From positions 1 through 64,000 of IMG/VR virus record IMGVR_UViG_3300036800_000031: 64,000 nucleotides of DNA. One strand, written 5' to 3'. The notes beneath the pieces were generated by a model. That model saw only the letters and a list, made by a program, of their open reading frames with translations. It did not search any database and was not told where the DNA came from. Made by a program: the position numbers and the translations under genes. The stretch comes from a virus. This document shows positions 1 to 64,000 of the stretch, in pieces. Within the stretch, counting starts at the first letter, position 1, and each line of letters starts with the position of its first letter.

Positions 1-115
1 GGATGCGCTCCACCTTGCTCATCGCCTCGATGTCCTTGACGGTGGTGGTGTTGGCGGCTGCCTTCACGGCCGGGGCCTTTTTGGCGGTGGTCTTCTTCGT
101 TGGTGCAACTGTCAT
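1..115 (-). CDS. Partial CDS, Lys/Ala-rich N-terminus
   Basis: Only the first 38 codons are inside the window; the gene runs off the left edge. The ATG at 115 follows AAGGAG at a good distance. The visible protein starts with a Thr/Lys/Ala-rich stretch (many AK and KK pairs) typical of disordered basic tails that contact nucleic acid, then becomes more ordered (VKDIEAMSKVER). I do not recognise a family. It is the last gene seen of the early operon. Confidence 0.6.
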   Translation of the reverse strand, partial: MTVAPTKKTTAKKAPAVKAAANTTTVKDIEAMSKVERI

Positions 116-208
116 GTTGTGCTCCTTGTAGGTGCTCACCTTTCGGTGCCGTTGGTCACTTGCCATCGGGAAGGGCATCCGAGTTTCCCCGGCTGCCCTG
201 CTCGACGT

Positions 209-382
209 CTAGTTGTCCTCCTCCTCCTCGATGTCACCGATCTCCACGTCGGCGCTGTATTGACGGTCGCCGTCGAACTCCAGATAGGTGTTGTTCTCGA
301 CGTAGTTCCGGGCCTCATCCTCATTCGCCATGTCCAACACCGTGACGGCGTAGGTGATGGTGACTTCCACCGAGTAGTTCAT
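209..382 (-). CDS. Small acidic protein, unknown
   Basis: A 57-residue protein beginning MNYSVEVTITYAV and ending in a run of glutamates (IEEEEDN). The alternating hydrophobic pattern suggests a short beta-rich fold. The ATG at 382 follows GGGGAAG closely; an upstream in-frame TTG at 403 is possible but has a GGAGGAG almost touching it. No family recognised. Confidence 0.6.
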   Translation of the reverse strand: MNYSVEVTITYAVTVLDMANEDEARNYVENNTYLEFDGDRQYSADVEIGDIEEEEDN

Positions 383-505
383 GGTCTTCCGGGGAAGGCC
401 CAACTCCTCCAGCCGTTGGTTCAGGCCGGAGTCGCACCAGCTCTACTGTTCCGGGCTATCCGGGACCGGCACCCGGTGAGGGGTGCCCGGCTCGGGCAGT
501 ACGGG

Positions 506-940
506 TCAAAGGGCTGCCAACTCGGCGTTCAGCCTTTCGGCTTTGGCCCTTAACGTCGCCGATTGAACTCGGGCGTTCGGTACCCAGTCCGGATGGTCCT
601 TGTAGAAGTTCAAGTCGCTTCCGGGGATGTGAGGTCCGTCACCCAACATTGAATCCATCCAGTCGGCAACCTTCGTTGCATCTCGGATGGCATTTTCCAG
701 CGGCTCTCTCAACGCTGCTTTGAAGCGGGCCAGCGGCTCTCCGTAGCCGTAATCCGGCATGGCCTGTTGGTCAGCCAACCTTTCAATCACTTTCACCGCC
801 TCGGCCAACAGCGTTGGGAAGTCCGCCCGAACCAGCGGACCCGGCGGGTCACCCGGCCCCCGGTCGGCACAATCGCCGCAGAGGGTGAGGTCGTTCTCCG
901 TCCTCACATCTTCTTCGCTACCGCATAGTTCACAACTCAT
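506..940 (-). CDS. Zinc-finger-like small protein
   Basis: 144 residues. The N-terminus carries two Cys pairs, CELC near residue 3 and CGDC near residue 22, which together look like a four-cysteine zinc ribbon. The rest is predicted helical (a run of leucine/alanine heptads near the middle and at the C-terminus). The start is fixed by an ATGA overlap with the upstream gene and by a CTGGAGG site within it. Function unknown; a nucleic-acid-binding or protein-interaction role is only a guess. Confidence 0.7.
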   Translation of the reverse strand: MSCELCGSEEDVRTENDLTLCGDCADRGPGDPPGPLVRADFPTLLAEAVKVIERLADQQAMPDYGYGEPLARFKAALREPLENAIRDATKVADWMDSMLGDGPHIPGSDLNFYKDHPDWVPNARVQSATLRAKAERLNAELAAL

Positions 941-1368
941 CCGTTGGCCTCCAGCCACTCGTTGGTTTCGGCGTAGGTCCATCCCAGCGAACACCGGAAG
1001 ACCTCAGCGGCGATCCCAAACTTGATCACGTTCCGCCGTGCCCCGATCACTTCGACCGAAACGTAGGACTGGGTTACTTCACTGGCGATTGACTCCTCAT
1101 CTATCCCGGAGTCGAGGGCGGCTTCCGCTACCCAATGTTCGGCTTCGGTGATGGCCTTTGTCACGGCCGTCGGTGAAGCTCGATGTGCCAACCGTTCTAG
1201 CGCGTCAACTCCTTGTGCTTTCCGGGTGGCGGTGGCGAGGTCGCGGCGGGCCTTCTTGGTGGCCTTGGCCGCTTCTTCACCGCGGGTTTTCCAACTGGGA
1301 TCAGCCCGGAGAGCGTGAATCCGCTCTCGCCTTTCTTCCTGATCCGTGGGGAAAAAGTAAGTCGTCAT
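937..1368 (-). CDS. Hypothetical phage protein
   Basis: 143 residues, starting MTTYFFPTDQEER after a strong GAAGGAGG site. The first half is rich in Lys/Arg/Ala/Glu and looks like a long helix or coiled coil; the second half (VEVIGARRNVIKFGIAAEVF) is more globular. It is translationally coupled to the zinc-finger gene downstream. No family recognised. An in-frame start 8 codons upstream exists but lies before the ribosome site. Confidence 0.7.
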   Translation of the reverse strand: MTTYFFPTDQEERRERIHALRADPSWKTRGEEAAKATKKARRDLATATRKAQGVDALERLAHRASPTAVTKAITEAEHWVAEAALDSGIDEESIASEVTQSYVSVEVIGARRNVIKFGIAAEVFRCSLGWTYAETNEWLEANG

Positions 1369-1684
1369 GTTTTCCTCCTTCACCTGTCTCATCAGTACCG
1401 GGTGGTGAACCCCGGCAGACGCCTCGCGGCGTTATCGACTTTTGTTCGTTGACCAAGTGAACCGTTCTTGTCATTGACGGATCTCCCCCGACCCTTCCGT
1501 CCTTGCGGAAAGGCGTCACTGGTTGGTTAGTGACTCACCGGCTACCGCCCCCGCCTCCCGCCGCCGTAATGGCTTGACGTTCACTGGCTCATGCGCTACC
1601 TACTGAGCACAAGTATAGGGGGCTATGCGATACGGGGCGGAGAAAACTGCCCAACCTGCGTCGCCCCAACCAGCGAGTTTGAGA
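1369..1684. promoter_or_regulatory. Intergenic region with dyad motif
   Basis: A 316-base gap without a convincing gene. It holds, at 1611-1628 on the minus strand, the motif ATAGCCCCCTATAC, a short dyad (ATAG-N4-CTAT) seen again at 6419-6439 and in part at 26463-26480. It could be a phage promoter (TATAC as a -10 element) or an operator for the small genes at 1368 and below. A minus-strand open frame at 1301-1519 was rejected because its composition does not look coding. Confidence 0.35.
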
Positions 1685-2491
1685 TTATTTCGAGATTGGT
1701 TTGCGCTGGGGCCGCAAAACGACATGAGAGCCGAGGGGCCAACCGGCCTTCGCCTTGAAGGCGATCAGGTCCGGGTACGTCGCTACCAGGTACTCAGCTT
1801 CCTTCAACTTCTGAGGGAGCCGGTCTTCAATCGAACCGTAGGCCCCGGACGTGTACCGCTTGCAATCCGGGAGTACCCATCGGTCCACCACGACGACGCC
1901 GTAGTGCTTGATGTTCAGCGCCGTCCAACAGAGGTCGTCAATCATCTGGACGTTGGTGTCGAAGCGGAGATCACCCTTCTTCACGATCCAGGCCCGGCCG
2001 TCGGCCAGGATGTTGAAGCCCCAATGGGACTTCCGGTACATCGGATTGTCGATCCCGCCCCATCCTCCAAGGTGAGCGCCGTACCGTTCGCACTTCAATC
2101 GGAGTTGGTCGGCCCGGTGGAGAAACCCCTTCATGGTGATTGGGTGCTTGAACCGCTCGGCGTAGCTCCGCTGGTTCGCGTTGGTCATGGGAAGGGGGTC
2201 AGGAGCCGTGTCATAGTTCCGTAGCTCCGTGACCCCCTTCAAGTCATCCACGAGGAACACGGCCCACTCGCCGTCTTCCATCATGTCCAGCGCAAAGTTC
2301 CGGTTGTTCGCTAGGCCCTTCGGCTGACCGGTGACCACGATGGAATCGGGACGTACCAGTCCGCCTTTGACGAACCCGTTGAACGCCTCCTCCGTGTGGC
2401 AGAGGACGGTGTGGTCGAGTCCCTCCGCCTCCAACATGGCCGACGTACTAATGGAGTCGTATCGGTCATAGGTGAAGACGAAGATCCTCAT
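1685..2491 (-). CDS. TET-associated-type glycosyltransferase (probable)
   Basis: 268 residues. The N-terminus MRIFVFTYDRYDS is a Rossmann-like first strand, and FLVDDLKG near residue 80 gives the Asp-Asp of a GT-A metal site. Further residues (GGWGGIDNP, GDLRFDTNVQ, VVVDRWVL) fit the TET-associated glycosyltransferase family (TAGT), whose members transfer sugar to hydroxymethylated pyrimidines in phage DNA. That assignment rests on remembered family features and on the neighbour two genes upstream, a TET/JBP oxygenase; it is not a database match. A generic GT-A enzyme is the alternative. Ends the hypermodification set. Confidence 0.65.
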   Translation of the reverse strand: MRIFVFTYDRYDSISTSAMLEAEGLDHTVLCHTEEAFNGFVKGGLVRPDSIVVTGQPKGLANNRNFALDMMEDGEWAVFLVDDLKGVTELRNYDTAPDPLPMTNANQRSYAERFKHPITMKGFLHRADQLRLKCERYGAHLGGWGGIDNPMYRKSHWGFNILADGRAWIVKKGDLRFDTNVQMIDDLCWTALNIKHYGVVVVDRWVLPDCKRYTSGAYGSIEDRLPQKLKEAEYLVATYPDLIAFKAKAGWPLGSHVVLRPQRKPISK

Positions 2492-2497
2492 GGGCTG

Positions 2498-3205
2498 CTA
2501 GTGGCCGGTGCCGTGGCTGCCGATGGTGGACCCTCCAACCGACCCTCCGGAACCGCCGGGCTTGGCCGCTTCCCGTTGGGACTCGTCATACTCGGGAGCG
2601 AGTCCGGTCGTTCGGGTCTGTCCGATCACCGACGACATCCCGGCGTAAGCCGCTTCAACTCCACCGCTGTCGGCGGCAAAGTTAATCGAAGACATCCGGG
2701 CAATGCCCATGTCCCGAGCCACCGTGATCGCGTCCTGGTTGGCCCCGAGGTAGGTGAAGTGCCACCCCTCCGCCGTCTTGGTTTCGATCAGCGCCTTCAC
2801 CTTGCCGATGTCCCATTCACGGGATGAGTTTTCCTCACCATCCGTGATGATGGCGACGATGACTTCGGAGGGCTTGTAGGCCGTGGCCTGCTGGGCTTCT
2901 CCCACTGCGACGACGGTACGCCCGATGGCGTCCAGGAGGGCCGTACCTCCACGGGGGATCAACTCGTAGCTGTCGATGCTTTCGATGTTCAAGACGTTCG
3001 CCAGTAGCTCGTACTCGGTGTCGAACTGCACCATCGTGACAAAGCACTTTCCGGGCAGCTTGGCCTGGTCCTCGAACAGCCGCTTGATGCCGCCTTCCAT
3101 GTCCTGCTTAATCGGCATCATGGAGCCGGAGCGGTCAACGATGAGGACGAGCCAGGTTCCGGCGGTCCTCCCGAGGCCTTTGGCGGGCTTCAGTTTCAGG
3201 GTCAT
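2498..3205 (-). CDS. von Willebrand factor A domain protein
   Basis: 235 residues. The MIDAS metal site is visible: DRSGSM near residues 24-29, a Thr in GGTALLDAI near residue 85 and ITDGEEN near residue 118. These define a vWA domain spanning roughly residues 15-190. The tail is Gly/Ser/His-rich and probably flexible. vWA proteins bind partners through a metal ion; here it sits between the TET-like oxygenase and the glycosyltransferase, so it may organise the modification enzymes, which is inference. Start codon overlaps the stop of the upstream small gene. Confidence 0.9.
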   Translation of the reverse strand: MTLKLKPAKGLGRTAGTWLVLIVDRSGSMMPIKQDMEGGIKRLFEDQAKLPGKCFVTMVQFDTEYELLANVLNIESIDSYELIPRGGTALLDAIGRTVVAVGEAQQATAYKPSEVIVAIITDGEENSSREWDIGKVKALIETKTAEGWHFTYLGANQDAITVARDMGIARMSSINFAADSGGVEAAYAGMSSVIGQTRTTGLAPEYDESQREAAKPGGSGGSVGGSTIGSHGTGH

Positions 3206-3426
3206 GGTGTTCCTTTCGGTTGGTTTTTTCGGGCAAGACAGCGTTCATTTTTGTCCGTCCCGTAGAAGACGAGGAGTTTCTTCTTCTCCCGGCCTTCGGG
3301 GGCGAACCGGCCGTGGCCGTCGTCCGCCGGTATGTCGGTCTCACGCTCTTCCCGGGTAGCCCCGCAGAAACAGCAAGTGCTGTCGATGTCCGGAGGAGTG
3401 CCCACGTCATGCCAGCAGTGGTTCAC
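3202..3426 (-). CDS. Small zinc-binding protein
   Basis: 74 residues with NHCWHD at the N-terminus and CCFCG near residue 20, a likely zinc site. The start is the GTG at 3426, which overlaps the TGA of the dioxygenase gene (GTGA); the stop overlaps the ATG of the vWA gene. This two-sided coupling puts it firmly inside the modification operon. Function unknown. Confidence 0.7.
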   Translation of the reverse strand: MNHCWHDVGTPPDIDSTCCFCGATREERETDIPADDGHGRFAPEGREKKKLLVFYGTDKNERCLARKNQPKGTP

Positions 3427-4235
3427 TTCGTGGCCTTCACCGCTGCCCGTTGGGCTTCGTCCGCCGCCGCTCCACACTGCATGAGTCCCCGCTTCGCATA
3501 CCAAACGAGGGTAAACCGGTGCCCACCTTCCCGGTGGGCGAAGGGCGTCACCCCGTGCCAGGTGGCCTGGCCGTTGAAGATCGTCACGCTGGCGTGGGGG
3601 ATGTCGAGTGTGATGCCGTACTCGGGGAGGTGGAGGTGCCCGCCGTCCACCCCTTTGCGGATCGCCAACATGGCGCTCCAGGTGTCTTTCACGTTCCCGG
3701 CGTCCCGGTGGTAGGGGAGGATCGACCGGTTGTTGATGATCCCCCCGGTCCAGGGGCTTCCGGCGAAGTGCCAGTCCTGGTGGATGTTCCCGTCTACCAG
3801 TAGCTCGTGCTCGGCGGCTTGGAAGGGAGAGACTCGCTCAAACAGTTCCCAAAGGGCGGGGGTCACCGCTTCCAGGTAGCCGGTCATGGCCGGGTGCTGA
3901 CGGTGGATAGCGGCCGCGCTGGCCCCGTACCGGCGGCGGAGGGGCTTTGGCTCGGTGAACCCGAACACTCGGCTCACGGTCCGGATGCCGGAGAGTCGGC
4001 TTTGGCTGCTCGATCCGATCCCGTCGTCCCAGTCCATACGCAGCCGGAGGTACCGGCCCATGTCGCCCAGGAGTTCGTCCATGCCTTCCAGCCGTACCGA
4101 CGCCCCAAGGACTTGATCGGTGTAGGCATCCACCAAGATGACGTCCCCTTCGATCAGTTCGTCCGGGGCCGGGGCGAACGTCTTAGGAGCGGGCTTCTCG
4201 TAGTCCTCAATCCTTTTGATCGGTAGCCGGAGCAC
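3423..4235 (-). CDS. TET/JBP-family 2-oxoglutarate Fe(II) dioxygenase
   Basis: 270 residues. The C-terminal half has the iron-binding facial triad and the oxoglutarate arginine: HRD near residues 176-178 (in LPYHRDAG), the distal His in WHGVTPF near 227, and the Arg in HRFTLVW near 239. This arrangement is that of TET/JBP enzymes, which hydroxylate 5-methylpyrimidines in DNA. The N-terminal 100 residues resemble no domain I know. GTG start at 4235 behind GGAGGA. With the glycosyltransferase downstream it suggests hydroxylation then glycosylation of phage DNA. A methyltransferase supplying 5-methylcytosine is not seen in the window. Confidence 0.8.
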   Translation of the reverse strand: MLRLPIKRIEDYEKPAPKTFAPAPDELIEGDVILVDAYTDQVLGASVRLEGMDELLGDMGRYLRLRMDWDDGIGSSSQSRLSGIRTVSRVFGFTEPKPLRRRYGASAAAIHRQHPAMTGYLEAVTPALWELFERVSPFQAAEHELLVDGNIHQDWHFAGSPWTGGIINNRSILPYHRDAGNVKDTWSAMLAIRKGVDGGHLHLPEYGITLDIPHASVTIFNGQATWHGVTPFAHREGGHRFTLVWYAKRGLMQCGAAADEAQRAAVKATK

Positions 4236-4869
4236 AGACTTCCTCCAATAAGCAGTAGATGGCTTCGCTGTTGGTGGTGCGCCCGTACTTCACCCGGACC
4301 AGTTCCAACCACCGGACCACCTTCTCATGGTCCTTCTCCGGGTAGGGCAGCACGACCGACCGAATCCCCGCCGCCTCGTACAACTCGGACCGCTCCCCGG
4401 CGCTGGTACCGGTAATCGGGATCTTCTCCAGCTGGAACAGCAAGTCCTTGATGTCGTCGTCGGAGTAGCTCGATGCGCTGAGCAGCCCTTCGTCTTCCTC
4501 GATCTGCCGGAGCATCGCCAGGAGAGCTTCGTCGTCGTAGGTGCCGAGGTCGCCGGTCCGGTTGTCAGCCAAGGCCCAAGCCGCTTGGGTGGCCGGGTCG
4601 TGGTCGGTCTTCACCACCGCCAACCGTTCCCAGCCGAGTTCCGTCGCGGCTAGGAGTTGGTGGTTACCGGCCGACACCGTGCCCCTCTCTCCGGCTTCAT
4701 CGAACTGAGCGGTTACCGGCTTCAACTGACCGAACCGGGTGTAGCTCCGCTTGATGGCTTCGACGTCACCCCGGCGCGGGTTGCCGGGCAGCCCGTCCAA
4801 GGTGTCAATCGGCACCGCCAACGGCCACAAATCCTTTGCGATCTGTGTCTTCCATTTGACCAGCACCAT
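4207..4869 (-). CDS. ParB/sulfiredoxin-like domain protein
   Basis: 220 residues. Motifs of the ParB-like nuclease/Srx fold are present: IDTLDGLPGNPR near the start, a helix LKPVTAQF and the core GNHQLLAATELGW near residue 72. The C-terminal part is helical and acidic. Stand-alone ParB-like proteins are common beside phage DNA-modification enzymes. The ATG at 4869 overlaps the preceding stop (TGATG); a GTG one codon earlier is possible. It overlaps the dioxygenase gene by 29 bases. Confidence 0.8.
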   Translation of the reverse strand: MVLVKWKTQIAKDLWPLAVPIDTLDGLPGNPRRGDVEAIKRSYTRFGQLKPVTAQFDEAGERGTVSAGNHQLLAATELGWERLAVVKTDHDPATQAAWALADNRTGDLGTYDDEALLAMLRQIEEDEGLLSASSYSDDDIKDLLFQLEKIPITGTSAGERSELYEAAGIRSVVLPYPEKDHEKVVRWLELVRVKYGRTTNSEAIYCLLEEVCAPATDQKD

Positions 4870-5213
4870 CACTTACTCCCAGGTTTCTCGATCAGTCCCA
4901 ACATGCGCCTTCCGGAGAAGGTGATTCGACATACTTGCTGCTCGGCCCCGGCGGAGGAAGTCCTCGTTGCCCCGGTGGGGCGGATCATCCCGAGGTTCCG
5001 TAGCTCGCTACAGCGTTTCCATGCCCCCGAGTAGACCTTGATCTCATCGGCGGCTTCTTCATCGGTCAGCCCCTCAGCTTCGCCGTAAGCGATCAGGAGC
5101 CGGTGACGCAGACTTCCCCGCCGGTACGGTTTCGCCGCCGCAGCGTGGCTTGTAGCGGGGTCTGTGGACCGGGCACCGGCCGGGAGGTCGAAGAAGCCGG
5201 GCTGGTCGGTCAC
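4869..5213 (-). CDS. Winged-helix DNA-binding protein
   Basis: 114 residues. After DPATSHAAAA comes a helix-turn-helix region, roughly residues 35-75 (GLTDEEAADEI, then GAWKRCSELRNLGMI), followed by a short beta wing (QVCRITFSG). This is the small winged helix common in phage early operons, likely a transcriptional regulator or modulator of the modification genes. Start is GTG 5213 with a GTGA overlap; the longer open frame upstream overlaps another real gene and is ignored. Confidence 0.75.
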   Translation of the reverse strand: MTDQPGFFDLPAGARSTDPATSHAAAAKPYRRGSLRHRLLIAYGEAEGLTDEEAADEIKVYSGAWKRCSELRNLGMIRPTGATRTSSAGAEQQVCRITFSGRRMLGLIEKPGSK

Positions 5214-5761
5214 TTCTTCGGGGCTTCCGGGTTCAGGGCCGCTTCCAACTCGGCCAACCGGGTCGAGGGAACCAACTGGCTCACGGTGGGGATCGTGGAC
5301 AAGAACGCCTTGGCATCTTCGCTTTCCAGCGCCCCGAGGGCCAGTTCCCGAAGGAGGTCCGCCTCTTGCCGCTGGATATGGGTGAGGGCGTGCTTCACCG
5401 TCTCGGCGATGTCGGCCCGGGTTTGCATTTCCAGCCGGTCCTTGTCCGTCCCGCCGCCGGAGTATTTGTTGCCCCAAAGCATGGGCTGTTCAACCCACAT
5501 GCGTTCGGTGGTTCCTCGGACTTCGAATCCTTGCTCCCGCAGCGTGTCGTTGATCTTCCGGTTGCATTCCAGAACATGCTGATTGACCATGAACTCGGTC
5601 TCTCCCCGGATTCGGTCTTCTTCGGTCTCCCGTTCCGTGAGCAGCCGCCGGGCGTCGGCGATCAGTTCCGCTTCCCGCTGGGTGACTTCACTCCGGAGCA
5701 CCTTGAACTGGTTTCTCACGACCGACTTCAACTCCGCCCGTTCTCCCTTGGTCATGGTCAT
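5210..5761 (-). CDS. Coiled-coil phage protein, unknown
   Basis: 183 residues, highly charged, with long helices rich in Glu/Arg (residues 1-75 and 115-180) that probably form coiled coils. A middle segment (MWVEQPMLWGNKYSG) looks structured. Starts ATG 5761 in an ATGA overlap with the gene upstream. I do not recognise a family. Confidence 0.75.
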   Translation of the reverse strand: MTMTKGERAELKSVVRNQFKVLRSEVTQREAELIADARRLLTERETEEDRIRGETEFMVNQHVLECNRKINDTLREQGFEVRGTTERMWVEQPMLWGNKYSGGGTDKDRLEMQTRADIAETVKHALTHIQRQEADLLRELALGALESEDAKAFLSTIPTVSQLVPSTRLAELEAALNPEAPKK

Positions 5762-5982
5762 GGGAGTTCCTTCCTCCGCTTGCCCATCGTGAGCTTCACC
5801 GCCGCTACCGTCACCTTCGACGCCTTGGCAATCTCGGTCAGCGAGGCTCCGGCTTCCTGGGCTTTGAAGTAGAGGGCGTCACGCTTCCGGTACAGCTTGC
5901 GTGATTCCTTGGTGACCAGGTTGAGTTGGCCGGTGACTTCGGCCATCTGCCTGAGTAGGCGGTCCTTGGGCTTCTCCGCCAT
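5758..5982 (-). CDS. Helix-turn-helix small protein
   Basis: 74 residues. The C-terminal half (GASLTEIAKASKVTVAAVK) is a clear helix-turn-helix; the N-terminal half is a basic amphipathic helix. ATG at 5982 overlaps the stop of the upstream gene (TGATG) and has GAGGAAGG before it. Probably a DNA-binding regulator; target unknown. Confidence 0.75.
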   Translation of the reverse strand: MAEKPKDRLLRQMAEVTGQLNLVTKESRKLYRKRDALYFKAQEAGASLTEIAKASKVTVAAVKLTMGKRRKELP

Positions 5983-6398
5983 CAACCTTCCTCAGCCGCC
6001 GGTTCTCCGTCCCGGCCGAACAGGTGGGAGATGCCTTGGGCCTTCTCGGCTTCCTCGTGCAGTTGAGCGAGCCGGTCGGACTGGTCCTGCAACGCGTCCA
6101 CCGCCCACTGCGAGTCCACCATCGTCGCATCGGTGCAGCGGAAGATGGGGACGTACTTCAATGCCCCCTCGTCGCCCTTCACCGGCTGGTAGCGGACCTT
6201 GGTGCAGTCGGCCCGGAGAAGGAAGAACCGGGTGTCACCGATGGTGACCTTGGCGACTTCGCCAATCATGGCGGGGTCGATGTCCAGCGGGTCTTGCAAT
6301 CCGCCGGAAGCGTTGGTGATCTCAACTCCGACGGTCTTGATGGCTTGGCCCTGAAAGGAGGGCAGACCGAGGGGATTTTCTTTCGTCTGACGTGGCAT
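5982..6398 (-). CDS. Conserved phage hypothetical protein
   Basis: 138 residues, MPRQTKENPLGLPSF at the start. Predicted mixed beta strands up to residue 90 (VAKVTIGDTRFFLLRA) then a helix with Glu/Ala repeats. The start follows CAGGAG, and a dyad/promoter-like motif lies 21 bases upstream, so this gene may begin a sub-transcript. Function unknown. Confidence 0.75.
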   Translation of the reverse strand: MPRQTKENPLGLPSFQGQAIKTVGVEITNASGGLQDPLDIDPAMIGEVAKVTIGDTRFFLLRADCTKVRYQPVKGDEGALKYVPIFRCTDATMVDSQWAVDALQDQSDRLAQLHEEAEKAQGISHLFGRDGEPAAEEG

Positions 6399-6418
6399 TG
6401 AGCTACTCCTGGATAGGT

Positions 6419-6439
6419 GAATGGGTATAGGGGACTATC
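6419..6439 (-). promoter_or_regulatory. Dyad motif ATAGTCCCCTATAC
   Basis: Minus-strand motif directly upstream of the gene starting at 6398. It shares 13 of 14 bases with the copy at 1611-1628. TATACC could serve as a -10 element; the ATAG/CTAT symmetry would also suit a repressor. The lone short gap in an otherwise overlapping operon supports a control role. Confidence 0.35.
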
Positions 6440-6451
6440 GGCTAGGTCACT

Positions 6452-6928
6452 CTACCGCACCCGAGTTGCGGCTTTGCGGATTTGGCTGAGCTCTTTTTCT
6501 TCCTCCCCGCTGACCTCCAGAGAAATCGTCGCTCCCGGCCTTTGATTCCCTTTGACGTAGAGCTTCGTGGCGCTCACCCGCCATATCCGGCTGTCGTTCA
6601 CGATCAGCCCTGAGTCGGTAAGGGCGTCGAAGGTGGACCGGAGCAACTTGTCAATGTCGGGGGTAGTGGTCATCCGGGTACGGAAGGGTTCCGAGGGTAC
6701 CGGGGGGAACCGGAAGGTGATCCAGACCGCTATCGGTTCATCCAGGGGGGCTACCGGGTAGACGGCGAGATGATCCATTGCCGCCGCTGTCACTGCCTTC
6801 CGCCAAACCTTCGTGGCCTTCCGGCCTTCCTTGGAAGTACCTGGCACCAAGACGGCCCGATTGCCGATCAGCATGGCGGTGGCCGATCCTTGCGGAGCCG
6901 GTAGCCCGATGACTTCCAACTCGATCAT
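6452..6928 (-). CDS. rusA: RusA-like Holliday junction resolvase
   Basis: 158 residues, close to the usual RusA length. The signature TPDIDKLLRSTFDAL near residues 88-102 holds the catalytic aspartates and lysine of RusA endonucleases, followed by a final strand RVSATKLYVKG. RusA dimers cut four-way DNA junctions and help resolve phage replication intermediates before packaging. Starts with ATG in an ATGA overlap. Fits the ERF/exonuclease recombination pair further upstream. Confidence 0.9.
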   Translation of the reverse strand: MIELEVIGLPAPQGSATAMLIGNRAVLVPGTSKEGRKATKVWRKAVTAAAMDHLAVYPVAPLDEPIAVWITFRFPPVPSEPFRTRMTTTPDIDKLLRSTFDALTDSGLIVNDSRIWRVSATKLYVKGNQRPGATISLEVSGEEEKELSQIRKAATRVR

Positions 6929-7230
6929 GGCTCTTGCTCAATGGTGAGAATCCGTCGCCTGTCCTCCTGGATGAGGGCTTTACGTTTGGCCTCCCGTTTC
7001 GTGACAGGCAAAGTCGAACGACGGCGAGGAAGGCTCTTATTGGGAGGGGGGGGGATCGTGTCCGAACTTTTCGATGGGCGCGTCTGGATGCGCTCGCACT
7101 TCCGACAGTCTCTCCTCTCGGTAGCGTCTAGAACGCCTGCTCGCCGCCAGGGTGTCCATTGGTGTTTGCACTTCTGCCCGACCCGGACCACTCTCGCCGG
7201 TGTCCCCATCGAACCTTTAGGGTGGCTCAC
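6925..7230 (-). CDS. Small basic zinc-binding protein
   Basis: About 101 residues. Contains CKHQW...CRKC near residues 20-46, a likely zinc knuckle, followed by a proline run and a basic C-terminal half (KREAKRKAL, DRRR). Start GTG 7230 is set by overlap with the HNH stop; the ATG a few codons later is an alternative. May bind nucleic acid. No family known to me. Confidence 0.6.
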   Translation of the reverse strand: MSHPKGSMGTPARVVRVGQKCKHQWTPWRRAGVLDATERRDCRKCERIQTRPSKSSDTIPPPPNKSLPRRRSTLPVTKREAKRKALIQEDRRRILTIEQEP

Positions 7231-7643
7231 TGTTTCAGCCACGGCATGAGGTCCCACCTCACCGGGGTCTTCGCCGGGTCTTCGCCCATCACCAGGAGCA
7301 GCTTCAGTTCCTTGGCCCGGTCCCGATGGCTTTCGATCCACCCGTGGCACCCGGTAGTTCCACTGCCGCAAAGATGGACAAGATTCTCCGGGGTGTCGGC
7401 GGCCTTGGTGCCCCCCATGCCCCTTGGATCGCGGTGGTGGTAGTTAGTGGCCCGACCTTCGCATACGGTCGGCAGGCGGGCCTCACAGACGCCTTGGGAG
7501 CGCATAGCCACAACGATGCGGGCGTCCCGGTTCTGCGCCACCTTCTGCCGGGTTTGGCGCTTCGGCTTTCGTTGGTACTCGCCGCCCTTCAATGCTCCTC
7601 CTGACTTCAGCGGCGTTTTGCGCTTCAGTTCGCTTCGCTTCAC
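7227..7643 (-). CDS. HNH endonuclease
   Basis: 138 residues. HNH motif: CEARLPTVCEG, then HHRDPRGMGG, then the distal part NLVHLCGSG...CHGWIESH near residues 80-115, with paired cysteines for structural zinc. The N-terminus is strongly basic (KRSELKRKTPLKSG). Start GTG 7643 overlaps the preceding stop. Such small HNH enzymes may be free-standing nucleases in recombination or packaging. Not linked to a tRNA, unlike the others here. Confidence 0.88.
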   Translation of the reverse strand: MKRSELKRKTPLKSGGALKGGEYQRKPKRQTRQKVAQNRDARIVVAMRSQGVCEARLPTVCEGRATNYHHRDPRGMGGTKAADTPENLVHLCGSGTTGCHGWIESHRDRAKELKLLLVMGEDPAKTPVRWDLMPWLKQ

Positions 7644-7816
7644 TTGGCCCTGCCGTGGTGCCAGAACTTGCACCGGGGGCAGCGGTAGACCATCTGATCG
7701 GTCCACCCGTTGTCGTCTATCTTTTTCTGCGCACTCTCCGCCGAGAAGAAGCTCACCTTCGGCAACCCTCCGGGTCCGTAGTGCTCACTGCCCCTCATCC
7801 TCCGCTTCCGAGACAT
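7640..7816 (-). CDS. Mini zinc-ribbon protein
   Basis: 58 residues starting MSRKRRMRGSEHYG. Ends with CPRCKFWHHG, half of a zinc ribbon. A GTG overlapping the upstream gene at about 7846 would add ten residues and is a reasonable alternative start. Part of a run of Cys-rich mini-proteins. Confidence 0.55.
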   Translation of the reverse strand: MSRKRRMRGSEHYGPGGLPKVSFFSAESAQKKIDDNGWTDQMVYRCPRCKFWHHGRAK

Positions 7817-7839
7817 ACGGGCCGGATCCGGCTTCCGAC

Positions 7840-8007
7840 CTACCACCGGCCACCCCGCTTCGCCTTCCACGCCATCTTGATCTTGCGCGGATAGTTGAAG
7901 TACCAGCCCGGCTTCGGCTCGGTGATGATGACCGCCTCATCACCGGTCTCTAGGTTCCAGGCTTGGAGGGCAACGGTCCCCCGGAACACCGCGTGGATCA
8001 CTCTCAT
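7840..8007 (-). CDS. Small beta-rich hypothetical protein
   Basis: 55 residues, MRVIHAVFRGTVALQ then DEAVIITEPKPGWYF. The pattern suggests a small beta barrel. Start ATG 8007 fixed by ATGA overlap with the preceding gene. Ends RGGRW. Unknown function. Confidence 0.65.
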   Translation of the reverse strand: MRVIHAVFRGTVALQAWNLETGDEAVIITEPKPGWYFNYPRKIKMAWKAKRGGRW

Positions 8008-8432
8008 GGTTGGTAAGCCTCGATCTCCCGGTCGCATTCTTCGCACCCGCTGGAATCCTCGTCGGAGTTGCATCCCCAACATGATCCGTGTTCACAGCGG
8101 GTAAGCCGGGCGGTCAAGCCCTTGAACGGTGGAACCCCGTCCCCCCGTTGCATCGTGACCCACTCGGAGAAGTCCTTGTCCTGGACGGCCAGCTTCTTCG
8201 CCTCGGCGGCGTTGTGAACGAAATACATCCCCCAAGCTACCGATGGCTCCGGAGGTTCCCCGTAGCTGAACGACGTCATCACTTCCGAGAACACTTCGTA
8301 GTGAAACCGCCGGGCCGGAATCGTTCCCTCTGCGTTGCAGGCGGAGCAGGAGAAGTTGGCATCCGGTACCTCCCCAGCCCCGTTGCACTCCGGGCAGTAG
8401 TCCCAATCGGCACAGGGAACCGGTCGCTTCAT
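8004..8432 (-). CDS. DnaJ-like zinc-finger protein
   Basis: 142 residues. Near the N-terminus CPECNGAGEVPD...CSACNAEGTI is the CxxCxGxG zinc-finger repeat of DnaJ-type proteins. A second Cys cluster closes the protein (CWGCNSDEDSSGCEEC). The middle (FHYEVFSEVMTSFSYGEP) is beta-like. Binds zinc; could be a chaperone-like or scaffold factor, but no J domain is present. Confidence 0.75.
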   Translation of the reverse strand: MKRPVPCADWDYCPECNGAGEVPDANFSCSACNAEGTIPARRFHYEVFSEVMTSFSYGEPPEPSVAWGMYFVHNAAEAKKLAVQDKDFSEWVTMQRGDGVPPFKGLTARLTRCEHGSCWGCNSDEDSSGCEECDREIEAYQP

Positions 8433-8764
8433 TGTCGCCTCAGCAATCCACTAGGGGGGAACTTCGGCCCGTCGGGGTCTTGGCAGTTCCCGTTGGCGCA
8501 TTCAATCGCGCCCGCGGTGGTTTGGTTATTGAAGCATGACCAGCAACTCAGCGGCCCGTAAGCCAACCGGCAAGCCGCCCACCAAACCGCAATCGGAACG
8601 TGAACAAAGGTGACCCTGAAACACGGTCCCGGGTCACCGTCGTATTGCGGGTCGTAGGTGAGAGGGACGTTCGGCCACCCGGCTTCACACAGCGCCATAT
8701 CCAACCGTCGCCGCATCGCTTCGATCTCCTCCGGGGAGAAGGTCAGTGTTTGTGACAGAGACAT
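8429..8764 (-). CDS. Trp/Cys-rich protein, paralogue of 9766-10092
   Basis: 111 residues. ATG 8764 follows GAGGAG. The C-terminal half matches the protein at 9766-10092: AVWWAAC, then CW-x-C, then GNC, P-x-GP, PP and a terminal LLRR. The conserved Cys/Trp spacing suggests a metal site. The two copies lie 1 kb apart in the same operon, so they probably arose by duplication. Function unknown. Overlaps the preceding gene by 22 bases. Confidence 0.7.
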   Translation of the reverse strand: MSLSQTLTFSPEEIEAMRRRLDMALCEAGWPNVPLTYDPQYDGDPGPCFRVTFVHVPIAVWWAACRLAYGPLSCWSCFNNQTTAGAIECANGNCQDPDGPKFPPSGLLRRQ

Positions 8765-9063
8765 TCGCACTCCTCTCGCCAACCGGCCCCGAACTCGTCG
8801 TCGTAGATGCCCCAACAAGGGCAGTGACTTTCGTCCTCCAACAACATCTGGTGAACGACGGTCCCGCAACTTCCGCACTCCACAGTCAGAGCCGAGGTCA
8901 CCATGTCGAAGATGTCCGAGAAGTACCGGATGATGTTCGACAACTCCTCCGTCGCCGTTGCCCGCTCCTCCGGGGTGAGAGAGTCGAAGGCAGCTTCGGG
9001 GGTGAACCCGGCCGAGAGTTTCTGCCGGAGCCGGTTGCTCACCGGGTAGTCGGGGAGGTTCAT
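8743..9063 (-). CDS. Cys-rich hypothetical protein
   Basis: 106 residues. A helical N-terminal half (FTPEAAFDSLTPEERATATEEL) leads to CGSC near residue 65 and a C-terminal cluster HCPCW...CECLCHKH, giving at least six cysteines for one or two zinc sites. ATG 9063 in ATGA overlap. No family recognised. Confidence 0.65.
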   Translation of the reverse strand: MNLPDYPVSNRLRQKLSAGFTPEAAFDSLTPEERATATEELSNIIRYFSDIFDMVTSALTVECGSCGTVVHQMLLEDESHCPCWGIYDDEFGAGWREECECLCHKH

Positions 9064-9527
9064 TCCCCGGTCCCTAGCGCCGGGAGCATGGTCGGCATCT
9101 TGCCGGTCTTGTAGACCTCCGTGATCTGCGGTTGCATCCACTCTCCGGCGGTGCGCCCGTCAGGGAGGACGGTGTGGGCGAGGAACTCGTCCTCAAAGGT
9201 GCTGATCTCGCTCTCTACGGCTTCCAGCTTCGCTTTGATGCAGAGGGCCAATGCCCTCCACTTCTGGCGACACGCCTGTTCCCAGGCTTTCAGCGCGGCT
9301 TCATTGGTCCGCTGACCGCGAGAGTGGAACATGAACTCGTCATCGCCCCGGCCGGGGAGGGTGAGAGTGAACCGGATGCGCCGGTCGCTAGCGGCGAACT
9401 CGATAACCGCCATGCTCCCGCTCCACCCGTACATGAACTGGTCGGCTCCGTAGCGTTGCAGGGTGCGTTCGATCTCCCCCCGGCTCGACTCGGTACTGAC
9501 GGTCGTGTTGGCAGCGTACTTAGTCAC
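9060..9527 (-). CDS. Conserved phage/prophage hypothetical protein
   Basis: 155 residues. The pattern MTKYAANTTVSTESSRGEIERTL, then VIEFAASDRRIRFTL, then KWRALALCIKAKLEAVESEI and FLAHTVLPDGRTAGEW is one I know from many bacterial phages and prophages, where it has no assigned function. It is usually near recombination or replication genes, as here. Start ATG 9527. Confidence 0.8.
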   Translation of the reverse strand: MTKYAANTTVSTESSRGEIERTLQRYGADQFMYGWSGSMAVIEFAASDRRIRFTLTLPGRGDDEFMFHSRGQRTNEAALKAWEQACRQKWRALALCIKAKLEAVESEISTFEDEFLAHTVLPDGRTAGEWMQPQITEVYKTGKMPTMLPALGTGE

Positions 9528-9769
9528 TTCTTCCAGTCCTTTGCATCGACACAGGTTTGGAAGTGGCTGGTGTAGAGCGGCGAAGTGTTCGCTTCCAACT
9601 CACTGTCCTTGACAAAGTGAACGAGCTTGTCCCCGTTCGGTAGTAGCCGTTCCTTGCGGAGTCGGCCGGTTCCATCCCCCGGCGGAACAGGGTCGAGCGG
9701 CATCTTCTTCCCGTTCTCGGTCACCACCCAAATCACCGGCTCGTGGCAGCTTCGACACTCCTCACTCAC
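9524..9769 (-). CDS. Small zinc-binding phage protein
   Basis: 81 residues beginning MSEECRSCHEPVIWV, a CxxC followed by a beta strand and KKMPLDPVP, a pattern seen in many actinophage mini-proteins. A distant HFQTC may complete the zinc site. GTG start at 9769 overlaps the stop of the upstream gene. Confidence 0.75.
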   Translation of the reverse strand: MSEECRSCHEPVIWVVTENGKKMPLDPVPPGDGTGRLRKERLLPNGDKLVHFVKDSELEANTSPLYTSHFQTCVDAKDWKK

Positions 9770-10092
9770 GACGCTCTCCGGAGCAGTTCTTTCGGGGGCC
9801 GGGCCGGTCCTTCGGGGTTGGCACAGTTCCCCGCCATGCAGGCGCTGTGGATGTCAGGCTCCATCGTTGACCAGCAAGTCCAACAGGCCCCGGTCCCTTC
9901 GTAGGCAATGTCACAAGCCGCCCACCAAACCGCACCGGGGATTTGCCGACGGTTTCCGATGTTCGGCCACCCGTTGCTAGCGGTACCCGACTGGAAAAGT
10001 TCAACGTCCGGGTAGCCCGCCTCCGACATCGCCATCTTCAACCGCTCCATGACCAACTCGGCCGGTGGTGGAATGACTCGGGTGTCGCTCAC
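9766..10092 (-). CDS. Trp/Cys-rich protein, paralogue of 8429-8764
   Basis: 108 residues. Shares with 8429-8764 the block AVWWAAC, CWTCW, GNC, PEGP and LLRR, and the helix MSEAGYPDV aligns with LCEAGWPNV. GTG 10092 overlaps the stop of the gene upstream (GTGA). Likely duplicate; a metal-binding role is inferred from the conserved cysteines only. Confidence 0.7.
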   Translation of the reverse strand: MSDTRVIPPPAELVMERLKMAMSEAGYPDVELFQSGTASNGWPNIGNRRQIPGAVWWAACDIAYEGTGACWTCWSTMEPDIHSACMAGNCANPEGPARPPKELLRRAS

Positions 10093-10286
10093 CGCTTCGG
10101 CTTCGGATTGAACCCCGCCGCTTCCAATATCTTCGGCTCTACCAACCCGAACCGGCGACACCGGCAGACTGCCTGCTGGATCGTCCGGGCTGTGTAGGGA
10201 GTACCCATCTGCTTCCGGTAGGCCCCTCGGTTGGCCGCAGCCAAGATGGTTACTCGGGCGATTGCCCGGTCCATAGTTCGCTTCAT
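10089..10286 (-). CDS. Small basic protein, possible HTH
   Basis: 65 residues, strongly basic. YTARTIQQAVCRCRRFGLV could form a helix-turn-helix. Two ATGs are possible (10295, 10286); the second makes the ATGA overlap typical of this operon. Unknown function. Confidence 0.6.
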   Translation of the reverse strand: MKRTMDRAIARVTILAAANRGAYRKQMGTPYTARTIQQAVCRCRRFGLVEPKILEAAGFNPKPKR

Positions 10287-10492
10287 TCTCTCCATCCTTC
10301 CTCGATACGTCTGATGATTTTGTTGATCTCATTGGTGGTCAACTCTCGGTGCTCGGCCCGCGGCCAGAACGTGGTGATCGTCTTCCCGTTGATAAACCGC
10401 TGGACGTAGTGGTCGCCGGGGTGGTCGAGCGTTCCCTGGCACATCGGTTCGGCGCAATAGCCAAGAGCGATGGACACGGCGAGGTCTCTCAT
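10283..10492 (-). CDS. Small hypothetical protein
   Basis: 69 residues, MRDLAVSIALGYCAEPMCQG, with CAEPMC as a possible metal pair and a Glu/Ile helix at the end. ATG 10492 overlaps the stop of the helicase gene (TGATG). Position directly after the helicase suggests a replication accessory, but nothing proves it. Confidence 0.65.
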   Translation of the reverse strand: MRDLAVSIALGYCAEPMCQGTLDHPGDHYVQRFINGKTITTFWPRAEHRELTTNEINKIIRRIEEGWRE

Positions 10493-11739
10493 CAAAAGTC
10501 CCCCTGTGGTGAGGGAGCGGGAGTAACTTTCTTCTTCCAAGCCCCTACCCAAGGCCAGACGTCGCCGTGGCTCAGCGCCACCGGCCAGTCGGTCACCATC
10601 CGGTCTCCTCGGAAGCGTTCCAGCTTCCAGTTGTTGATGGAGGTTTTGTCCGGGCGAAGGCTGATGCCGATTTCCGGCCAGGCCTGCCACTGCTGGCTTC
10701 CATAGGGGCGGAGGTCACGTTGCCCGGCGTAACCGTTCGGGGCGTGGCTTTCGATCAGCAGGCCGAAGCCGTAGCGGGTACGGAGGTCATCCAGAACGGC
10801 CAAGAGTGGGGACGTCGCCTCCTCGTGGCTTTCGGTTCCGCCCCGTTGGCTACGACGGTGAACCATCTTGTAGATCGGGCCGATGCAAACCAGGTCCGGA
10901 CGTTGAAGGGTTATCTCCCGTTCCAACTCCGTCTTGCCGTGACGGGTGCGGGGGTCCATCCCGCCCGGCCGCTCAAAGATTCGGCACCGGGTCGGGTCGT
11001 AGTCGGGGATGTCACGGAGAAGCCGCTGGGCCATCCGGCCTCCGGTTTCAGCGATGGAAGCCGCCGGGTTCTCCAGGTCCACCACGAGGGTGCGAATCTT
11101 CGGGATGGTTTGGAACTTGAACGGGTGAAGCCCGTTCGCTGCCAGCATGGCGATCTGCCGGAGGATCACGCTCTTGCCCTGACCCTCCGAAGCGACGATG
11201 AGCGCCCGCCAGTCGCGGCGGATCATCCCGTCGATAATCCAAGGACTCATGTCGTCGGCGGTAGCGACGATTTCCTCCACGGTCCGCGCCCGTTGCTTGG
11301 ACGTGTCCGCCGGGGAGTCGATCATTCCGAGTTCCGCCGAGAGCCGGTCAGCCACTTCGTAGGGATCGTTGAGTTCCATTGCCGCCGCCGTCGCCTCAGC
11401 ACAAACCATCAACACCCTCCGCGCTGCGGCGTGCCGAGTGACAATACGGGCATACTCCCCGACGTTCCGTACTGACGGGACGCTCGACATATATCCGAGC
11501 ATCGTTGACCGGGCTTCCCCCGACATCTTCGCGGCGTCCCCCACGGTTTGGAGATCGACCGGTTGACCGGTTCCGTGGAGCTTCCTCATGGCAGCAAAGA
11601 GACTGGAGTTGGTCGGGACGTAGAAGTCCTCAGCCTCCACGATGTCGAGAGCGGCCTTCACTGCGTCCCCCGACAAGAGCATCGCCCCGATGAGGTCGCC
11701 TTCCGCTTCGGCGTTGAAGGGAATCGTTCGGATTGTCAC
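10492..11739 (-). CDS. DnaB-like replicative helicase / RepA-type ATPase
   Basis: 415 residues. Residues 8-110 match the DnaB N-terminal helical domain (DLIGAMLL...DFYVPTNSSLFAAM). The C-terminal RecA-like fold has Walker A ASEGQGKS near residue 184 and Walker B LVVDLE near 218. Both parts are shorter than in bacterial DnaB and the ATPase core looks more like the RepA/AAA_25 group. Likely hexameric helicase loaded by the initiator encoded just upstream, an O/P-like pair. Start overlaps the initiator's stop. Confidence 0.85.
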   Translation of the reverse strand: MTIRTIPFNAEAEGDLIGAMLLSGDAVKAALDIVEAEDFYVPTNSSLFAAMRKLHGTGQPVDLQTVGDAAKMSGEARSTMLGYMSSVPSVRNVGEYARIVTRHAAARRVLMVCAEATAAAMELNDPYEVADRLSAELGMIDSPADTSKQRARTVEEIVATADDMSPWIIDGMIRRDWRALIVASEGQGKSVILRQIAMLAANGLHPFKFQTIPKIRTLVVDLENPAASIAETGGRMAQRLLRDIPDYDPTRCRIFERPGGMDPRTRHGKTELEREITLQRPDLVCIGPIYKMVHRRSQRGGTESHEEATSPLLAVLDDLRTRYGFGLLIESHAPNGYAGQRDLRPYGSQQWQAWPEIGISLRPDKTSINNWKLERFRGDRMVTDWPVALSHGDVWPWVGAWKKKVTPAPSPQGDF

Positions 11740-12476
11740 AACGCGATCCGGTTTCCGCTGGCGTCGATGAAGAAGTGCTCATCCCCATCGGGAGTACCCC
11801 GCTCAGCGTTCCACTTCACCTGGTTCCGAATCCAGGTTTGCCAGGCCCGGTCCCACTTCACGAACTTCGTTCCGCGGGCCGCGTGGTAGTCGAGAAACTG
11901 CTGGGTTTCCCGGTCGAGATCGAGAGCTTCACCGCCGTTGCCTTTGGCCCAAGAACGCATGGAAGGGGTGATGGGGAAGGTGTCCGGCGCAGCCGTCTTT
12001 CGAGCCGTTTTGGTAAAGGACGGTTCTAAGGACGAGTCAAAGGACAAGTCGGGCGGTGTCAGACCGCCCCTGACCGGTACCGTAGACCGCCCCTGGATGT
12101 CCTGTAGACCGCCCCTGAGAGGCGGTGTCAGACCGCCCCTGTCAGGCGTGGCTAGACCGCCCCTGGCCGCGTCGCCTTCGGCCATCAACCAATGGGTAAG
12201 GGGGATCGAATACCGATGGGTTCGGTACCGGTCATCACGTTCCAAAGGCCCGCCCATGTGTTCTTCGACTTGAAGCTCTCCCAGGGAAACCAACCCCTTG
12301 ATCTCCCGCTGGACGGTGCGCCGGTTGGTAGCTGACCTTGATGCGATTGTTTCGTGGCTGGGCCAGGCGTTGGTGCCATCGTCATCGGCGCAATCGGCAA
12401 TGACGACCATCACGAGCCTCCCGGCCCCGGTTGACTTTGAGTGACGGAGAACCAGCCCCGTAACGAAACCGCTCAC
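11736..12476 (-). CDS. Replication initiator with HTH domain
   Basis: 246 residues. The N-terminus carries a winged helix (AWPSHETIASRSATNRRTVQ, about residues 37-57) typical of phage replication initiators. The middle, residues 105-140, is low-complexity (RGGL and TPP repeats) because the DNA there is a set of five repeats. A C-terminal helical domain (WDRAWQTWIRNQVKWN) probably contacts the helicase. GTG 12476 is overlapped by the stop of a 14-codon upstream frame. The gene order initiator-helicase with repeats inside the initiator resembles lambda O-P. Confidence 0.8.
   Translation of the reverse strand: MSGFVTGLVLRHSKSTGAGRLVMVVIADCADDDGTNAWPSHETIASRSATNRRTVQREIKGLVSLGELQVEEHMGGPLERDDRYRTHRYSIPLTHWLMAEGDAARGGLATPDRGGLTPPLRGGLQDIQGRSTVPVRGGLTPPDLSFDSSLEPSFTKTARKTAAPDTFPITPSMRSWAKGNGGEALDLDRETQQFLDYHAARGTKFVKWDRAWQTWIRNQVKWNAERGTPDGDEHFFIDASGNRIAL
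12052..12165. repeat. Five iteron-like direct repeats, candidate replication origin
   Basis: The 12-mer AGACCGCCCCTG occurs exactly at 12061, 12084, 12106, 12130 and 12154, a spacing of 22-24 bases, about two helix turns. Two copies are extended to 21 bases and contain a GGCGGT/ACCGCC dyad. The repeats encode RGGL in four copies but QGRS in the fifth reading frame, so selection acts on DNA rather than protein. On the left, AAGGAC recurs four times in a less GC-rich stretch (12015-12046) that could be an unwinding element. Confidence 0.7.
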
Positions 12477-12517
12477 GGCCGTCCTCGGCCGCTCGGTGAA
12501 GGTGTTACTGCGTACAT
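12473..12517 (-). CDS. 14-residue leader peptide (uORF) of the initiator
   Basis: ATG 12517 is preceded by a very strong AGTAGGAGG site, whereas the initiator's own GTG 12476 has none. The frame reads MYAVTPSPSGRGRP and its TGA overlaps the GTG (GTGA). Most simply, ribosomes load at the leader and re-start at the initiator, so initiator output depends on leader translation. The peptide itself may have no function. Confidence 0.55.
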   Translation of the reverse strand: MYAVTPSPSGRGRP

Positions 12518-12642
12518 CGAACCTCCTACTGCTCTAGATCGCGTGTCGGGGTCGGGAGTCGGGAGCGGTAGGAAAAAACACCGACCCCGACCCACGATCA
12601 CGCTTGACACACATCGGGAGCAACCCCGATGCCGTTGATACT
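12518..12642. promoter_or_regulatory. Initiator upstream region with two strong inverted repeats
   Basis: Two dyads: an 11-bp perfect stem (12545-12555 with 12581-12591) enclosing a T6 tract on the minus strand, and a 7-bp stem (12612-12618 with 12625-12631, 6-base loop). The region separates the membrane-protein gene from the initiator leader. They could be an attenuator/terminator or protein-binding sites controlling replication gene expression. Confidence 0.4.
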
Positions 12643-12945
12643 TTACCCCCGGCGGTCGAGAACCTTAACCGACCGGTCCTGCGGAAGTGGGGTTCGTAAA
12701 AACCGCACCCGCCGCGCACTCGCACCGAACGCTCCGACTCCGAACAGCCACAAGAAACTCGCGGCGTAAATCCCCACGGAGAGGAGGTCCGGCCACAGTG
12801 ACAACGCCGTGACCACTCCGATGCCGAAGCCAACCCAAGCGGTCGTCTTTGCCCATTTGCGGCCGCTGTAGTCACTCCTAAGCCCTTGGAAGGGGCACCC
12901 CGGTCCGTTGGTCCGGGGGACTCGTTCCATCCGGTAGGCGGTCAC
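12643..12945 (-). CDS. Small membrane protein
   Basis: 100 residues with two predicted transmembrane helices: AWVGFGIGVVTALSLW near residues 36-52 and LLSVGIYAASFLWLFGVGAF near 54-73, then a basic tail (ARRVRF). GTG 12945 overlaps the stop of the ERF gene. Its place between recombination and replication genes gives no clear role; superinfection exclusion is one possibility. Confidence 0.7.
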   Translation of the reverse strand: MTAYRMERVPRTNGPGCPFQGLRSDYSGRKWAKTTAWVGFGIGVVTALSLWPDLLSVGIYAASFLWLFGVGAFGASARRVRFLRTPLPQDRSVKVLDRRG

Positions 12946-13730
12946 GACGGACTCGGGAGGGGTTCGACCCTCGCCTTGTCGATAGCGATGGAAGCCTCGG
13001 CAGCCGTCAGGTCGTTGAGCGAAGTGATTTCTCTCCCGACGTAGGCGGAAACGACATCGTGGACTTCTTCGTTGTCCACGATTTTCCGGTCGTTCCTCAA
13101 CCGAAGGCGGAGCATGTTCTTCTGCCCCTGGTTGGCGAGGACTTCCCCCTTCTCGTTCACCGGCTCGCTTCCATCAGCCGAAGCGGCTGCTTCCGGTGCG
13201 GGTGCCGCCGTGTCAGTGGCCTTGGCTTTGGTGCGCCGGGTGGAGCTTCGCCGGGTAGTGGTCTGAGCTTCTCCGCTATCGGTAGCGTGAGATTCCTTGT
13301 CCCCGTCGTCCTTCGGGTCCGAAATGCAGAGCAACTCCAACAGGAGGTACTTGTAAGCCGCGGTCTGCGCCTTGTTCGCCCCCTTGTCCGAGTTGTCCCG
13401 GCCGATGCCGAACGTCGTGGCCTTGATGCAGTCGGTGATGCCGCCGGGACCGTAGATTCGCCAGTCCACTTCCAGGAAGGTGTCGGTCCAGGGGTTGGAG
13501 TTGACCACGATGTCCTTCGTCTCTCGGGACCGGGTTAGGGGAACCGTGACGACGCCGTACTTGGCGAACAACTCCTGACACTCAGCCGTGATGTTCTCGA
13601 TGCCCCGGAAGGCGTACTTCACCCCGGCGTTCGGGTCTCGGGTCTTGCCGATGGCGGGGAGTTCTTCCATCACTCGGGCCAACGCTTGGATCACGTTGGT
13701 GGGCATTGGTCGTTCAGCGGATTCAGTCAT
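12942..13730 (-). CDS. erf: ERF-family single-strand annealing protein
   Basis: 262 residues. Residues 10-165 match the ERF superfamily: VIQALARVMEELPAIGK, VKYAFRGIENITAEC, KYGVVTVPL and a GANKAQTAAYKYLLLELL block. The C-terminus after a Ser/Thr/Ala-rich linker is helical. ERF proteins anneal complementary strands in phage recombination. The partner exonuclease is encoded directly upstream with an ATGA overlap, the classic two-gene recombination unit. Confidence 0.9.
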   Translation of the reverse strand: MTESAERPMPTNVIQALARVMEELPAIGKTRDPNAGVKYAFRGIENITAECQELFAKYGVVTVPLTRSRETKDIVVNSNPWTDTFLEVDWRIYGPGGITDCIKATTFGIGRDNSDKGANKAQTAAYKYLLLELLCISDPKDDGDKESHATDSGEAQTTTRRSSTRRTKAKATDTAAPAPEAAASADGSEPVNEKGEVLANQGQKNMLRLRLRNDRKIVDNEEVHDVVSAYVGREITSLNDLTAAEASIAIDKARVEPLPSPS

Positions 13731-14488
13731 GCCGTCACCGTTGCCTTCCATGCGTTTTTCGCTGCCTTGTCCAGGGCCTTCATTGTGTCGCTCCTTGCAT
13801 AGTTGTATATGTCCAGCAGCCGGAGGAACATCCCCCAAGCTGTTTCATCGGCGGGGTACTCCTGAAAGTGGAATGTCCCGTCGTCACGCGTGTAGAGACA
13901 CGCTGCGAAGTCAATGTGAGGCAGGGGTTTGAGGTCGATGAGGTCGCCGTTGGCCCCGTAGATGGCCGTCCCGTCGGCGTAGCGGTAGGCGCTGAGTTGG
14001 AGGGTGTGCTCAAAGGGGTTCCGTCGGCCCGTCTTCAAGTCGATCAAACCGATCTTCCCCTTGAACTCCCCGGCTTCCATATGGCTGATGAGGTCGAACC
14101 GACCGCCGTAGCCCATCCGGCTCAGGGCAACCTCCTCCTGACCGATCAACGTCGGGTCGTTCTCCACCATCCACTTGTCCAGCGCATCGACGTGACCGGC
14201 TTCATCGTGGCGCTGGTCGATCTCCTCATCCCGCATGAAGGCTTCCATGTGAGCGTGGATTCGGGAACCCCGTTCGGCCTTCTCATCCCAAACCTGCCGG
14301 TAGTTGAAGCCCTGTCGGGTGAGCTTCACCGCCGCCCCAGCAAACGCTCCCGCCTTACCGTCGTCAAACGCTCCGCTGATGGCGGTGACGTTGACCACCG
14401 GTTTCCCACCGTGCTCCACGACGTACTTGTGATCGTGATGCGCTCGATAGCGGTCGGTCAGTTGCCAGGCCGCTTTTCTCGTTGCCAT
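13727..14488 (-). CDS. PD-(D/E)XK exonuclease (RecB/Cas4-like)
   Basis: 253 residues. Nuclease core: GYGGRFDLI near residue 127 supplies the first Asp, GLIDLKTG near 150 the D-x-K pair, and QLSAY near 165 the QxxxY motif of RecB-type nucleases. The N-terminal His/Glu residues (RIHAHMEAF) belong to the same fold. It likely chews double-stranded ends to feed the ERF protein. First gene of the early minus operon, ATG 14488 after AAGGAGG. Confidence 0.85.
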   Translation of the reverse strand: MATRKAAWQLTDRYRAHHDHKYVVEHGGKPVVNVTAISGAFDDGKAGAFAGAAVKLTRQGFNYRQVWDEKAERGSRIHAHMEAFMRDEEIDQRHDEAGHVDALDKWMVENDPTLIGQEEVALSRMGYGGRFDLISHMEAGEFKGKIGLIDLKTGRRNPFEHTLQLSAYRYADGTAIYGANGDLIDLKPLPHIDFAACLYTRDDGTFHFQEYPADETAWGMFLRLLDIYNYARSDTMKALDKAAKNAWKATVTA

Positions 14489-14634
14489 GTACCCTCCTTG
14501 GGCTTCTACCAGTATACCTACCTATACCTTACTAGGGGGGTATATCAGGGGTCAGTACCAGGGGAGATGTGGCGAGGGGGAGGCCGGGACCCCCGAAGGT
14601 CTACCGACCTCCCCGCTCGCAACAAGGAGGGAAC
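14489..14634. promoter_or_regulatory. Divergent control region
   Basis: Between the minus early operon and the plus-strand genes. The minus strand has GGTATACTGG ending about 20 bases from the exonuclease start, a good -10 candidate (TATACT), with AAGGAGG near the ATG. GTATAC and TATACC recur (14514-14530, 14538-14546). Likely early promoter(s) and operators for both directions. Confidence 0.5.
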
Positions 14635-14733
14635 ATGACTTCCCTTTGTCAGCCCGCCGGGGGGATGGGTAGACCGGGGGGCGACGGGTTCACTCTACCG
14701 CAAACGCCTTCCCCCCGAGGCTTCGCCTTCTGA
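14635..14733 (+). CDS. Candidate 32-residue plus-strand peptide
   Basis: ATG 14635 is preceded by an excellent AAGGAGGGAAC site. The frame codes MTSLCQPAGGMGRPGGDG and stops at 14733. Composition is Gly/Pro-rich and no family is known. It may be a small gene, a leader peptide for the membrane protein behind it, or chance. The strong site is the only solid evidence. Confidence 0.35.
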   Translation: MTSLCQPAGGMGRPGGDGFTLPQTPSPRGFAF

Positions 14734-14788
14734 CCCGGCGTTAGTAGAAAAGTATTCACCCTTATACCTTCGGAGTTACCCTTGGCTC

Positions 14789-15070
14789 ATGGTCACGAGA
14801 GAGGAAGCCCAAGCAGCCGGGAGGCGAGTGTTCGCCCCCATTGACGGGATGAGCGAACTGCTCCACCCCCGCCGCCGGACACGGGTCTACTTCTTCGGTG
14901 GCCCGCTGGGCTGGCTGGTGATCGGCTTCGTCATGTTCACCTACATGCTTTTCAAGATGGCGGTGGTCTTCACCATCTTCGCCGTCGTGATTCTCTACCG
15001 GGTGGCGGTGTGGATCACCTACCTCATCCGGGCTAGAACAGGCAACTCACCATCACCCATAGGACGATGA
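14789..15070 (+). CDS. Plus-strand membrane protein
   Basis: 93 residues, the only clear plus-strand protein gene. After about 32 soluble residues come two hydrophobic helices (GWLVIGFVMFTYMLF and VVFTIFAVVILYRVAVWITYL) then a short basic end. High third-position GC supports coding. TATACC at 14764 could be a -10 element. Its 3' end overlaps the convergent gene by 38 bases. Sitting alone between early and late regions, it could be an exclusion or regulatory membrane protein; holin is less likely as it is far from the lysin. Confidence 0.75.
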   Translation: MVTREEAQAAGRRVFAPIDGMSELLHPRRRTRVYFFGGPLGWLVIGFVMFTYMLFKMAVVFTIFAVVILYRVAVWITYLIRARTGNSPSPIGR

Positions 15071-15368
15071 CTTCCGTGGTCCCTGTCGGGGTGAAGCCGA
15101 TCTTCAACCGGTACTGACGGTCCACCGACAACGCTGCCCCGTTCAGGAGCACTTCCACTACCGTCCCGCTCGCCATTATTGGAGAGAGAGTCTCGGGGAT
15201 CACCTGGTTGGTCTTCACGTCCACCAGTACCGCCGTCGGGTTGATAGCCGCCGCCGCCCCGAGGGATGTCAGGGCCGCGCTGAGGTCGAAGCTCAGCGTC
15301 TCCACTGTGTCCGTCGTGAAGTCGATAGCCGGGGGATCGAACAGGAGCAAGCTAGGGGCGATGTTCAT
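15033..15368 (-). CDS. Structural-region hypothetical protein
   Basis: 111 residues, beta-rich (TVETLSFDLSAALTSL, VLVDVKTNQVIPETL, QYRLKIGFTPTGTTEVIVL). Looks like a small immunoglobulin-like or fibre-associated domain. Last gene of the late minus operon, ATG 15368 in ATGA overlap with the fibre gene. Confidence 0.7.
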   Translation of the reverse strand: MNIAPSLLLFDPPAIDFTTDTVETLSFDLSAALTSLGAAAAINPTAVLVDVKTNQVIPETLSPIMASGTVVEVLLNGAALSVDRQYRLKIGFTPTGTTEVIVLWVMVSCLF

Positions 15369-17347
15369 GGGGTGACCTCCGTGGTCAATGGTTGAGCGGT
15401 GAGAGTGGCCGAGACTGGCTGGCTAGAGAAGAAAGTCACGAGCGGCTGGCTGGAGAGCGTGCTGGAGAGGGCGTGGCTGGTGAACCCGATAGCCCCGTTG
15501 ATGAAGGGTTGCCCGGTGGCCCCCGCTATCACCGAGACGAAACCGGAAGCGGACTCCCGAGCGAAGACGTCCCCGCTGATGCTGACTTGGGCAGTGAGAC
15601 CGCCCGCGATGGCCGGGGTTCCGTCGCCCGCCGCCGTAACCGTGACGAACCCGGCCCCCGTCCCGGTCCAGCCCGCCTGGCCCGACAGCGAAGCGAAGAC
15701 CGTCAGGTTCGCCGTAGCGCCCCCGGAGAAGTCCGGTGCCCCGGTAGCCCCGGCAAACACGCTCAGGGCCGCAGAAGCGATTGCAGAGGCCGGTGGGGGG
15801 TTCCCAAGGACGCTTACGGAAGCCGACGCCGAACCGGTAAGGCCCGGCGACCCGGTAACCGGCGAAGCCACCACCGTGACAAAGCCGACCTGGCCTTGGG
15901 GCGGGACGTTACCAATCGCCAGAACCTCCACCGAAGCGGAAGGGGCGATGGCGACGGTCGGAGTCCCCGAGGAGGAGGCGACGACTGCCATTGCTGCGTT
16001 GGCCGAGCCGGGGATGGCCGGAGTCCCTGAAGCTGAAGCCACCACCCCTACCGCCGCCGTGCCCGTTCCGGGGTAGTTGAGGGTTCCGGCTCCGGAAGCG
16101 ACAACGGAGACCAGGGCCGGTGGAGTCCCGGAGATAGCCGGGGTTCCCGTCGCAGAGGCTATGACGCTGACCGTTCCAGAAGCGGTGCCGGAGAGGGCCG
16201 GGTTGGGTATCGCCGAAGCCACAACGCTGACCGCGGCCGTACCGGCTCCGGGGTAGTTCAGCGTTCCCCCGCCCGCCGCCACAATGCTGACCGCGGCCGA
16301 CGCCGTACCCGTCAGGGCCGGGGAACCGGCAGCCGCCGCCACCACTGAGACTGAAGCGGACGCCGCCGCTGAAGCCGGGATAGCTCCAGCATTGACCGTG
16401 ACCGCCGCCGAAGGGGCGACCGCTATCGCCGGGGTGCCGGAGGCTGCTGCCACCACGCCAACCGAAGCTGAAGGGGCCGCGCTGATCGCCGGAGTTCCGG
16501 CAGCCGAACCGACGACAGAAACCACCGCCGAAGCTCCTCCTGATGCCGGGGGCGGATTGGCAAGGAGGGAGATGGACGCCGAAGCCGTGCCGCTCAGGGC
16601 CGGGTTGGGAGTGGCTGCCGCCAGCAGCGACACCGCCGCTGGTGGAGTCCCGGCGATGGCCGGAGTACCCGAAGCCGCCGCAACGACGCTGACCGCCGCA
16701 GAGCCGCTTCCGGTGACGGACGCCGTGTAAGTGAGGACGACGACGCCCGGCGCTCCTGCGGGGGATGTCGCATTGTTCCACGACCCGCCGCCCCCGCCGC
16801 CGTAGTTGGCTCCGGGGTTACCTACCCCGGCTCCGGACAGCCCCGCCCCGCCCGCTCCCGCCTGCCCGCCGCCCGCCGCTCCCGCCGTACCGGGGAACCC
16901 GGCCGTCGAGTTGCCGCCTGCTCCCGTCGTACCCGCCCCACCACCACCACCACCGCTACCTCCAGCGGAGGCACTACCGCTTCCACCCGCTCGGACGGTA
17001 TCGCCGATGCCCCCAGTGGACGATCCTGCCCCCTGGGTCGATCCAGAGCCGTTGGTGGCTGACGTTCCTCCCTTGGCCAGCGCCCCGTGCGTCGAGGTCG
17101 TAGGGGCCGAGCCGGTGTCGCTCATCCATGAGTCACCCGCCGCCCCTCCCACGGTGAGGGTGTAGGTGTTCCCAGGAACGACGGTGAGGGAGGTCTTCTT
17201 CGCGTACTGCCCACCGGCCCCGCCAGCGCACAGCCCGAGGCTGTAGCCGCCGCCGTTACCCCCGCCGCCGTAAGCCTCGATCTGGACAGAGGTGACGCCC
17301 GCCGGGCACGTCCAGGTTGTCGAGGAGGTATGAGTCTCGGTGGTCAC
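15365..17347 (-). CDS. Glycine-rich tail fibre with tandem repeats
   Basis: 660 residues. Residues 1-210: an N-terminal strand pair (WTCPAGVTSVQIEAYGGGG) followed by a glycine-rich domain typical of phage adhesins that form polyglycine helices. Residues 215-600: some 18 imperfect repeats of about 20 residues with the core SVSVVAAASGTPAI. The end (SSTLSSQPLVTFFSSQP) is different. Likely a trimeric host-binding fibre. The repeat block should vary in length by recombination. Paralogous N-terminal region at 18456-19670 and 28635-32045. Confidence 0.8.
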   Translation of the reverse strand: MTTETHTSSTTWTCPAGVTSVQIEAYGGGGNGGGYSLGLCAGGAGGQYAKKTSLTVVPGNTYTLTVGGAAGDSWMSDTGSAPTTSTHGALAKGGTSATNGSGSTQGAGSSTGGIGDTVRAGGSGSASAGGSGGGGGGAGTTGAGGNSTAGFPGTAGAAGGGQAGAGGAGLSGAGVGNPGANYGGGGGGSWNNATSPAGAPGVVVLTYTASVTGSGSAAVSVVAAASGTPAIAGTPPAAVSLLAAATPNPALSGTASASISLLANPPPASGGASAVVSVVGSAAGTPAISAAPSASVGVVAAASGTPAIAVAPSAAVTVNAGAIPASAAASASVSVVAAAAGSPALTGTASAAVSIVAAGGGTLNYPGAGTAAVSVVASAIPNPALSGTASGTVSVIASATGTPAISGTPPALVSVVASGAGTLNYPGTGTAAVGVVASASGTPAIPGSANAAMAVVASSSGTPTVAIAPSASVEVLAIGNVPPQGQVGFVTVVASPVTGSPGLTGSASASVSVLGNPPPASAIASAALSVFAGATGAPDFSGGATANLTVFASLSGQAGWTGTGAGFVTVTAAGDGTPAIAGGLTAQVSISGDVFARESASGFVSVIAGATGQPFINGAIGFTSHALSSTLSSQPLVTFFSSQPVSATLTAQPLTTEVTP

Positions 17348-17390
17348 GCTGGCACCTGTTGTTCGGGCACGTCAGGTGCCCCCTTACCGA

Positions 17391-17702
17391 TCAGGCGATG
17401 CCGTGTGAAGTTTCGTCGCCGGTCACGGTCAGGGCCGGACCGTCGTAGTCCTCGCCGTGGACGAGCTTGCCCAACCGACCCGATGCCTCGTGGGTCTTGG
17501 CGATGTGGAAGGCGACGGCCGGGCCGTGCTCGGCCTTGTCCACTTGGATGTGCTCGGGGGTGACGTCGTAGACGGTCCCGTCGGCGAGGATGACCGAACC
17601 GGTCACCGGGCCGGTCTGGATGACATGAATCTGTCCGTCCGGGCCGGGTGTCCACACGTTCTCGACGGTGCCGTCCGGGTGGTTGACCTTTGTGAGTCCC
17701 AT
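17391..17702 (-). CDS. Hypothetical tail-region protein
   Basis: 103 residues. MGLTKVNHPDGTVENVWTPG, then beta strands (GSVILADGTVYDVTP) and a His/Glu-rich middle. ATG 17702 follows AAAGGACG. Seen by me in other phage tail regions without function. Stops 43 bases before the fibre gene. Confidence 0.7.
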   Translation of the reverse strand: MGLTKVNHPDGTVENVWTPGPDGQIHVIQTGPVTGSVILADGTVYDVTPEHIQVDKAEHGPAVAFHIAKTHEASGRLGKLVHGEDYDGPALTVTGDETSHGIA

Positions 17703-17712
17703 CTTCGTCCTT

Positions 17713-18081
17713 TCAGGAAGCCGCGATAGTAAGAGCGCCGATGGCGACGGTGAACGTCCCCGCCGTGGCGAACGTCTGACTGGCCGACAGCGCCCCGCCG
17801 ACTGCGTAGCCGGTGGTGCCGCTGACGGTGGCCGTGTTCCACAGCGAGAAGTGGGTGATGGTGGTGCTGGTCGGGATGTTGCTGACCAGCGAGCCGGTGT
17901 TCGCCATCGAACCGGAGGAAGGTGAACCCCAAGCGACGGCCACTCGGGCGTAGGAGCCTCCCGAGACTTCATTGCTGCCGACGGTGGTCGGGTCGGCGGT
18001 GTTGTAGCCGATGTCGAGGGCTACTCCGTCCAGCCCCCCGTGGAGGCAGGCGTTCTCGCCGATAGCTGATGCTCGTGCCAT
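17713..18081 (-). CDS. Minor tail/decoration protein, paralogue of 22224-22589
   Basis: 122 residues. Pattern DIGYNTADPTTVGSNEVSGGSYARVAVAWG then beta strands ending FTVAIGALTIAAS matches 22224-22589 (TADP, NEV, GGSYAR, FAIGAV). These small beta proteins are common beside phage tail fibres, perhaps as a fibre tip or attachment unit. ATG 18081 after GGAGCAGGG. Confidence 0.75.
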   Translation of the reverse strand: MARASAIGENACLHGGLDGVALDIGYNTADPTTVGSNEVSGGSYARVAVAWGSPSSGSMANTGSLVSNIPTSTTITHFSLWNTATVSGTTGYAVGGALSASQTFATAGTFTVAIGALTIAAS

Positions 18082-18120
18082 GCCCTGCTCCTTCTAGTCA
18101 GCCGCGTTCTCCGCCCATAT

Positions 18121-18143
18121 GACCACACCGGAGGGCGGTGGTC
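18121..18143 (-). terminator. Weak hairpin between tail genes
   Basis: GACCAC at 18121-18126 pairs with GTGGTC at 18138-18143 in the gap between the genes ending at 18160 and starting at 18081. No T tract follows, so it is at most a pause or processing site. Confidence 0.2.
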
Positions 18144-18159
18144 CGGGGATGGAAGGGGT

Positions 18160-18459
18160 TTACAGGGGGGCGAGAAGGATTTGGAAGGGCTTGGCGTCGA
18201 TGGCCTGGCAGTTCTCAGTCCCGGCCCACAGGTAGTACCAAACACCCGGAGCGAAGGAAGTTGTGTCGATGTCGGCGTGGTAGTTCCCGGTGGCATCACG
18301 GATGATCATGGCCCCGACTCCATAGGTGTAGACCGTCTCGTTCATCGGTCCGGTCCCGATCTTCAACGTCACCACGGTCGGATCAGTGGGCGTCCGAGTC
18401 ACATTGTCGATGAACGCCGCCGTGACGGTGATCAGGGAGTCTTGGAGGTACTGGTTCAT
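18160..18459 (-). CDS. Small structural protein
   Basis: 99 residues, beta-rich: VTLKIGTGPMNETVYTYG, NYHADIDTTSFAPGVWYYLWAGT. Resembles small immunoglobulin-like phage proteins that sit next to fibres. ATG 18459 overlaps the stop of the glycine-rich fibre gene. Confidence 0.7.
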   Translation of the reverse strand: MNQYLQDSLITVTAAFIDNVTRTPTDPTVVTLKIGTGPMNETVYTYGVGAMIIRDATGNYHADIDTTSFAPGVWYYLWAGTENCQAIDAKPFQILLAPL

Positions 18460-19670
18460 GATTCTCCTATCGTGGCAAAGAATATGGCCGAGTCGGTGGT
18501 ATCCACCGAGAACCGAGGAGCGTCCAAAAGGGACACGGAGTTTTTGAGCCGGTCCGTGATCGTGACCTTGCCGGGGATCGGGCTGACCAACGGCTGGAGG
18601 TGACCGGCGAGCGTGGTGGTAGAGACCAACACTCCCGCCGCCGCCACAACGAGGTGAATCGCTCCATGAAAGACGGGAGAAGTGGTGACCTTCCCTGTCC
18701 CGTTCTGGACGATGATCCCCGCCCCTCGGAATACGGGTGAGGAGGCCAAAGGGTTCGGCGGATCGTACTTTGTGGTAATGCCAGAGCCGTACTGGGTGAA
18801 GCCGTAGCCGTGGCTGCTGTATTCCTTCGGCTTGTAGACCACCGTCCCATGAGGGACTCGTACAATCGTCCCTGCGCCCCGCAACACCGTTGAAGCCCGG
18901 AAGGTAGCCGAAGCGACCGCCGTGAGCGTTCCAGCGGCCCGGAAGACTCCCGCTGCAACCGTTGAGCCGGAAGCCGGGAGGGTGGCCGTAGCTCCCCCCC
19001 GGAAGACGGGAGAGGTAGTGACCTTGCCGGTGTCATTGACCGCATAGGTGAGGACGACCAGGCCCGGTGCCCCGGCGAGACCGGTGGCGTTGGCCCCGGC
19101 CCCGCCGCCGCCGTAGTTGGCTCCTGCTGCCGCCGTTCCACCGTTCCCACCGTCCGTAGCGTGCCCGGTACCGCCCGTCGCCCCCGACCCGGCTCCACCG
19201 GCTCCACCGTCACCGGCTCCACCGCCGCCACCGCCGTTGACCGACCCTCCCGAAGAAGCCCCGGCCCCGCCGTTGAAAAGGACATCGCCAGTTCCGGCGG
19301 TTCCCCCCGGCCCCCCGGTCGTGCTGCCAGACGGCTTCCCGCCGCCCTGACCGCCCTTGGCGATGCACACCGCCGCTGCTTCGGCCGCGCTCGCCCCCGG
19401 AGCGAACCAGCTATCGCCGCCGTCGGTTCCGGGGTGGCCCGCGGTCGCCCCTCCGGTCCCACCCGCTCCGACCGTGATGGTGTAGCTGTTGCCGGGAGTC
19501 GTGGCGTAGCTGGTCTTCTGAGCGAACTCCCCACCACCACCGCCCGCACCGAAGCTGAGCGAGACCGTTCCCCCGCCGCCGCCCGCCCCGGTCGCCTGGA
19601 TCTCCACGGAAAGAACCCCGACCGGGCATACCCAGTTCGTGTTGGTCGTTGTGATCCGCTCGACGGTCAT
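18456..19670 (-). CDS. Second glycine-rich tail fibre
   Basis: 404 residues. N-terminal NWVCPVGVLSVEIQATGAGG mirrors the start of the 15365-17347 fibre, followed by about 170 glycine-rich residues. The C-terminal half has short beta repeats (GKVTTSPVFRG, recurring PVFRGAG) rather than the SVVAAASG repeat. A likely adhesin or fibre segment; together with its two relatives it gives the virion several glycine-rich surfaces. Confidence 0.75.
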   Translation of the reverse strand: MTVERITTTNTNWVCPVGVLSVEIQATGAGGGGGTVSLSFGAGGGGGEFAQKTSYATTPGNSYTITVGAGGTGGATAGHPGTDGGDSWFAPGASAAEAAAVCIAKGGQGGGKPSGSTTGGPGGTAGTGDVLFNGGAGASSGGSVNGGGGGGAGDGGAGGAGSGATGGTGHATDGGNGGTAAAGANYGGGGAGANATGLAGAPGLVVLTYAVNDTGKVTTSPVFRGGATATLPASGSTVAAGVFRAAGTLTAVASATFRASTVLRGAGTIVRVPHGTVVYKPKEYSSHGYGFTQYGSGITTKYDPPNPLASSPVFRGAGIIVQNGTGKVTTSPVFHGAIHLVVAAAGVLVSTTTLAGHLQPLVSPIPGKVTITDRLKNSVSLLDAPRFSVDTTDSAIFFATIGES

Positions 19671-21592
19671 TACGAAACCTGTTCTTGCAGCGCCCTACAC
19701 ATCCCGTGGGCGTAGAACGCCGAGCCGGTTTCGAGCGGGTGGACAAAGTCCCCGCTGGAGTGGTTGAGCATCATGGTCGGGTTCCATGCCCCGGTGTAGG
19801 GACCGGCCCCGACCGTGGCTCCGCCCATTCCGACAACATCGAAAAGGACCACGGCCCCTGGCGGGAACCGCCCCTGGATTGACTTCGCCAAGGCGCTGTA
19901 GGTGTCGGCGACTGCGTTGATCCCCGTATCCCCGGAAGCCGCTTCATCCAGGTGCTCGATGGTGTTGAGCAACACGATAGGCGGGGTGGCGGAGACGATG
20001 AGGTACCCGTCGAGGCAGAGGATTTGCCCGGCGCTCCCGGTGTGAGTGATGACGATGGTGTGCGTCCCGGAACCCATGTTGTAGATGGGAACGCACATCT
20101 GGACGGAGGGAGCTTGGGCGAAGTTGGTGCTGGTCGATTTGAGCATCTGGTCGCTGGTGGTTCCAGTGGCGAAGGCAACGCCGTCCACCGTCACAGAGAA
20201 GGGTGCTCCGGTTGTGCCGAGGGCGGAGTTGTCAATCGCCAAGAGCACGAGGTCGATGCTCGGGTGTGTCGTGGTGATCGTGAAGGTGTCTCCGGGCGTC
20301 GTCGTGGAGGTGATCGAACCTCCTGAATAGATGCTGGCGGAGGAGGTGGTCGGGTGGGCCGGAGGAGTTACCGAAGCGTCGGTCTGTTCGACTACTGAAC
20401 TGGCCCGGAACAGCCTGATCATGGCATCAGTGGCGTTCACGGCTCCCGCCCGGCACTTGGCCGAGTTCCCTCCCAGGTATTCCGCCAGGGCGTCGTCGCC
20501 GAGACAGTCGAGAACGACCAGGCCCGACCGGTTCGACTTTCCCATCCAGGTGATAGCCCGCTGGATGGCGAAGTTGGTGTCGAGGCTGGAGGCCCGGCTG
20601 TAGTAGACAGCCGAGCCGTAGACCCCGCCGCAAATGTCAGAAGCGGTGCCACCGCCGTAGCCGTCGAAGTCGAATGGCCCGTTCATAATCGAAGCCAGCC
20701 GATGGATGAACAACGACTCGGAAAAGTGGGTTGAGGTAGACCCGCCCCCGGCCGGAGAGCTTCCCGCCGGAGGACTCACCCACGTCAAGTAGGAGTTCCC
20801 GTACCCGTGGAGGCTGGCCCCTTGGAGGGAGGGCGGAACTTGGTCGGTCGGCCGGTGGAGAGCCGGGCTGATCGACAGCGCACACCCCCCGCCGATGATG
20901 TCCGACCCGGAGGTGGAAGACGTGGTGGACACGTTCGTGGCGCTCACCGCCGGGCCACTACACAAGTAGGCGGCACAGACTGGGCTGAGGTTGGGGAAGG
21001 ACTGGGCGGCGATGTTCTTCAAGAGGGTGAACCCCGTCGGGGCCGAAACCAGGAGGGGGTCAGTAGCCCCGTCGGAGAGAGCCGCCTTGGCCGCTCCAGC
21101 GAAGATCACCAAGTCCTGCGGGCCGGGGATGATAGCGGGCCAGGTGATGAAGTCGCTGATTGCCCCGACGTTGGCATCGACATTGTTGGAGCAGAAGGCC
21201 GGGCCGACCGCCACGTCCGACCCCCCCTGGACGACGGTACCAACCCCCACGATCACGTCGGAGGTCGAGCAGACGATAGTGACCGCCGCCCCGGCGTCGG
21301 CTCCCCTGGTCAGCTTCTTCTTGTAGACCGAATAGCAGGACGGGCTGGACGACTGAAGGTTGCTGGAGAACTTGGTTCCGAGCAAGGTCCACCCGGTCGG
21401 GGTGGTGAGGTTGTTGGTGGCGGTAATCATCGAGGCACAGATGATCCCGATGTCTCCATCTTGGATTGTGCTCGGCAGAGTCAACACGACCGAAGTGGCG
21501 TTGGCCGTGTTGTGGAACGAATCCCGGATAGAAGGAGGGGTCCCTTCCCCCCTACGGGGAGCCGCTCCAGCGATGGATGCAGGAGAGAGCAT
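19670..21592 (-). CDS. Tail protein with SGNH-hydrolase-like domain
   Basis: 640 residues. Residues 15-230 are beta-rich (TSVVLTLPSTIQDGDIGIICASM). From about 255 an SGNH-like domain begins: GYGNSYL with Ser near 266 as block I, and DFVHP near 613 as the Asp-x-x-His of block V. A beta insertion separates them. Such domains remove acyl groups from surface glycans or lipids, so it may help the tail through the cell envelope. Block I has GNS rather than GDS, so activity should be tested. ATG 21592 in TAATG overlap. Confidence 0.65.
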   Translation of the reverse strand: MLSPASIAGAAPRRGEGTPPSIRDSFHNTANATSVVLTLPSTIQDGDIGIICASMITATNNLTTPTGWTLLGTKFSSNLQSSSPSCYSVYKKKLTRGADAGAAVTIVCSTSDVIVGVGTVVQGGSDVAVGPAFCSNNVDANVGAISDFITWPAIIPGPQDLVIFAGAAKAALSDGATDPLLVSAPTGFTLLKNIAAQSFPNLSPVCAAYLCSGPAVSATNVSTTSSTSGSDIIGGGCALSISPALHRPTDQVPPSLQGASLHGYGNSYLTWVSPPAGSSPAGGGSTSTHFSESLFIHRLASIMNGPFDFDGYGGGTASDICGGVYGSAVYYSRASSLDTNFAIQRAITWMGKSNRSGLVVLDCLGDDALAEYLGGNSAKCRAGAVNATDAMIRLFRASSVVEQTDASVTPPAHPTTSSASIYSGGSITSTTTPGDTFTITTTHPSIDLVLLAIDNSALGTTGAPFSVTVDGVAFATGTTSDQMLKSTSTNFAQAPSVQMCVPIYNMGSGTHTIVITHTGSAGQILCLDGYLIVSATPPIVLLNTIEHLDEAASGDTGINAVADTYSALAKSIQGRFPPGAVVLFDVVGMGGATVGAGPYTGAWNPTMMLNHSSGDFVHPLETGSAFYAHGMCRALQEQVS

Positions 21593-22215
21593 TAGGTCGC
21601 GTCTCCACCTATGACCCATTCATCAAAGGCACGCTGCCGCAAGGTGAGAGTTGACCACTGGGCACGGGTCGTGTTCGAGGAGGCCATTCTTCGGGTTACC
21701 CCGCCCGAACCCGTGACCGATACCTGGCCGGTCCCTTTCTGGCAAACCTGGATGACCTCCCCAATCGGGAACGGCACCGAAGCGTTCGTCGGAATGATGA
21801 GGTTCACGGGAGTCGTGGAGTCCATCTCTATAACCGAACCTCGGTCGGCCAAGGTGAGGGTGTAGCTGGTGGTCTGGACGGTGCCGGGGATGATGTCCGG
21901 GCCAGAGAGGCTCGGAACGTAGTCAGCGATGGTCGGGCCGTGTGCCCACCGGCCGGGGCCGGGGTGCGCTACAGCGGGCCAGTTTCCGGCGTCTTCTGCC
22001 GCTCGGATGACCGTGGCCGTCGTGGCTCCAACCGTGTAGGCCGTCACCCACACAATCTCGAACAGGTTGGAGCCGGAGTCGAGGATGAGCGGGATGACGT
22101 CGGGAGAGACCAGCGTGGCGAAGTCCGGGGCCGAATCGAACGAAAGTGCTGTACCCGAAACGCCGGGGTCTCCCCCGAGTAGACCGGCCTGGTTGTTATA
22201 GCGGAGCCGCGACAC
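21592..22215 (-). CDS. Minor tail structural protein
   Basis: 207 residues. The stretch ATLVSPDVIPLILDSGSNLFEIVWVT with later TVIRAAED is a familiar beta domain of phage baseplate/fibre proteins, followed by a second beta domain (SYTLTLADRGSVIEMDST). No enzyme motif. Probably connects fibres to the tail tip. Confidence 0.75.
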   Translation of the reverse strand: MSRLRYNNQAGLLGGDPGVSGTALSFDSAPDFATLVSPDVIPLILDSGSNLFEIVWVTAYTVGATTATVIRAAEDAGNWPAVAHPGPGRWAHGPTIADYVPSLSGPDIIPGTVQTTSYTLTLADRGSVIEMDSTTPVNLIIPTNASVPFPIGEVIQVCQKGTGQVSVTGSGGVTRRMASSNTTRAQWSTLTLRQRAFDEWVIGGDAT

Positions 22216-22223
22216 TTAGCGGC

Positions 22224-22589
22224 CTACGACTCAGTAGCGGTGACCGCCCCGATAGCGAAGTTCACGGTCGAACCGGCCGGGATGGTGAGGGCCGTGTCCA
22301 AAGCGCCGCCCCATACCGGGTTAGCTCCGGTGGAACCAGTGAACAGGCAGAGGAAGCCAACCGAAACCGCTGGCATCCCCGTAAAGGACTGGGCGGTGGT
22401 GGAAGCCTTGCTCCCGGCCGAAGCCGCCACACCGAAGACGATGGCCTGGCGGGCGTAGGAACCACCCGTGACTTCGTTGGCTCCGGTAATGCCGGGGTCA
22501 GCGGTACAAAGGCCCAAGTAGTACGTGGTGCCCGTGGTGATCTTGGCGTCGATCCCGGCGTTGGCCGCTGCGACTGTTTCTCTTGCCAC
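22224..22589 (-). CDS. Minor tail/decoration protein, paralogue of 17713-18081
   Basis: 121 residues: TYYLGLCTADPGITGANEV, GGSYARQAIVFGVA, ending VNFAIGAVTATES. Same fold as 17713-18081. GTG 22589 behind AAAGGTG. Two copies flanking the fibre genes suggest a role in attaching or capping them. Confidence 0.75.
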   Translation of the reverse strand: MARETVAAANAGIDAKITTGTTYYLGLCTADPGITGANEVTGGSYARQAIVFGVAASAGSKASTTAQSFTGMPAVSVGFLCLFTGSTGANPVWGGALDTALTIPAGSTVNFAIGAVTATES

Positions 22590-22643
22590 AGTTGGGCACC
22601 TTTCGGTAGAGGGGAGGAGGGGGCCGGGATGTCACTCCACCGA

Positions 22644-22660
22644 CCCCCTCCGGGGGGTAG
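22644..22660 (-). terminator. GC-rich hairpin downstream of the Ig-like gene
   Basis: In the 72-base gap between the Ig-like gene (stop 22662) and the next start (22589), a C-run/G-run pair (CCCCCCGGAGGGGG on the minus strand) can form a tight hairpin. No T tract. It may only modulate expression. Confidence 0.25.
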
Positions 22661-22661
22661 A

Positions 22662-23192
22662 TCAGGCAGGGACCGGCTGGGTTGCTCCGGTCCATTCGGC
22701 CCAGTCGGTGCCGGTGGTGGCTTCGCCGCTCCCGGTCCATGTGTAGAGCGGCAGGCCGGTGTCGGTCTGGACGTCCGCCTTGGCCCACAAGGTGGTGTCG
22801 ATGGAGGCCGGGTCGCCGGAGAACGTGAACAGGACCGGGGCCGGAGCCGGGGCCGGGGCTGCCTCGATGGGCGTGGAGGTGATGGACACCGAGACCACCG
22901 GGCCGGGGACCACTTCGCCCACCCAAGCCGCTGACAAAGTGCCGGAGTCGGCGCTGGCGGCGAAGCTCACCGTGGCCTTACCAACCTTGCCGGTCGGGAC
23001 CAGGGTGGCCGACAGCTGATCGTCAGCCGGGTTGAACGTGAAAACGCCGTCCGGGTCGGCAATGGTCAACGACGGACTGATCATCCCGGTGGTAGAGGCT
23101 TCCCCATTTCCATCGACGCCTACGACATCGAGCTTGACCCCGAGAGGGGCGACGGTTTCGGCTGGGGCTTCTTGGGTTGCGGTATCGCTCAT
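22662..23192 (-). CDS. Ig-like structural protein
   Basis: 176 residues. Two beta-sandwich-like regions: residues 15-100 (VKLDVVGVDGNG...VSFAASADSGTLSAAWVG) look like a bacterial Ig domain, then a Pro/Ala hinge and a short beta end. Such proteins decorate phage tails or capsids. Good ribosome site (AAAGGACACACC) before ATG 23192. Confidence 0.7.
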   Translation of the reverse strand: MSDTATQEAPAETVAPLGVKLDVVGVDGNGEASTTGMISPSLTIADPDGVFTFNPADDQLSATLVPTGKVGKATVSFAASADSGTLSAAWVGEVVPGPVVSVSITSTPIEAAPAPAPAPVLFTFSGDPASIDTTLWAKADVQTDTGLPLYTWTGSGEATTGTDWAEWTGATQPVPA

Positions 23193-23204
23193 TGGTGTGT
23201 CCTT

Positions 23205-23360
23205 TCAGACAATCGGGGTGGAGATGATGGTGACGCTGGTGACTGGCCCTGGTGCGGGGTGCTCCAGAGAGTGAACTTCATCGGCGAGATCCTCAACCTC
23301 ATCGAGGAGAATCTCGTCAATCTCGGCAAGCTGTTCGATCTCTTGGCGCTCCCCTTCCAT
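23205..23360 (-). CDS. 51-residue acidic coiled-coil protein
   Basis: Read directly from the sequence: ATG 23360 overlaps the stop of the gene upstream (TGATG) and the frame ends with TGA at 23205. The first 32 residues (MEGERQEIEQLAEIDEILL, then DEVEDLADEV) are a strongly acidic heptad-like helix; the last 15 are Pro/Thr-rich. Fits the run of small lysis-region genes. Unknown function. Confidence 0.7.
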   Translation of the reverse strand: MEGERQEIEQLAEIDEILLDEVEDLADEVHSLEHPAPGPVTSVTIISTPIV

Positions 23361-23785
23361 CAGGTCGGGATAGGTGGGGGTGGTTCGGTATTGACCATCT
23401 GAGGGTTTGCGCCACCGCCACCTCCGCCAGCGCCTCCGGAGACAACGCCCAATGAGCTAACCCCCGCTGCCGCGCCGCCGCTGCCCAAATGGAGATCACC
23501 GGATACCTGGACACTGCCGATGGTCGGGGCTGCCGGTGCGGCCGGAGTGACCGGCGGAACGTACCGAAGCATGGCCGGGATGGTTCCAGAGCTTTCCAGG
23601 GCATTGTGGACGGCGGAGACGAACACGTAGATCGCCCCGACAATCCCAATGACCTTGGCGTCCTGGGTGGCAGAGAGGGGAGAAGCCGCGAGCAGGGCAG
23701 CGAACGCCGCCGGACTAGCAATGGCCGCTTGAAAGAGGGACCGGATGACCCGCTCGATAGAACCCGTGGCTGTGGAGGACTTCAT
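23360..23785 (-). CDS. Membrane protein near lysis region
   Basis: 141 residues with two likely transmembrane helices (AAIASPAAFAALLAASPL and AKVIGIVGAIYVFVSAVHNAL) followed by a Gly/Pro-rich tail. Size and topology fit a holin-type protein, but several candidates exist in this region. Confidence 0.65.
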   Translation of the reverse strand: MKSSTATGSIERVIRSLFQAAIASPAAFAALLAASPLSATQDAKVIGIVGAIYVFVSAVHNALESSGTIPAMLRYVPPVTPAAPAAPTIGSVQVSGDLHLGSGGAAAGVSSLGVVSGGAGGGGGGANPQMVNTEPPPPIPT

Positions 23786-23830
23786 GGGGCCGAGAGTAAT
23801 GGCCGTCCCCGTCTAGGTCAGGGGATGGTC

Positions 23831-24124
23831 CTAGCGCCGGGTGCGATTTCGATACGCCTCAGCGATGTGCTCGGCGGTGGCCCGGCTCGGGATAGCGGGG
23901 TGGTGCTTCTTGCAGACAATGAACGGGGTTCCTTCCACCGGGTGGAGTCCCATCCTCCAACATCCCTTGGTGTGACAGTTGTGTTTTCGGGCCAGTTGGA
24001 TCACCCCGGCCAGGATGGCTATCTCCCCGATGTCCGAGCCGAACCCGCTCCAGAAGTTGTACCAGGGGTTGTTCCCACCGGTTCCGGTGTAGTGGTAGAG
24101 CCAGTTCCCGATCTGCCCGATCAC
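23831..24124 (-). CDS. Conserved actinophage membrane protein
   Basis: 97 residues. WLYHYTGTGGNNPWYNFWSG, one hydrophobic helix (DIGEIAILAGVIQLA) and then KHNCHTKGCWRMGLHPVEG with a His/Cys cluster (HNCH, GCW, CKKHHP) that probably binds zinc. I know this pattern from actinobacterial phages, where it lies near the lysin and has no proven role. GTG 24124 overlaps the preceding stop. Confidence 0.8.
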   Translation of the reverse strand: MIGQIGNWLYHYTGTGGNNPWYNFWSGFGSDIGEIAILAGVIQLARKHNCHTKGCWRMGLHPVEGTPFIVCKKHHPAIPSRATAEHIAEAYRNRTRR

Positions 24125-24651
24125 CGAATCGCCGAGCAATCACGAGGGGCGTAGGTGGAGTCCACCTTGGCCTGGAAGGCCGTGTAGGCGGCGGATTGGG
24201 TGGGGGTGGGGTTGGCGGGCTTGATAGCCGGGATCACCGTGTTGTCCCAAAAGTCGCGGGTGCCCTTCCGGGCATCGTTGTTCGACTGGCACGCTGCCAC
24301 CTGAGCCACGAGGCTCGTGTTCGCCTGGTTGTTGGCGCTGATGGCCGTCCTCAGCCCGACCCCGAGGCCGATAGTGAGCAGGAGGTCGAAGGCGATGATG
24401 GTGATGGCGAAGATGGTCCTGCGCCGGACGTCGGTCTTCAAGTCGGAGAGGGTGATGTTCAACCGCTCCAGGGCGGCAGTGAGTCCCCCCGCCGAAGCCA
24501 ACAGGTTGATGGAGGCAGCATCGGCGGCATCCCCAAGAACCTTCCGGGCCGCTGACGCCGCATCGTCTATCTTCCCGCGGGCGGTTACCTCGGCGTCCCC
24601 AAGAACCCCACGGGCCTGATCCTCTGGTGAGTCGTTCTCAGCTTTCGCCAT
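24121..24651 (-). CDS. Membrane protein with helical N-terminus
   Basis: 176 residues. A long charged/Ala-rich helical region, a helix ALERLNITLSDLKTDV, then one transmembrane segment (IFAITIIAFDLLLTIGLGVGL, residues about 92-112), then an extracytoplasmic C-terminus with two cysteines. ATG 24651 with AGGA six bases upstream. Resembles phage proteins beside holins; role unknown. Confidence 0.7.
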   Translation of the reverse strand: MAKAENDSPEDQARGVLGDAEVTARGKIDDAASAARKVLGDAADAASINLLASAGGLTAALERLNITLSDLKTDVRRRTIFAITIIAFDLLLTIGLGVGLRTAISANNQANTSLVAQVAACQSNNDARKGTRDFWDNTVIPAIKPANPTPTQSAAYTAFQAKVDSTYAPRDCSAIR

Positions 24652-24805
24652 TTCCATTCCTGTTCTCTTTGTCCAACGCTTCGGCAAGGGAACTCACCGA
24701 CAGGGCCAACTCTCCCACCACATCCACCAACTCCGGGAGGATGGAGTCGATTTCTCCCAGGGCAGCATCCAGGCGTCGTTCCTGTAGCCGGGTGGCTCTG
24801 CTCAT
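24638..24805 (-). CDS. 55-residue coiled-coil protein
   Basis: Read directly: ATG 24805 overlaps the stop upstream (ATGA), stop at 24638 inside the next gene. Sequence MSRATRLQERRLDAALGEID then a Leu/Val heptad helix (ILPELVDVVGELALSVSSL) and a polar end. It overlaps its downstream neighbour by 14 bases. Likely a small partner of the membrane proteins on either side. Confidence 0.65.
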   Translation of the reverse strand: MSRATRLQERRLDAALGEIDSILPELVDVVGELALSVSSLAEALDKENRNGNGES

Positions 24806-25191
24806 TTCGTCGTCTTTGGCTTTGTCCCCGGCAACGGTCCGAAGTTCGGGAGCGGCTCACAAGGGATACCGACTATCCCCAGCTTGGAGTCGATCAGCAC
24901 CATGTTCTGGCAAAGCTGAGAGTCGATGGTGGCGAGATAGAGGGCGAACTTTTCCTGTTCAACTCCGGCCGCAGCGAGGTTCGCCTGTTCGGTGACGTAG
25001 GTGGTTAGCAGGCTCCGGTTCGACTCGCCAAGCATCCGGTTCGCCACCGTGAGCACCGCCGTGGACAGCACCGCAGCGACCACGACTACCGCCACCACGA
25101 CCGTGAGCACGACTTTGATGAAGTCCACCCGGTCTTCATGCTTGGAAGTGAGAAGGAGGTCTTCTTTACGTCGGCCTAGCGTTTCAGACAC
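24802..25191 (-). CDS. Single-pass membrane protein
   Basis: 129 residues. A charged N-terminus (RRKEDLLLTSKHEDR), a very hydrophobic helix (VVLTVVVAVVVVAAVLSTAVL, near residues 27-47), then a soluble C-terminus with two Cys (QLCQNM, IPCEPL). GTG start 25191 inside the previous gene's end. Topology would suit a pinholin or spanin-like partner; unproven. Confidence 0.65.
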   Translation of the reverse strand: MSETLGRRKEDLLLTSKHEDRVDFIKVVLTVVVAVVVVAAVLSTAVLTVANRMLGESNRSLLTTYVTEQANLAAAGVEQEKFALYLATIDSQLCQNMVLIDSKLGIVGIPCEPLPNFGPLPGTKPKTTK

Positions 25192-25540
25192 GGTGATCTC
25201 CCTCTATCAAACCGTCCACGTCCACCCGTAGGCGGCTGACCTTCGTGCTGAGGCCGTCAGGCCCCAAAAGCACCATGTCCAGCGTTTCTTTGATGTGCCC
25301 GACGTCTGTCTGTACCAAACCCAGCTTCTCTTTCAACTGACGGTGGTCCTTTAGCAGTCCAGGCTCCTCATCAAACCCAGGTTCGGCCGGGCGACCGAGA
25401 ATCGCCTCGTCCAACCTCAGCCGACGCCGCCGCTTCTTGAAGAAGTTACGCGCCCACTTCGCCGCCAGCACCCCGACCGTGATGACCACGGCGAGACTGG
25501 CGGCTCCTGCGGAGATAGCTTCACTACTCACAGCCCACAC
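25184..25540 (-). CDS. Probable holin-like protein
   Basis: About 118 residues. One transmembrane helix (SLAVVITVGVLAAKWA) followed by a highly basic run (KKRRRRLR) and a coiled coil (LKDHRQLKEKLGLVQTD). Directly downstream of the endolysin gene, so a holin is plausible. The start is uncertain: GTG 25540 is chosen because the upstream part of the frame overlaps the endolysin and looks non-coding. Confidence 0.55.
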   Translation of the reverse strand: MWAVSSEAISAGAASLAVVITVGVLAAKWARNFFKKRRRRLRLDEAILGRPAEPGFDEEPGLLKDHRQLKEKLGLVQTDVGHIKETLDMVLLGPDGLSTKVSRLRVDVDGLIEGDHRV

Positions 25541-25571
25541 TGAGTGGCTCTCATGTCCCTGAAGGACCGAG

Positions 25572-26429
25572 TCAGACTGCCCCGGCGTAGTTCGGCCGGA
25601 GATGTCCCGTGGAAGAAGCATCGTCAATCACCCAGGCCAGGGCGGTGTCGGGGTCGCCGCCCCATCCAGGCTTGCCCCAGGCGGTCTGGTCCTTCGGGAG
25701 CTTCCAGAAGTAGTCGAAGAACGGGGGAGCGCCGGGAGGCATCGGATCACTGCGGATCGTTGCCCACCAGAAGCGCATCTGAGCCTGGACGGCTCCGGAG
25801 TCGGTACAACCGGTCGGGATCATGAACACACTTCCTTGGATGGTTGGAGCGGGAACAGCGAAGACGGCTTCGAACTGAGCCTCCGAGCCGCAAAAGATGT
25901 TCATGTCGAACACCCCTGCTGCGCCAGGGATAACCCCGTCACTCGCGTATTGGTGGATGATGCTGGGGAAAGCAACATTGCCGGGCTGGCCGTTATATTC
26001 GGCGAGCCAGAGGCCGATGGACTGGTCGTAGCCTTCGGCCGCTTCCGACTGGTTGAGGTACTGGATTGCCGGGTGTTGGGCGATCAGGCCCTTCAAGTGT
26101 TGGATGTAGGCCGCTTCGCTCAGCCCGTCCGGAAGCTCATCGTCATCGAACTGAGGCACCCCGGAGACGACGTTGTTGTAGGTGCCCTCCTCGCCTCCAG
26201 GGTCCGCTGTCCCCTCATCCATCAGGTATCCGCCGACAGCGAACCCGGCAGCCTTAAAGGCCATGATGTCGCTGACTGCGTAGGGGTTCACATAGCCGGT
26301 GCCCTGGTTCACCTTGACGATGGCGAAGGGCTGACCTCCGCCCCCCAGCCTCTCTAGCTCCGCCTTGATCGCGTCGATGTTGAGGGGGTGGGCGTTGTTG
26401 CTGGAAACGTCCACGCCGTAGTGACTCAT
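25572..26429 (-). CDS. Endolysin, GH25-type muramidase
   Basis: 285 residues. N-terminal domain: GVDVSSNN with the first catalytic-site Asp near residue 7, FAIVKVNQGTGYVNPYA, FAVGGYLMDEG and LWLAEYN, then DMNIFCG, all as in glycoside hydrolase 25 lysozymes that cut peptidoglycan glycan strands. Residues 205-285 form a separate Trp/Pro-rich part, probably a wall-binding domain. ATG 26429; a partial dyad motif lies just upstream. Confidence 0.8.
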   Translation of the reverse strand: MSHYGVDVSSNNAHPLNIDAIKAELERLGGGGQPFAIVKVNQGTGYVNPYAVSDIMAFKAAGFAVGGYLMDEGTADPGGEEGTYNNVVSGVPQFDDDELPDGLSEAAYIQHLKGLIAQHPAIQYLNQSEAAEGYDQSIGLWLAEYNGQPGNVAFPSIIHQYASDGVIPGAAGVFDMNIFCGSEAQFEAVFAVPAPTIQGSVFMIPTGCTDSGAVQAQMRFWWATIRSDPMPPGAPPFFDYFWKLPKDQTAWGKPGWGGDPDTALAWVIDDASSTGHLRPNYAGAV

Positions 26430-26462
26430 GAGCCTGAGACTATTCGGCGGAGGGGTAGAGGC

Positions 26463-26480
26463 CTTGGGATAGGGGACTTA
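26463..26480 (-). promoter_or_regulatory. Partial copy of the CCCCTAT motif
   Basis: On the minus strand AAGTCCCCTATCCC, 34 bases upstream of the endolysin start. It matches most of the motifs at 1611-1628 and 6419-6439 but keeps only half the dyad. A promoter for separate lysin expression is possible. Confidence 0.25.
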
Positions 26481-27335
26481 CAGCGCCCGGATAATCCACT
26501 GAGCGGCCAGGTAGGGGGTCATGTTGTTCATGGCCGTTCCCCTTCCGACCGCCGAGACTGTCACGCTGTGGACGTGGAGAGCTGTCTCATTGTCGGTAAC
26601 GGCTTCGGCGACCCGGAAAGTGCTGCTCAGGGCACCAAGAGCGAAGTTGCCCCCTCCGGTACCGGGAGCGGCCTGGTACACGTCGTCACGGGTGTCGGCG
26701 GTGTGAGCGTGGGCCTGGCTCTCCGTCCCCGTCGAAGCGGGGTGGGAGTGGGTAGGCATTTCCCCGGTGACCATCGTGTGGTTCTGCTCACCGCCTACCG
26801 ACCCGAGCGGCAAGTTCGGCTGGGTGTTGCTGCCGCCTATGCCGCCGGTTCCAGCGATCATCCGGCCCCGAGCGTCGGGGAGAGTGGTCCCACCGAGTGA
26901 GGCCATCAAGTCGGGATAGGTGGTGCCGCTGAAGGTGCTGCCGTCCATGAGGAGCCAGTTGGTCGGGACCGTTGACCCGTGGAAGGGGACACTGGCCCCG
27001 ATAGGCACCAGTCCGAACGTCCCTCCCGCAATCGAAGTCGCCAAGGCTCCGTCCACCACCATGCGAGTCCCGAACAGGTGGAGCTCAACAACCGAGTCCA
27101 CCGAAACGACGACGTGAGCCAGGCGGTCACAAGTGACGGCCGTCGTAGCACCGTTTATTTCCACCTGGAGGGTTCCATCGGCGTTGAGGGCGGTAACTAC
27201 CCCTCGGGCGAACTGAACGTCTGTAGGGGTCGGTGGGACCGGCGTAGGGGCCGCTGGGGCACCAGCGATGATCTTCGCCAAGGCACTCGTAGCCGCGCTG
27301 GGAGCGTTCGAGGGAGTAACGGGGGGCATGGTCAT
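26478..27335 (-). CDS. Tail-collar-domain fibre protein
   Basis: 285 residues. Residues 40-105 are an OB-like domain (GVVTALNADGTLQVEINGA). From 112 a phage tail-collar domain: PIGASVPFHGSTVPTNWLLM, DGSTFSGTTYPDLM, LPDARGRMIAGTG. Then His-rich HTMVTGEMPTHSHPA, typical of metal-binding fibre tips, ending with APYLAAQ-like WIIRAL. Likely receptor-binding or fibre-anchor protein. ATG 27335 in ATGA overlap. Confidence 0.85.
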   Translation of the reverse strand: MTMPPVTPSNAPSAATSALAKIIAGAPAAPTPVPPTPTDVQFARGVVTALNADGTLQVEINGATTAVTCDRLAHVVVSVDSVVELHLFGTRMVVDGALATSIAGGTFGLVPIGASVPFHGSTVPTNWLLMDGSTFSGTTYPDLMASLGGTTLPDARGRMIAGTGGIGGSNTQPNLPLGSVGGEQNHTMVTGEMPTHSHPASTGTESQAHAHTADTRDDVYQAAPGTGGGNFALGALSSTFRVAEAVTDNETALHVHSVTVSAVGRGTAMNNMTPYLAAQWIIRAL

Positions 27336-28633
27336 ACGAAGACCGATCCAGTGATCTGCCGACGGGGCTTGCAGGTCACCTGCATAGCGGAACTGACATC
27401 CAAGGGGATTGTGTATTTCTGAATGATGTAGGTGCCGCCAATACCCATTCTCTCTCGGAGGAGTTCGACAATGTCACCTTCCCAAAGGGCCGGGTTCGGG
27501 ACACACTGAAATGTCGGTGTGTCGAAGGCGGTGAGGATGAGTTGGAGTTGGGCGTAGGCAGCAGAGTCGATCTTCGCCTGGGCTTGGAGGGCCGTATCCG
27601 GCAGGGCCGTCACCCCGGTGCTACTGAAGCCGGGAATGGCCTGAGTCTCGAAGATGTAGGGGACCGGGCCGATGGTGCTCAGCGTCGGGTGAGCCGGGTC
27701 GTAGTAGCTGGGACTGGTCGGATCGGTATTCCAAACTTCCCCTTGGACGGGTGGAGCGTTCCCCCCGGCTCCGGTGCCGATGGCGATAACCCCGCTGTAG
27801 GTTTGGGTCTCGTCCAGGGTGTTGTCCATTTCTACAACCGTGCAGTTCTGCCCTTCTTCGTAGGACAGCGGGAAGACGGTCTTTGTGAAGGTCGGATTGC
27901 CCAGTTGGTCGGTGGTGGCGAGCGGTTGCATCACCACTTGGCCTTGCGTCCCGAAGAACAGTTCCATCCCTCCGGCAGCGGCGAGAGTTTGAGCATCGGC
28001 CCACGGGTCGTTACTGCTCGAAAGTGCAGCCCCGAAGGTAGTCGTGGGAACCACAACTGATTGGCCTGAGTTGATGTATCCGGGGGGAATCGGATTGGTC
28101 GGGGTAACGGAGAAGTTGAGAACCTCAGCAGGAAGCCAACGATTCGACAGCAAGGATTCTACCGCTTGGGCGAGGTCAGTCCCCGAAACAATCTGGTAGG
28201 GGGCCGTCCATTTGAGCCGACTAATCTCGGCTGCCCGGTCACTCCCTTTGATGTCAATGGTGATTTGGTCACCCGTGTCAGTGACCTTCGGCTGAGACAT
28301 CCTGAACACACCAAGGCTGCACATATCCGAAGACCCGTCGGAGTATTGGAAACCCCGGAAGACGTGAAGCTCATTCCCCGACAACGGGTGGAGAAGGTCG
28401 GTCGGGTCTTTTGGAATGTAGCTGTCCAACGACCTTCCCCGGCTGACCAGTTGAAGCGTCAGGGTGGCGCGGGTGGACGCGGTGGAATCCCTCGTGACCG
28501 ATCCGCTCAGGACGTTGGGAAGCGACTGGAGGAAGGTGGTGCCGTGATATACGTCCACCCGCACCACTCGGGTCTGGTTGGTGTCAGAGAGGGCAGCAAG
28601 GTATCGAGGGGTAAGCCCTAGCGGATCGGGCAT
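27332..28633 (-). CDS. Minor tail protein (baseplate hub type)
   Basis: 433 residues. VVRVDVYHGTTFLQSLPNVLSG, TLTLQLVSRG, then VFRMSQPKVTDTGDQITIDIKGSDRA is the pattern of actinophage minor tail proteins between the distal-tail-like protein and the fibres. Ends with a beta domain GDIVELLRERMGIGGTYII. Probably part of the tail-tip hub. Confidence 0.75.
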   Translation of the reverse strand: MPDPLGLTPRYLAALSDTNQTRVVRVDVYHGTTFLQSLPNVLSGSVTRDSTASTRATLTLQLVSRGRSLDSYIPKDPTDLLHPLSGNELHVFRGFQYSDGSSDMCSLGVFRMSQPKVTDTGDQITIDIKGSDRAAEISRLKWTAPYQIVSGTDLAQAVESLLSNRWLPAEVLNFSVTPTNPIPPGYINSGQSVVVPTTTFGAALSSSNDPWADAQTLAAAGGMELFFGTQGQVVMQPLATTDQLGNPTFTKTVFPLSYEEGQNCTVVEMDNTLDETQTYSGVIAIGTGAGGNAPPVQGEVWNTDPTSPSYYDPAHPTLSTIGPVPYIFETQAIPGFSSTGVTALPDTALQAQAKIDSAAYAQLQLILTAFDTPTFQCVPNPALWEGDIVELLRERMGIGGTYIIQKYTIPLDVSSAMQVTCKPRRQITGSVFV

Positions 28634-28634
28634 C

Positions 28635-31600
28635 TCAGGGCTTGTCCTGCGGGATGCACACCACGATCACTTCAGTCATCGACTGAGGGGTGGTCCGGTC
28701 AGCCCCGGTGTACATGTCTCGCGGACGGTTCGGCCCGAGGGCGATGTAGTAAAGCTCTCCCGGCATGTCCGAGCGGAAACACAAAGTGACCCGCCGCTTG
28801 CGGAGAGCGTCGAAGGCTTCCCAATCTGCAAGGCTCCCGAACCACAATGCGAGATCGAAACTCGGGGAGTAAAGGTCTCCTCTGACCAACACGGTGCTCA
28901 CCCGGCCGAACGGCTGGAACGAACCTTGTTGTTCGATCTGGTCAATCTCATGGCTCAACCGGATACCACTTGCCGTAGATCCCACTCGGCTTGACGTCCG
29001 ATAGAGGGGGATAGCCCCAGGGTTTCCGTCAGCGTCGAGTCCGGGGCTTAGCGGGTCTACCAACCAAGGCCGGTCGGTCTCCAGAGAGTTTGCCTTCACG
29101 ATTGACCAGTTGGAAGCGACCGACTGACCGAACTCCTGGCCTATCGTCCGGCATCGGTAGTAACGCTGGATGGCGAACGGCCCTTCGTAATCGGTCCCGT
29201 AGGTGGTCTGATCCGGCTCATTGATCAATCCAACATCTCGGATGTCGGCCCACGTGATGAGGTCGGCGCTGCCCTGCATTTCGACGGTCGTGGCCTGATT
29301 GGCGAAGCCGCCTATGGACCACCGTTGAACCTGTGAAGTCTTAGAGTCCTTCGCTGCCTTGTAGTGGTCGAACACCTGGGTGTCGGTGAGGACCGTCGGG
29401 TAGATTGCGATGTTCCCCAGCGTCCCCTTTTGGAAGCCGATATGGCTAACCCCGATTCGGGCGTTGAACGTAGCCCCGCCCACGGTTCCAGAGAACGTAG
29501 CCGCCGCCGCTTGAACCCCGTCGATGTAGAGAATCTGGTGGCCGCTGGTATGGGTAGCAACGATGTGGTGACGTCCGAGGGTGATGGGCGCAGAGACCTG
29601 AGAAGAAGTAGAAATCCCCACCAAGAACAGTATTTCGTCAGCGTTTTGGAGGAGCCACCAACCGGCTTCGCCAGCACCCCCGGCCGGGTTACCGGTGCTG
29701 ATGATCGTTTGGAAGTTAGATCCGCTGATGTCTTCGATGTCCACCCAAGCCTCAAAGGAGATCACCTGTTGGCCCAGCGGCAGTGCGGTCTGGATGAAGC
29801 CGCTAGTTCCATCGAACTTCGCTCCGGTTTCGCCGGGGAAGGCTTCGATAAACCCCTGCTTCCCGAAAGTGATCCCGCCCATGACCGCACCGGCCCCGGC
29901 CGAGCCACAAAGATCGGTCACCGTTGTTGAGAAGGGAACGTCGTCCAGGGGCCAGTAGTTGGAAGGCCCATCGTTGAGGATCGTCAGGTCGTAGCCCAAC
30001 GTGCCGGGGAAGATTCCACAGGTGTCAGTGTTGTGGATTTCACCTCCCGAGACAGAAACGTCGTCAATCTGGATCAACAAGCGGGCAAAAGCCGCCCCGC
30101 CCGGAGCTTCGGCTTCCAAGAAGGGAAATACCCAATCAACCAGCCCGTCGGTGTACCCGTCCCCGTTGTTGATAGAGAGCAGCGTGAAGGAACTGTCGTA
30201 CCAGTAGATATTGACGTGGACCACGCGGGCAATGGTCGCCGCCAGCATCGCCGCCATAGCCGTGTACATCTGCCCGGGGACGACGGCGTACTCACCAGCG
30301 ATGGCGTAGGCAGCACCGTCAACCCCTCCAATGATCTCCATTGAAGCGGTCCCATCGAGAGACACCGTGGTCGAAGGGGCGAGCGTGCAACCGATGTACG
30401 GTGCCCAACTCCCCAGCCCCAACTCGAAGGTGGAATCTTCGGCACTCATGATGTTGTCGATACCGATGGAAGTCAGGGCGGTGATAGGGCACCCGGTCGA
30501 TGAATCCGTCTCGGCTGCGGTGAGGAGTGAGGGAGTGGCCGGAGAATCGAACTTCACTGTGAAGATTCGGCTTCCGAACAGCGAAGAAATCCCACCCGTC
30601 TCGGTGACCCTCACATAGACGACGTAGGTAATGTCGGTTTGGAGGTTCACTGATGAAAGAACCGCAGAGTTGGCCGCAGTGGTCCCGGCGAAGTCGGTGA
30701 TCAACCCCGCAGATTGTTGAGGGTTGAACCCTGTTTTCAGAGTGGTTGACAGTTCGTAGACGTACCCGTCGTATCCGATCTGGCTCAGCCCGGCCCCCAA
30801 ACTCGCCGCCCAAGTCACCGTCGGGTTGCTGGTGCGGACGGGGGAGGGGGGACCCGTCACGTTCACGACGGGTCGGGGAACGGCGAAGAAGATGGAGTCG
30901 GAGGCGAAGGGGCCTTGAAGGTCGTGGTAGCTCTCCTGGGTGGCTACCGACCAGTTGTAGGTCACTCCGTCGGCCAGGAGGCCAGCCGGGATCGTGAAGT
31001 GGTAGATGCTGCCGAGGTCATCCACCGGCATCGGCCACGTCCCCGGCGGTGAACTGACAAAGCTCGTTCCGTTCCAGTAGAGGTAACTGCCACCCGCTTG
31101 TTTGATTCGCAACAGGGCACCGTTGAGAAGGCCGGAGTCGGTGCCCTTCTGAGCAGTGAACTGAAAGCTCATCCCGAGGTTGGAGTCCTCGTAGGTACCG
31201 CTGGCCGGTGCGTTGAGAACGGGGGCAAAGGGAGCGTCGGCCGTGACGTAGGTGATGATGATGTAGGGGGAGATGGCGTTCGATCCGTCGAAGGAACCTT
31301 CCAGCGTTACGGAGCCGTGAACGAACGACCATCCACCACCACCGCCACCGGCCGCGCTTCCCGGGGTTCCACCACCACCACCGCCTCCGCCGCCATACCA
31401 ACCGCCGCCACCGCCGCCGCCGCCACCGCCGCCGGTCGTGCCCGAAGCTCCGGCTCCCCCGCCGCCACCGCCACTGACTCCAGCCGCTCCGGCCGTAGCC
31501 CCACCGCTGGTTACCCCGCCCGCTCCGTTCGCCGGGTGACCGCCCGCCCCACCGCCTCCACCGAAGTTGCTGACGCCTTGGCCGTTGGTTCCCGGCTGAC

Positions 31601-32045
31601 TCCCGATCTGCCCGCCCCCACCGCCGAAGCCCCCCTGATACCCCGGAGACCCGGCGAACGGCCGCGAGGCCCCACCGCCTCCTCCTCCTCCTCCTCCGGC
31701 CGCTTCGATCAGGATGACCGCCGTTGAGCTTATGCAAGCCGCAGAAGCCCCCCCAATGCCCCCGTATCCCCCGTTAGCCGTCCCGCCGCCGGTTCCGGTG
31801 CCAGGGGTGCCTCCCGCCCCCCCGGCCCAGTGGGCGACGTTACAGGTGATGAAGTCACCGATGGAGAGCGGGATGAACCCGACGAGGGTGCTTCCGTTGC
31901 CGGGGGGTGCGGCTGCATCGGCGGTGGTTGGTTGGCCCGGTTGACCCACCCCCCCGCGCACGCTCGCCAGAACCCCTCCGTCGATCATGTTGGCGGGGGC
32001 AGTGAAGGTGCCGTCGGCGATGAAGGTTCGGTTGTTGGTGGTCAT
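28635..32045 (-). CDS. Large minor tail protein with LamG domain
   Basis: 1136 residues. Order: N-terminal strand (RTFIADGTFTAPANMIDGGV) and glycine-rich domain, residues 20-250; fibronectin-like domains, 265-520; carbohydrate-binding-like region 540-670; a LamG/concanavalin-type domain 740-900 (AKFDGTSGFIQT, HHIVATHTSGHQILYIDG); a C-terminal domain 930-1136 resembling distal tail proteins (GDLYSPSFDLALWFGS). Likely the main tail-tip/adhesin polypeptide with several sugar-binding domains. Starts at the tape-measure stop. Confidence 0.8.
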   Translation of the reverse strand: MTTNNRTFIADGTFTAPANMIDGGVLASVRGGVGQPGQPTTADAAAPPGNGSTLVGFIPLSIGDFITCNVAHWAGGAGGTPGTGTGGGTANGGYGGIGGASAACISSTAVILIEAAGGGGGGGGGASRPFAGSPGYQGGFGGGGGQIGSQPGTNGQGVSNFGGGGGAGGHPANGAGGVTSGGATAGAAGVSGGGGGGAGASGTTGGGGGGGGGGGWYGGGGGGGGGTPGSAAGGGGGGWSFVHGSVTLEGSFDGSNAISPYIIITYVTADAPFAPVLNAPASGTYEDSNLGMSFQFTAQKGTDSGLLNGALLRIKQAGGSYLYWNGTSFVSSPPGTWPMPVDDLGSIYHFTIPAGLLADGVTYNWSVATQESYHDLQGPFASDSIFFAVPRPVVNVTGPPSPVRTSNPTVTWAASLGAGLSQIGYDGYVYELSTTLKTGFNPQQSAGLITDFAGTTAANSAVLSSVNLQTDITYVVYVRVTETGGISSLFGSRIFTVKFDSPATPSLLTAAETDSSTGCPITALTSIGIDNIMSAEDSTFELGLGSWAPYIGCTLAPSTTVSLDGTASMEIIGGVDGAAYAIAGEYAVVPGQMYTAMAAMLAATIARVVHVNIYWYDSSFTLLSINNGDGYTDGLVDWVFPFLEAEAPGGAAFARLLIQIDDVSVSGGEIHNTDTCGIFPGTLGYDLTILNDGPSNYWPLDDVPFSTTVTDLCGSAGAGAVMGGITFGKQGFIEAFPGETGAKFDGTSGFIQTALPLGQQVISFEAWVDIEDISGSNFQTIISTGNPAGGAGEAGWWLLQNADEILFLVGISTSSQVSAPITLGRHHIVATHTSGHQILYIDGVQAAAATFSGTVGGATFNARIGVSHIGFQKGTLGNIAIYPTVLTDTQVFDHYKAAKDSKTSQVQRWSIGGFANQATTVEMQGSADLITWADIRDVGLINEPDQTTYGTDYEGPFAIQRYYRCRTIGQEFGQSVASNWSIVKANSLETDRPWLVDPLSPGLDADGNPGAIPLYRTSSRVGSTASGIRLSHEIDQIEQQGSFQPFGRVSTVLVRGDLYSPSFDLALWFGSLADWEAFDALRKRRVTLCFRSDMPGELYYIALGPNRPRDMYTGADRTTPQSMTEVIVVCIPQDKP

Positions 32046-35008
32046 CAGCTGTTACCTGTCGAGTGTTGCCCTACGAGTTGGAGAAGCGTTGCGTCGTGCT
32101 GGGAAACTGCCGTGTTCAGGGCAGCGGTCAACTCGGCCTGGTTCAGGCCCGAGCCGTTGATCGTGAATGAGTAGACCGGCTGGTAGTTGAACCCGCTGCT
32201 GCCGACTCCCGTAACCGGCGTCCCGAGCACTCCGTCTCCCAAGCGGGGAAGGGCCGAGTTGGGGATGATCGTCCCGGCGTTCGGGCTAAGGAACAGTTCC
32301 GGCCCGTTCTCCCCGACGATGTAGGGCGTGTTCGCATCGACCGGGCCACCGCCAGCGCGGTGCGGGGCCGGGGCGTCCGGAGCGTTGTTTTGTGCGGGTC
32401 CAGGGCCACCGATGGTGGGGATGTCGCTGATGTGCTCGGCGAAGGGAATCTTGTCGTAGGCGTTGATCAGGGTGTTGATCACTCCGATTACATCGTTGAT
32501 CAGACTCTTAATGACGTCGATGGCCCCGGAGATCAGAGTCCCGGCGACCGATACCGCCGTAGCCATAGCCGACCAAATCTGGTTCCACACGTCCCCGACG
32601 TCCTTGATTGCCGCCTTGATTATGTCGAGGCCAAGCGTCTTGATAAATCCAAAAATGGGACCCATGATCCCCCACGCGATATTGAGGGCTCCGGAGATCA
32701 CCGGCCACACGGCATTCCAGACATCGCGCAGGAACCCGATCTCGTCCTTGATGATGTCGATGCCCAAGGTCTTGATAAACCCGAACACCGGGGCCATGAT
32801 CGCCCAGGTCGCCGACAGGATCGTGCTGATTACCGACCAGGCCACGTTCCACAAGTCACGGAAAATCCCGAGAGCCTCTTTCACTACGTCGAAGCCCAAG
32901 GTGACGAAGAAGTTGAAAATGGGCTTCATGAATGACCAGGCGGCATTCAACACCGAACTGATCACCGGCCATATTGCCGACCACACTGCCTGGAAGGCGA
33001 TAATCGCCAACTCCACCGGGAGCAACGCGATGATCCGGATGGCATCGAAGATCACCTTGATGATGTCCCAGGCGATAGTCAGGGTTGTGGTTATCACCGG
33101 CCAGATAGCACTCCAGACCGACTTGAAGACATCGAGCACCGGAGGGATCACGGCCGAGAAAAACCGCTCCAACGGGTGAAATACGTCGTTGTCGATGGCG
33201 TGCCAGACGTCATTGGTAATCGAGCGGATTGCCGACCACGCTGCCTGCCAGTGGACCGCCAGGAGAGCTATCCAGCCGATAGGACCCAACAGCATGAGGA
33301 CGATTGACCCGAAGCCCGAACGCAGGAACGTGACCGCCTCATCGAACACCTGCTTGATTTCCGACCACACCTGACGCCAGTGAGTAACCAACTCGGTGAT
33401 GCCGACCACGAGCAAAGCGATGGCCGTGATAATCAACCCGACCGGGTTGGAATCCATAAGACCAACCAGGACGATAGCCAATGCCCCCAACCCAGCCGTC
33501 AGGCCACCCAAGAGAGCCGGTGAACCCGCCAGAAAGGCCATGAGCCGACCGAGTACCCCTATGAAGTTGAGCAACACCATCCCGACCGGGGCGAGAGCGA
33601 CGGCCAGCTTGCCCACCCCGTCGATCAGCGATACCACGTCCTTCACGATGGTCGGGCCGTTGGCGATGAACCAGTTGACAAACTTCTGGAATCCGCCGTC
33701 GTCAACCCAGTTAAGGAAGATGGCAGTGAGACCTTCAAACCCCTTCTCGAACATGGCAATAAGCGGGCCTGACTTCTGCAACATATCCGCGAAGCCCTGA
33801 CCAAACTGCTCCACCGCCGCCAGGATGGTGTTGATTGCAGGACCGGCTTGGGCAGCCAGGAAGGAGATGAAGCTCTTGAAGTCCGGCTGTTGAGCGATCA
33901 AACCGATCTGCTCGAAAATGTCATGGAACTCCGCCGCCCCGGCTTTGACCAGGGGGGTGATGTCGTTGAGCAGCGGCATCATGTCGGAGATGGCCGCAGA
34001 GAACACCGAGATGATTTCGGGCTGGAACTGCTGGTCCCACTGCATGAAGGCGCTCTTGGCCTGCATGATCAATCCCACTAGTGAGGCGATTCCGGGGCTG
34101 AGGTTCTGAACGTCGCTGGCGAGTTGGGTGATGGCGGTGTTCTTGGCGGTGGTAGTCGTGGCTCTGGTGATGGCTTGTTGGTCGGCGGTGATCTGCTGCA
34201 TGGCGGTAGACACCTGAGTGAACACCGGCAACGCCGCCAACCCGAACGCGCCGATACCGGCCCCGGCGGCAGTAGCCATTCCTGCGAATCCGATACCGAT
34301 ACCGGCCACGGCCCCGGCCAGCGGAACCAGGGCGGTAGCGAGCAACCCGACCAGCGGGATCATGGGACTTATCGACCCCGCGCTTTCCTCCAGTGAGGAG
34401 GACAATCCACCTGCTCCGCTAGAGGCTCCGTCGAGGGACGAGGTGAGCTTCCCCAACTCGGAAGATGCGGCTTCAGCGTCCATGACCACGGAGCCGATGT
34501 TGGAGTGCTTCTTCAGGTTGTCGAGTCGGGAGGCGAGGTCGTCAACCGTCCTACGAGCGTCGGACTCGGTGATGTCTACGTTGATTACCTGGTGGCTCAG
34601 CGCCTCCATCTCAGCCTTGATCTCGGCGAGCTTTACCTCATCCTCGGTGGTGTCCATCCCCACCTTGATGTCAGGAAGGTCTTTGAGTGCAGCGTCCAGG
34701 TGGAGCTTGAAGGCGTCGGCGAACTTGCCCCCGGTGGAGCTTCCCTTTTCGGCGGTAGTGGTGTCGTCCGGGCCTACGGTGGTGTTCTTGGTGGACTCAG
34801 CCACCGCCGTCTTGAAGGGGTCAGCGAACTTCTTTCCAGCCTCATCCCCGGTCGCGGCGACTTGGGTGTCGTCAACGGTGGTGCCGACTTGGACGTTTTC
34901 CTCGCCGGTCTGCTCAATGGCCTGGCCCAGCTTTGCCTTCAAGTCCTCCTCGAAGTAGGACATATCCGGCGTGATGGTGATTGACGCTGATCCAACTTCA
35001 TCAGCCAT
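32045..35008 (-). CDS. Tape measure protein
   Basis: 987 residues. N-terminal coiled region (residues 1-215), a hydrophobic stretch (LLATALVPLAGAVAGIGIGFAG) near 225, a helical core, then four to five repeats of about 40 residues between 640 and 860 (VWSAIWPVISSVLNAAW, FGFIKTLGIDII) with regular tryptophans, and the C-terminal signature GGPVDANTPYIVGENGPELF. Sets tail length and is ejected with DNA. By the usual relation of residues to length, the tail would be near 150 nm, a rough inference. Confidence 0.92.
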   Translation of the reverse strand: MADEVGSASITITPDMSYFEEDLKAKLGQAIEQTGEENVQVGTTVDDTQVAATGDEAGKKFADPFKTAVAESTKNTTVGPDDTTTAEKGSSTGGKFADAFKLHLDAALKDLPDIKVGMDTTEDEVKLAEIKAEMEALSHQVINVDITESDARRTVDDLASRLDNLKKHSNIGSVVMDAEAASSELGKLTSSLDGASSGAGGLSSSLEESAGSISPMIPLVGLLATALVPLAGAVAGIGIGFAGMATAAGAGIGAFGLAALPVFTQVSTAMQQITADQQAITRATTTTAKNTAITQLASDVQNLSPGIASLVGLIMQAKSAFMQWDQQFQPEIISVFSAAISDMMPLLNDITPLVKAGAAEFHDIFEQIGLIAQQPDFKSFISFLAAQAGPAINTILAAVEQFGQGFADMLQKSGPLIAMFEKGFEGLTAIFLNWVDDGGFQKFVNWFIANGPTIVKDVVSLIDGVGKLAVALAPVGMVLLNFIGVLGRLMAFLAGSPALLGGLTAGLGALAIVLVGLMDSNPVGLIITAIALLVVGITELVTHWRQVWSEIKQVFDEAVTFLRSGFGSIVLMLLGPIGWIALLAVHWQAAWSAIRSITNDVWHAIDNDVFHPLERFFSAVIPPVLDVFKSVWSAIWPVITTTLTIAWDIIKVIFDAIRIIALLPVELAIIAFQAVWSAIWPVISSVLNAAWSFMKPIFNFFVTLGFDVVKEALGIFRDLWNVAWSVISTILSATWAIMAPVFGFIKTLGIDIIKDEIGFLRDVWNAVWPVISGALNIAWGIMGPIFGFIKTLGLDIIKAAIKDVGDVWNQIWSAMATAVSVAGTLISGAIDVIKSLINDVIGVINTLINAYDKIPFAEHISDIPTIGGPGPAQNNAPDAPAPHRAGGGPVDANTPYIVGENGPELFLSPNAGTIIPNSALPRLGDGVLGTPVTGVGSSGFNYQPVYSFTINGSGLNQAELTAALNTAVSQHDATLLQLVGQHSTGNS

Positions 35009-35696
35009 TACTCACCACCTCCCATTTTGCTGTTGACGTTGGCGACGAAGGCCGCTATGTCCGTGACGGTGGCGAGGTCGCCTTCTTCCAGTTCGCCTTC
35101 GTCCTCGTCCGGCTGGCCCTGGTGCATGTCCAGGGCGTCGTAGAAGTCATCCAGGAAGTGAGGCTGGGGAACACCCTCCCCCCGGTTCTCCATGAGGAGA
35201 ACGTCGGCCCGCTCAGCCCGGTCGGCCAAGAGCGCATAGGCGGCGGACAAGACCGCCTCCGCGCTTAGCTTGCTCGGCGGGAGCGTTTGGCCTGAGAGGA
35301 CGAGCCGCCCCCGGAAGTACGTGCGCTCGGTCGCCGCCCAGTGGGTGAGATACCAGGCGGCTCGGTAGGGACCCCGAACACTTCCTCAGCGACCGTTTTC
35401 GCCAACTCCGAGAACCGCTTGTAGGTCATGGGGCCTTGCTTGTCCTGCTTCATCGCCATGAAGTCTTCGACTTCATCGGGGAACAGGACCGCCTCGAACA
35501 AGGTGTCCACGTTCATCACGACGGCGGAAACGTCACCGCTTCCTTGGGCCTTGAAGAACTCCTCGATGATCGGCCAGGGGATTTCGTCACTGCCCTTGCA
35601 GTGCCAAGTTCGGCCCCCGATGTTGAAGGTCATGGAAGGCTCGTCCGAAGCCTCAATGGCGTCAAGGTCGAGATGGGGAATCGAGTTCACGCTCAT
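35008..35696 (-). CDS. Tail assembly chaperone fusion (frameshift product)
   Basis: Join of the 35696-35367 part of the first chaperone frame with the -1 frame that is open from about 35390 to 35008. The shifted frame reads PYRAAWYLTHWAATERTYF, then GRLVLSGQTLPPSKL, then SAAYALLADRAERAD and ends NSKMGGGE at 35008, with no stop and strong resemblance to known chaperone C-terminal extensions. Expected length about 229 residues. Lambda gpGT works the same way, guiding tape measure and tube assembly. The T part has no good start of its own (only a TTG), which supports frameshifting. Confidence 0.8.
35265..35696 (-). CDS. Tail assembly chaperone, unshifted form
   Basis: 143 residues. MSVNSIPHLDLDAIEASDEP, TFNIGGRTWHCKGSDEIPW, then EFFKAQGSGDVSAVVMNVD and FMAMKQDKQGPMTYKRFSE. 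This is the common N-terminal chaperone fold placed between the major tail protein and the tape measure. The tail after residue 110 is Ser/Arg-rich and only made when no frameshift occurs. ATG 35696 overlaps the tube gene stop. Confidence 0.85.
   Translation of the reverse strand: MSVNSIPHLDLDAIEASDEPSMTFNIGGRTWHCKGSDEIPWPIIEEFFKAQGSGDVSAVVMNVDTLFEAVLFPDEVEDFMAMKQDKQGPMTYKRFSELAKTVAEEVFGVPTEPPGISPTGRRPSARTSGGGSSSQAKRSRRAS
35360..35390 (-). promoter_or_regulatory. Programmed -1 frameshift region
   Basis: The -1 frame has a stop (TGA at the GCT-GAG junction) just upstream, so the shift must occur within the codons for EEVFGVP. The best candidate is a P-site slip of tRNA-Pro from CCT to CCC in GTC-CCT-ACC at 35367-35372; no classic X-XXY-YYZ heptamer is present. 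GC-rich sequence follows and may form a stimulatory structure. Confidence 0.55.
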
Positions 35697-36289
35697 GCTG
35701 CCAGGTTGGGTTCGAGGATGAACCGGAAGGGCTGTGCGCCGTAGGGCTTCTCCAGCTTGAAGCTGGCCGCGTACATGCTCTTGTTCGCGCCCTTCTTGGC
35801 GGTGCGCTTCACCGTGCCGGTCTGAAGCGTCTGGCGGACGATCAACCGGCTGTTCGGGTCGGCAGCGGTGGTGGCTGCGAGGGGGATCGAGTCCCACCCG
35901 AGCATGACCCGGACCTCAGACCCGGCGGAGGGCGTCTCCTGCCAGAGCGAGCCGTCCCCGTTGGTGCCCTGGGACGAGGCGATGGTCGAAGCGCCGATTC
36001 CGGCGTTCAGCACCAGGGCCAGGTTCTGACGGGTGACTTCGGCGAGGACGAACGTCATGGTGCCCGTGTAGCCGGTGATGGCCTGACGGATTTCCCACAG
36101 TTCTTCCTCGACGCTGATCGGAGAAGTGGTAGGGCCGAAGTCGAACTCCGAACCGGCGTCGGTGTACCCGAGGGCTGTCCAGCCAGCAGGCCACGCTCCG
36201 GTAACGGAAACGGGTTCAGCGGTGCCGAGCGGGGCCGCATAGAGCGTGCCGGGGCCGACCTTGATGTTGTTCGGGTTGTAAGTACCCAT
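35693..36289 (-). CDS. Major tail (tube) protein
   Basis: 198 residues. NIKVGPGTLYAAPLG, ALGYTDAGSEFDFGP, EEELWEIRQAITGYTGTM and a beta-rich C-terminus are the usual pattern of actinophage tube proteins. Located directly before the chaperones. Strong GGAGCACC site before ATG 36289 suits its high expression. Confidence 0.88.
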   Translation of the reverse strand: MGTYNPNNIKVGPGTLYAAPLGTAEPVSVTGAWPAGWTALGYTDAGSEFDFGPTTSPISVEEELWEIRQAITGYTGTMTFVLAEVTRQNLALVLNAGIGASTIASSQGTNGDGSLWQETPSAGSEVRVMLGWDSIPLAATTAADPNSRLIVRQTLQTGTVKRTAKKGANKSMYAASFKLEKPYGAQPFRFILEPNLAA

Positions 36290-36388
36290 TGGTGCTCCTT
36301 GTCTGCCGGAGTGGCGGGTGAACTCCGCCTTGGCTTACAAGGCGACAAGGTGATCGAACCACACAGACCCCCGGAGGTTCGGGGATAC
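36290..36388. other. Short intergenic gap before the tail tube gene
   Basis: 99 bases with short GC inverted repeats (for example CCCCGAA/CGGGGG near 36370-36385 on the minus strand) but no T tract. May hold a late promoter or processing site; nothing clear is visible. Confidence 0.25.
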
Positions 36389-36823
36389 TCAGAGCGCCAC
36401 AGTGAAAATAATGTCCATCATCATCCGCGGCCAACCGGTGTCCGGGTCCGGAGAATCGAAGGAAGTGGTCACGTTGACGTTGAGGCCACGGGTGCCCCCG
36501 TCGCCCAGGATCGTGCCGGGCTGGAGGACGAGAGCGGCCTGCTCGATGGCCAGTACCGCCGCCCGAACTTTGTCGTAGTCCTTCCCCGCCATCCCCCAAA
36601 CTTCCACGGCAACTCGGATGTCGGAGACCGGGGCTTCGCTGTTGCTCTGGACCCCTCCGCCTGACCGGGAGACCCGGATGAAGGGCACCTTGTTGGGATT
36701 GGGATTCACCGGGAGTCGGAAGAAGGCCCGCCCGGCGATGTGGGGAGTGATCCACTCGTTGGTACGGAACCAGTTGCGGATGTCCGGCATGGCGTCCGGG
36801 ATGACCAGCGGGGGCAGGCTCAC
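36389..36823 (-). CDS. Tail terminator/completion protein
   Basis: 144 residues: DIRNWFRTNEWITPHIAGRAFFRL, PFIRVSRSGGG, VAVEVWGMAGKDYDKVRAA, then DSPDPDTGWPRMMMDIIF. Order and size match the tail terminator group that caps the tube and joins it to the head. ATGA overlap neighbours on its upstream side. Confidence 0.75.
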   Translation of the reverse strand: MSLPPLVIPDAMPDIRNWFRTNEWITPHIAGRAFFRLPVNPNPNKVPFIRVSRSGGGVQSNSEAPVSDIRVAVEVWGMAGKDYDKVRAAVLAIEQAALVLQPGTILGDGGTRGLNVNVTTSFDSPDPDTGWPRMMMDIIFTVAL

Positions 36824-37245
36824 GAGTTCACCACCGCATCCATAGCGGGCTTCAAAAACGGCCGGGGCTTCATCAGAGACGTTCCGACTTCCAGGTAGTG
36901 GGCGTACTTGGTGTTCGCCGTGACCCTGGCGATCACCACCTCACCGCCGAGTTCCACCCGGTGGCCGATCTGATTGAGCAAGAAGCCGGTGTTCGACGCC
37001 GGGGGCTGACCGGGGGCCGAAGCGCGGTGGGCCGGGCCGGTCTGGACCCAGTGGTAGAGCTTCCCGTTGTGCTTCATGAAGTACGAACCCGGTTCGTACA
37101 ACCGGCCGGAGCCGGGGATGGTCAAGAATGTCTTGGCGAGGGTCTCGATCTGGAACGCCTTTTGCAAGAGAATCTTGGCGACCGGCCCTTCCAAGTCGGC
37201 GAACAGGGCGTGGATTCCCTCGGTGTCGGTGTCGTAGGTGGACAT
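36820..37245 (-). CDS. HK97 gp10-like head-tail protein
   Basis: 141 residues. YFMKHNGKLYHWVQTGPAHRAS...NTKYAHYLEVGTSLMKPRPFLKPAM is the gp10-like signature, especially YAHYLE-GT and RPFL-PA. These proteins sit at the head-tail joint. ATG 37245 overlaps the upstream stop by one base. Confidence 0.85.
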   Translation of the reverse strand: MSTYDTDTEGIHALFADLEGPVAKILLQKAFQIETLAKTFLTIPGSGRLYEPGSYFMKHNGKLYHWVQTGPAHRASAPGQPPASNTGFLLNQIGHRVELGGEVVIARVTANTKYAHYLEVGTSLMKPRPFLKPAMDAVVNS

Positions 37246-37583
37246 CAGCTGGCCCCCGTCACTTCACGGAGCGAAGCCACCGTGTGATCGAGTCCTAGCC
37301 CGATTGACTGTCGTGCCCAAAGGCAAACCCAGGTGGTCCCTTCGATGTCGTCGGTCACGAGATCGTTGGCTTGAAGGTCCACCGGGTCACAGGTCAGCCG
37401 GGTGTTGTAGACGATGCGGTCACCGCCGACCAGTACCGGCGCTCCGCCGGGGAGGCTAACGACGGCCGGGACGCCTTCCTTGACCAAAGCCGGACCAGCC
37501 GGGTTGGGGTCGTAGCCGTCGGTGTCAGCCGGAACGGATGACCGGGTGATGGTGACTGTGGTGGTGGCGAGGGGGATCGACAC
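37245..37583 (-). CDS. Head closure/stopper protein
   Basis: 112 residues: TTTVTITRSSVPADTDGYDP then VLVGGDRIVYNTRLTCDPVDLQ, a beta barrel. Position between connector and gp10-like gene fits the head closure protein. Two-base gap to the connector gene. Confidence 0.7.
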   Translation of the reverse strand: MSIPLATTTVTITRSSVPADTDGYDPNPAGPALVKEGVPAVVSLPGGAPVLVGGDRIVYNTRLTCDPVDLQANDLVTDDIEGTTWVCLWARQSIGLGLDHTVASLREVTGAS

Positions 37584-38243
37584 TTAGGTCTCCCAAGCGT
37601 GAGCCTGCGCCCGGCGGAAGCGGAGGATGTCCCGCTTCAACTGCGGGTCGGCCAGCATGAAGGAGGACAAGTCTCCCGAGATCGATACTCCGCCGATGGA
37701 GATGGACTTCTGCCCCATCGCCTGGACGACGGCCGGGTGCTGGGAGTAGTAGGCGATCCGGGCGATCACCCGAGCCAGCTTCGGAGGGAGTCCGGGGGTG
37801 GTCCCGTCCTTGACGCCGTAGGGGTGATAGCCGCCCATGTAGGTCACGTTCGTCTGCGGGGGGATGACCCCCTGCCAAACCGGCATCCACGGCAAGGGAG
37901 TGAACCAGCCCACCCATACCCCGAACCCCTGAATGATCGAGCCGGGGGCGTTGTCGGTGGCCGGGTTGTAAAGCGCCTCCCCGGAACTGATCGGCTTGGT
38001 CGGGTCGATGGGGACGGCCGAGGGATAGACCTTCCCGTCAGCGTAGAGATACAGGTTCTCGGTGTATTGGCCGTACCCGAGAGTTCGGACGCACTCCACC
38101 TCGACCATCGTCACCGCTTCGTCCAGGGCGCGGGCGACGTCATCGGGATCGTTCGCCCGGTCGTTGGTGATCCAGCCGTAGTCATCCACCGACACCAACG
38201 GCTGCGTAAGGCCCGTACCACTGGCGGGGGTACTAGGTATCAC
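37584..38243 (-). CDS. Head-tail connector (adaptor) protein
   Basis: 219 residues. ARALDEAVTMVEVECVRTLGYG near the N-terminus, an internal WVGWFTPLPWMPVW loop, and a C-terminal helix KRDILRFRRAQAHAW. Looks like the gp6/gp15-type adaptor that docks on the portal ring. ATG 38243 overlaps the stop of the preceding gene. Confidence 0.75.
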   Translation of the reverse strand: MIPSTPASGTGLTQPLVSVDDYGWITNDRANDPDDVARALDEAVTMVEVECVRTLGYGQYTENLYLYADGKVYPSAVPIDPTKPISSGEALYNPATDNAPGSIIQGFGVWVGWFTPLPWMPVWQGVIPPQTNVTYMGGYHPYGVKDGTTPGLPPKLARVIARIAYYSQHPAVVQAMGQKSISIGGVSISGDLSSFMLADPQLKRDILRFRRAQAHAWET

Positions 38244-38515
38244 TTCTGACCTTTCCGGGGCTTAGACGGCCGTAGAGAGGCTGGGGTGTGGTCCCTGGAG
38301 AGCCATTCAGCCTCGGTAGTCAGCAACGGGCCAGCTTCCGCCGGGTACTCCTTGCCGACCGCCGCCGCCAAGCTCCCGTCCCGCTTCCAGAGCATCCGTT
38401 CGGTGGCGACCACCATCGGCCGCTCGTCCTTCGGCTTCGGGTACGGGTACGACTTCAAATCCCAGTCAGCCGAATCCAGCGCCGATACTTCTCTCTCGCA
38501 GAACATCTTTGCCAC
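38240..38515 (-). CDS. Small head-region protein
   Basis: 91 residues, basic C-terminus (LRPSKPRKGQK), middle PKDERPMVVATERMLWKRDGS. Common position for a small hypothetical between capsid and connector. Could be a decoration or a DNA-contacting protein; not recognised. Confidence 0.7.
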   Translation of the reverse strand: MAKMFCEREVSALDSADWDLKSYPYPKPKDERPMVVATERMLWKRDGSLAAAVGKEYPAEAGPLLTTEAEWLSRDHTPASLRPSKPRKGQK

Positions 38516-38568
38516 GGGCTGATCCTAACTGTGGGTGTACACGAAACCTCGGGATAGACGCGGAGCGA

Positions 38569-38586
38569 CCCCGGCCGAAGCCGGGG
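38569..38586 (-). terminator. Stable UUCG hairpin after the capsid gene
   Basis: Minus strand CCCCGGC-TTCG-GCCGGGG: a 7-bp GC stem closed by the very stable UUCG loop, 37 bases past the capsid stop. No T tract. More likely to protect capsid mRNA from 3' decay, or to weaken read-through, than a full terminator. Confidence 0.55.
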
Positions 38587-38622
38587 CCACTCCACCCGTA
38601 GCTCAATACGAACTGCTGCTGG

Positions 38623-39861
38623 TCAGACCGTGGTGACGTTGCAGAACAGGTCGGGACGGAAGATCATCAGTCCGACCCGCTCTTCGCAGACCATGAGGAT
38701 CTGGTTCAGCTCGGCGTACCGCTCCTTGTAGGTCTCCACGTTGACCTGCTCGCGGTCGGCGATCATGCCGCCCAGCTGGAAGTCGCCGACCAGCGAGGTG
38801 TTCAGCGCCATCGCACGGGTCCGGTAGGTCGGAACACCCCAAACCGTCAGCGGAAGGTCGCTGAAGGGGGTTCCGGCGTCGAACGTGCCCGAGCCGCCCG
38901 CTGCCCGCTTGGTGAACATGTTCCAAGCGTTGGTCGGGTTGAGGACAACCGCCGTCGGGGTGCCGTCGTGGTTCTCCACCTGAGCGAACGCAGCCCCGAA
39001 GGTCTGAGCGTTGTCGGTGTTGACCGCACCCTGCGTCAGCACGCCGTTGGCTCCCAGGACGCCCTGGAGGTCAGGCCAGGTGCCCGAACCGTTCAGGAAC
39101 TCCCAGTCCTCCTTGAAACGGACCAGGTACGGCAGCCGCTGGTTGATGTATTGGATCACGGCCTGGGCGTCCTCGAACAGCTGCTTCGAGATCACCAACG
39201 TGGCGGCGATGACGGTCGGGTCGGCCTTGGCAGCCTGGAAGCTCAGCGTGGCGTTGGGCTTCACTCCACCCTCGGGGACGGCGGATGCCGACTCGTAGTT
39301 GGTGGGGTTGAGTTCCTGGACGTAGGGAATCTGCGCCAGGGTGGTCGTCATCTTCGGGAACAGGTCCCGGAGGAACAACCGTGCCTGCCTCGGCACCGGG
39401 GCGATGGGCTGACCGACCGGGAGCAGGTAGCCCGCTCCAGAGGGGTCAACGCCGGGGGGGCCGGACGAACCAAAGTCCTGCACCGCACGGGTGAGCATCT
39501 GGTCCAGCGTGCCCTTGCCTTCGTAGGCTTCCTCGAAGGGGGCGTTGCGGGTGCCCGAGAGCGCCCACTTCACCATGTCCTCGGAGATGAACATTTCCCC
39601 GAGCGACCGGCGCTCGATGTCATCTTCGGTGCTGCGTGCCCCGCCACCAGCCGTTGCGGCCAGCTTTGCGTTGGCCCGGCGCTCCTCCAACTCGCCCAGC
39701 GTGATCTGAGCGTCAAGCTCATTCACCTTGGCGAACATGGACTGGAGGCGAGCGGAATCCTCATCGGAGCGCACGCCTTCGGGCAGGTCGGCGAACTCAC
39801 GACGGAGGTTTGCGCACTCCTCGTAAAGCTCGTCCAGGTTCAGGGTTGCTGCTTCAGCCAT
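38623..39861 (-). CDS. Major capsid protein, HK97 fold
   Basis: 412 residues. Residues 1-100 are a charged helical delta/scaffold domain (LDELYEECANLRREFADLPEG). The mature fold follows: GYLLPVGQPIAPVPRQARLF, SASAVPEGGVKPNATLSF, TVIAATLVISKQLFEDA (spine helix region), and the A-domain with WGVPTYRTRAM. The prohead protease encoded before the tRNA array would remove the delta domain. AAGAGG precedes ATG 39861. Confidence 0.93.
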   Translation of the reverse strand: MAEAATLNLDELYEECANLRREFADLPEGVRSDEDSARLQSMFAKVNELDAQITLGELEERRANAKLAATAGGGARSTEDDIERRSLGEMFISEDMVKWALSGTRNAPFEEAYEGKGTLDQMLTRAVQDFGSSGPPGVDPSGAGYLLPVGQPIAPVPRQARLFLRDLFPKMTTTLAQIPYVQELNPTNYESASAVPEGGVKPNATLSFQAAKADPTVIAATLVISKQLFEDAQAVIQYINQRLPYLVRFKEDWEFLNGSGTWPDLQGVLGANGVLTQGAVNTDNAQTFGAAFAQVENHDGTPTAVVLNPTNAWNMFTKRAAGGSGTFDAGTPFSDLPLTVWGVPTYRTRAMALNTSLVGDFQLGGMIADREQVNVETYKERYAELNQILMVCEERVGLMIFRPDLFCNVTTV

Positions 39862-40059
39862 GACAGACCTCTTTCGATTGAATCAGGGAACGGACGCCCG
39901 GATAGGCGATCCAACGCTCTCCCGACGGTCAATCGGACCTGTCGTGGGGTGCTGAGGAGAAAGGTAGCGCAAGGAAGGGAGGAGGGTATGGGATACCCCC
40001 GAACGCGAAACGACCGGAGCCTTTTGGACCCCGGCCGAATCGCCTTCACAGTACCTACG
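39862..40059. promoter_or_regulatory. Capsid upstream region with dyad
   Basis: 198 bases between the tRNA array and capsid gene. Contains a perfect palindrome GGGTAT-GGG-ATACCC (39984-39998) and, on the minus strand, TTGACC upstream of CTATCC, a possible weak promoter. A separate promoter here would let capsid be transcribed apart from the tRNAs. Confidence 0.4.
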
Positions 40060-40130
40060 TGGCGGAGGGGAGACTCGAACTCCCGACTTCCTGGTTATGA
40101 GCCAGACGGGCTGCCGCTGCCCTACTCCGC
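40060..40130 (-). tRNA. tRNA-Met(CAT)
   Basis: Cloverleaf with loop CTCATAA, T-loop TTCGAGT and encoded CCA. Acceptor GCGGAG pairs six of seven. Elongator-like, short variable loop. The HNH gene upstream ends inside its 5' strand (stop TAG at 40122). Confidence 0.85.
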
Positions 40131-40661
40131 TGTGCTCATAGAAGCTACCAGGGTGGGCCTACCGATAGCAAGGTATGGCTCCCAAGCGGGGTCTGGCCGG
40201 ATTTTCAGGAGGTGGGCAGCGACGCCCTTGGGCCGGAAAGGGGTGTTGTGAAGTTCCCATCCCAGCGAGTCCAGGGTCTGGTGGCCCTTCTTCTGATTGC
40301 ATCTCCGGCAACAAGCGGTGACGTTCTCCCAGGTGTGCTTTCCACCGAGCGCCCTGGGGACGATGTGGTCGATGGTGCCGTCCTGGCGGACGTCCTTCTG
40401 GCAGTAGCCACACCGGTACCCATCTCGGGCACAGACGTTGGAAGTGATGAGCATGATGCTCCGGTGCTTCTCGGGCATCACGACGTACTTCCGAAGGACG
40501 AGGACCGAGGGGACCATGACCTGAGTAGACGGAGAGCGGAAGACTTCACCGCTGTATTCGATGGGGTCGGCAAGCTCCTCCAGGTAAAGCTCGACAGCAT
40601 CCCGGTCGCGAATGATCGCGAGGGGTTCTCTGCTGGCGTTCAGGAGGAGCGCCCTGTTCAT
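40122..40661 (-). CDS. HNH endonuclease
   Basis: 179 residues. RDGYRCGYCQKDVRQDGTIDHIVPRALGGKHTWENVTACCRRCNQKKG is a full HNH domain with two CxxC zinc pairs and the catalytic His of DHIVPR (near residues 95-140). The N-terminal part (LLNASREPLAIIRDRDAVELY) resembles actinobacterial HNH proteins. Its stop codon TAG is taken from the tRNA-Met 5' strand. Probably a free-standing homing-type nuclease. Confidence 0.88.
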   Translation of the reverse strand: MNRALLLNASREPLAIIRDRDAVELYLEELADPIEYSGEVFRSPSTQVMVPSVLVLRKYVVMPEKHRSIMLITSNVCARDGYRCGYCQKDVRQDGTIDHIVPRALGGKHTWENVTACCRRCNQKKGHQTLDSLGWELHNTPFRPKGVAAHLLKIRPDPAWEPYLAIGRPTLVASMSTAE

Positions 40662-40707
40662 CTGATTCTCGGTCTCTTTGTCATCGTCACTGCTTTCTGG
40701 TTGATTC

Positions 40708-40794
40708 TGGTCTCAGCGGCGGGAGTCGAACCCGCATGGCCGTTCAGGCCAGCCCGTTTTGAGCGGGGTGCGTATTCCGTTCCGCCACGCTGAG
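40708..40794 (-). tRNA. tRNA-Leu(CAA)
   Basis: Class II tRNA with long variable arm, anticodon loop CTCAAAA, acceptor CTCAGCG/CGCTGAG, T-loop TTCGACT and encoded CCA. Decodes UUG. Confidence 0.88.
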
Positions 40795-40812
40795 GTGATC
40801 TGAATAGTCCAA

Positions 40813-40899
40813 TGGTGCGAACGGGGAGAGTCGAACTCCCACTGGGCCGAGCCCACCACAGTCTCAGTGTGGCCTGTCTACCGATTCCAGCACGCTCGC
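40813..40899 (-). tRNA. tRNA-Leu(GAG)
   Basis: Class II, loop CTGAGAC between five-pair stem CCACA/TGTGG, long variable arm, encoded CCA. Decodes CUC/CUU. Confidence 0.88.
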
Positions 40900-40900
40900 A

Positions 40901-40972
40901 TGGTGCCCCCGCCCGGAATCGAACCGGGATCGGCCTGATTAGAAGTCAGAGGACGGATTCCATCCCGAGGGC
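40901..40972 (-). tRNA. tRNA-Arg(TCT)
   Basis: Loop CTTCTAA on stem CTGA/TCAG, acceptor GCCCTCG/CGGGGGC, T-loop TTCGATT, CCA encoded. Reads AGA/AGG, rare in GC-rich hosts. Confidence 0.88.
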
Positions 40973-40973
40973 T

Positions 40974-41044
40974 TGGTACCGGAGCCGAGAATCGAACTCG
41001 GTCGCCACGATTATGAGCCGTGGGCCTGCCCAGCAAATCCGGCA
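40974..41044 (-). tRNA. tRNA-Met(CAT), second
   Basis: Loop CTCATAA on CACGG/TCGTG, acceptor TGCCGGA/TCCGGTA, CCA encoded. Could be elongator Met or, if modified at C34, Ile(AUA); a separate Ile(TAT) makes Met more likely. A small open frame runs into it. Confidence 0.8.
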
Positions 41045-41193
41045 AGATCAGATCGAATCTCCCGTGTGGCCTCTCGCTTCTCCTGGGCACGGGTAATGCG
41101 CTCGGGGCGTAGCCAGGAGTTGACCTCGCACATCCGATGCCCGTGGACAGGGCAGTGTGCGTTGATACCGATGTGCCCACGCATTTTCGCCAT
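41011..41193 (-). CDS. Small His/Cys protein in the tRNA array
   Basis: About 60 residues, MAKMRGHIGINAHCPVHGHR with a basic helical middle (NSWLRPERITRAQEKREATRE). It starts 15 bases past tRNA-His and its TAA lies in the anticodon loop of tRNA-Met. HCPVHGH could bind zinc. Start uncertain (GTG 41199, ATG 41193 or 41184). Possibly a reduced nuclease or accessory of the HNH-tRNA cassettes. Confidence 0.45.
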   Translation of the reverse strand: MAKMRGHIGINAHCPVHGHRMCEVNSWLRPERITRAQEKREATREIRSDLAGFAGQAHGS

Positions 41194-41207
41194 GAGCACA
41201 TCGTAGG

Positions 41208-41283
41208 TGGGGTGGATGAGGGGAATCGAACCCCCTAACAGACACGGTCACAGCGTGCTCCCTCGCCATTTGGGTTCATCCAC
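41208..41283 (-). tRNA. tRNA-His(GTG)
   Basis: Loop CTGTGAC, acceptor GTGGATG/CATCCAC with discriminator C and CCA encoded. No encoded G-1 is apparent, unlike most bacterial tRNA-His. Confidence 0.82.
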
Positions 41284-41285
41284 AG

Positions 41286-41357
41286 TCCACCAGGTAGGGA
41301 TCGAACCTACGACCTTCACTTTGTAAGAGTGCTGCGCTCCCGCTGCGCCACTGGTGG
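41286..41357 (-). tRNA. tRNA-Val(TAC)
   Basis: Loop CTTACAA on CACT/AGTG, acceptor CCACCAG/CTGGTGG perfect, T-loop TTCGATC. CCA not encoded. Confidence 0.87.
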
Positions 41358-41414
41358 TTGATGCTGGGGCCGGAGGATCGTAGGCAGGCCCTTACCTCCC
41401 CTCCGGCCTTAGCG

Positions 41415-41487
41415 TGCCCCCGGCAGGAATCGAACCCGCTCATCCTCCGATTAAAAGTCGGCTGACCTCCCACTGGCCTACAAGGGC
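41415..41487 (-). tRNA. tRNA-Lys(TTT)
   Basis: Loop CTTTTAA on CCGA/TCGG, acceptor GCCCTTG/CGGGGGC, T-loop TTCGATT. No CCA. Confidence 0.87.
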
Positions 41488-41488
41488 A

Positions 41489-41565
41489 TGGTCCCCACCC
41501 TGGGTGTCGAACCCAGTGTCTTCCGAGTATCAGTCGGACGCCTTCACCGTCTGGCCCGATGGGGA
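41489..41565 (-). tRNA. tRNA-Ile(GAT)
   Basis: Loop CTGATAC on CCGA/TCGG, acceptor TCCCCAT/GTGGGGA, T-loop TTCGACA, CCA encoded. Confidence 0.86.
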
Positions 41566-41608
41566 TAAGTCAGGGCGGGATGGCAGCGAACCACCATCAC
41601 CGCCCCGG

Positions 41609-41681
41609 TGCCCGCAGAGGGTCTCGATCCCCCGGCCTTCGGCGTGTCGTGCCGACGCTCTCCCAACTGAGCTATGCGAGC
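41609..41681 (-). tRNA. tRNA-Val(GAC), unusual loops
   Basis: All four stems pair (acceptor GCTCGCA/TGCGGGC, anticodon TCGGC/GCCGA). The anticodon loop is ACGACAC, with C33 instead of the near-universal U33, and the T-loop is ATCGAGA with A54. May be functional with altered loop geometry, or decaying. Confidence 0.7.
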
Positions 41682-41837
41682 TTGGTGGAAACTCTCTCCC
41701 GGTCACGTCTGGCGACCGAACGGCACCGAGAGGGATGAACTCCGATGCTTCACGGTCGGCGGCTTCAGCCACGTTCATCAGCGCGTGACGCCACCCAGCG
41801 ACGTTCCTGAGAAGGAGGAGACAGGCTCCCCCTTCGG

Positions 41838-41910
41838 TGGTTCCCGCCGGGATCGAACCGACGCCTTCCGGGCTTCAACCGGACGCTGCTGCCAACTAAG
41901 CTAGAGAACC
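41838..41910 (-). tRNA. tRNA-Phe(GAA)
   Basis: Loop TTGAAGC on TCCGG/CCGGA, acceptor GGTTCTC/GGGAACC (one wobble), T-loop TTCGATC. Its 3' acceptor strand pairs perfectly with the tRNA 5' half at 42380-42416, showing that an HNH insertion split an older copy and supplied this 5' half. Confidence 0.86.
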
Positions 41911-42368
41911 TTGTTTTTTCTCCCCCGCCAGGTCGGCGTAAGGGCATGGCAGTTGGGGCATAGGATCGCCAGGTTCTCGATCCGGTGATCGTCCTTCACC
42001 CCGTTCATATGGTCAACCTCCAGTGGTATTGGCTGACCCATCCACTGGACCCGCTTGCACTCTTTACATTGACGCTTCCGCCCCTGCGCCAAGAGAATGG
42101 GCAGGAGGTGATAGGTCGGGTAGGTCGAGTTCTCGCAAAAGATTTCCTCCAGCGTGCGCCGACGAAGGGGCGCTCCACGGGTACCAACCCAGGACTGCCC
42201 GGTGAAGTGGCTGACATCGGCCCCAAGCCGCTTTGCATGTCTCTGGACCGAGCCGTAGTTGCCTCCGGCGAGATTAAGGCCGACTCCCCTGACTACCTGC
42301 GCCCAACTGGTCGAGGCGACGATGGCCTCCAGTAGCTCGGAATCGGTCCATGACCTCGGCTTGCCCAT
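41901..42368 (-). CDS. HNH endonuclease inserted in tRNA-Phe
   Basis: 155 residues. N-terminal DNA-binding region (SWTDSELLEAIVASTSWAQ), then a C-terminal HNH: CKECKRVQWMGQ, LEVDHMNGVKDDHRIENL and CPNCHALTPTW. The last codons and the stop TAG come from the 5' strand of tRNA-Phe; ATG 42368 starts just after a tRNA 5' half. Same subfamily as the broken copy at 43866-44301. A homing-type nuclease targeting the tRNA anticodon region is likely. Confidence 0.85.
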   Translation of the reverse strand: MGKPRSWTDSELLEAIVASTSWAQVVRGVGLNLAGGNYGSVQRHAKRLGADVSHFTGQSWVGTRGAPLRRRTLEEIFCENSTYPTYHLLPILLAQGRKRQCKECKRVQWMGQPIPLEVDHMNGVKDDHRIENLAILCPNCHALTPTWRGRKNKVL

Positions 42369-42379
42369 GCCGTAGTCTA

Positions 42380-42416
42380 CCGTTACGGACGCTCTCCCTG
42401 ACTGAGCTAGGGAACC
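42380..42416 (-). pseudogene. tRNA-Phe 5' half (split remnant)
   Basis: GGTTCCC, D-arm GCTC/GAGC and the first bases of the anticodon stem (GTCCG) match tRNA-Phe at 41838-41910, then the sequence changes to that of the HNH cassette. No 3' half follows directly. The break falls in the anticodon arm. Confidence 0.75.
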
Positions 42417-42417
42417 T

Positions 42418-42492
42418 TGGTGCGGCCCGGAGGAATCGAACCCCATCCGAGAGGGCATAAGCCTCTCTGCGGCCACCAGCCGCACGAGCCGC
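42418..42492 (-). tRNA. tRNA-Ile(TAT)
   Basis: Loop CTTATGC on AGAGG/CCTCT, acceptor GCGGCTC/GGGCCGC, CCA encoded. Reads AUA directly, so lysidine modification is not needed. Confidence 0.84.
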
Positions 42493-42493
42493 A

Positions 42494-42566
42494 TGGAGCC
42501 GTCGCTGGGGGTCAAACCCAGCCGGGCGTCGTTACAAAGGACACCTCCGCATCGGGCGGCGACGGC
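42494..42566 (-). tRNA. tRNA-Thr(TGT), divergent
   Basis: Acceptor GCCGTCG/CGACGGC perfect and CCA encoded. Loop TTTGTAA, but the closing pair 31-39 is C-C; D-arm is CCGC/GCGG and the T-loop TTTGACC lacks C56. Anticodon TGT is my best reading. Confidence 0.65.
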
Positions 42567-42567
42567 A

Positions 42568-42646
42568 TGGCTGGGGAGGAGGGCCTCGAACCCCCAAGGA
42601 ATCCTGTTTCAAAGACAGGCGACTTTGCCACTTTGTCTACTCCCCA
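42568..42646 (-). tRNA. tRNA-Gln(TTG)
   Basis: Loop CTTTGAA on CCTGT/ACAGG, acceptor TGGGGAG/CTCCCCA, T-loop TTCGAGG, CCA encoded. U1-A72 is typical for Gln. Confidence 0.86.
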
Positions 42647-42647
42647 A

Positions 42648-42721
42648 TGGAACGGACGAAGGGAATCGAACCCTCATAGTCAGATTGGAAGTCTGACGTT
42701 CTACCGTTGAACTACGTCCGC
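42648..42721 (-). tRNA. tRNA-Gly(TCC)
   Basis: Loop CTTCCAA on CAGA/TCTG, acceptor GCGGACG/CGTCCGT, T-loop TTCGATT, CCA encoded. Confidence 0.86.
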
Positions 42722-42835
42722 ATGGTGGACAGAGAGAAGATGCTCTCGACGTATTACCGCCGTAAGTGTGACCCTCCCCTTTCCCAAGACCGTGGCATTG
42801 CCAGCTTGGGTTAGGCGTCTGCCCAGCGCCATCGG

Positions 42836-42907
42836 AGCGAATGACGGGGGTCGAACCCGCGACCTTCTCGTTGGCAACGAGACGCTCTACCACTGAGCCA
42901 CATTCGC
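42836..42907 (-). tRNA. tRNA-Gly(GCC)
   Basis: Loop TTGCCAA on TCTCG/CGAGA, acceptor GCGAATG/CATTCGC perfect, T-loop TTCGACC. Only CC of CCA is encoded. Confidence 0.87.
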
Positions 42908-42909
42908 AT

Positions 42910-42983
42910 TGGAGGCTGGACCCGGAATCGAACCGGGCTGACGCGGGTTGCAACCGCGCACCTCACCACTCGGCCATCCAGCC
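42910..42983 (-). tRNA. tRNA-Cys(GCA)
   Basis: Loop TTGCAAC on CGCGG/CCGCG, acceptor GGCTGGA/TCCAGCC, discriminator U as expected for Cys, CCA encoded. Confidence 0.88.
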
Positions 42984-42987
42984 AAAG

Positions 42988-43058
42988 CCCCCTCGCTAGG
43001 TAACGATCCCAGTTCTTCCGATTAACAGTCGGACGTGTGGCCTTCACACCGCAAGGGG
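42988..43058 (-). tRNA. tRNA-Asn(GTT)
   Basis: Loop CTGTTAA on CCGA/TCGG, acceptor CCCCTTG/CGAGGGG, D-arm GTGTG/CACAC, T-loop ATCGTTA with A54. HNH gene ends five bases upstream. Confidence 0.75.
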
Positions 43059-43062
43059 AAAA

Positions 43063-43473
43063 TCAAGCCACCACCTGCCGGTTGGCGCACCCACCCATTC
43101 GGTAGATCCGTTTGGCCTCCCTGCATCGGGAACACCGGCAGCCGTTTGGCATGTTGTACCGAGCACCTGTTCCGTGAGGTGGTACCGGCAACTTGTTGTG
43201 TCCACCACCAGAAGCCATATCTCCGGCTTCTTTCCCTTTCTCTATGTGGAGGGCATGGCAAAGAAGTTGACATTTCTCCAACTCGACCAAGAGGTTCTCC
43301 ATCGAGTGAGAGAGCATGTTCGCTATCCCCTCGACCTTTGTAGTCCGGTCGATGTGGTCTATTTCTAGGCGGTCTGTCGTACCGCAACGGACGCATTCAC
43401 CTCCGAGGAAGTCGATAACGAACTCTCGTCGCTTCTTCCGACGTTCGACCATGTAGGTGTTCATATCTGCCAT
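43063..43473 (-). CDS. HNH endonuclease (tRNA-linked)
   Basis: About 136 residues (ATG 43473 or 43479). ECVRCGTTDRLEIDHIDRTTK near residues 25-46, then KCQLLCHALHIEK completes an HNH domain; the C-terminus has a second Cys set (CRCSRCREAKR). Basic N-terminus. Located between tRNA-Asn and a short acceptor-like hairpin, so another member of the tRNA-colonising nucleases. Confidence 0.82.
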   Translation of the reverse strand: MADMNTYMVERRKKRREFVIDFLGGECVRCGTTDRLEIDHIDRTTKVEGIANMLSHSMENLLVELEKCQLLCHALHIEKGKEAGDMASGGGHNKLPVPPHGTGARYNMPNGCRCSRCREAKRIYRMGGCANRQVVA

Positions 43474-43539
43474 CGGCATAGGGGTTAACCGTACTACCGA
43501 CGCCGACTGAGCACCCCCGCCAAGAGGGTCCGGTCAGGA

Positions 43540-43590
43540 TGGTGCCAGGCTTTCCGCCCCACTCGATCCCCGAAGGGTTACGAACCTGGC
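43540..43590 (-). pseudogene. Collapsed tRNA-like element
   Basis: Acceptor-like strands GCCAGGT and GCCTGGC pair over seven positions and are followed by A and CCA, but only 51 bases lie between the ends, too few for a tRNA. Probably the result of an internal deletion. Confidence 0.45.
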
Positions 43591-43602
43591 TGGTGGTCTT
43601 CG

Positions 43603-43674
43603 TAGCGCGTGCGGGTGTTGATCCCGCGGCCTCCTGACTGAGAATCAGGCGTTCTCCCGTTGAACTAACGCGCC
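43603..43674 (-). tRNA. tRNA-Glu(CTC)
   Basis: Loop TTCTCAG on CCTGA/TCAGG, acceptor GGCGCGT/ACGCGCT, T-loop ATCAACA with A54. No CCA. Confidence 0.8.
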
Positions 43675-43675
43675 T

Positions 43676-43750
43676 TGGTACAGCGACGGAGAATCGAACT
43701 CCGATTACCAGGGTGAAAACCTGGCCTCTTCGCCGTTAGAGGATCGCTGC
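43676..43750 (-). tRNA. tRNA-Glu(TTC)
   Basis: Loop TTTTCAC on CCAGG/CCTGG, acceptor GCAGCGA/TCGCTGT, T-loop TTCGATT, CCA encoded. Confidence 0.86.
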
Positions 43751-43816
43751 ATGAAGCTGAGTAGCCGCCACCCCAGGTACCCAGGTGACCAGTGAAGCCC
43801 CGGCGGACTGCCCCGG

Positions 43817-43900
43817 CGGAGAGTACAGGTGTCGATCCCGCGGACTTTCATCCGTATCCCTGCTTTCAAGGCAGGTTCCCAGGCCGCTGGGATACTCTCC
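43817..43900 (-). tRNA. tRNA-Ser(TGA)
   Basis: Class II, loop CTTGAAA on CCTGC/GCAGG, acceptor GGAGAGT/ACTCTCC perfect, long variable arm, T-loop ATCGACA. The frame of the broken HNH gene runs into it. Confidence 0.85.
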
Positions 43901-44301
43901 CTGCTCGGGCTCGAACGGTGTTCTTGCCCTTGTAGGTTTCCGTCTGAGCGTGACAGTTCGCGCAGAGCAGACGGAGATTCTCGATGCGGTGGTCATCGTT
44001 GATCCATCTCCAACGGAGCTGGCTCGCCGTTCCATTCGGTCAGGCCACACCGATCACACTTCGGCTGCTTGATCCCCTCTCGGAGAAGCCGCCGTTTCAC
44101 GTTGCCGGTGCTGTAGGTGGAGTGCTCCACTAGCACCGACTCCAGGGACCTCTGGTTGCCCCGTGGGGTCGCCCACGGCCTCGTGTGGGAGGTCGAGCAA
44201 CTGATGGAGCAGTAGGCCCGCTGGGTCTGAGACAGGAAGTTGTGACAGGAGCCATTCCCGCAAACATGCTGGCTGCGACCAGCGATCGGGAGCCAACTCA
44301 T
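43866..44301 (-). pseudogene. Frameshifted HNH endonuclease
   Basis: Intact first frame from ATG 44301: CGNGSCHNFLSQTQRAYC, LESVLVEHSTYSTGNVKRRLL, KCDRCGLTEWNGEPAPLEMD, then QR and a stop. The next frame continues with DDHRIENLRLLCANCHAQTETYKG, so a short deletion removed the catalytic His segment and the frame. Homologous to the intact gene at 41901-42368. The second frame ends in the anticodon loop of tRNA-Ser(TGA). Confidence 0.8.
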
Positions 44302-44346
44302 GACGACAGCTTACTATCCTGTTCGGGCGACCGAATGGCCGTCCAG

Positions 44347-44429
44347 CGGAAGTGGTCGGGGTCGAACCGACAGGGGCTTTCACCCGTAGACGCTTAGCGG
44401 GCGTCCTGCTCACCATTCGCATCACTTCC
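44347..44429 (-). tRNA. tRNA-Ser(GCT), C33
   Basis: Class II, acceptor GGAAGTG/CACTTCC perfect, anticodon stem GACGC/GCGTC, loop CCGCTAA with C at position 33, long variable arm, T-loop TTCGACC. Reads AGC/AGU. Confidence 0.82.
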
Positions 44430-44433
44430 AAAG

Positions 44434-44501
44434 AACCCCCGCTGGGAATCGAACCCAGCCAGCCGGTTTAGGAAACCAGCGCCCCTTCCACGGGCGAGGG
44501 C
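44434..44501 (-). tRNA. tRNA-Arg(CCT)
   Basis: Loop TTCCTAA on CTGGT/ACCGG, acceptor GCCCTCG/CGGGGGT, short D-arm CCC/GGG, T-loop TTCGATT. Length 68 is at the low end. Confidence 0.78.
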
Positions 44502-44502
44502 A

Positions 44503-44578
44503 TGGAGCCGACAGCCGGGATCGAACCGGCCACCTACGCGTTACGAGTGCGTCGCTCTCCCTACTGAGCTATGTCGGC
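44503..44578 (-). tRNA. tRNA-Thr(CGT)
   Basis: Loop CTCGTAA, acceptor GCCGACA/TGTCGGC perfect, CCA encoded; one A-C mismatch closes the anticodon stem. Confidence 0.85.
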
Positions 44579-44579
44579 A

Positions 44580-44656
44580 TGGAGCCACGACGGGGGATCG
44601 AACCCCGGACCTCCTACTTACCAAGCAGGCGCTCTCCCTGACTGAGCTATCGCGGC
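44580..44656 (-). tRNA. tRNA-Thr(GGT)
   Basis: Loop TTGGTAA on CCTGC/GTAGG, acceptor GCCGCGA/TCGTGGC, T-loop TTCGATC, CCA encoded. Confidence 0.87.
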
Positions 44657-44730
44657 CGGACCGGCTAGACCATCAGCGCCCTTCCGGGTTGATTACGTCA
44701 GGGACGTTGTACACCGTCCTTTTCGCCGAG

Positions 44731-44799
44731 TGGCCAAGGTGGGACTCGAACCCACAGGGCGTTCCTTCGGAGGGATCGCTGCATTCCATCGCCTTGGCC
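44731..44799 (-). tRNA. tRNA-Arg(CCG)
   Basis: Acceptor GGCCAAG/CTTGGCC perfect, T-arm GTGGG/CCCAC, loop CTCCGAA giving CCG. D-arm irregular and anticodon stem has one mismatch, so slightly less sure. Confidence 0.75.
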
Positions 44800-44800
44800 C

Positions 44801-44876
44801 TGGTACCCCCATCCAGGGTCGAACTGAAATCTTCGGTTCCGTAGACCGACGCTCTGATCCATTGAGCTATGAGGGC
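44801..44876 (-). tRNA. tRNA-Arg(ACG)
   Basis: Loop CTACGGA on TCGGT/ACCGA, acceptor GCCCTCA/TGGGGGT, T-loop TTCGACC, CCA encoded. A34 would need deamination to inosine. Confidence 0.84.
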
Positions 44877-44879
44877 AAG

Positions 44880-44993
44880 AAAAAAGCGGACCTCCCACTC
44901 GCAGGCCGGTATGCCTTCCGACCCCGTACACTCGGCTCGGGCACCACCCCTTCGCCACGTCGCAATCATGCTGGTGGTAAGACGGTCCGCTTT
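44880..44993 (-). ncRNA. Candidate structured RNA with terminal T tract
   Basis: A 10-bp stem (AAAGCGGACC with GGTCCGCTTT) closes about 90 bases that contain further pairings (ACCACC/GGTGGT, CCGA/TCGG). On the minus strand the closing stem runs straight into six T. It lies between tRNA-Asp and tRNA-Arg(ACG). Could be a small RNA, or a terminator with a large loop. Confidence 0.35.
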
Positions 44994-45048
44994 CGGGACA
45001 GCCGCCCTGTGGCGGCTTTTCATCGCAGGATTGCCTGCGCATCCCGAG

Positions 45049-45121
45049 CGGTCGTGACCGGTTTTGATCCGGCTACCTCCACCTTGACAGGGTGGCGCTC
45101 TCCCGAGTGAGCTACACGACC
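45049..45121 (-). tRNA. tRNA-Asp(GTC)
   Basis: Loop CTGTCAA on CCACC/GGTGG, acceptor GGTCGTG/CACGACC perfect, discriminator G, T-loop ATCAAAA with A54. Confidence 0.83.
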
Positions 45122-45122
45122 T

Positions 45123-45199
45123 TGGTCCGCTAGACAGGATTTGAACCTGCGACCTCATCGTCCCGAACGATGCGCGCTCCCTAGCTGCGCTACTAGCGG
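45123..45199 (-). tRNA. tRNA-Pro(CGG)
   Basis: Loop TTCGGGA on CATCG/CGATG, acceptor CCGCTAG/CTAGCGG perfect, T-loop TTCAAAT, CCA encoded. Confidence 0.88.
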
Positions 45200-45200
45200 T

Positions 45201-45274
45201 TGGCTCCCCAGCCAAGGGTCGAACTTGGATACCGAGATTCAGAATCTCGTGTGCTGCCATTACACCACCGGGGA
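45201..45274 (-). tRNA. tRNA-Gln(CTG)
   Basis: Loop TTCTGAA on CGAGA/TCTCG, acceptor TCCCCGG/CTGGGGA, T-loop TTCGACC, discriminator G, CCA encoded. Confidence 0.87.
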
Positions 45275-45347
45275 AGGCTGCGGACTCTGCCGCGGGTCAC
45301 GCCTAGTTAGGGTCGGCGTTCACCCATGCCCGGTGATCAGTCGGGAG

Positions 45348-45419
45348 TCGGATACCGGAGAGTCGAACTCCGCTGGGCCTGGCCCCAAACCAGGTGCCTA
45401 ACCGATCGGCATGTATCCG
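45348..45419 (-). tRNA. tRNA-Pro(TGG)
   Basis: Loop TTTGGGG on CCTGG/CCAGG, acceptor CGGATAC/GTATCCG perfect, T-loop TTCGACT. No CCA. Confidence 0.87.
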
Positions 45420-45493
45420 GTGTCGCTGTCTCTCCAGCAGCAACGTCTGGTATCCCCAGGTCTAAGTAGGGGTTCGGGACGACGTTCTCCCGG

Positions 45494-45565
45494 TCGGACT
45501 GGAGGGGATCGAACCCTCGACTTCTCGGCCCCCAGCCGAGCGCTCTACCTCTGAGCCACAGTCCG
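45494..45565 (-). tRNA. tRNA-Pro(GGG)
   Basis: Loop CTGGGGG on CTCGG/CCGAG, acceptor CGGACTG/CAGTCCG perfect, T-loop TTCGATC. Confidence 0.88.
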
Positions 45566-45613
45566 GTGAAACCTGACCCGCTGCCAGTAGACAGTTGCCC
45601 CGGAGGGCTTCAC
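45566..45613 (-). other. Acceptor-like hairpin in tRNA spacer
   Basis: GTGAAGCC pairs with GGTTTCAC over eight positions across a 32-base loop. Looks like a shrunken tRNA or a processing hairpin between Pro(GGG) and Lys(CTT). Confidence 0.3.
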
Positions 45614-45669
45614 ATGCGTGTGCACCTCGCATGAACGACGGAATGGATTATCACCGTCCCGAGTCATTG

Positions 45670-45742
45670 TGCGCCCGGTGGGGTTTGAACCCACGACCTT
45701 GGGATTAAGAATCCCCTGCTCTCCCGGCTGAGCTACAAGCGC
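45670..45742 (-). tRNA. tRNA-Lys(CTT)
   Basis: Loop TTCTTAA, acceptor GCGCTTG/CGGGCGC, D-arm GCTC/GAGC, T-loop TTCAAAC. One mismatch at the base of the anticodon stem. Confidence 0.84.
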
Positions 45743-45743
45743 C

Positions 45744-45828
45744 TGGTGCGTGTGGAGGGAGTCGAACCCTCAGCCCCGAAGGGCACCGCTTCTGGGGCGG
45801 CTGCGTATACCAGTTCCGCCACGAACGC
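45744..45828 (-). tRNA. tRNA-Leu(CAG), C33
   Basis: Class II with long variable arm, anticodon stem GCCGC/GCGGT, loop CCCAGAA with C at position 33, CCA encoded. Two mismatches in the acceptor stem (GCGTTCG/CACACGC). Confidence 0.78.
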
Positions 45829-45863
45829 AGGATGGGCAGTTTTCAGACTTGGCCCAGGTCGCG

Positions 45864-45936
45864 TGGAGCCTACGAGGATCGAACTCGTTACCTCCTGTTT
45901 GCAAAACAGGCGCTCTCCCGGATGAGCTAAGGCCCC
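45864..45936 (-). tRNA. tRNA-Ala(TGC)
   Basis: Loop TTTGCAA on CCTGT/ACAGG, acceptor GGGGCCT/AGGCTCC, T-loop TTCGATC. The G3-U70 identity pair of alanine tRNAs is present. Confidence 0.88.
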
Positions 45937-45942
45937 AAAGCT

Positions 45943-45976
45943 AGGATGCGGGCTGCCATTACACCACCGCAGCCCC
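45943..45976 (-). pseudogene. tRNA 5'-half remnant
   Basis: On the minus strand the D-arm pattern GGTGGTGTAATGGCAGC, as in tRNA-Gln(CTG), follows a GC-rich acceptor-like start, but no anticodon arm or T-arm follows before tRNA-Ala. Confidence 0.5.
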
Positions 45977-46011
45977 CGAGGGGGTGAAAGTTCCCTTGCG
46001 GTTGCTCTCTT

Positions 46012-46045
46012 ACGCGACGTGGAATCGAACCACGACCTCATCCTC
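46012..46045 (-). pseudogene. tRNA 3'-half remnant
   Basis: T-arm CGTGG-TTCGATT-CCACG followed by an acceptor-like GTCGCGT, directly downstream of tRNA-Tyr. No matching 5' strand lies upstream, and it does not pair with the 5' half at 45943-45976. Confidence 0.5.
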
Positions 46046-46046
46046 G

Positions 46047-46125
46047 TCCGCCGCCTCAGAATCGAACTGAGCGTGCTTGCGCGGCTGGTTTACAGCCAGC
46101 CTGGCCCCCTTGGCGCGTGCGACGG
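46047..46125 (-). tRNA. tRNA-Tyr(GTA)
   Basis: Loop CTGTAAA on GCTGG/CCAGC, acceptor CCGTCGC/GCGGCGG, medium variable arm (CGCGCAAGCACG), T-loop TTCGATT. Confidence 0.84.
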
Positions 46126-46129
46126 ATGC

Positions 46130-46210
46130 GGGACGGTCGGTACCCGGGCAACTGCCCGGCCCGTCCCATTTGGACTATTCAGCGTGACGGGTTTTGTTCG
46201 GTACCGTCAC
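46130..46210 (-). other. Two tRNA-spacer hairpins
   Basis: 46130-46167: GGGACGG/CCGTCCC stem with an inner CCGGGC/GCCCGG hairpin. 46184-46210: GTGACGG/CCGTCAC stem with 13-base loop. Both have seven-pair stems like acceptor stems but no other tRNA parts. Possible processing signals or collapsed tRNAs. Confidence 0.35.
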
Positions 46211-46266
46211 TATCGCCTGCTACCTCCCTCACTCGCCATGACGGACGAGGTACTGAGGTTTGAAGC

Positions 46267-46300
46267 ATGGGTGGAGGGAGTCGAACCCCCCTTCACCTCG
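46267..46300 (-). pseudogene. tRNA-Trp-like 3' half (split gene)
   Basis: T-arm (GGGG-TTCGACT-CCCT) and acceptor strand CCACCCA, complementary in six of seven positions to the 5' half at 46724-46761. The two halves are separated by an HNH gene and an intact tRNA-Trp. Confidence 0.7.
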
Positions 46301-46371
46301 CATGGGCGTCAGGAATCGAACCTGATCGGCGAGAGTTTTGGAGACTCTCCGGCTACCTCAGCCTCGCCCAT
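46301..46371 (-). tRNA. tRNA-Trp(CCA)
   Basis: Loop CTCCAAA on GAGAGT/ACTCTC, acceptor ATGGGCG/CGCCCAT perfect, T-loop TTCGATT, discriminator G. The gene lies entirely inside the 3' end of the HNH reading frame, as if carried by that cassette. Confidence 0.86.
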
Positions 46372-46707
46372 ATGCGCTCGGAAGTAGGTGCGATCCCCGT
46401 GGCACAGGGCACACACCACTTCACACTTGGCTATCTCGGCCAGCAGCCGGGCAACCGAAGCCGGAGAATGAGCCATCCGGTTGATACATCGGTCTTTCTC
46501 CTCGTCCCCGAGGTGGTCGAAGTGCATGTTCCAGAACCCGTACTGGATTCCACAATCTGCACAGGGCCGGTTTTTGTGCTCTCGGACTATCGACCGATTG
46601 CGCTCCCGGTACTCGACTACTCGCTGCCGATACTGAGCCTTGTTGTTTCGATAATGCTTCCTCTTGCTCTCCTTCAGTCGTGGATCTTCTAGGTCGAGAT
46701 AGGCCAT
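46309..46707 (-). CDS. HNH-type endonuclease carrying tRNA-Trp
   Basis: 132 residues. Basic helical N-terminus (RLKESKRKHYRNNKAQYRQR), then PCADCGIQYGFWNMHFDHLGDEEK and CEVVCALCHGDRTYFRA, an HNH domain with CxxC pairs. About 20 C-terminal residues are encoded by tRNA-Trp; the stop TGA lies in its T-arm. ATG 46707 begins next to the 5' half of a split tRNA. A typical short mobile nuclease. Confidence 0.82.
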   Translation of the reverse strand: MAYLDLEDPRLKESKRKHYRNNKAQYRQRVVEYRERNRSIVREHKNRPCADCGIQYGFWNMHFDHLGDEEKDRCINRMAHSPASVARLLAEIAKCEVVCALCHGDRTYFRAHMGEAEVAGESPKLSPIRFDS

Positions 46708-46723
46708 GCCCTCAGCGTAGGTC

Positions 46724-46761
46724 CAGTGGAAGCCGCTGCTCTGCCCACTGAGCTACACCCA
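46724..46761 (-). pseudogene. tRNA-Trp-like 5' half (split gene)
   Basis: Acceptor TGGGTGT, D-arm GCTC/GAGC and the anticodon 5' stem AGCGG with CTTCCAC, similar to bacterial tRNA-Trp, then the HNH cassette begins. Pairs with the 3' half at 46267-46300. Confidence 0.7.
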
Positions 46762-46763
46762 TA

Positions 46764-46792
46764 AGAAAAGGCCACCCCTATTGGGATGGCCT
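46764..46792 (-). terminator. Rho-independent terminator
   Basis: Minus strand AGGCCATCCC-AATA-GGGGTGGCCT followed by TTTCTT: a ten-pair GC stem, four-base loop and U-rich tail. It would stop transcription from the sugar cassette just before the tRNA array, implying that the array has its own promoter or relies on read-through. Confidence 0.8.
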
Positions 46793-46979
46793 CTGGATTC
46801 TCCGCTTCTACTTCAGATGCGGTTACGAGAGGCTCACCCCTGGCTTGGCTTCGGTGGATGTATTCCACTGATAGCCGGGCACGAGGATCGACAGGCACGG
46901 CAACGCCGTCCCTCGATCTTCATAGCTCGGAAACAGTTGGAACCTCATGACGTTCATAGTACCCCGATTTCGAGGGGGG
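46793..46979. other. Intergenic region, no gene seen
   Basis: 187 bases after the end of the glycosyltransferase gene. No open frame with a ribosome site, no tRNA. A short dyad CCCCGATTTCGAGGGG lies near 46960-46978. Confidence 0.3.
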
Positions 46980-47621
46980 TCAAGTACCCTGTGCTGCCCG
47001 GCGGCTTGGAAGGCCCATCGTGTTGCCGATCTGCCCGCCGTTCATCCAGTGGTGCCAGGTCCAGGTGCGCTCCGGAAGGTGAGCGATTTTGTACCCGGAG
47101 CGGGCGAGCTTGATGGCGAAGTGGAACTCCTCCCCAGCCCGATTTCCGTCCTCATCCTGACCCGGATCGAGAGGGTCGGTCCCGTCTTCCCAAAGGAACC
47201 CGTTGACCGCCAATGCCGCTTCGGTACGCACGAGGACGGTCACGGTGGTCTGGTGGGGATCGGCCAGATCGAACTCCCGTCCGAAGTTGTCAGGGAAGGG
47301 GTCCGAGCCGCCCATGACGTAGAACCAAGGGAACACCATGTCCGCCCCGGTCTCAATCTGCTTCTCCATCAGCCGTTGGAGGTGGTGCTCCCCGAACTCG
47401 TCGTCGTCATCCAGAAAGGCAACCCACTCGGTGTCCACCATTTCCAAGCCACGGGTGCGGGTGATGGCCGCTCCTACTCCGAAAACGTCGCTGGCGACGA
47501 TCAGCGTATGGGGGAGAACGGTGCCCTTCTGGACGGAAGTAACCGCCCGGCCTAGAAGCTGTGCCCGCTCGGGGATGGTGGTGACGACGACGGTGATCCC
47601 CGGCCTTAGCTGGCTCGACAC
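46980..47621 (-). CDS. Family 2-type glycosyltransferase
   Basis: 213 residues. TVVVTTIPERAQLLGRAVTSV is the nucleotide-sugar strand and VAFLDDDDEF near residue 68 the DxD metal motif; TWTWHHWMNGG near the end resembles the acceptor region. A GT-A enzyme transferring sugar from a nucleotide donor; the acceptor (capsid/tail protein or modified DNA) is not known. Overlaps the HNH gene by 16 bases. Confidence 0.8.
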   Translation of the reverse strand: MSSQLRPGITVVVTTIPERAQLLGRAVTSVQKGTVLPHTLIVASDVFGVGAAITRTRGLEMVDTEWVAFLDDDDEFGEHHLQRLMEKQIETGADMVFPWFYVMGGSDPFPDNFGREFDLADPHQTTVTVLVRTEAALAVNGFLWEDGTDPLDPGQDEDGNRAGEEFHFAIKLARSGYKIAHLPERTWTWHHWMNGGQIGNTMGLPSRRAAQGT

Positions 47622-48247
47622 AGTGATCCCTCCTTGGTCCGTTGGAAATGACGACGGTGCCGCTCGTCAGTTGGGAAAGACCTTCCGCAGGCATCACAAT
47701 AAAACTCCCCCCTGGCTCTATCAGAGCGTTTTCGGGCTGCGTACTTTCGGCTGCTGACATTCCTGCACGTTCTACATGTTCGGTTTCCGTTCGCCCGGAT
47801 AATCGTGTTGCTAAGGGTGAACCTATGACCCCGATTACAACAATCGAGAGCCTTGCGCCTTACTGCTATAGGCGAATGGGGAGCAGGGATAGGGCCTAGC
47901 TCCATGTGTCCAGGGTTCACACAGTGACGCAACCCGCACAAGTGAAGGGGCATTTGTTCGTCGGGTATTGGGCCAACTAAAAGTTGGTAGGCATACTTGT
48001 CAGCCCTGACTGTCTTTGTCGGCCTCCCCTGTCCGGCTCCGAAGATCCCATATCCTGTCCCTGGGTGTACAGCTGCCATCCAGACCCAACAACCGCCTTC
48101 CAGCTGTATATCGACTTTCTCCCAAAACCGTTCCACCGCATCCCTTCGTCGGATCAGATTCCAACACTGGGGGTTACAAAATCTTTGACCACGACGACCC
48201 TGGAACTCATCCCCGCACTGTTCACAGATCAGACTTCGGTCAGTCAT
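47606..48247 (-). CDS. HNH endonuclease in sugar cassette
   Basis: 213 residues. N-terminal zinc motif CEQCGDEFQGRRGQRFCNPQC, central HLCGLRHCVNPGHMELG (HNH core of the HNH_3 type, near residues 105-120), C-terminal CRTCRNVSSRKY and a C2H2-like YCDACGRSF. Such nucleases are usually free-standing mobile genes in phages. ATG 48247 in ATGA overlap, so it fits the operon well. Confidence 0.85.
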   Translation of the reverse strand: MTDRSLICEQCGDEFQGRRGQRFCNPQCWNLIRRRDAVERFWEKVDIQLEGGCWVWMAAVHPGTGYGIFGAGQGRPTKTVRADKYAYQLLVGPIPDEQMPLHLCGLRHCVNPGHMELGPIPAPHSPIAVRRKALDCCNRGHRFTLSNTIIRANGNRTCRTCRNVSSRKYAARKRSDRARGEFYCDACGRSFPTDERHRRHFQRTKEGSLCRAS

Positions 48248-48426
48248 CGTCCGGCGATCTTCTCGGTGAGCTTGTTGCCCGGCTCACAGTCGCGCCCGTC
48301 GTAGTAGTGGGTCATCCCATCGCCAGGCTGGCAGGCGGAGTCGCCCTTCTGCGGACCGTCCAGTTGGTCTGGAACGAACTGCTCGGTTATGCCGCATTGG
48401 CACTTTCTCGGTTTGGCATACCTCAC
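48244..48426 (-). CDS. Small Cys-containing protein
   Basis: 60 residues: MRYAKPRKCQCGITEQFVPD, then DSACQPGDGMTHYYDGRDCEPG. Four cysteines could bind zinc. Start GTG 48426 overlaps the upstream stop; its own stop overlaps the HNH start. Confidence 0.65.
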   Translation of the reverse strand: MRYAKPRKCQCGITEQFVPDQLDGPQKGDSACQPGDGMTHYYDGRDCEPGNKLTEKIAGR

Positions 48427-48800
48427 TTACCCAGTTCCTTCCACGCCTCCAGCGCACCGTCAGCGGCTCGGTCAATCCACTCGTCGTAGTTGACGATTTC
48501 ACATTCCGGGTTGGTGCAATGAGCCAGGTGCTCCGAGGTGATGAAGCACAACGGGCATCGGTCACTCCCGTCTTCGTTCTGGAACATCACCGACATCCCG
48601 ACCGGGCTTTTCATCACGTTTCCGATGATCGCCCAGTGAGCCGACATCAGCGGATCGAAGTTGTCGACGTTAGAGCCGTCTTGGGCCTCCGAGACTAGGT
48701 TCTTCACCGCTTGTTCCCCTCCCTCTGCTACCAGAGAGGAAAGTCCACGAGCGTCAATCGCCGCCCGCAATGCTGACCAGTGGTCGGTGCAGAACTTCAT
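48423..48800 (-). CDS. Conserved phage hypothetical protein
   Basis: 125 residues. MKFCTDHWSALRAAIDARGL with later SVMFQNEDGSDRCPLCFITSEH and HCTNPECEIVNYDEWI: helical N-terminus plus a zinc-ribbon-like Cys set. I have seen this type in many phages without function. Confidence 0.75.
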   Translation of the reverse strand: MKFCTDHWSALRAAIDARGLSSLVAEGGEQAVKNLVSEAQDGSNVDNFDPLMSAHWAIIGNVMKSPVGMSVMFQNEDGSDRCPLCFITSEHLAHCTNPECEIVNYDEWIDRAADGALEAWKELGK

Positions 48801-49684
48801 GCTTTCATCGCCCTTCGGATGCCTTCCTCCAGGGTGACCTTCGGCTGGTAGTAGCGGAACATGAGGTCCGGGTTGGCGCAGCGGTAGAAGGCCCCGGTGG
48901 GCTTCTCAGATCGGGTCTGCATCTTCGGCTTGTATCCGAAGGCGGTGGTGACCATCTCGGCCAAGGTGAGGAGGGAAGTCGGGACGCCCGTCCCCAAGTT
49001 GACCGGGCCTTGGAAGTTGGCCTCCAACATGGCCATCACCGCAGCCACGATGTCGTCAATGTGGATGAAGTCCCGCACTTGGTCCCCGGTTCCCCATACC
49101 GGAAAGGGGTCGGTCTTCTTCATCGCCCGGTCCAGGAAGGCGGTGAAGGGGTAGTCCACGCTTTGGTCGGTGCCGTAGCCGCTGAACGGCCGGAGGACCA
49201 AGATGTCGAGACCTTGGCGCTTCGCCTCACGGGCTTGGACTTCCCCGGTGAGCTTGGTCAAGCCATACATAGCGTCGGGGCAGGCGAGATTGTCCAGGTC
49301 GATTGAGTCCTCCCCGAGCCGCCGGGCCGCTGGGTACCGCTGAATGCTGATCGGGTAGGCGGCGGAGGAGGAGAAGTAGACGATCTTGGTCGGGGGGTTG
49401 CGCAGCGCCCACTGGAAGAACATCGAGTCGATGGCAAAGTCCTGAGCGACCGGCATGTCGTTGTGCTTCCGCTGGTCGATAGGGGGGATGGTGGCGGCGC
49501 AGTGAATGGCGAGGTCGAACTTCACCTCCACCGTCTGGAAGAACTTGATCGCGTCGATGGGTAGCGGCCCCCGGATGTCGAAACCGTAAGCGTCCCACCC
49601 GGTTTTTTCTAGGTAGGACTGGAAATGCCGCCCGACGAATCCGAGGTTCCCGGTGATCAGCGCCGTCTTCCGCTTCCGCCTCAC
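48797..49684 (-). CDS. NAD-dependent epimerase/dehydratase
   Basis: 295 residues. Extended SDR fold: TGNLGFVG near residues 11-18 binds NAD, SSSAAYP gives the catalytic Ser, and YGLTK near 139-143 the Tyr-x-x-x-Lys pair. RPFSGYG and VWGTGDQVRDFIHIDD are typical of nucleotide-sugar 4-epimerases/dehydratases. Probably makes the sugar donor used by the neighbouring glycosyltransferases. GTG start overlaps the methyltransferase stop. Confidence 0.88.
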   Translation of the reverse strand: MRRKRKTALITGNLGFVGRHFQSYLEKTGWDAYGFDIRGPLPIDAIKFFQTVEVKFDLAIHCAATIPPIDQRKHNDMPVAQDFAIDSMFFQWALRNPPTKIVYFSSSAAYPISIQRYPAARRLGEDSIDLDNLACPDAMYGLTKLTGEVQAREAKRQGLDILVLRPFSGYGTDQSVDYPFTAFLDRAMKKTDPFPVWGTGDQVRDFIHIDDIVAAVMAMLEANFQGPVNLGTGVPTSLLTLAEMVTTAFGYKPKMQTRSEKPTGAFYRCANPDLMFRYYQPKVTLEEGIRRAMKA

Positions 49685-50286
49685 GGTTGGACTCCGACGA
49701 TGACCTGGAAGCCGTAACCGTCCGGGTCACTGAGGGCGTGGTGGATCACCTGGAATCCGCCTTGTTCGATCAGCGCCCGGTAGCCGTCCAAATCCCAGGC
49801 CCAAGCGTGGCAGGCGTCGTGGCTCTCGTAAGTCTCAAAGGCCGGGCTGCTGGCGACGATGAACCGGGAGTGGCGACTGATCCGGCGCACGGCGGCGTGC
49901 GGGTCGGGCAGGTGCTCCAGGCACTCGGTGATAATGGTGAGCACGCCCCACTGAATCTCCTCGTGCTCGAAGTCCCGGTGGTGGACGGTGACCCCCCTCG
50001 TATTTTGAGCGTAAGCCACGTTGGCCGGGCTGAGGTCGTAACCCCACCTTTCGACATCCAAGCCGCTTAGAAGGGACAGCAGGCCCCCGTCACCGGCCCC
50101 TAGATCACTAATGGTGGTGATGTCGGGGTAGTGGGCTACCAGGGAGTGAACTTCGACCGCGACGTCCTTCAAGCGGGTGACGTGCGCCCCTTGCTCCAGA
50201 TGAGGAGCGTGCTCACGGGTGTCATACCAAGAGGGGATGAAGAAGTCCGGCGGGTCGGCCGGGTCGTACAGCTGGTGCTCGGTCAT
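49681..50286 (-). CDS. SAM-dependent methyltransferase
   Basis: 201 residues. Motif I ISDLGAGDGG near residue 60, motif II YDLSPANVAYA, then TIITECLEHLPDPHAAV: class I methyltransferase of the type that acts on small molecules or sugars. In this cassette O- or N-methylation of a sugar is likely. It does not show the PCQ and ENV motifs of DNA cytosine methyltransferases. Confidence 0.85.
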   Translation of the reverse strand: MTEHQLYDPADPPDFFIPSWYDTREHAPHLEQGAHVTRLKDVAVEVHSLVAHYPDITTISDLGAGDGGLLSLLSGLDVERWGYDLSPANVAYAQNTRGVTVHHRDFEHEEIQWGVLTIITECLEHLPDPHAAVRRISRHSRFIVASSPAFETYESHDACHAWAWDLDGYRALIEQGGFQVIHHALSDPDGYGFQVIVGVQP

Positions 50287-50516
50287 GGTCCTGCGATCAG
50301 ATCGGCGGAGACCATGAGTTCGTTCCCGCTCATGGGGTCGATCCGGTACTTCCAGGTGCCGTTGTCGGCGACGATGGTAATGACCCCGTTGACGACGCTG
50401 ACCCCGCTCAGGGCGTCGTGGCTCATCAGCCCGATCAACTCCCGGCTGAAAAGCTCCCGCGGCCCGGCGTCGTGGACGAGGGTGGCCCCGGTGGGGTCCC
50501 GCTCAATGGTGATCAC
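50283..50516 (-). CDS. Small hypothetical protein
   Basis: 77 residues: ERDPTGATLVHDAGPRELFS, then VVNGVITIVADNGTWKYRID, beta-rich. GTG 50516 overlaps the upstream glycosyltransferase stop. No family recognised. Confidence 0.65.
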   Translation of the reverse strand: MITIERDPTGATLVHDAGPRELFSRELIGLMSHDALSGVSVVNGVITIVADNGTWKYRIDPMSGNELMVSADLIAGP

Positions 50517-51205
50517 GACAGTTCTCGCAGCTTCTGGACGTCGAGCACCATCTGGCCGAGTTGGTACCGGTTCCAGGCTTCCAGGTCGTGGCTGTACATC
50601 TCGGGGCTGTTGACTTCTTCGTAGCGAGAATCCCAATCGCTCTTGCCGTTGGCGTGGGGGTGGAGGTGTTCGATCACCACTTCGGGGAGGTAGCGGAGCC
50701 GTTGGGTTTGCTCTCCCCAGGACTTCCAGGCGTTGTCGAGGTAGAGGTGAGTCTGCTCCGGCGGGCACATATAGCCGAGGGTCTGGATGATCCGGCTGTC
50801 CATGAACACTGCCGTCGGCAGGTTGATCCCTTGGAAAAGGTCGTTCCCGTAGACGATGCCCGGTCCCTGAATCGACTCCAGCGCATCGCAGATCAGCCGG
50901 TCCCAACCTTCGGTACGGGGAAGGTGGTCATCCCCCATGAAACCGACGTAGGGGAAGCCGCTGGCCCAAACCAGGGCCTCTCGGTTGAGAGTAGGGCCGA
51001 GCCGGATGCGGGGGCCACAGCTGAGACCGACGAACCCGCCGCTCCCCATAATGGCGTCGATGTCATCCTCCAGGAAGGAGTCGTCGTCGTTGTCGAGAAC
51101 GATCTCCAAACTGGCGGTGGCTCCGGTGGTTCCCCAAGAATCGCAAAGTCTCTTGACGTTCTCCGGGCGTCCACGGGAGGGGACGATGACGCAGAGGTCG
51201 TTCAC
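50513..51205 (-). CDS. GT-A glycosyltransferase
   Basis: 230 residues. VIVPSRGRPENVKRLCDSWG, LEIVLDNDDDSF and VGFMGDDHLPR give the donor strand and an acidic metal site near residue 92; GNDLFQGINLPTAVFMD and HLYLDNAWKSWGE follow as in phage family-2-like enzymes. Acceptor unknown. GTG start overlapping the upstream stop. Confidence 0.8.
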   Translation of the reverse strand: MNDLCVIVPSRGRPENVKRLCDSWGTTGATASLEIVLDNDDDSFLEDDIDAIMGSGGFVGLSCGPRIRLGPTLNREALVWASGFPYVGFMGDDHLPRTEGWDRLICDALESIQGPGIVYGNDLFQGINLPTAVFMDSRIIQTLGYMCPPEQTHLYLDNAWKSWGEQTQRLRYLPEVVIEHLHPHANGKSDWDSRYEEVNSPEMYSHDLEAWNRYQLGQMVLDVQKLRELS

Positions 51206-51450
51206 TGGTCCCTCACGATGCGGGGGTCGCCGTCGGGTTTGAAGATTTCCGGCCCTTGTTCCCCCACGATGTAGAGCTTGTCCTTCACTACTCCGCCAGT
51301 AGCAAGCTCACTGAACCCTTGGAACTCCAAAGCGGTCTTGTGCGCCGGGCAGAGCCAGACCGGCACCGTGAAGGTCCGACTCACCACCACGGTTCCACCT
51401 TCCCCACATCCGTCCACGGCGCAGGGGTTGAGGGGGTTATCTTCGTCCAT
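51202..51450 (-). CDS. Small protein ending in a tape-measure-like motif
   Basis: 82 residues. Zinc-like CAVDGCGEGG...WLCPAHK at the N-terminus, then GGVVKDKLYIVGEQGPEIFK, which is the C-terminal signature of siphophage tape measure proteins (compare TPYIVGENGPELF at the end of the tape measure here). It starts GVG-ATG (ATG 51450, or GTG 51453). May be a processed-peptide mimic or share a partner with the tape measure. Confidence 0.7.
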   Translation of the reverse strand: MDEDNPLNPCAVDGCGEGGTVVVSRTFTVPVWLCPAHKTALEFQGFSELATGGVVKDKLYIVGEQGPEIFKPDGDPRIVRDQ

Positions 51451-51478
51451 CACGGCTCTCTGTCTAGTTGATATGCGG

Positions 51479-51557
51479 TAGCGGGGGTGGGATTCGAACC
51501 CACGACCTCCGACCCGAAAGTGAGTCGGCGAGCTAACCGGGCTGCTCTACCCCGCGC
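51479..51557 (-). tRNA. Initiator-like tRNA with altered anticodon loop
   Basis: Acceptor CGCGGGG/CCCCGCT with the unpaired first position, D-arm GAGC/GCTC and T-arm GTGGG-TTCGAAT-CCCAC are those of actinobacterial tRNA-fMet. But the anticodon arm CCGAC/GTCGG encloses ten bases (TCACTTTCGG) with no CAT. It lies alone, 4.7 kb from the array, and supplies the stop codon of the adjacent glycosyltransferase. Function and decoding are unclear; could be a decoy, remnant or attachment-site copy. Confidence 0.6.
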
Positions 51558-52635
51558 TGGAAGCCATTACGTGGAGCGAAGTTTGACGCCGGGTACCGGT
51601 CCACGCCTCCCACCATTCGTCGGCGTGGCGCTCGTAGGTCAACCCGGCCATGACTTCTCGACCGCGCCCGGCCACGTCCGCCCGGAAGTCAGGATTCAGG
51701 GCCAGCGCCCGGAGCCACTTCTTCCACCGTTGAGGGTTGGACGCTTCCAGACCGACCCCGAGGGCATGGAGCCGGTGGTTGTCCCAAGTGGGCGAGGCAA
51801 CGACCGGAACCCCGACAGCGGCCATCTCCCCCATTTTCAGGGCGCTCTTGGCAGCGTTGAAGGCGGTAGCCGCAAGGGGAACGACCCCGACTTCCATCTT
51901 CGCCAGTTCGGCCGGGTACTGGTCAAAAGGCACCCACCCCCGGCTCGTAGAAGGCTCCTCAGCCAGCCCCAGGGCCTCCCTAACGCCTTCGCCGGTCCCC
52001 ACGGTATGGAAGCCCCACCCGGTAGCTCGCATGACGTCAGCGACCGTCCCGCCGGTTACTTGCAAATCGACCGGGTGGGTAGCGACGCTTCCAGCCCAAC
52101 CGAATGTCTCCGGCCGGTCCCCGGTCACCTGGAGGTAGCTCTCGGGGACGTAGTTAGGCAGGAGTACCCCGTGACCGAACCCGTAGCGTTTGAGGAGGGC
52201 GGGGGTTGTGCAGGTCACAACGTCTGAAATCATGCAGGCTTCGTTGATCCAATGGTGGCTACTGAGCGAGTCCCGGCCCGTGGCGTAGGCAGCTTTGGCG
52301 ATGTTCCCGTCGTCAATCTGATCGAAGCGGTCATCCACGTCACAGACCACCTTGATCCCCCGTGCTTGGAGATGAGGGATCAAGTCACTCCACCACCGCC
52401 GACTCGGCCGTTGGACAACCACGACGTCGGCGTTCGGCCTCCGGGCCAACCCCATCACGTTCACCCAGGGAGGAGGTTCTCCCCCGGACCACTTCTGGTC
52501 CCACTGAACGGTCGGGCCTATCCGGTCGATCACGACCTCAGCGCCTTGGGCGGCGAGGATGCGGGCCGGGAGTAGGAGTCGGTATTGGCTGGTGGCGTCG
52601 TTGTCGTCGCCAGCAGGCCAGACAAGAACCCTCAC
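51547..52635 (-). CDS. Family 4-type glycosyltransferase
   Basis: 362 residues, GT-B fold. RVLVWPAGDDNDATSQYRLL at the N-terminus (first Rossmann domain), VVCDVDDRFD in the middle, and a second domain with ETFGWAGSV, WVPFDQYPAELAKMEVGVVPL and ALKMGEMAAVGVPVVAS, the donor-binding E-x7-E-like region. Ends inside the initiator-like tRNA. A retaining enzyme of the sugar cassette; acceptor unknown. Confidence 0.85.
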   Translation of the reverse strand: MRVLVWPAGDDNDATSQYRLLLPARILAAQGAEVVIDRIGPTVQWDQKWSGGEPPPWVNVMGLARRPNADVVVVQRPSRRWWSDLIPHLQARGIKVVCDVDDRFDQIDDGNIAKAAYATGRDSLSSHHWINEACMISDVVTCTTPALLKRYGFGHGVLLPNYVPESYLQVTGDRPETFGWAGSVATHPVDLQVTGGTVADVMRATGWGFHTVGTGEGVREALGLAEEPSTSRGWVPFDQYPAELAKMEVGVVPLAATAFNAAKSALKMGEMAAVGVPVVASPTWDNHRLHALGVGLEASNPQRWKKWLRALALNPDFRADVAGRGREVMAGLTYERHADEWWEAWTGTRRQTSLHVMASSAG

Positions 52636-52642
52636 CGGGTCA

Positions 52643-52870
52643 TCAGGAAGTCACGATCAGGCACCAGTGACCCGGCAGCCGAAGGCAGACGCCGGTTCGC
52701 CAGGTCAGGTCTTCCCGCTCGACGTTGCACCCGGCCTTCTGGATTCGGCAGGTGATGTCCGGCTTGCGGATCAGGTTCAGGTGTCGGTACATCCACTTGC
52801 GACCGTACTGATTCCACAACTGCCGACACCGCAGCGGCAGGGGAATCTGCGGGTGCTTGCGGAGAGACAT
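52643..52870 (-). CDS. Small basic protein
   Basis: 75 residues, MSLRKHPQIPLPLRCRQLWN, many Arg/Lys and four cysteines (RCRQ, TCRIQ, GCNVE, VCLRL). Resembles small zinc-binding phage proteins with His/Cys pairs. ATG 52870 overlaps the protease stop (TGATG). Confidence 0.7.
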   Translation of the reverse strand: MSLRKHPQIPLPLRCRQLWNQYGRKWMYRHLNLIRKPDITCRIQKAGCNVEREDLTWRTGVCLRLPGHWCLIVTS

Positions 52871-54588
52871 CAGGCGGCGGGGGACTGGCGACGGTTCAGC
52901 CGGGTGTCCAACTTCGCCAGCGCAGCGTCACGTTCAGCGGCCAGTTCTTCTTCCCGGTTGCCCGCTCCGGCGACTTTGAGCACATTCGGCGGAACCGGCT
53001 TCTTCATCTTGCCGTGGAGGCTCATCAGCTTCTTGGCTGCGGCCGTCTTGGCCTCGTCCGGAGCGTCCACCTGGTTGATCCGGCTGGAAGCGGCGGCGAT
53101 GGCGTGGGTGTTGTAGGTGCCGTCAGGCTCCTTCACCGGAAGGTGGTGGGCGTCCTTGTTGTCGCCTTCACCCTTGATCAGCGCAGCTTCCTTCCACTGC
53201 TCCGGGGTGTAGTCGGCCTGGCTGAAGTCGCTCCAGGGCTTGTCGCTGAAGGTGGTGTCGCCACGGTTGCCGTCTTCGCCTTCATCCGGGTCATCCGGGT
53301 CGTCCACGCCCATTGCGTCGAGCAGGGCATCCACGCTGACCGAAGCCGCCTGAACCAGCGCCAACGACTGCTGGACATCATCCGGCAGGGCCGCAATGTC
53401 CACGTCCCGGAGGTACTCCACCGCCGAGTCGAGGGCGGCGTCGGTAGCGGCGGCGAGGCTGGCGGCGACTGAGTTGTCGTTCCCGCCGGTATCCGTGCCG
53501 GTAGCGACGTGGGGAGCGATGGCGATGGCCGCTTCCCGCAGGATCAGGCCGAGAGCCGGGTGAGCCTGCTCGATCACCGACCGAACGTAGTCGGCGTCGA
53601 TGTCGTCGGGGTCGTCCGGAAGCTCGAACTCAAACGGCTCGCTGCGTTGGCCCTTGCTGTGGACGGCCTTCGCGGCGGCGCTCTTGGCGCTGGCCGGGCT
53701 GTCGCTCTCGGTGGTGCCGTTGCCTACCGGCTCACCTTCGTCGTCGGTGACTGACCAGGAGTGGCCGGTCACGGTGTCGCCGTCCTTCACGGGCTTCACC
53801 CTCATGGCTTCGCCGTTCGGGCCGGTAGCCGTGTGGGTGCCGCTGTCGAGGGCTGTCCACTCCACCGGGGCAGTGTCATCTTCGTCTGCACCTTCGGGAG
53901 CGGCGGCTCCATCGCCTGCGGAAGCGGTACGGACGCCCGGATCGGTGAGCACGATCTTCTCCAGCAACTCGGGGTGATGCTCCTCGACCAAAGCCCGGAA
54001 GCCGTCGAAGGTGACCAGGCCGCTATCGCGAAGCTGGAGAATCTCTGCCATTTCCATGATGATGAGTCCTTGCTCTCGTAGCCCGACCGCCTTAGCGCCA
54101 GGGATCGAACCGATTGTGACTGGGGAGAACTCTGCCATGAAGGCGGAGGTGATGCGTGACACGCCGCGAGTGCCGGTGGGCTGGAACTTGGCATTCTTGA
54201 AGCCGAAGCTGAAGTCGGTGATCGTCCCGTCTTGGATTTGGCTGAAGGCCCGCTTGGCATTCGGGACCGCATCCGGGTCGCTGAACTTGCCCCGGATCTC
54301 GTTCACCTTCGGGGTCACCTGGGCGGTGAGTGCCCGGCCGATGGGGTCGCGGAGGTCGTGCTGCCAGCACATGGTGGGGAGCCGCTGCTCAAAGCTCTCG
54401 GCGAAGGCCCGGTCCCCGAACATCGTCTTGTAGGAGTCCACGGTGTCGTGGGGGAACTCGACCAAGACCTGGTGGGTCTTGTCGTCTACGTCCTTGAAGT
54501 GACCCTGGAGCGAGTCGATTGAACGCAGTTCCAGACCGCCGATAACGGGGCCACCGAGGTCTCCAGGGTTTGCTTCGCGTGTGTCCAC
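52870..54588 (-). CDS. HK97-family prohead protease with long C-terminal extension
   Basis: 572 residues, about three times the usual size. Residues 20-200 are the U35-type protease: MCWQHDLRDPIGR with the catalytic His near 75, DFSFGF with Ser near 126, and EFSPVTIGS near 160. The remaining 370 residues are acidic and helical, with a hinge and an SWSVTDDEGEPVG beta part, and end KKLMSLHGKMKKP. The extension may be a scaffold fused to the protease. GTG 54588; no strong ribosome site seen. Confidence 0.85.
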   Translation of the reverse strand: MDTREANPGDLGGPVIGGLELRSIDSLQGHFKDVDDKTHQVLVEFPHDTVDSYKTMFGDRAFAESFEQRLPTMCWQHDLRDPIGRALTAQVTPKVNEIRGKFSDPDAVPNAKRAFSQIQDGTITDFSFGFKNAKFQPTGTRGVSRITSAFMAEFSPVTIGSIPGAKAVGLREQGLIIMEMAEILQLRDSGLVTFDGFRALVEEHHPELLEKIVLTDPGVRTASAGDGAAAPEGADEDDTAPVEWTALDSGTHTATGPNGEAMRVKPVKDGDTVTGHSWSVTDDEGEPVGNGTTESDSPASAKSAAAKAVHSKGQRSEPFEFELPDDPDDIDADYVRSVIEQAHPALGLILREAAIAIAPHVATGTDTGGNDNSVAASLAAATDAALDSAVEYLRDVDIAALPDDVQQSLALVQAASVSVDALLDAMGVDDPDDPDEGEDGNRGDTTFSDKPWSDFSQADYTPEQWKEAALIKGEGDNKDAHHLPVKEPDGTYNTHAIAAASSRINQVDAPDEAKTAAAKKLMSLHGKMKKPVPPNVLKVAGAGNREEELAAERDAALAKLDTRLNRRQSPAA

Positions 54589-54636
54589 GGGTGACAGTTT
54601 GGCCCGAAACTCGTCGGAGGCGTGGGGATACTGCGG

Positions 54637-54855
54637 TTAGAGGACGATGGCTTTGACCGACGGGTACGCAAACGGAGGTCGGTGGGAGTAGAGAACCAAG
54701 CGGAACTTCTCCGTCCAGGTCTCGTTGAGAACTTCGGTCTCGGGGTGCTTCCGGGTCTCGGTGATGGCCGAGAACTCCTCCGGGGTCATCCGCATGGGGA
54801 TGTCTTCGGACTGGGCCTTCCAAGCCGCTTCTGCCAGTTCGTCCAGCGTCCTCAT
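54637..54855 (-). CDS. Small head-region protein
   Basis: 72 residues, MRTLDELAEAAWKAQSEDIP then KFRLVLYSHRPPFAYPSVKA. Helical N-terminus, beta C-terminus. ATG 54855 overlaps the upstream stop (ATGA). Unknown. Confidence 0.65.
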   Translation of the reverse strand: MRTLDELAEAAWKAQSEDIPMRMTPEEFSAITETRKHPETEVLNETWTEKFRLVLYSHRPPFAYPSVKAIVL

Positions 54856-55058
54856 TGCTGGGGAGGGGAGGTGGAAGGCTTGACGTTCGGCCGGTCCGGA
54901 GCGTCTTCGTCCGGCTGGTGGAGGGCTTCTACGAGGTCAGGGTCTGGATGGAAGTCGTCGTCTGGCCCGAAGATCATCCACGGTGGCTTACCTTGCGCCG
55001 CCCGATCTGGCCTCTTGAACTTTGCCATTGCTTCCTCGTAGTCGGATTTATCGCTCAC
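54852..55058 (-). CDS. Small acidic protein
   Basis: 68 residues: MSDKSDYEEAMAKFKRPDRA, then GPDDDFHPDPDLVEALHQPD and a Pro/Ser tail. GTG 55058 overlaps the stop of the giant gene. Low complexity; perhaps a chaperone or adaptor for it. Confidence 0.6.
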   Translation of the reverse strand: MSDKSDYEEAMAKFKRPDRAAQGKPPWMIFGPDDDFHPDPDLVEALHQPDEDAPDRPNVKPSTSPPQQ

Positions 55059-58000
55059 TTGGCAAAAGCCTCCAACTGCTTCAAGTATACGTGGGTGATA
55101 GCGCCGACCTTCTTGACGCTCTCGACTTGGAACTTACCGGCAGAAATCGTTTCCACTTCGCTGTCGTAGTTGACGACTCTCCCGACGTCCAACGACACGG
55201 TTCCAGCCGGAGCGTGAATCCAAAAATCGCGGGGCGGGTTGCTACCGGACCAGGCATTCGGGTCAGTAGACCAAGACGTCAACGGGATGTCAACCTTGTT
55301 GCCGACCGTCGTGAGGGAAGCGATAACCGAAGCGGGCATTCCACTCTTGTACAGCTTCCGCTGGAAGGCTTGCTTGTTCGGTTCTCCCTTTTCAATGTAC
55401 ATCTGAGCGATCTGTTTCGCCGCCTTCGCTGCCTGCCCGTTGCCAGGGTCATGTCCTTGGGCCATCTTGTCGAGCGCAGTGTTCATGGCGGAATGGCTAT
55501 AGCGGTAGTTGGCCTTCCACATCCCCACCGACCCAAGCTCCGAGGAGGTGAAGGACAGCTGAGTGTCGCTCTGGTTGTTCTTGTACGGGTTCCCGCTCTG
55601 TACCGACGTATAGGCACCGTGACCGCTCTTGTCGGCGAGCACCCCTTGGTGGATGATCGACTTAGAGGAGGCATTCGGGTGTTGGTCGGGGTTCTTCTTC
55701 AAGTCAACCGCGGCCTTACCGGCTCCCTGAGCCAGACCGGCAAGGTGAGCCTGGTCGATGATCCCGGATTCGTCACTGGGCTGGCCGAGGGCCGTCGCTT
55801 GGTCGAGATACCCCTGGGCGGCTCCGTTGATCTGTTCCGGCGTCTTCCCTTGGAGATGTGCCGCTATTGCTTGGTCATAACCCTGAGCGATGGCTTGGTT
55901 GTAGCCGACTTCGGAGGCTGTGGTGGCGTGAGCGGGCTTCGTCCCGTGGGGGATCGTGTCGGGGACGGTCTTCGGGGTCTGTGTGTCCTTTACTTCAAAC
56001 GGAGTTTTAGACGTGTAGAAGGAGTTGACCTTCTCGATGAACTCCTTCTCCTGGGCCTTCTTCGCTTCACTCTTGTGGGTCTTCGCCCATTCCTGCTGAC
56101 TTGCCATCGCCCCGGCGAACTTGCCCTTGGCGATTGCAGCTTCTTCGGTCCCAGGCTGGGAATCCTTCTGAGCCTTGTCCAACTTTGCCATTTCGGTGTT
56201 ATCAGGCGGCGCTGTCGTAGATGCAGATGAGTAGGCAGCGTCGTAGGCGTCGTTGTGGTAGCCGGGGTGCTGGTGGAAGGGTTCCCCGTTGCTGGCCGTG
56301 TCCCCGGTGAAGTGGATCGGTTGAGCCTTTGCCTTCAATGAAGAAGGCATCCCGCTGGTGGAGGGGGAATATCCCGGCCCGGCCGCTGCCTTCGCCGCGC
56401 TGGCCTGAGCGGACCCGGTAGAGAACTGGGCGTGCCCCGGCTTGATCTTCGTCACCTTGGTGGTCGAAAGGCCAGGCTTGAAATCACTCTCTCCGGCGTT
56501 CGGGTTCCCGTTCTCCTTGACGTAGAAGTGAGTGCCCATCGAGTTTGTGGCGGTGATGGTGTGGCCGACGTTGCCGATCAGGATTTGGTCCCCGGCCTTC
56601 AAGTTCTTCGCCATCACCTGGCTCTTGGTCGGCCCCTTCGGCTTCGGAGTAGATCGTCCACCGACAACCTTGGAAACCAGTAGGTTCGGATTGGTGCTGA
56701 TGTGTTGGAACGGGCTTCCAATGGTCTTCCCGGTACTGTTCATCTTTTGGAGAGTGAAAGCCCCCGACGGGCTGACCGCCATCACCTTGTACTTAGTACC
56801 GCCCTTGGTCTTCCAGACGTCGCCGGGCTTCAAGTCCTTCTTCGCTACCTCGACGGTGCCCGGTGACAGTGAAACCTGTGGTGATGCCTGTGGCGATGGA
56901 GTGCTGACCGACGCCTTCACCCCGCCCTTCTGGTTGGGACCGCCCAGCGGGCCTCCTGCGGCCTTGTGCTCGGCTGCTGCGGCTTTGATGCCGTGGTTCA
57001 TGCCGGAAGACTGGGCGAAGCCGCTCATCTCCCCGGCCTTCTTCGACTTCTTCCCCTTGTTGTAGTGGCTGAACGCTGCCAACTGCATCTCGTGGACGGT
57101 GGAACCGTTCGCCGCCATCTGCTTGCCGAGGAGGTACCCCTGGTTGAAGCCTTCTTGGTAGTGGGGCTTGTTCTCGGCGGGGATTTCGGGAGGCAGAGAC
57201 TTCGGGAAGGGGACAGCCGGAGCTTCGACCGGCTTCCCACCCGGACCTTCGTTTTTGACGGTGAAGCCTGGCCCGTAGTTGGAAACGGGCGGAGGGTTGC
57301 TGAACGAGTCGCTGACGTGACCCGGCTGGACGGTGGACTTGTAAACCGTCGCGGCCAAGAGATGAGCTTGGATGTCTGCCTGGCGGGAAGCCAGAGTGTT
57401 GAGAACTTCTTCCCGGTGAGCCTTCGGGATTCCGGCGTCCTGCATCTTCTGATCGACGTTTTCCAAGTTGAGGTTCGCCGCTACCTGGAGACTGCCCTTC
57501 ACCTGGAGCGGGTCCGGGTTCGATCCGTAGAGGAACTTCCCCTGGTCACTGGCGAGCAATGACTTGTCCTCTACTACTTCCTTGCCCCAACTGACCTTCA
57601 CTGCGCCCATCGCCCGGAACTTGCCCGCTCCGCCGATGTCGATACGGACGACGTTGCCGTTCGCGTCCTTGAACACGTTGTCATTGGTCAGCCCGGCGAC
57701 GTCGTGATTGGCCGTGAGGACGTCGATCCCGAACCCCTGGACGCCCTTTACCTTCTCCGTCGGGAGTCCCTGGAGGGGAGTCAGTCCTTCGATTTTCTTG
57801 CTGACCACGGAGAGTGAACCGTCGCCATTCGTCAAAATCGTGGTGTGGGGAACCGTGATCCCGGCGGCTTCGTACACCTTGCCCATCGCCACTTCGTTGT
57901 AGGCGTGCTCGTTCGAGTTCGCGGGCTTCACGAGGTAGCTCGATCCGTCAGCCGCCTTGTACCACTGACCCCCGTTGCTCCCCAGCGGACCGCTGATCTT

Positions 58001-61000
58001 CTGCATAGTGGAGAGGTCGGCGGCGTTCTTCGGGGTGTGATCCATGCCGAGGGAAGCGGCGGTGCTCAGGGGCTTCGGAGCCGGACTGGCTGATGCCTTC
58101 GGAGTGACGACCGTGGTGTCGGCGGTCTCTCCGGCGGCGGTGACGTGTCCCTGGTAGCTGTAGCCGTGGGCCTTCCGGGTGTCCATCACCTTGATGTGGG
58201 CGGCGACAGCGGCGGCGGTGGATGAATATTCCTTGGAAGCGGTAGAGACATGAGCGCCGGGCTTCGTACTCCCGTAGGCCGTGTGGTGGGTGGCGGTGCC
58301 GTCGGGGTGCTGGATGACGGTGGACTCGTAGAACTTGTCGCTCGTGCCGGAGTGGTTCTCGACTCGGGTGGAGGTATAGACCTTGCCGGGTTGGATGGTG
58401 GTCGGGGCGGAGACACTCGGCTCGATGGGCTTCGGACTGACCAGCGGCTGGCTCTTGGCGGTAGCGGCGTATTCCTTCAGCCCGGCGCTGAGTCCTTCCA
58501 AGCGGGCCTTGTCTATCCCGGCGTGAGAGTTGATTGCGGCCTCATCATGCTGGCCCGCTTGGGTGAGGGCTTCTTCCTTGGTCATACCGAGCTTCGTCGC
58601 TGATTCGATGCCGACCTTGTGCCCGGCCGTGAAGGCGTCGTGCTTCGGGGAACCGGGGAGGTACTTGGTAGCGGGACTTTCGGTGTGGAGCTTCTGTTCG
58701 GCGACGTATTTGTCGAACTGATCCTTCAGTTGCTTGTCATAGTCCGCAGCCGATTGGCCCGGTGCCCGAGGGTGGGCGAGGTACGGGTGCTCCTCGTGCC
58801 ACTTCTTCCAATCCCGAGTCTCCAGTTCTTCGTCGTCCCGTCCGGCCAGAGCCGCCTTTGCCGCTTGGTGCTTCTTGTGAGCGATCATCAACTGGGTGGC
58901 TTCGTTGCCGATAGCCGGGACCATGACCGCGATCAGCCCGAGCAGGACCGGCAGAGCCAACCCTCCGGTAGCGGCGGTAAGGGCAATAGCGGCCGCGACT
59001 TCCCCGAGCTTGATGATGAAGCTGGTCTTCGCTTCCTTGTGCTTCTCGTCGGCGATCTTGGTTTCTAGCTCGGTCACCCGGCCGTGGAGATGGGCGGCTT
59101 CGGCATCACTGACGATTTGGGCGGCGTGAGCCTTGTCGATGCTGGTGCTGGCTTCACTGGCGATCTTGTGAACCTGCGCATCGGTGACCTTCGCGGCGTT
59201 CGCCGGGCTGATCTGCGGGGTGCGGGATTGCTTGGCGGCTTCGGTATAGGCGTGAGCCGCGGCCAGGTGGACGGTCTGCGCCTTGCTCTCTCCGATGGAC
59301 TTGGCGACTCCGGCGGCTCGACGGTGCTTGGCGGCTTCGCTGCGGAGGGCGGCTTCGTCTCCGGCCTTCGGACCGTGAGTGGCCTCTTGAAAGTGCTTCA
59401 CGGCGGCGTTGTTGTAGGTGGTGACGCGGGTACCGACGATGCCGTGCTTGGTGGAGAGCTTCTTGAACTCATCGCTGCTCAGCGGGCCGGTGACCTTGCC
59501 GTGCTCGTCCATCCATCCCTGGAAGCCGGACTTCAGCCGGGCGTCGTAGGCCGCTGCGCTTTCACCCTTCGCCCGAGGGTGGGGAACGTAGGGATGCTCC
59601 TCATGCCACTTTTTCCAGTCTCGGGTTTCCAAGTCGCCTATGGATCGGCTACCTCCGTGGAGGTGATCCTGCCAATCGGCGTGGCCCGCCTTGAATGCCT
59701 CGTTGATATCTTCATCCGGTTCGGAGCGGACACCGTAGCTCTGCTGACTGACGTAGGCGTGGGTGGTGCCAGCGCGGTTCTCCACCCGGTCGATGTGGAA
59801 CTTGCCGCCGGAGATAACCTCTCGTTCCTCGGCGTACTGATTGCCCGGCAGGGCGCTGATGTCCAGACCCTTAGCCCCACTGGCGGCGTGGAAAATGACC
59901 GACTCCGTGCGAGCGCCCTTCTGCTTGGTGCCGGTGGCCCCGTGAGCGAACCCGTTAGCCACCGACGCCTTTTTCGACCACGATGCGCTGTCCAAAGCGA
60001 AGGTCTTACCGGGTGTCAGGTGCTGGACCTCGGTGGGCGTCATAAACACGCCTCGGTGCAGTGTCCCCTGCCGAGCGGTCTTGTCTTGGAGCAGCCGGAG
60101 GATGTGCTGGGCCTTGGCCCGCTGGACGTCAAAGTGCTCGACGGGCAAATCTCGAACCTGGCTGCGGTGTAGCTCGTCCTCGAACGGAGTTCGGGCGGCA
60201 GCCTGGTGGTGCCGGAAGGAAGTCGTCCAAGCCGCTATCGCCTGACTGTTTCGATCTTCTTCGGTGGCACCCTCCCATTTGGCTCGGGCGTTCTTCGTCT
60301 GTCGATCATGGGACTCGTTGAACTGGATTCCTGCACTCCCCGATAGGGAGTCCTGGCTTTTCTGATCCAGACGCAGGATCTTGCGGCTTGTCGGCACGAG
60401 GTTTTGCTTGAACCCGGTCCCCGTTCCCGCCTCCGCCGTGGGGTCGGTGGTGTTGACGATCCAGCGCCCCGGCTGTTTGCCGCCGATGCTCTTGAAGGCG
60501 TTGGTCACCCGACGGTGCTGACCGCCGATGAGAATGTGATCGCCCGGCTTCAACCGCCCGACGGTGACCTTCACCCCGGTTGGCCTCGCCGCCAGATGCT
60601 CGGCGAACGCACTCTTGATCCGCTCGTCATACTGCTCGGCGGTTTCGTTCTTCGTCCTCGGGTGAACTTCATACGGGTGTTCTTCGTGCCATTTCTTCCA
60701 GTCTCGGGTTTCGAGGTCTTCGTGGTCATCGGTCTTCCCGCTGTTCTTCCAGAAGGCTTCGTCGGCTGCGGCCGTCTTGCTGCCCTTCTTCGTTAGCCAC
60801 TTCGGCAGTTGGGTTTGCTTCAGCCCCTTCAGCCCCTTCGGCTTGGAGGTGGACGGAGAGAGCTCCAACTTCGGCACCTTGGACTTCGGTGAGCTAGGAG
60901 CCTTCGGCAGGGAATCCCCCGGTCCCTTGTCGCCGGGGCTGAAACTCGTCTTGAAGTAGGGCTTCGGCTTCGGCGGCGGGGGAGGGAGGACGATCTTCGG

Positions 61001-61684
61001 GAAGGAAAGCTCGGGGTGGAGCTTCCCGTAGGCCTCATAGGCAGCTTGAAGGGTCTGGAGGTCGCGATAGCGCCCCTGGAGATTGGTGGACTGGCTGATC
61101 GAGTTGAGGGCCTCTTGCGGCGTGGCCCACTTCAGGGCGTTCGTCTCGCCGTTCGCCTCCATCGCCGTCCGGTCCACCTGACCGGCGGTGTCGGTCGCCA
61201 GATAGAAGTGGTTGGTCGAGGAGGTCGTCCCGCCCCTGAACGCTCCGGGAACGTGCCCGACGATTTGGGGAGCATGACCGGTCTCCTCCAGGGTCTCTCT
61301 AAGGGCAGTGTCAGCTGGGTGTTCACCGTTGTCCGGTCCCCCCTTGGGAAACGTCCAGGCGTACCCGTCGAAGTGGTTGGTTGGCTCCCGAAGTAGCACT
61401 CGTCCAGCAGAGTCAAATGTAATTGCGCCATAGCGGGGGTTGCCTCCCTTGGGCCATTCGCCTTCGGCGTGGAGGTCACGGCTCCCGTAACTCCCGGTGA
61501 GTGGGTTGTGGCTGACCGGCGGTTCCTTCGGATCCTTCGGGGCGGAGTGGCTCTCTTTCGGGGTGTGCCCTTCGAGCATGGCGGCGAACTCAGCGGCGTG
61601 GTGGCTGCCCTGACCTTCGTGTTCGGCGTCCCACTTCGCCCAGTCGCGCTGGCTGAGGTCAGACCGTGAAGGAGCAAGCGCCAT
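55055..61684 (-). CDS. Giant multi-enzyme virion protein (Nudix, ART x2, kinase-like)
   Basis: 2209 residues in the head operon. Visible parts: a Nudix hydrolase at 80-210 with a complete Nudix box at 115-137 (GGPDNGE, REtlEEtG); an ADP-ribosyltransferase-like domain at 500-665 (LHRGVF, SASWSKKAS, EEREVI); a hydrophobic segment near 895-935; a HipA/protein-kinase-like domain at 1213-1440 (YLVKPA, NHDVAGLTNDN, RIDIGG); a second ART-like domain at 2060-2200 (LTSWSTDP, SEVETI). LETRDWKKWHEEHPY modules recur at about 322, 682 and 951, with a weaker one at 11. Three small LKPGD-type beta modules and three helical repeats fill the rest. By analogy with T4 Alt it may enter the cell and modify host proteins. 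Domains are inferred by eye. Confidence 0.75.
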   Translation of the reverse strand: MALAPSRSDLSQRDWAKWDAEHEGQGSHHAAEFAAMLEGHTPKESHSAPKDPKEPPVSHNPLTGSYGSRDLHAEGEWPKGGNPRYGAITFDSAGRVLLREPTNHFDGYAWTFPKGGPDNGEHPADTALRETLEETGHAPQIVGHVPGAFRGGTTSSTNHFYLATDTAGQVDRTAMEANGETNALKWATPQEALNSISQSTNLQGRYRDLQTLQAAYEAYGKLHPELSFPKIVLPPPPPKPKPYFKTSFSPGDKGPGDSLPKAPSSPKSKVPKLELSPSTSKPKGLKGLKQTQLPKWLTKKGSKTAAADEAFWKNSGKTDDHEDLETRDWKKWHEEHPYEVHPRTKNETAEQYDERIKSAFAEHLAARPTGVKVTVGRLKPGDHILIGGQHRRVTNAFKSIGGKQPGRWIVNTTDPTAEAGTGTGFKQNLVPTSRKILRLDQKSQDSLSGSAGIQFNESHDRQTKNARAKWEGATEEDRNSQAIAAWTTSFRHHQAAARTPFEDELHRSQVRDLPVEHFDVQRAKAQHILRLLQDKTARQGTLHRGVFMTPTEVQHLTPGKTFALDSASWSKKASVANGFAHGATGTKQKGARTESVIFHAASGAKGLDISALPGNQYAEEREVISGGKFHIDRVENRAGTTHAYVSQQSYGVRSEPDEDINEAFKAGHADWQDHLHGGSRSIGDLETRDWKKWHEEHPYVPHPRAKGESAAAYDARLKSGFQGWMDEHGKVTGPLSSDEFKKLSTKHGIVGTRVTTYNNAAVKHFQEATHGPKAGDEAALRSEAAKHRRAAGVAKSIGESKAQTVHLAAAHAYTEAAKQSRTPQISPANAAKVTDAQVHKIASEASTSIDKAHAAQIVSDAEAAHLHGRVTELETKIADEKHKEAKTSFIIKLGEVAAAIALTAATGGLALPVLLGLIAVMVPAIGNEATQLMIAHKKHQAAKAALAGRDDEELETRDWKKWHEEHPYLAHPRAPGQSAADYDKQLKDQFDKYVAEQKLHTESPATKYLPGSPKHDAFTAGHKVGIESATKLGMTKEEALTQAGQHDEAAINSHAGIDKARLEGLSAGLKEYAATAKSQPLVSPKPIEPSVSAPTTIQPGKVYTSTRVENHSGTSDKFYESTVIQHPDGTATHHTAYGSTKPGAHVSTASKEYSSTAAAVAAHIKVMDTRKAHGYSYQGHVTAAGETADTTVVTPKASASPAPKPLSTAASLGMDHTPKNAADLSTMQKISGPLGSNGGQWYKAADGSSYLVKPANSNEHAYNEVAMGKVYEAAGITVPHTTILTNGDGSLSVVSKKIEGLTPLQGLPTEKVKGVQGFGIDVLTANHDVAGLTNDNVFKDANGNVVRIDIGGAGKFRAMGAVKVSWGKEVVEDKSLLASDQGKFLYGSNPDPLQVKGSLQVAANLNLENVDQKMQDAGIPKAHREEVLNTLASRQADIQAHLLAATVYKSTVQPGHVSDSFSNPPPVSNYGPGFTVKNEGPGGKPVEAPAVPFPKSLPPEIPAENKPHYQEGFNQGYLLGKQMAANGSTVHEMQLAAFSHYNKGKKSKKAGEMSGFAQSSGMNHGIKAAAAEHKAAGGPLGGPNQKGGVKASVSTPSPQASPQVSLSPGTVEVAKKDLKPGDVWKTKGGTKYKVMAVSPSGAFTLQKMNSTGKTIGSPFQHISTNPNLLVSKVVGGRSTPKPKGPTKSQVMAKNLKAGDQILIGNVGHTITATNSMGTHFYVKENGNPNAGESDFKPGLSTTKVTKIKPGHAQFSTGSAQASAAKAAAGPGYSPSTSGMPSSLKAKAQPIHFTGDTASNGEPFHQHPGYHNDAYDAAYSSASTTAPPDNTEMAKLDKAQKDSQPGTEEAAIAKGKFAGAMASQQEWAKTHKSEAKKAQEKEFIEKVNSFYTSKTPFEVKDTQTPKTVPDTIPHGTKPAHATTASEVGYNQAIAQGYDQAIAAHLQGKTPEQINGAAQGYLDQATALGQPSDESGIIDQAHLAGLAQGAGKAAVDLKKNPDQHPNASSKSIIHQGVLADKSGHGAYTSVQSGNPYKNNQSDTQLSFTSSELGSVGMWKANYRYSHSAMNTALDKMAQGHDPGNGQAAKAAKQIAQMYIEKGEPNKQAFQRKLYKSGMPASVIASLTTVGNKVDIPLTSWSTDPNAWSGSNPPRDFWIHAPAGTVSLDVGRVVNYDSEVETISAGKFQVESVKKVGAITHVYLKQLEAFAK

Positions 61685-61726
61685 GAGGTGAGTATCGCCT
61701 ATCCAACGGGGGAGGGCTGAGTATGG

Positions 61727-64000
61727 CTACTTGCCGTGGGCGGCGTCAGCCGTCGCCCCGACCAGCGCCTTGCGGTTCGCGGCTTGCTGAGTCTGGATAG
61801 CGACCAGGGCTTTAAGGGAAGAAGCCGGGATGAGTCCGGACAGGTTCGTGGCGCTGAGCACTCCCTGGCCCATACTCATGTCGGGAGGCAGGAACGCCTG
61901 AGAACAGCGGCAGTTGATTACCTCATCCGGAGGAGCGGCCGGGTCGCCCGGAAATAGCATCGGCCACCCGCCGACGTAGAACGGTCGGCTGACGGGGACG
62001 GTCTGGCCGTCGGCAATTGCGTGGGTCGGGCGAACCCGGTCGTCATGGAGGCTGAGCCAAGCGTGGCTACCGACCGTTCCGTCGGGGAGCTTGGCGGCGT
62101 AGGCCTGGGCGGCTTGGTTCAAGCTGCCTACCGTCTCCGTCCGGGCGATCATTGCGGCCCGTACCGAGTCAGCCGTGTCGAAGATGTCGTTGATGTGCCC
62201 GGCGAGTTCGGTCGCTCCCTCACCCTCCACCACACCCTTCTGGATGGCGGCGTAGATGGCTTGGCGGGTGGTCTCGGTGATACCGGCGGCTTGGCGCTGG
62301 GCACGGACGGCCAGAATCTCGGTGACGTGGTGGAGGCTGTCCCCGTCGTCCAGGCTGACGGGGGCATTTACCTGACTCCTCACCCGGCCTCCGGCGACTT
62401 CCGCCGCCAGGGCGTAGTGCTGAGCGAGCGCCTTCTCCAGGGCGTTCTGCCAGAAGGTGGCGTCGAAAACGGCTCCAGGGTCAACCGCAGCGGCGGTAGC
62501 GCCCGCCAATACGTCAGCGTTGGCCGGATTGACCCCTGTAAGGCCACCTACGGCGCTAACGGAGCCGACCGGGGGAACGGGGCCACCGGCTTGTGCCGCC
62601 CGCTTCAGCATCGTTTTACCGCGCTTGCCGGTCAGGCGGCTGATCACGGCTTGGCGCTGCTTGGCGAAGTGGTCCTTCACCATCGCTTCCATGCCCGGCT
62701 CGATTTTCCGCTGATCGGTGGTGGATTGGCTCTTGGCGGCTTGGAGGTGACGGCGGTAGTTGCCTTTGACGTGCCCGGTGGGGACGTGCTCGTGGCCGAG
62801 CGGCCCGGCGTGGCGCTTTCCGGAGGTGGACCGGTGAACGGCGGCGGTGATCGGCTTTCCACACTGTTCACAGGAGGCCAGGTCGCTCCCGACGAACCGA
62901 TGCGTCTTCAAGACTCCGGCGATGGCGGCGTCTTCCTTTTTGTCCGGGCCGACCGGTAGGAGGGAACCGGCGTTGTCGGGGGTGGACTCGCCGATCATGT
63001 CTCGGAGGCGCAGAGCTTCCGCTTCGATTTGCTCCAAGGGGATGAACAGTTCCTGGTCTTCACGCTTGGTCAGCGTCAACGTGGGGGCACCGAACTGGTC
63101 CTTGCCCCAGGTGAACCCGGCCGGAGGCTTCTTGGCGGCGTATTGGGCACGGGCCGGAGCCGGGAGCTTGTTGATGGCGTTCGCCATTGCCTGGCTGCTC
63201 TTGGTCACCGGCATCTGAGCGGCGGCGCTGGCGGCTACCTGAGCGGCGGTAACCGTCGGAGACGGAGCGGCCGCAGAAGACGTTGAAGCCGCCGGGGCGG
63301 CGGAGGTGGAAGGGGCGGGGGTGGAGGGAGACCCGGAAGAGGATGTTGAGGGTGAGCTAGACGAGGTTGAAGCTGAGGTTGAAGTGGAGGTTGAGGAAGC
63401 CGGAGTGACCAGCGCCAACGACCAGCCCTTCGAACCACCATCGACCCACTGATGCCCGGCCGGGGGAGAAGTCGTTGACATAAGTTGCCGCTGGCTGGCC
63501 GGGAGGGCATTGATCGTGTTCGCCTTGGCTATCGACGCCTTAGACGCCGGAGTGGCCGAAGCTACCGCATGGCTGGCGGTGGCCTTTTGGGCGCTGGACA
63601 TATTTTGAGCGGTCACCTGGGTCAGTGTCGGGGAACCGTCGGCTCCCTTCCCCCAGGTGTATCCGGCGGGGGCGGCTCCGGTCGAGAGGGCCTGGCGCTG
63701 GTCAGCGGGGAGGGCATTGATCTTGATGGCTTTGGCGCTCGATCCGGCCGTGGCGGCGGAACTGGCGGTGAGAGCGGTCTGTGCTGACTTCTTGCTGGCA
63801 GCGGTCGCCTTGTTGGAGGCGGTGGTCTGAGCAGTTTGAGCCTTCTTTGCGGCGGCAGCAGCGGCCTTTTGAGCGGCGGCGGCTTTCGCAGCATTCGCCT
63901 TCACGGCGGCGGCGGCTTTCGCGGCCCCTCCGGCAGCAGCTTTGGCGGCTCCGGCCCCTAGTGCCGCCTGAACCCCGGCCAGTTGGCTCACGGTGAACTT
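61727..64000 (-). CDS. MuF-like minor head protein, 5' end not in window
   Basis: At least 757 residues; the frame is open to the window edge (GTG at 63991 is one possible start). Ala/Lys-rich N-terminal 90 residues, then three repeats of about 37 residues (INALPADQRQ...GYTWGK...TLTQVT near 91, 158 and 265), a Ser-rich linker, a Cys/His region (ASCEQCGKP...HRSTSGKRH), and a C-terminal MuF/SPP1 gp7 domain: IARTETVGSLNQAAQAY, LHDDRVRPTH, CRCSQAF. Such proteins bind the portal. The N-terminus may be the tail of a portal fusion. Confidence 0.8.
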   Translation of the reverse strand, partial: KFTVSQLAGVQAALGAGAAKAAAGGAAKAAAAVKANAAKAAAAQKAAAAAAKKAQTAQTTASNKATAASKKSAQTALTASSAATAGSSAKAIKINALPADQRQALSTGAAPAGYTWGKGADGSPTLTQVTAQNMSSAQKATASHAVASATPASKASIAKANTINALPASQRQLMSTTSPPAGHQWVDGGSKGWSLALVTPASSTSTSTSASTSSSSPSTSSSGSPSTPAPSTSAAPAASTSSAAAPSPTVTAAQVAASAAAQMPVTKSSQAMANAINKLPAPARAQYAAKKPPAGFTWGKDQFGAPTLTLTKREDQELFIPLEQIEAEALRLRDMIGESTPDNAGSLLPVGPDKKEDAAIAGVLKTHRFVGSDLASCEQCGKPITAAVHRSTSGKRHAGPLGHEHVPTGHVKGNYRRHLQAAKSQSTTDQRKIEPGMEAMVKDHFAKQRQAVISRLTGKRGKTMLKRAAQAGGPVPPVGSVSAVGGLTGVNPANADVLAGATAAAVDPGAVFDATFWQNALEKALAQHYALAAEVAGGRVRSQVNAPVSLDDGDSLHHVTEILAVRAQRQAAGITETTRQAIYAAIQKGVVEGEGATELAGHINDIFDTADSVRAAMIARTETVGSLNQAAQAYAAKLPDGTVGSHAWLSLHDDRVRPTHAIADGQTVPVSRPFYVGGWPMLFPGDPAAPPDEVINCRCSQAFLPPDMSMGQGVLSATNLSGLIPASSLKALVAIQTQQAANRKALVGATADAAHGK

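Follow-up and report, generated by a model that had tools for sequence, protein, structure and literature searches.

The segment between approximately positions 11985 and 12165 of the window analysed here (64,000 nucleotides, positions 1 to 64,000 of the 89,253-bp virus record IMGVR_UViG_3300036800_000031) is very probably the phage's replication origin, located inside the phage's own initiator gene. Its central component is an array of five identical 12-mers, which an earlier note had singled out as a likely origin. That proposal gains support from the profile matches of the initiator, the lambda O-like architecture, frame-breaking linker repeats in dozens of phages, the A+T-rich neighbouring stretch, and the co-variation between a DNA-reading helix and the iterons in relatives. 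Inverted half-sites, the A+T-rich flank and a hairpin were overlooked in the earlier reading. The components are listed in Table 1. An uncultured phage of 89 kb is thereby assigned a likely origin of replication.

Table 1. Components of the putative origin and adjacent genes (window coordinates).
Feature	Position	Strand	Remarks
DnaB-like helicase gene	10492..11739	-	PF00772 1.7e-19, PF13481 7.8e-14, phrog_19 4e-20; directly downstream of initiator gene
Replication initiator gene	11736..12476	-	GTG start, 246 aa, winged helix
Minimal hairpin CGGC(GCA)GCCG	11985..11995	+ (opposite coding strand)	position of relatives' hairpin
Candidate unwinding element	12009..12047	.	gene's most A+T-rich 39 nt: 56% vs 38% mean
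Inverted half-site of last iteron	12051..12057	+	7/7 match
Iteron copy 5	12061..12072	+	adjoins A+T-rich stretch
Iteron copy 4	12084..12095	+	different codon frame, QGRS not RGGL
Iteron copy 3	12106..12117	+	
Iteron copy 2	12130..12141	+	recognisable inverted half-site
Iteron copy 1 (gene order)	12154..12165	+	gene sense CAGGGGCGGTCT

Iterons in the linker of the initiator

The protein matches HTH_36 (PF13730; E-value 2.1e-11, 43.9 bits against a gathering cut-off of 25), phrog_1032, annotated "replication initiation protein" (9e-20), and O-like phrogs. These matches bear out its designation as a replication initiator in the earlier note. AlphaFold models an N-terminal winged helix (aa 1-105), a disordered linker (approximately aa 106-160) and a C-terminal helical domain (aa 161-226), with pLDDT values around 95 over most of both domains and below 50 at residues 112-132 and in short runs up to 154. 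The fold is the common winged helix (best Z about 8-9, the DnaD N-terminal domain being among the matches listed) and is non-diagnostic alone. Scanning against Pfam gave no match to the RepA_N domain at an E-value of 0.1 and none to Rep_3; in Rep_3 plasmids, unlike here, the iterons lie outside the gene.

Upstream of the initiator gene are one small gene and then genes for an ERF recombinase and an exonuclease. Inspection by eye revealed a 14-codon frame at 12477-12517 (minus strand), with its ATG at 12517 behind AGGAGG and a TGA that overlaps the initiator GTG, suggesting translational coupling. An inverted repeat at 12537-12599, just upstream of the initiator gene (19-nt arms, 89% complementary, 25 nt between), is a possible regulatory element.

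The 12-mer AGACCGCCCCTG, read as CAGGGGCGGTCT in the sense of the gene, occurs five times without a mismatch, with start-to-start distances of 23, 22, 24 and 24, as the 22-24 base spacing given previously had it. The array proper spans 12061-12165; the start at 12052 reported before takes in an inverted half-copy (12051-12057), which lies outside the repeats themselves and is part of the feature. Four copies are read (x)RGGL and the copy at 12084 is read QGRS in another phase, in agreement with the claim that one copy uses a different frame. Identity among the copies is confined to the 12-bp cores, the spacers being different. No further exact copy of the 12-mer is present anywhere in the 89,253-bp record; nor does this record, simple repeats excluded, contain any other 10- or 12-mer with at least four non-overlapping copies within 250 nt. 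Chance as the source of the array is ruled out by shuffling. When the initiator gene was recoded synonymously 20,000 times, no 12-mer reached four copies (the maximum, three copies, was seen in 3 runs), and in 20 doublet-Markov genomes of the same length no 12-mer ever exceeded two copies within 120 nt. The recodings also uphold the view that the DNA itself, not the peptide, is conserved.

An inverted half-site, ACCGCCC, lies 5 bp after the iteron in copy 5 (7/7), copy 2 (6/7) and copy 1 (4/7). The copy nearest the A+T-rich stretch thereby forms GGGCGGT-CTGAC-ACCGCCC at 12051-12069; the weaker half-sites are at 12120-12126 (6/7) and 12144-12150 (4/7). Among the five copies examined, 3 and 4 have no such inverted half. 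Summed over all five, the matches give p=0.002.

The gene's A+T maximum lies just beyond the array. It contains WAAGGAC at 12015, 12027 and 12039, with a 12-bp period (its gene sense includes GAACCGTC). The A+T richness of this stretch is modest and the same maximum is reached by 63% of synonymous recodings; the stretch is therefore dictated by the peptide, or else selection acts on both. The hairpin further along has a stem of only 4 bp, which arises in 0.5% of synonymous recodings. The array covers codons 104-139, the A+T-rich stretch codons 144-156 and the hairpin codons 161-164; therefore, nearly the whole element falls in the linker.

Comparative survey of initiator genes

Initiator genes were gathered through helicase neighbours, initiator profiles and public phages, and 135 non-redundant ones were retained. 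Two overlapping surveys were made, the second selection also comprising 135 genes, out of 197. Many of the relatives are sphingomonad or pseudomonad prophages, and the counts given below are not of independent events. A gene was scored as carrying repeats if its strongest exact repeat was equalled in no more than 1 of 100 synonymous shuffles. By this measure, repeats were found in 99/135 phage initiators against 3/190 control open reading frames from the same loci, and strong mixed-frame repeats in 89/135 against 1/190. As many as 205 of 265 spacings are not a multiple of 3, the commonest being 22, 23, 17 and 16 bp. The repeat words vary between phages, as do the linker peptides that they encode, and the location is mostly mid-gene, in the same linker. 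Judging from these sequences, the intragenic-repeat layout is common among phages, and frame-breaking repeats in an initiator linker may serve as a sequence-only signature for finding phage origins.

L006, the relative most similar in its C-terminal domain (56% over 68 residues), differs in both its N-terminal domain and its linker repeats, which consist of GAAGCAA words followed by ACAGAG repeats (L006:4852-4967). This is as expected if N-terminal domain and iterons travel together. Among public phages, none was found to be related to the replication region at the nucleotide level, and no relative of this phage close enough for a direct test of conservation was found. A scan of viral contigs with lambda O returned only near-identical copies. 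In freshwater viral relatives of the helicase locus (L012-L054), inspection of the translations by eye showed a gene for an SNF2-like helicase (about 650 aa) directly before the initiator gene.

Elements flanking the array recur in the relatives. As in this phage, an inverted copy often comes after the terminal iteron on the A+T side (L125, L111, L063, L072). Past the array, A+T content is raised by about 0.14 at +12 to +48 nt and nowhere else (91 genes with at least three copies), and in 53 of these 91 genes the A+T maximum of the gene falls within the 90 nt that follow the array, 10% being expected. The excess consists of A on the coding strand, G being depleted. Words of the GAACC[AG]TC type recur past the arrays in 60/135 genes (12.9 in shuffles), and in 43 genes ACC[AG]TC is read in at least two frames.

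Hairpins were searched with a stem of at least 5 bp, C-G closed, and a coding-strand loop TNC or TNNC, which corresponds on the opposite strand to C(GNA)G or C(GNNA)G. From the thermodynamics of DNA, loops of these latter two types are expected to be unusually stable. Such a hairpin is found +30 to +80 past the array in 33/135 genes, against 0.55 in shuffles (maximum 3). Other positions gave 0 or 1 genes and the mirror loop type gave 2. The stems keep their pairing despite differences in sequence, and their codon phase varies. In lambda's own sequence, the same analysis found iterons in mixed frames, the A+T maximum right after them and, on the non-coding strand, the palindrome GTCAGAGGATTC(GCCA)GAATTCTCTGAC, whose 12-pair stem requires a G·T pair available only on that strand. 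Coding-strand A·C mismatches (G·T on the other strand) occur in two relatives and lambda, and coding-strand G·T in none. These mismatch types, although few, are consistent with a hairpin on the non-coding strand. Calculated folding energies revealed no difference between the two DNA strands of the hairpin. This recurring, strand-specific hairpin could be a concrete candidate for the helicase or primase loading step.

Helix residues and iteron bases

Co-variation was counted in 67 HTH_36 initiators with CCCCG-containing iterons. The base that follows CCCCG can be predicted from the residue preceding the conserved Arg in helix 3: it is A in 26 of 27 cases with Asp, and one of the other bases in 31 of 33 with Glu (Fisher 1.4e-13, uncorrected for relatedness). 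Where Gln is changed to Arg three residues further, CCCCGG replaces CCCCCG (5/6 under the strict pattern, against 0/61 otherwise). Likewise, an Arg directly after Gln accompanies a shifted CA (8/8 against 0/21). On a tree built without the code residues, Asp and Glu interchange nine times, and of three independent pairs on supported branches an average of 2.9 agree. The direction of the relationship is clear from the sequences, the formal phylogenetic test being underpowered with three supported pairs, too few for significance. The data suggest that individual positions in the DNA-reading helix correspond to individual bases of the iteron, tying each initiator to its own repeats, and provide a testable recognition code for HTH_36 initiators. 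The helix and iteron of the present phage (ATNRRTVQREI in the helix) are outside the class in which co-variation was counted; its iteron is similar to those of the GGGG[T/C]G class, whose initiators have VQR helices.

Origin model, alternatives and known systems

Iteron binding, melting, helicase loading and use of the element as an origin are steps that we infer from this arrangement. The N-terminal winged helix of the initiator would bind the five iterons which, being about two helical turns apart, would place the bound copies on one face of the DNA. The bound initiators would bend or wrap the iteron DNA, and the strain would open the adjoining A+T-rich stretch. The C-terminal domain, on its flexible linker, would then recruit the DnaB-like helicase encoded next door and forks would be set up. 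The amino acid sequence of the linker would be largely a by-product of selection acting on the DNA. GC skew, suggested earlier as a check, is only weakly compatible with this scheme: its cumulative minimum lies at 17.3 kb, 5 kb from the array.

The converse relationship between DNA and peptide, in which RGGL-T-PP motifs function in the linker and the DNA repeats are a mere consequence, could account for four of the five copies sharing one frame (RGGL) in a linker rich in disorder-promoting residues, as elsewhere. We consider it highly improbable, given the out-of-frame copy (QGRS), the failure of recodings ever to yield four exact copies, the predominance of frame-breaking spacings among the relatives (205/265) and the variation of the peptides among phages; the synonymous shuffles lead us to reject it. 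Equally improbable is that the array is a site for partition, packaging or recombination, or the relic of a recent tandem duplication. Direct-repeat arrays do act as centromeres in some prophages, and parS repeats are found beside repA (PMC7157519). However, many phages have arrays of other words in this position, again at two-turn spacing, and these words track the initiator helix; as to a fresh duplication, it is countered by the identity being limited to 12-bp cores between differing spacers.

Slightly less remote, and still improbable, is the idea that the repeats are an operator through which the initiator regulates transcription of its own gene or of the helicase gene, the origin being elsewhere. 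The initiator is predicted to bind the repeats in this case as well, the array lies within the transcription unit, and the GC skew does not point exactly at it. Against this stand the lack of any other iteron array in the record, the origin-like series of A+T stretch, recurring words and hairpin past the relatives' arrays, and the use of the same arrangement as an origin by lambda, SPP1 and pSK41.

For lambda and the Stx phages, it is established that the origin lies within the initiator gene (PMC7466680, PMC5043065), and the earlier remark that lambda O carries its own iterons and origin agrees with this literature. With oriλ (PMC7466680, PMC5043065) the phage shares several frame-independent iterons, placed mid-gene in the initiator and spaced 20-24 bp in mixed frames, and dyad symmetry. 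Its A+T-rich stretch 3′ of the iterons and its minimal hairpin are candidate counterparts of the A+T-rich stretch of oriλ and of the non-coding-strand palindrome there, which has a C(GCCA)G loop. The phage differs from oriλ in that the iteron sequence is unrelated and has one constant half-site with a degenerate second half (clear in 3/5 copies), the hairpin has 4 bp in place of 12 pairs, and the A+T-rich stretch is much less A+T-rich. In addition, no P-like loader gene follows the initiator as in the lambdoid O-P module; the next gene specifies a DnaB-like helicase, whereas the lambda neighbour is the P-type loader.

In SPP1, oriL lies in gene 38, with direct repeats and an A+T-rich unwinding element within the gene for the origin-binding protein (PMC6316719). 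The phage resembles it in carrying direct repeats and a candidate unwinding element inside the initiator gene; SPP1, however, possesses an additional origin, oriR, together with a separate loader (gp39), whereas no second array was found in this record. The staphylococcal Rep proteins of pSK41 and pPR9 provide a plasmid counterpart: the boxes are central in rep, are bound by the N-terminal winged helix and encode a dispensable linker (PMC5703833). The N-terminal domain of pPR9 belongs to pfam13730, as does that of the phage initiator, and is exchanged together with the origin, the hybrid initiator supporting replication (PMC5703833). Unlike the phage protein, pSK41 Rep has a RepA_N domain, and its C-terminal domain binds DnaG primase, in contrast to the helicase recruitment proposed here. 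Phage initiators of the phrog_1032/HTH_36 type are of the same protein family and many share the intragenic array layout, with different iteron words. With lambda, Stx phages, SPP1 and pSK41 as precedents, the phage would by analogy be a further case of an already established arrangement.

Whether many phages share a four-part origin in the initiator gene appears to us evenly balanced. In such an origin, replicon-specific iterons, legible from a few helix residues, would end in an inverted copy; beyond them would come an A+T-rich region in which certain words recur and a strand-specific hairpin of the non-coding strand, capped by an unusually stable DNA loop of the C(GNA)G or C(GNNA)G type. 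The hairpin would fold upon duplex opening and fix the strand receiving the helicase or the first primer, the lambda palindrome being the classic example. In the limited open-access literature searched, we found no description of how widespread the layout is, of the helix-iteron code or of the strand-specific hairpin, all of which may be reported elsewhere.

Capsid, portal and tape-measure matches identify the 89,253-bp record as a tailed phage. Its first 40 bases return at 89126 as part of a direct terminal repeat some 128 bp long (about 1-128 and 89126-89253), so the record is probably complete. It also harbours 35 tRNA genes covering all 20 amino acids (40059-46371 and 51477-51556), 34 of them in one cluster, and a 2209-aa open reading frame (55055-61684, minus strand) between portal-like and head-protease-like genes.

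Follow-up and report, generated by a model that had tools for sequence, protein, structure and literature searches.

On the 89-kb contig of the uncultured phage studied here, about 37 tRNA genes, together serving all 20 amino acids, are packed into an array flanked by the glycosyltransferase gene and the major capsid gene of a tailed phage. This array is collinear with that of a distant relative and has kept its anticodons and stems at near-saturated sequence divergence. We interpret the array as a functional, selected, phage-encoded tRNA repertoire and, with moderate confidence, as most likely a nearly complete second tRNA pool against the loss of host tRNAs. The array is located in the window, i.e., the first 64,000 nucleotides of this record. 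The closest cultured relatives of the terminase infect actinobacteria, and the phage lineage is probably actinobacterial. No cultured phage with the same array at the DNA level was found, only scattered tRNA matches, and no integrase (PF00589) was found in the record.

With default settings, ARAGORN reports 34 tRNAs at 40059-46371, every one on the minus strand, plus a tRNA-Val (CAC) at 51477-51556. The 90% threshold adds Arg-TCT (40902-40973) and Arg-CCG (44730-44800); at 70%, the output was useless. The 37th tRNA, Thr-TGT (42494-42566), was missed by ARAGORN and recognized by eye: its acceptor stem measures 7 bp and its T arm 5 bp, the loop with the UGU anticodon sits on a C-C mismatch, and its slot matches the position of an intact Thr-TGT in G001, the relative described below. 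Thus, the 37 tRNA genes for 20 amino acids in approximately 6.3 kb claimed in the first-pass annotation were all recovered, and its isotype list is identical to the one obtained here (Ala 1, Arg 4, Asn 1, Asp 1, Cys 1, Gln 2, Glu 2, Gly 2, His 1, Ile 2, Leu 3, Lys 2, Met 2, Phe 1, Pro 3, Ser 2, Thr 3, Trp 1, Tyr 1, and Val 2). The genes are listed below, each being supported by ARAGORN, Rfam, and the G001 comparison unless other support is given in brackets.

40059..40131 (-), tRNA-Met (CAT), last array member before the capsid gene (ARAGORN; Rfam 60.8 bits)
40708..40794 (-), tRNA-Leu (CAA)
40813..40899 (-), tRNA-Leu (GAG)
40902..40973 (-), tRNA-Arg (TCT) (Rfam 31.6 bits, ARAGORN 90%, G001 comparison)
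40974..41043 (-), tRNA-Met (CAT) (ARAGORN, G001 comparison)
41208..41283 (-), tRNA-His (GTG)
41285..41357 (-), tRNA-Val (TAC)
41414..41487 (-), tRNA-Lys (TTT)
41489..41564 (-), tRNA-Ile (GAT)
41607..41681 (-), tRNA-Val (GAC), loop C33, no G001 counterpart (ARAGORN, Rfam)
41836..41910 (-), tRNA-Phe (GAA)
42418..42492 (-), tRNA-Ile (TAT) (ARAGORN, G001 comparison)
42494..42566 (-), tRNA-Thr (TGT), anticodon stem degenerate (by eye, fold, same G001 slot)
42568..42646 (-), tRNA-Gln (TTG)
42648..42721 (-), tRNA-Gly (TCC)
42834..42907 (-), tRNA-Gly (GCC)
42910..42983 (-), tRNA-Cys (GCA)
42987..43058 (-), tRNA-Asn (GTT)
43602..43674 (-), tRNA-Glu (CTC)
43676..43750 (-), tRNA-Glu (TTC)
43815..43900 (-), tRNA-Ser (TGA)
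44346..44429 (-), tRNA-Ser (GCT), loop C33 (ARAGORN, G001 comparison)
44433..44503 (-), tRNA-Arg (CCT) (ARAGORN, G001 comparison)
44503..44578 (-), tRNA-Thr (CGT)
44580..44656 (-), tRNA-Thr (GGT)
44730..44800 (-), tRNA-Arg (CCG), weakest array member, no G001 counterpart (ARAGORN 90% only)
44801..44876 (-), tRNA-Arg (ACG)
45048..45121 (-), tRNA-Asp (GTC)
45123..45199 (-), tRNA-Pro (CGG)
45201..45274 (-), tRNA-Gln (CTG)
45347..45419 (-), tRNA-Pro (TGG) (ARAGORN, G001 comparison)
45492..45565 (-), tRNA-Pro (GGG)
45669..45742 (-), tRNA-Lys (CTT)
45744..45828 (-), tRNA-Leu (CAG), loop C33; the same G001 slot holds Leu-TAG (ARAGORN, Rfam)
45863..45936 (-), tRNA-Ala (TGC)
46046..46128 (-), tRNA-Tyr (GTA), variable arm long (ARAGORN, G001 comparison)
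46300..46371 (-), tRNA-Trp (CCA), D arm reduced here and in G001 (ARAGORN, G001 comparison)
51477..51556 (-), tRNA-Val (CAC), outside the array (ARAGORN, Rfam)

A covariance-model check came out for the majority of these genes: 28 of the 37 reach the gathering score of the general Rfam tRNA model, whereas nine (Met at 40974, Ile-TAT, Thr-TGT, Ser-GCT, Arg-CCT, Arg-CCG, Pro-TGG, Tyr, and Trp) fall below it. Eight of these nine, Tyr and Trp included, have a tRNA with the same anticodon in the same slot of G001, and Arg-CCG alone lacks both kinds of support. Chance is excluded, since ARAGORN found no tRNAs in the 89-kb sequence when it was reversed without complementing. The density of approximately 5.9 tRNAs per kb (37 in 6.3 kb) places the array among tRNA clusters as delimited by Morgado and Vicente (at least 15 tRNAs and at least 2 per kb), a definition that does not require all 20 isotypes, which are present here.

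The capsid-profile search returned only five relatives, all of which except G001 are short or devoid of an array. G001 (29.7 kb, capsid 65% identical) has an array at the same site, which additionally holds a tmRNA and two amber (CTA) tRNAs, and the flanking genes are collinear in both phages (31-65% identity). By anticodon, 33 of 36 tRNAs are collinear between the two arrays, compared with a mean of 9 and a maximum of 14 after shuffling, whereas the tRNA bodies are 59% identical, close to the 57% obtained with an unrelated array. Two-sided changes that keep pairing number 266 and broken stem pairs 26 (shuffle expectation, 110 and 309, respectively), a statistic biased upward by the fact that ARAGORN reports only paired stems, although the near-complete filling of slots limits this bias. 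Order and anticodons were kept despite near-complete divergence of the tRNA sequences, which argues that the array is selected and working; the extent of this divergence is the new element. The array is absent from L123 (capsid 61% identical) and is thus dispensable in some hosts. G013, which is related through its terminase and has 33 tRNAs, was also compared, and a homologous array order was rejected (LCS of 11 vs. 8.6 by chance, maximum 13).

A nearly complete second tRNA pool would keep late protein synthesis going when cleavage, degradation, or competition puts host tRNAs out of action, with codon adjustment as a possible secondary benefit. We infer that the array is expressed, that its tRNAs are charged, and that it is directed against tRNA depletion; replacement of depleted host tRNAs is plausible. 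Nearly all tRNAs carry U33. It is missing in three tRNAs here (C33 in Val-GAC, Ser-GCT, and Leu-CAG) and in three of G001, as predicted by anticodon-loop variation; in the hypothesis of van den Berg, phage tRNAs that evade defense carry anticodon-loop changes relative to the host at nuclease cleavage sites. Resistance to host tRNA depletion, suggested from the outset, is consistent with published work (PMC10264068, PMC13096335): both the hypothesis in the literature and the experiments with phages facing tRNA-cleaving defenses agree better with broad coverage than with a codon-biased set. It likewise fits the near-complete repertoire, whose order selection has preserved. With ordinary wobble, the tRNAs can decode 55 of the 61 sense codons and approximately 90% of codon occurrences, but no tRNA reads TCC or GCC, the latter being the most-used codon (5.7% of codons). 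The incomplete reading, the lack of a GCC reader, and the failure to find RtcB count against a full, self-sufficient set. Searches for RtcB (the one RNA ligase looked for), peptidyl-tRNA hydrolase, and RF1 domains gave no match, tmRNA is absent from both the window and the record, and a promoter scan over the array gave 2 matches vs. 1.8 expected.

Codon compensation, in which the tRNAs add decoding capacity for codons that the phage uses often and its host rarely, is possible, albeit at a rather low probability. In four of five cases, gain or loss of a tRNA between this array and that of G001 tracks codon use per 1000 codons in this phage and G001, respectively: Arg-CCG (CGG, 21.6 vs. 8.1), Val-GAC (GTC, 32.1 vs. 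26.4), Leu-TAA (TTA, 0.2 vs. 1.3), and Leu-TAG (CTA, 2.9 vs. 5.6). These differences are, however, confounded by G+C content (62.5 vs. about 58%), Ser-GGA runs in the opposite direction, and the set spans nearly everything, abundant codons included, yet leaves the commonest codon without a reader.

Five HNH homing-endonuclease genes lie among the tRNAs and probably mobilize and reshuffle the array. These genes and the tRNA remnants detected are as follows.

40122..40661 (-), HNH endonuclease 1, 47% in G001 (Pfam HNH_5 3e-17, PHROG)
41901..42377 (-), HNH endonuclease 2 (PHROG 1.6e-40)
42386..42416 (-), 5'-half tRNA remnant, Phe-like, adjoining HNH 2 (local alignment, 0/60 shuffles equally good)
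43063..43479 (-), HNH endonuclease 3 (PHROG 1.7e-32)
43993..44301 (-), HNH endonuclease 4, probably truncated or frameshifted (PHROG 1.3e-8)
45948..45969 (-), 5'-half tRNA remnant, Gln-like (local alignment)
46013..46044 (-), 3'-half tRNA remnant directly downstream of Tyr (local alignment)
46265..46290 (-), 3' half of a split tRNA, its CACCCAT pairing with the 5' half (local alignment, sequence)
46309..46707 (-), HNH endonuclease 5, 3' end overlapping tRNA-Trp (PHROG 1.1e-19)
46722..46755 (-), 5' half of the split tRNA-Trp (ATGGGTG...TTCCA), upstream of HNH 5 (alignment, sequence)

The halves of the split tRNA-Trp flank HNH 5 together with the intact tRNA-Trp. A further 5'-half remnant suspected by eye near HNH 3 was unsupported by alignment, and remnant alignments in G001 were mostly weak and did not align with HNH gene positions. 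On a doubtful proposal, tRNA bodies would be continually replaced or driven to diverge in place within an ordered anticodon set under the pressure of host tRNA-cleaving defenses. HNH-tRNA cassettes would be partly responsible, each disrupting a resident tRNA close to the anticodon while delivering an intact tRNA of that type, and the split tRNA-Trp around HNH 5 would be a captured example. The same HNH genes, the half-remnants adjoining them, and the close relatives lacking the array would also suit a selfish or neutral cargo, spread as tRNA cassettes by the endonucleases and persisting through mobility with little benefit to the phage. We consider this unlikely, since neutral cargo would decay, whereas 33 collinear tRNAs still have their anticodons and stems after their sequences turned over almost completely; moreover, conservation in G001 was seen for HNH 1 only. 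Cluster M mycobacteriophages have fewer tRNAs than this array, and the T4/T6 tRNA region has about ten or fewer. The former (Bongo, PegLeg, and Rey; cited in PMC5966550) resemble this phage in genome size (80 kb in Bongo) and in having HNH endonucleases next to a tRNA array, whose diversification has been attributed to them as a proposal, while the T4/T6 SegB region (PMC13096335) likewise has a homing endonuclease within a tRNA cluster, although SegB is a GIY-YIG rather than an HNH enzyme.

Amber recoding, whereby the phage would be moving towards or regulating TAG read-through, finds support in the full set, in two CTA tRNAs here (72098-72241, outside the window and 26 kb from the array) and two in G001, and in three confidently called TAG-ending genes of G001 with a second stop at most 4 codons on (p about 0.02-0.09, for 3-4 genes only), but it is very improbable and was rejected, given that in-frame TAG is absent from 9,232 codons of large genes (the training set), TAG is an ordinary stop ending 15 of 123 genes with no enrichment of second stops in this phage, the TAG of the G001 capsid gene sits at the homologous C-terminus, and CTA tRNAs are known from 44 of 55 cluster-bearing mycobacteriophages (PMC6409571).

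A full amino-acid set, called rare in the first-pass annotation, is indeed uncommon but has published precedents: a 2019 survey of viral genomes described clusters of 15-37 tRNAs and the complete set of 20 isotypes in eight of these clusters (PMC6409571), and full arrays with CTA tRNAs, tmRNA, and HNH genes are already known from mycobacteriophages. Arrays of cluster C (G4 group; Rizal-like; PMC5966550, PMC10264068) hold about 33-36 tRNAs that cover all 20 isotypes and also include SeC and Pyl anticodons (PMC5966550), the CTA ("Pyl") tRNA being a further likeness. They belong to a different lineage, whereas this phage is without a close cultured relative; their tmRNA within the array is shared by G001 only, the CTA tRNAs of this phage lie outside its array and those of G001 inside, and this phage differs in the peptidyl-tRNA hydrolase and RF1 not found in it. 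Xanthomonas phage XacN1 likewise covers all 20 amino acids, but its jumbo genome of 385 kb carries 56 tRNAs, located in terminal repeats of 66 kb (PMC5852040), compared with 37-40 tRNAs, mostly within 6.3 kb, on the 89-kb contig.

With this array, tRNA arrays of full repertoire are now also known from an uncultured phage lineage that is probably actinobacterial. The comparison with G001 is a clear case of order, anticodons, and stems persisting after nearly all sequence identity has gone. Such persistence is difficult to explain for neutral cargo and is relevant to the long-standing question of the purpose of phage tRNAs. A distant pair of collinear arrays, together with relatives lacking the array, makes the codon-compensation and defense hypotheses comparable.

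The viral record containing the window spans 89,253 bp (62.5% G+C) and includes portal, MuF-like head protein, prohead protease, major capsid, tape measure and terminase genes, with almost all predicted protein genes on the minus strand. The nearest cultured terminases are those of Streptomyces phage TurkishDelight (50%), in which no tRNA array is annotated, and Actinoplanes phage phiAsp2 (46%); the host is likely actinobacterial. TTA codons are rarer across the whole record (4/24,560) than expected from G+C content alone, a scarcity resembling that in those actinobacteria in which TTA serves regulation. A Tet/JBP-family oxygenase gene (3423-4235) suggests that the DNA may carry modified bases, and glycosyltransferase, epimerase and methyltransferase genes (46980-52635) may be part of a sugar-modification module. 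A 2,209-residue protein (55055-61684) has a NUDIX-like segment close to its start, and the gene upstream of it ends with a TAG stop in the same frame. The array and its surroundings are as follows.

38623-39861, major capsid gene on one flank of the array
40059-46371, minus strand, tRNA array
41901-42377, minus strand, HNH endonuclease gene (HNH 2)
46309-46707, minus strand, HNH endonuclease gene (HNH 5)
46980-47621, glycosyltransferase gene on the other flank
51477-51556, extra tRNA beyond the array (ARAGORN)

ARAGORN identified 34 tRNAs in the array, all on the minus strand, and two more at a 90% threshold, whereas the reversed sequence gave none; the 37th, Thr-TGT (42494-42566), was drawn by hand. 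The resulting list is identical in amino acids and counts to the first-pass annotation, which had proposed 37 tRNAs with anticodons for all 20 amino acids. Covariance models support most of that set, with 28/37 reaching the Rfam tRNA gathering score and nine falling below it. Eight of these nine, including Tyr and Trp, have the same anticodon in the same slot of G001, a distantly related 29.7-kb IMG/VR contig; the other, Arg-CCG, lacks a same-slot counterpart there. A strong nested hairpin (GGGACGG...CCGTCCC, 46130-46167) between tRNA-Trp and tRNA-Tyr is perhaps a processing or pausing signal. The capsid-nearest Met tRNA has initiator-like traits in both phages: an A1-C72 mismatch here (40059-40131) and, in G001 (L011:9556-9628), an anticodon stem with three G-C pairs.

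In G001 (capsid 65% identical) the array occupies the same place and comprises 39 tRNAs at the 90% threshold of ARAGORN, including two CTA tRNAs; it also holds an Rfam-confirmed tmRNA (L011:3988-4364, tag EDNTSIADEATAWLAEQSLIAA), which the phage of the window lacks. The flanking proteins are collinear (31-65% identity), and 33 of the 36 ARAGORN tRNAs of the window's array match in order (shuffled order: mean 9, maximum 14). Mean identity of the 33 matched tRNAs is 59%, compared with 57% for same-anticodon tRNAs of an unrelated array. Their stems contain 266 pairs changed on both sides yet still paired and 26 broken pairs, compared with 110 and 309 after shuffling of the 3' partners, a statistic biased by the preference of ARAGORN for paired stems; since almost all slots are filled in both phages, few decayed tRNAs can be hidden by this bias. 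Collinearity and compensated stems thus indicate that order, anticodon and fold were kept while sequence turned over, a pattern that points to selection for function. Judged from two arrays, either in-place divergence or replacement of the tRNA bodies may be the source of the turnover.

Under ordinary wobble, 55/61 sense codons are read (~90% of codon occurrences), the chief gaps being GCC/GCT, with Ala-TGC as the sole Ala tRNA, and TCC/TCT; the missing GCC reader shows that the phage depends on its host. A set this broad is a better fit for replacing host tRNAs after damage to their pool than for correcting a few rare codons, and both tRNA-depletion defence and phage tRNA counter-measures are backed by published work (PMC10264068, PMC13096335). 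Codon adjustment is still a possible function, as 4/5 gains or losses between the two arrays track codon use. U33 is missing from three tRNAs in each array, a notable feature.

Two tandem CTA tRNAs lie beyond the window (record 72098-72241, plus strand), opposite to almost all genes of the record; the second scores 54 bits (Rfam). Reassignment of TAG is ruled out by its absence in frame from the large genes (0/9,232 codons) and its use as a normal gene end (15/123 genes). Backup stops after TAG show no sign in this phage; the sign in G001 is based on 3-4 genes. Directly upstream of the pair, a tRNA-like element (record 72028-72097) comprises a 7-bp acceptor, a T arm and a terminal CCA, lacks a D arm, and carries a short hairpin with a 4-nt loop in place of the anticodon arm.

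Five HNH endonuclease genes lie within or beside the array. A 5' tRNA half terminating in a CCA anticodon loop lies upstream of HNH 5. On the downstream side HNH 5 is adjoined by an intact tRNA-Trp, and beyond this comes a 3' half with an acceptor strand that pairs 7/7 with that of the 5' half. A Phe-like 5' half likewise adjoins HNH 2, upstream of intact tRNA-Phe. These arrangements resemble what homing into tRNA genes would leave, with a replacement tRNA brought along; the HNH gene of G001 has no such remnants beside it.

The tRNA array is an accessory trait. Among capsid relatives, L123 (61% identical) has the same flanking genes and, in place of the array, other open reading frames without any tRNA; L121 (78-79%) has none within the 1.9 kb at hand; and L124 (52%) has one Met tRNA, directly upstream of the capsid gene. 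The majority of terminase relatives lack tRNAs, and two carry arrays (~20 and 33). In another terminase relative, G005, coding-like sequence flanks 21/130 TGA stops in a contaminated gene model, and TGA read-through is possible.

Arrays with all 20 isotypes, CTA tRNA, tmRNA and HNH genes are on record in mycobacteriophages and others (PMC6409571, PMC5966550, PMC5852040); CTA tRNAs occur in 44/55 cluster-bearing mycobacteriophages, and the largest cluster in that 2019 survey has 37 tRNAs, the size of the present array (PMC6409571). This kind of array is therefore already known, and the phage adds one more example; worth following are the comparison of collinear yet sequence-saturated arrays and the split tRNA-Trp.

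Follow-up and report, generated by a model that had tools for sequence, protein, structure and literature searches.

An HNH endonuclease gene lies between a stranded 5' half and an intact copy of a phage tRNA-Phe gene

The closest known kind of element to the locus described here is found among the mobile endonuclease ORFs of fungal mitochondria, which form hybrid genes with atp6 in Allomyces and with atp6, atp9, cox2 and nad3 in Glomus, bringing a diverged substitute gene end while the native end stays behind as a remnant (PMC3630166). In our literature search, which covered few subscription papers, this substitute-end plan was not found reported for a tRNA gene or for a phage, nor was any report found of a phage tRNA gene split and restored in this way. 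In the T-even phages, SegB is a free-standing GIY-YIG endonuclease of the tRNA region (PMC13096335, PMC2330249) which, in the accessible text, is said to cut inside tRNA genes and to drive their inheritance (PMC13096335). SegB belongs to another enzyme family than the HNH protein studied here, and the accessible text describes no orphan half with a restored tRNA for it. HNH homing endonucleases are also known in phage tRNA regions (PMC3326045, PMC6409571), the available text on one such case mentioning no orphan half, while the Felix O1 genome paper, in its available part, reports six HNH genes and draws no link to tRNA replacement (PMC3185647).

The window analysed here is a 64-kb stretch of an 89-kb virus record. 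It contains 35 tRNA genes, 34 of which lie on the minus strand at 40-46.4 kb. Within this array we found, in minus-strand order, tRNA-Ile(tat), an orphan tRNA 5' half, an HNH gene and an intact tRNA-Phe, with the following parts:

42418..42492, minus strand: tRNA-Ile(tat), the upstream neighbour, which is directly upstream of tRNA-Phe in the HNH-less relative L003 too
42386..42416, minus strand: orphan tRNA-Phe 5' half GGTTCCCTAGCTCAGTCAGGGAGAGCGTCCG, which comprises the acceptor strand, the D arm and the first part of the anticodon stem
42386..42393, minus strand: left copy of AGCGTCCG, an 8-bp repeat found on either side of the insert
42369..42385, minus strand: junction spacer TAACGGTAGACTACGGC, the 17 nt of sequence from the orphan half to the HNH ATG
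41901..42368, minus strand: HNH endonuclease gene (155 aa), an ORF with its ATG at 42368 and its stop within tRNA-Phe
41880..41910, minus strand: second (putative replacement) 5' half, shared by the intact tRNA-Phe and the HNH 3' end
41880..41887, minus strand: right copy of the 8-bp repeat AGCGTCCG
41838..41879, minus strand: tRNA-Phe 3' half, probably the resident one (ARAGORN and Rfam RF00005)

The intact tRNA-Phe(gaa), at about 41836/41838-41910 (minus strand), is called by ARAGORN and matches Rfam RF00005 with 53.3 bits over the whole tRNA. Unlike a gene that harbours a group I intron-encoded endonuclease, it is already complete downstream without removal of the insert. An earlier, sequence-only reading of the locus had proposed that the last codons and the stop of the HNH gene are the 5' strand of this tRNA, and this is indeed the case: the ORF ends with ..AAC AAG GTT CTC TAG, in which the last base of AAG followed by GTT CTC TAG makes up tRNA-Phe positions 1-10, the stop codon occupying positions 8-10. 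The orphan half begins one base past tRNA-Ile(tat), and two 5' halves are thus present for a single 3' half. With introns allowed, ARAGORN joins the orphan half to the tRNA-Phe 3' half, giving a tRNA-Phe with a 506-nt insert that consists of the HNH ORF and a tRNA 5' half only. The insert lacks an integrase gene, a trait of the integrase-driven islands that restore a tRNA end, and no group I ribozyme (RF00028) was matched in the window even at E<=1, with L016 recovered as a positive control (E 2.4e-11).

The pairing of the orphan half assigns it to tRNA-Phe rather than to another tRNA. As the earlier reading had noticed, its acceptor strand fits the tRNA-Phe 3' strand GGGAACC perfectly, with 7/7 Watson-Crick pairs. 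No other tRNA of the array does so, the next best of the window's 35 tRNAs reaching 5 pairs, wobbles included. By searching for acceptor complementarity together with a D arm, we found that the orphan is the top-scoring site of the window on either strand, outscoring tRNA-Phe's own 5' half, and that 60 shuffled 64-kb strands contain one site at its score, that is ~4e-5 per 150 nt. This pairing search was needed, as a general 5'-half profile missed the window's own orphan. The anticodon-stem strand of the orphan, TCCG, also complements CGGA of the tRNA-Phe 3' half, and the 3' strand is slightly better matched to the orphan (C6-G67) than to the intact 5' strand (U6.G67). The orphan had been placed at 42380-42416; the half is real, but recognisable tRNA stops at 42386, 6 nt short of 42380. 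Its end lies in the stem, 3-4 nt short of the anticodon, which counts against a cut at the anticodon itself. Since the two 5' halves are only ~77% alike while the acceptor and D arm of the orphan are undamaged, with a perfect D stem, a foreign origin of the second half seems favoured over a recent local duplication.

The window HNH protein is a full-length member of PHROG 10822 (E 1.5e-40 over residues 4-154), scores above cut-off for Pfam PF01844 and carries two CxxC motifs. Residues C102, C105, H121, N133, C138, C141 and H142 are invariant in the HNH alignment, so that the zinc and HNH residues are intact. Three scans with HNH alignments, together with phage records, provided 158 distinct HNH kin, picked by protein similarity alone. 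As many as 120 of the 158 adjoin or sit within same-strand tRNA genes, most commonly tRNA-Leu, compared to only 12 that have a tRNA on the opposite strand within that range. Of 60 HNH-tRNA pairs, 29 have the HNH stop within the tRNA, exactly at position 10 in 10 of them. Over the 150 nt upstream of these HNHs, isolated tRNA 5' halves, a count that includes intron 5' exons, reach 1.10 per kb vs 0.06 elsewhere (18-fold), and none was found on the other strand upstream of HNHs.

About 20 of the HNH kin are bracketed by the 5' and 3' halves of a tRNA, mostly tRNA-Leu(UAA) broken at the anticodon, with inserts of about 690-950 nt in the tRNA-Leu(UAA) cases. Group I ribozymes were recognised around the HNH in three of them (L015, L055 and L016); none of the other tRNA-inserted HNHs that were tested reached E 0.05 in the larger scan. 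In Dulem virus 42 (L009, 2895-3512), tRNA-Leu(UAA) is interrupted at its anticodon by the HNH gene, no ribozyme being recognised, and the UAA stop codon of the HNH gene is also the anticodon of the tRNA. Given that the insertions of the kin, whether introns or the plain Dulem virus 42 case, mostly break at the anticodon, the anticodon arm of tRNAs is where the insertion sites of this HNH family cluster. These kin support indirectly, through their positions in sequence, that the anticodon may also be the target of the window HNH. The intron-borne HNHs of tRNA-Leu(UAA) in related viral contigs belong to the same family and share the same anticodon target region, but a group I intron splices out, whereas the window is without ribozyme and its tRNA seems to have been rebuilt at the DNA level. 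The locus would be one outcome without a ribozyme for a family of HNH genes that are found in group I introns at tRNA anticodons as well. A tree, quickly made and unfinished, was also examined. Among its members, the window HNH has its highest identity, 48%, to an intron-borne HNH; the cases with a restored tRNA are spread over the tree, where well-supported branches require at least four changes, and one of them, L088, is sister to an intron-borne HNH. In phage Aeh1, the HNH-type gene mobE is reportedly inserted in nrdA without an intron, and the gene works in pieces. This gene stays split whereas the window restores a complete gene copy, and the split tRNA-Leu of Dulem virus 42 is nearer to the mobE/nrdA outcome than the window is.

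The plan of the window (orphan 5' half, HNH gene, intact tRNA of the same isotype) is repeated independently by about eight HNH kin, in unrelated phages. The isotype is Ser in L087, where the orphan pairs at ~6/7 by eye, and Leu in L069 (7/7 with two wobbles), L022 (6/7, with a decayed orphan), L032, L088, L139 and L168. The orphans of L032, L088 and L168 fail to pair with the downstream tRNA, which suggests that replacement of the whole tRNA probably also occurs. The mirror plan, in which an intact tRNA would be followed by an HNH gene and an orphan 3' half, gave no convincing case. Running ARAGORN on joined orphan 5' and 3' halves was uninformative as a test, as about half or more of unrelated 3' halves were also called, and the idea of a short tRNA-Leu travelling with the HNH was rejected because such tRNAs are not enriched near HNH genes.

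Alleles with and without the HNH gene were found for the kin in Felix O1-like, Otagovirus and Pakpunavirus pairs, and for the window by comparison with L003. In cultured Felix O1-like phages, one locus exists as three alleles with closely similar flanks: tRNA type 1, tRNA type 2, and a type 1 stub followed by HNH and type 2. In EcoM2, allfine, FelixO1 and Mordin, the tRNA-Leu is of type 1 (AATGGGAGATTGAYGGTAATTGG..) and uninterrupted. Mijalis carries the type 2 tRNA-Leu (AATGCACCTATAGCCCAATTGG..) without HNH. In SP22, pSJ21 and Michonne, a stub AATGGGAGATTGAC precedes the HNH gene and then a whole type 2 tRNA (GATTTAATGCACCTATAGCCC..). We take this to be the same event as in the window, except that the stub is shorter and the replacement tRNA is whole. 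Mijalis could represent the donor type before HNH arrival or a later loss through recombination between GATTTAATG repeats. In phiPsa347, the HNH gene and both flanking tRNAs replace a segment of phiPsa374 between 99.8%-identical flanks. Rescue of the tRNA is not universal: in LCK69 the HNH replaced tRNA-Trp, which is lost except for its tail, and in Dulem virus 42 tRNA-Leu is plainly split. The tRNA-Gly(gcc) genes of Jollison (L260, with HNH, which adjoins this tRNA) and Starbow (L261, without) differ in the anticodon arm only, on both strands together; judging from these sequences, it looks as if the target site had been altered. The tRNA-Leu(tag) genes of GodonK (L007) and Phendrix (L253) share the 5' half and the acceptor, but not the stretch that runs from anticodon stem to T arm, beside the HNH. 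We rejected this pair as a clean before/after comparison, because the Phendrix spacer holds an apparent HNH 3' end and tRNA-Glu is identical; from that remnant, Phendrix probably lost the HNH gene.

No close DNA relative of the window phage was found in phage and plasmid collections. Scans with the major capsid protein (MCP) gave five nearest relatives, of which only L003 (also L251) carries a tRNA array; its MCP is 65% identical to that of the window phage. The search for an HNH-less relative with an uninterrupted tRNA, which the earlier reading had suggested as a check, thus led to L003, where, in the syntenic region, a spacer of 49 bp separates tRNA-Ile(tat) from a single tRNA-Phe, and both the HNH gene and the orphan half are absent. 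Being too distant, L003 shows the position of the empty site and not the exact ancestral sequence.

Taking these observations together, we consider it likely that a homing-type HNH gene invaded tRNA-Phe, leaving the resident 5' half, the HNH gene and an intact tRNA-Phe with a second 5' half. This supports the sequence-only reading of the locus, in which cutting of DNA is an inferred step. The HNH protein would cut the tRNA-Phe gene within its anticodon arm, and the break would be repaired from a donor phage whose HNH gene already overlapped its own tRNA-Phe. Repair would join within the tRNA on the 3' side and beyond the stranded half on the 5' side. As the HNH gene runs into the tRNA, the HNH and the tRNA 5' strand would move together and the tRNA would survive. 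Which products come to be observed is probably governed by selection for a functional tRNA, since losses of tRNAs occur as well. The proposal that the cassette carried in a replacement 5' half is supported at this locus but is not general, since other cassettes bring a whole tRNA or none, so that carriage of a 5' half is one of several outcomes.

The main rival left is that two neighbouring tRNA-Phe genes stood in tandem, the HNH hitting the first, whose 3' half was lost, and the second remaining untouched with nothing carried in. Repeated isoacceptors do occur in phage arrays, and related tRNA-Phe genes could share an acceptor sequence that gives the 7/7 pairing. However, L003, the only array-bearing relative, has a single tRNA-Phe; the 3' strand suits the orphan better than its own 5' half; and the HNH stop lies inside tRNA-Phe, from which it follows that the HNH gene arrived with this tRNA or grew into it. 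The two Felix O1-like tRNAs are, moreover, alleles of one locus and not tandem genes. We therefore regard a tandem origin as unlikely. Somewhat less likely still is a decayed group I intron, in which the HNH gene was once intron-borne with the orphan as 5' exon, the ribozyme then being lost and the tRNA restored afterwards. Such an origin would agree with the group I introns that related HNHs occupy at tRNA anticodons, with the place of L088 on the tree as sister to an intron-borne HNH and with the 48% identity noted above, but a search that finds the L016 ribozyme matches nothing in the window, nothing but a second tRNA 5' half accompanies the HNH gene in the insert, and the orphan ends in the stem rather than at the intron site in the loop.

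It is very improbable that the orphan is a leftover from some unrelated tRNA, with HNH and tRNA-Phe simply being neighbours. Decay of tRNAs is common in phage arrays and the D arm of the orphan matches tRNA-Thr(ggt) over 20 bases, yet an acceptor pairing of 7/7 with tRNA-Phe alone has the very low chance expectation given above, and the plan recurs elsewhere with matching isotype. We attach equally little weight to the orphan being kept for a function, such as a trans-acting tRNA half or a decoy. Its undamaged, fully complementary acceptor and D arm might hint at one, but a recent insertion accounts for this intact state, and the orphans of L022 and SP22 are decayed or cut to 11-12 nt, as debris would be.

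The probable invasion of tRNA-Phe by the HNH gene resembles the fungal mitochondrial ORFs in having an endonuclease in a host gene, a substitute for the displaced part and the native part left as a remnant. The fungal enzymes are LAGLIDADG or GIY-YIG and replace the 3' end of protein genes, whereas here an HNH gene would have replaced the 5' half of a phage tRNA gene, and, unlike in the fungal cases, the endonuclease stop lies inside the restored RNA gene. With its HNH enzyme and tRNA target, the window works like the fungal elements and is not filed as a member of them. The invasion shows a route by which a selfish nuclease could settle in a short RNA gene without splicing; it would account for the orphan halves of tRNAs in phage arrays and for HNH genes there whose stop codon falls within a tRNA, and would provide a route for remodelling of tRNA arrays and swaps of isoacceptors. 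The many sequenced alleles of a single kind of insertion site also make it possible to test whether a free endonuclease or a mobile intron came first, which is an old question. We suggest, tentatively and with more doubt than confidence, that the HNH family homes into tRNA anticodon loops and spares the tRNA either by a self-splicing intron or by a substitute, cut-resistant part or whole tRNA, with lineages switching between the two. If true, engineered 'cleave and rescue' drives would have a natural counterpart in the substitute-tRNA route.

Other features of the array were also observed. A second, frame-shifted HNH gene of the same family lies at 43993-44301 (minus strand), reading on to 43900, between tRNA-Ser(gct) and tRNA-Ser(tga); in the other frame it extends into tRNA-Ser(tga), where it would stop at the TGA anticodon, and L003 is without tRNA-Ser(tga). 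A different HNH (PF14279), at 40059-40661 (minus strand), also ends at tRNA positions 8-10, here of the tRNA-Met at 40059-40131, and in L003 this HNH occupies the corresponding place without a tRNA-Met following it. The L003 array (1458-1645, 2988-3364) includes a tmRNA gene and two tRNAs with a CTA anticodon (called Pyl), which would read UAG. Finally, tRNA-Gln and tRNA-Ile(tat) are separated by a seemingly degenerate tRNA-Thr(tgt) at 42494-42566 (minus strand), whose counterpart at this place in L003 is intact.
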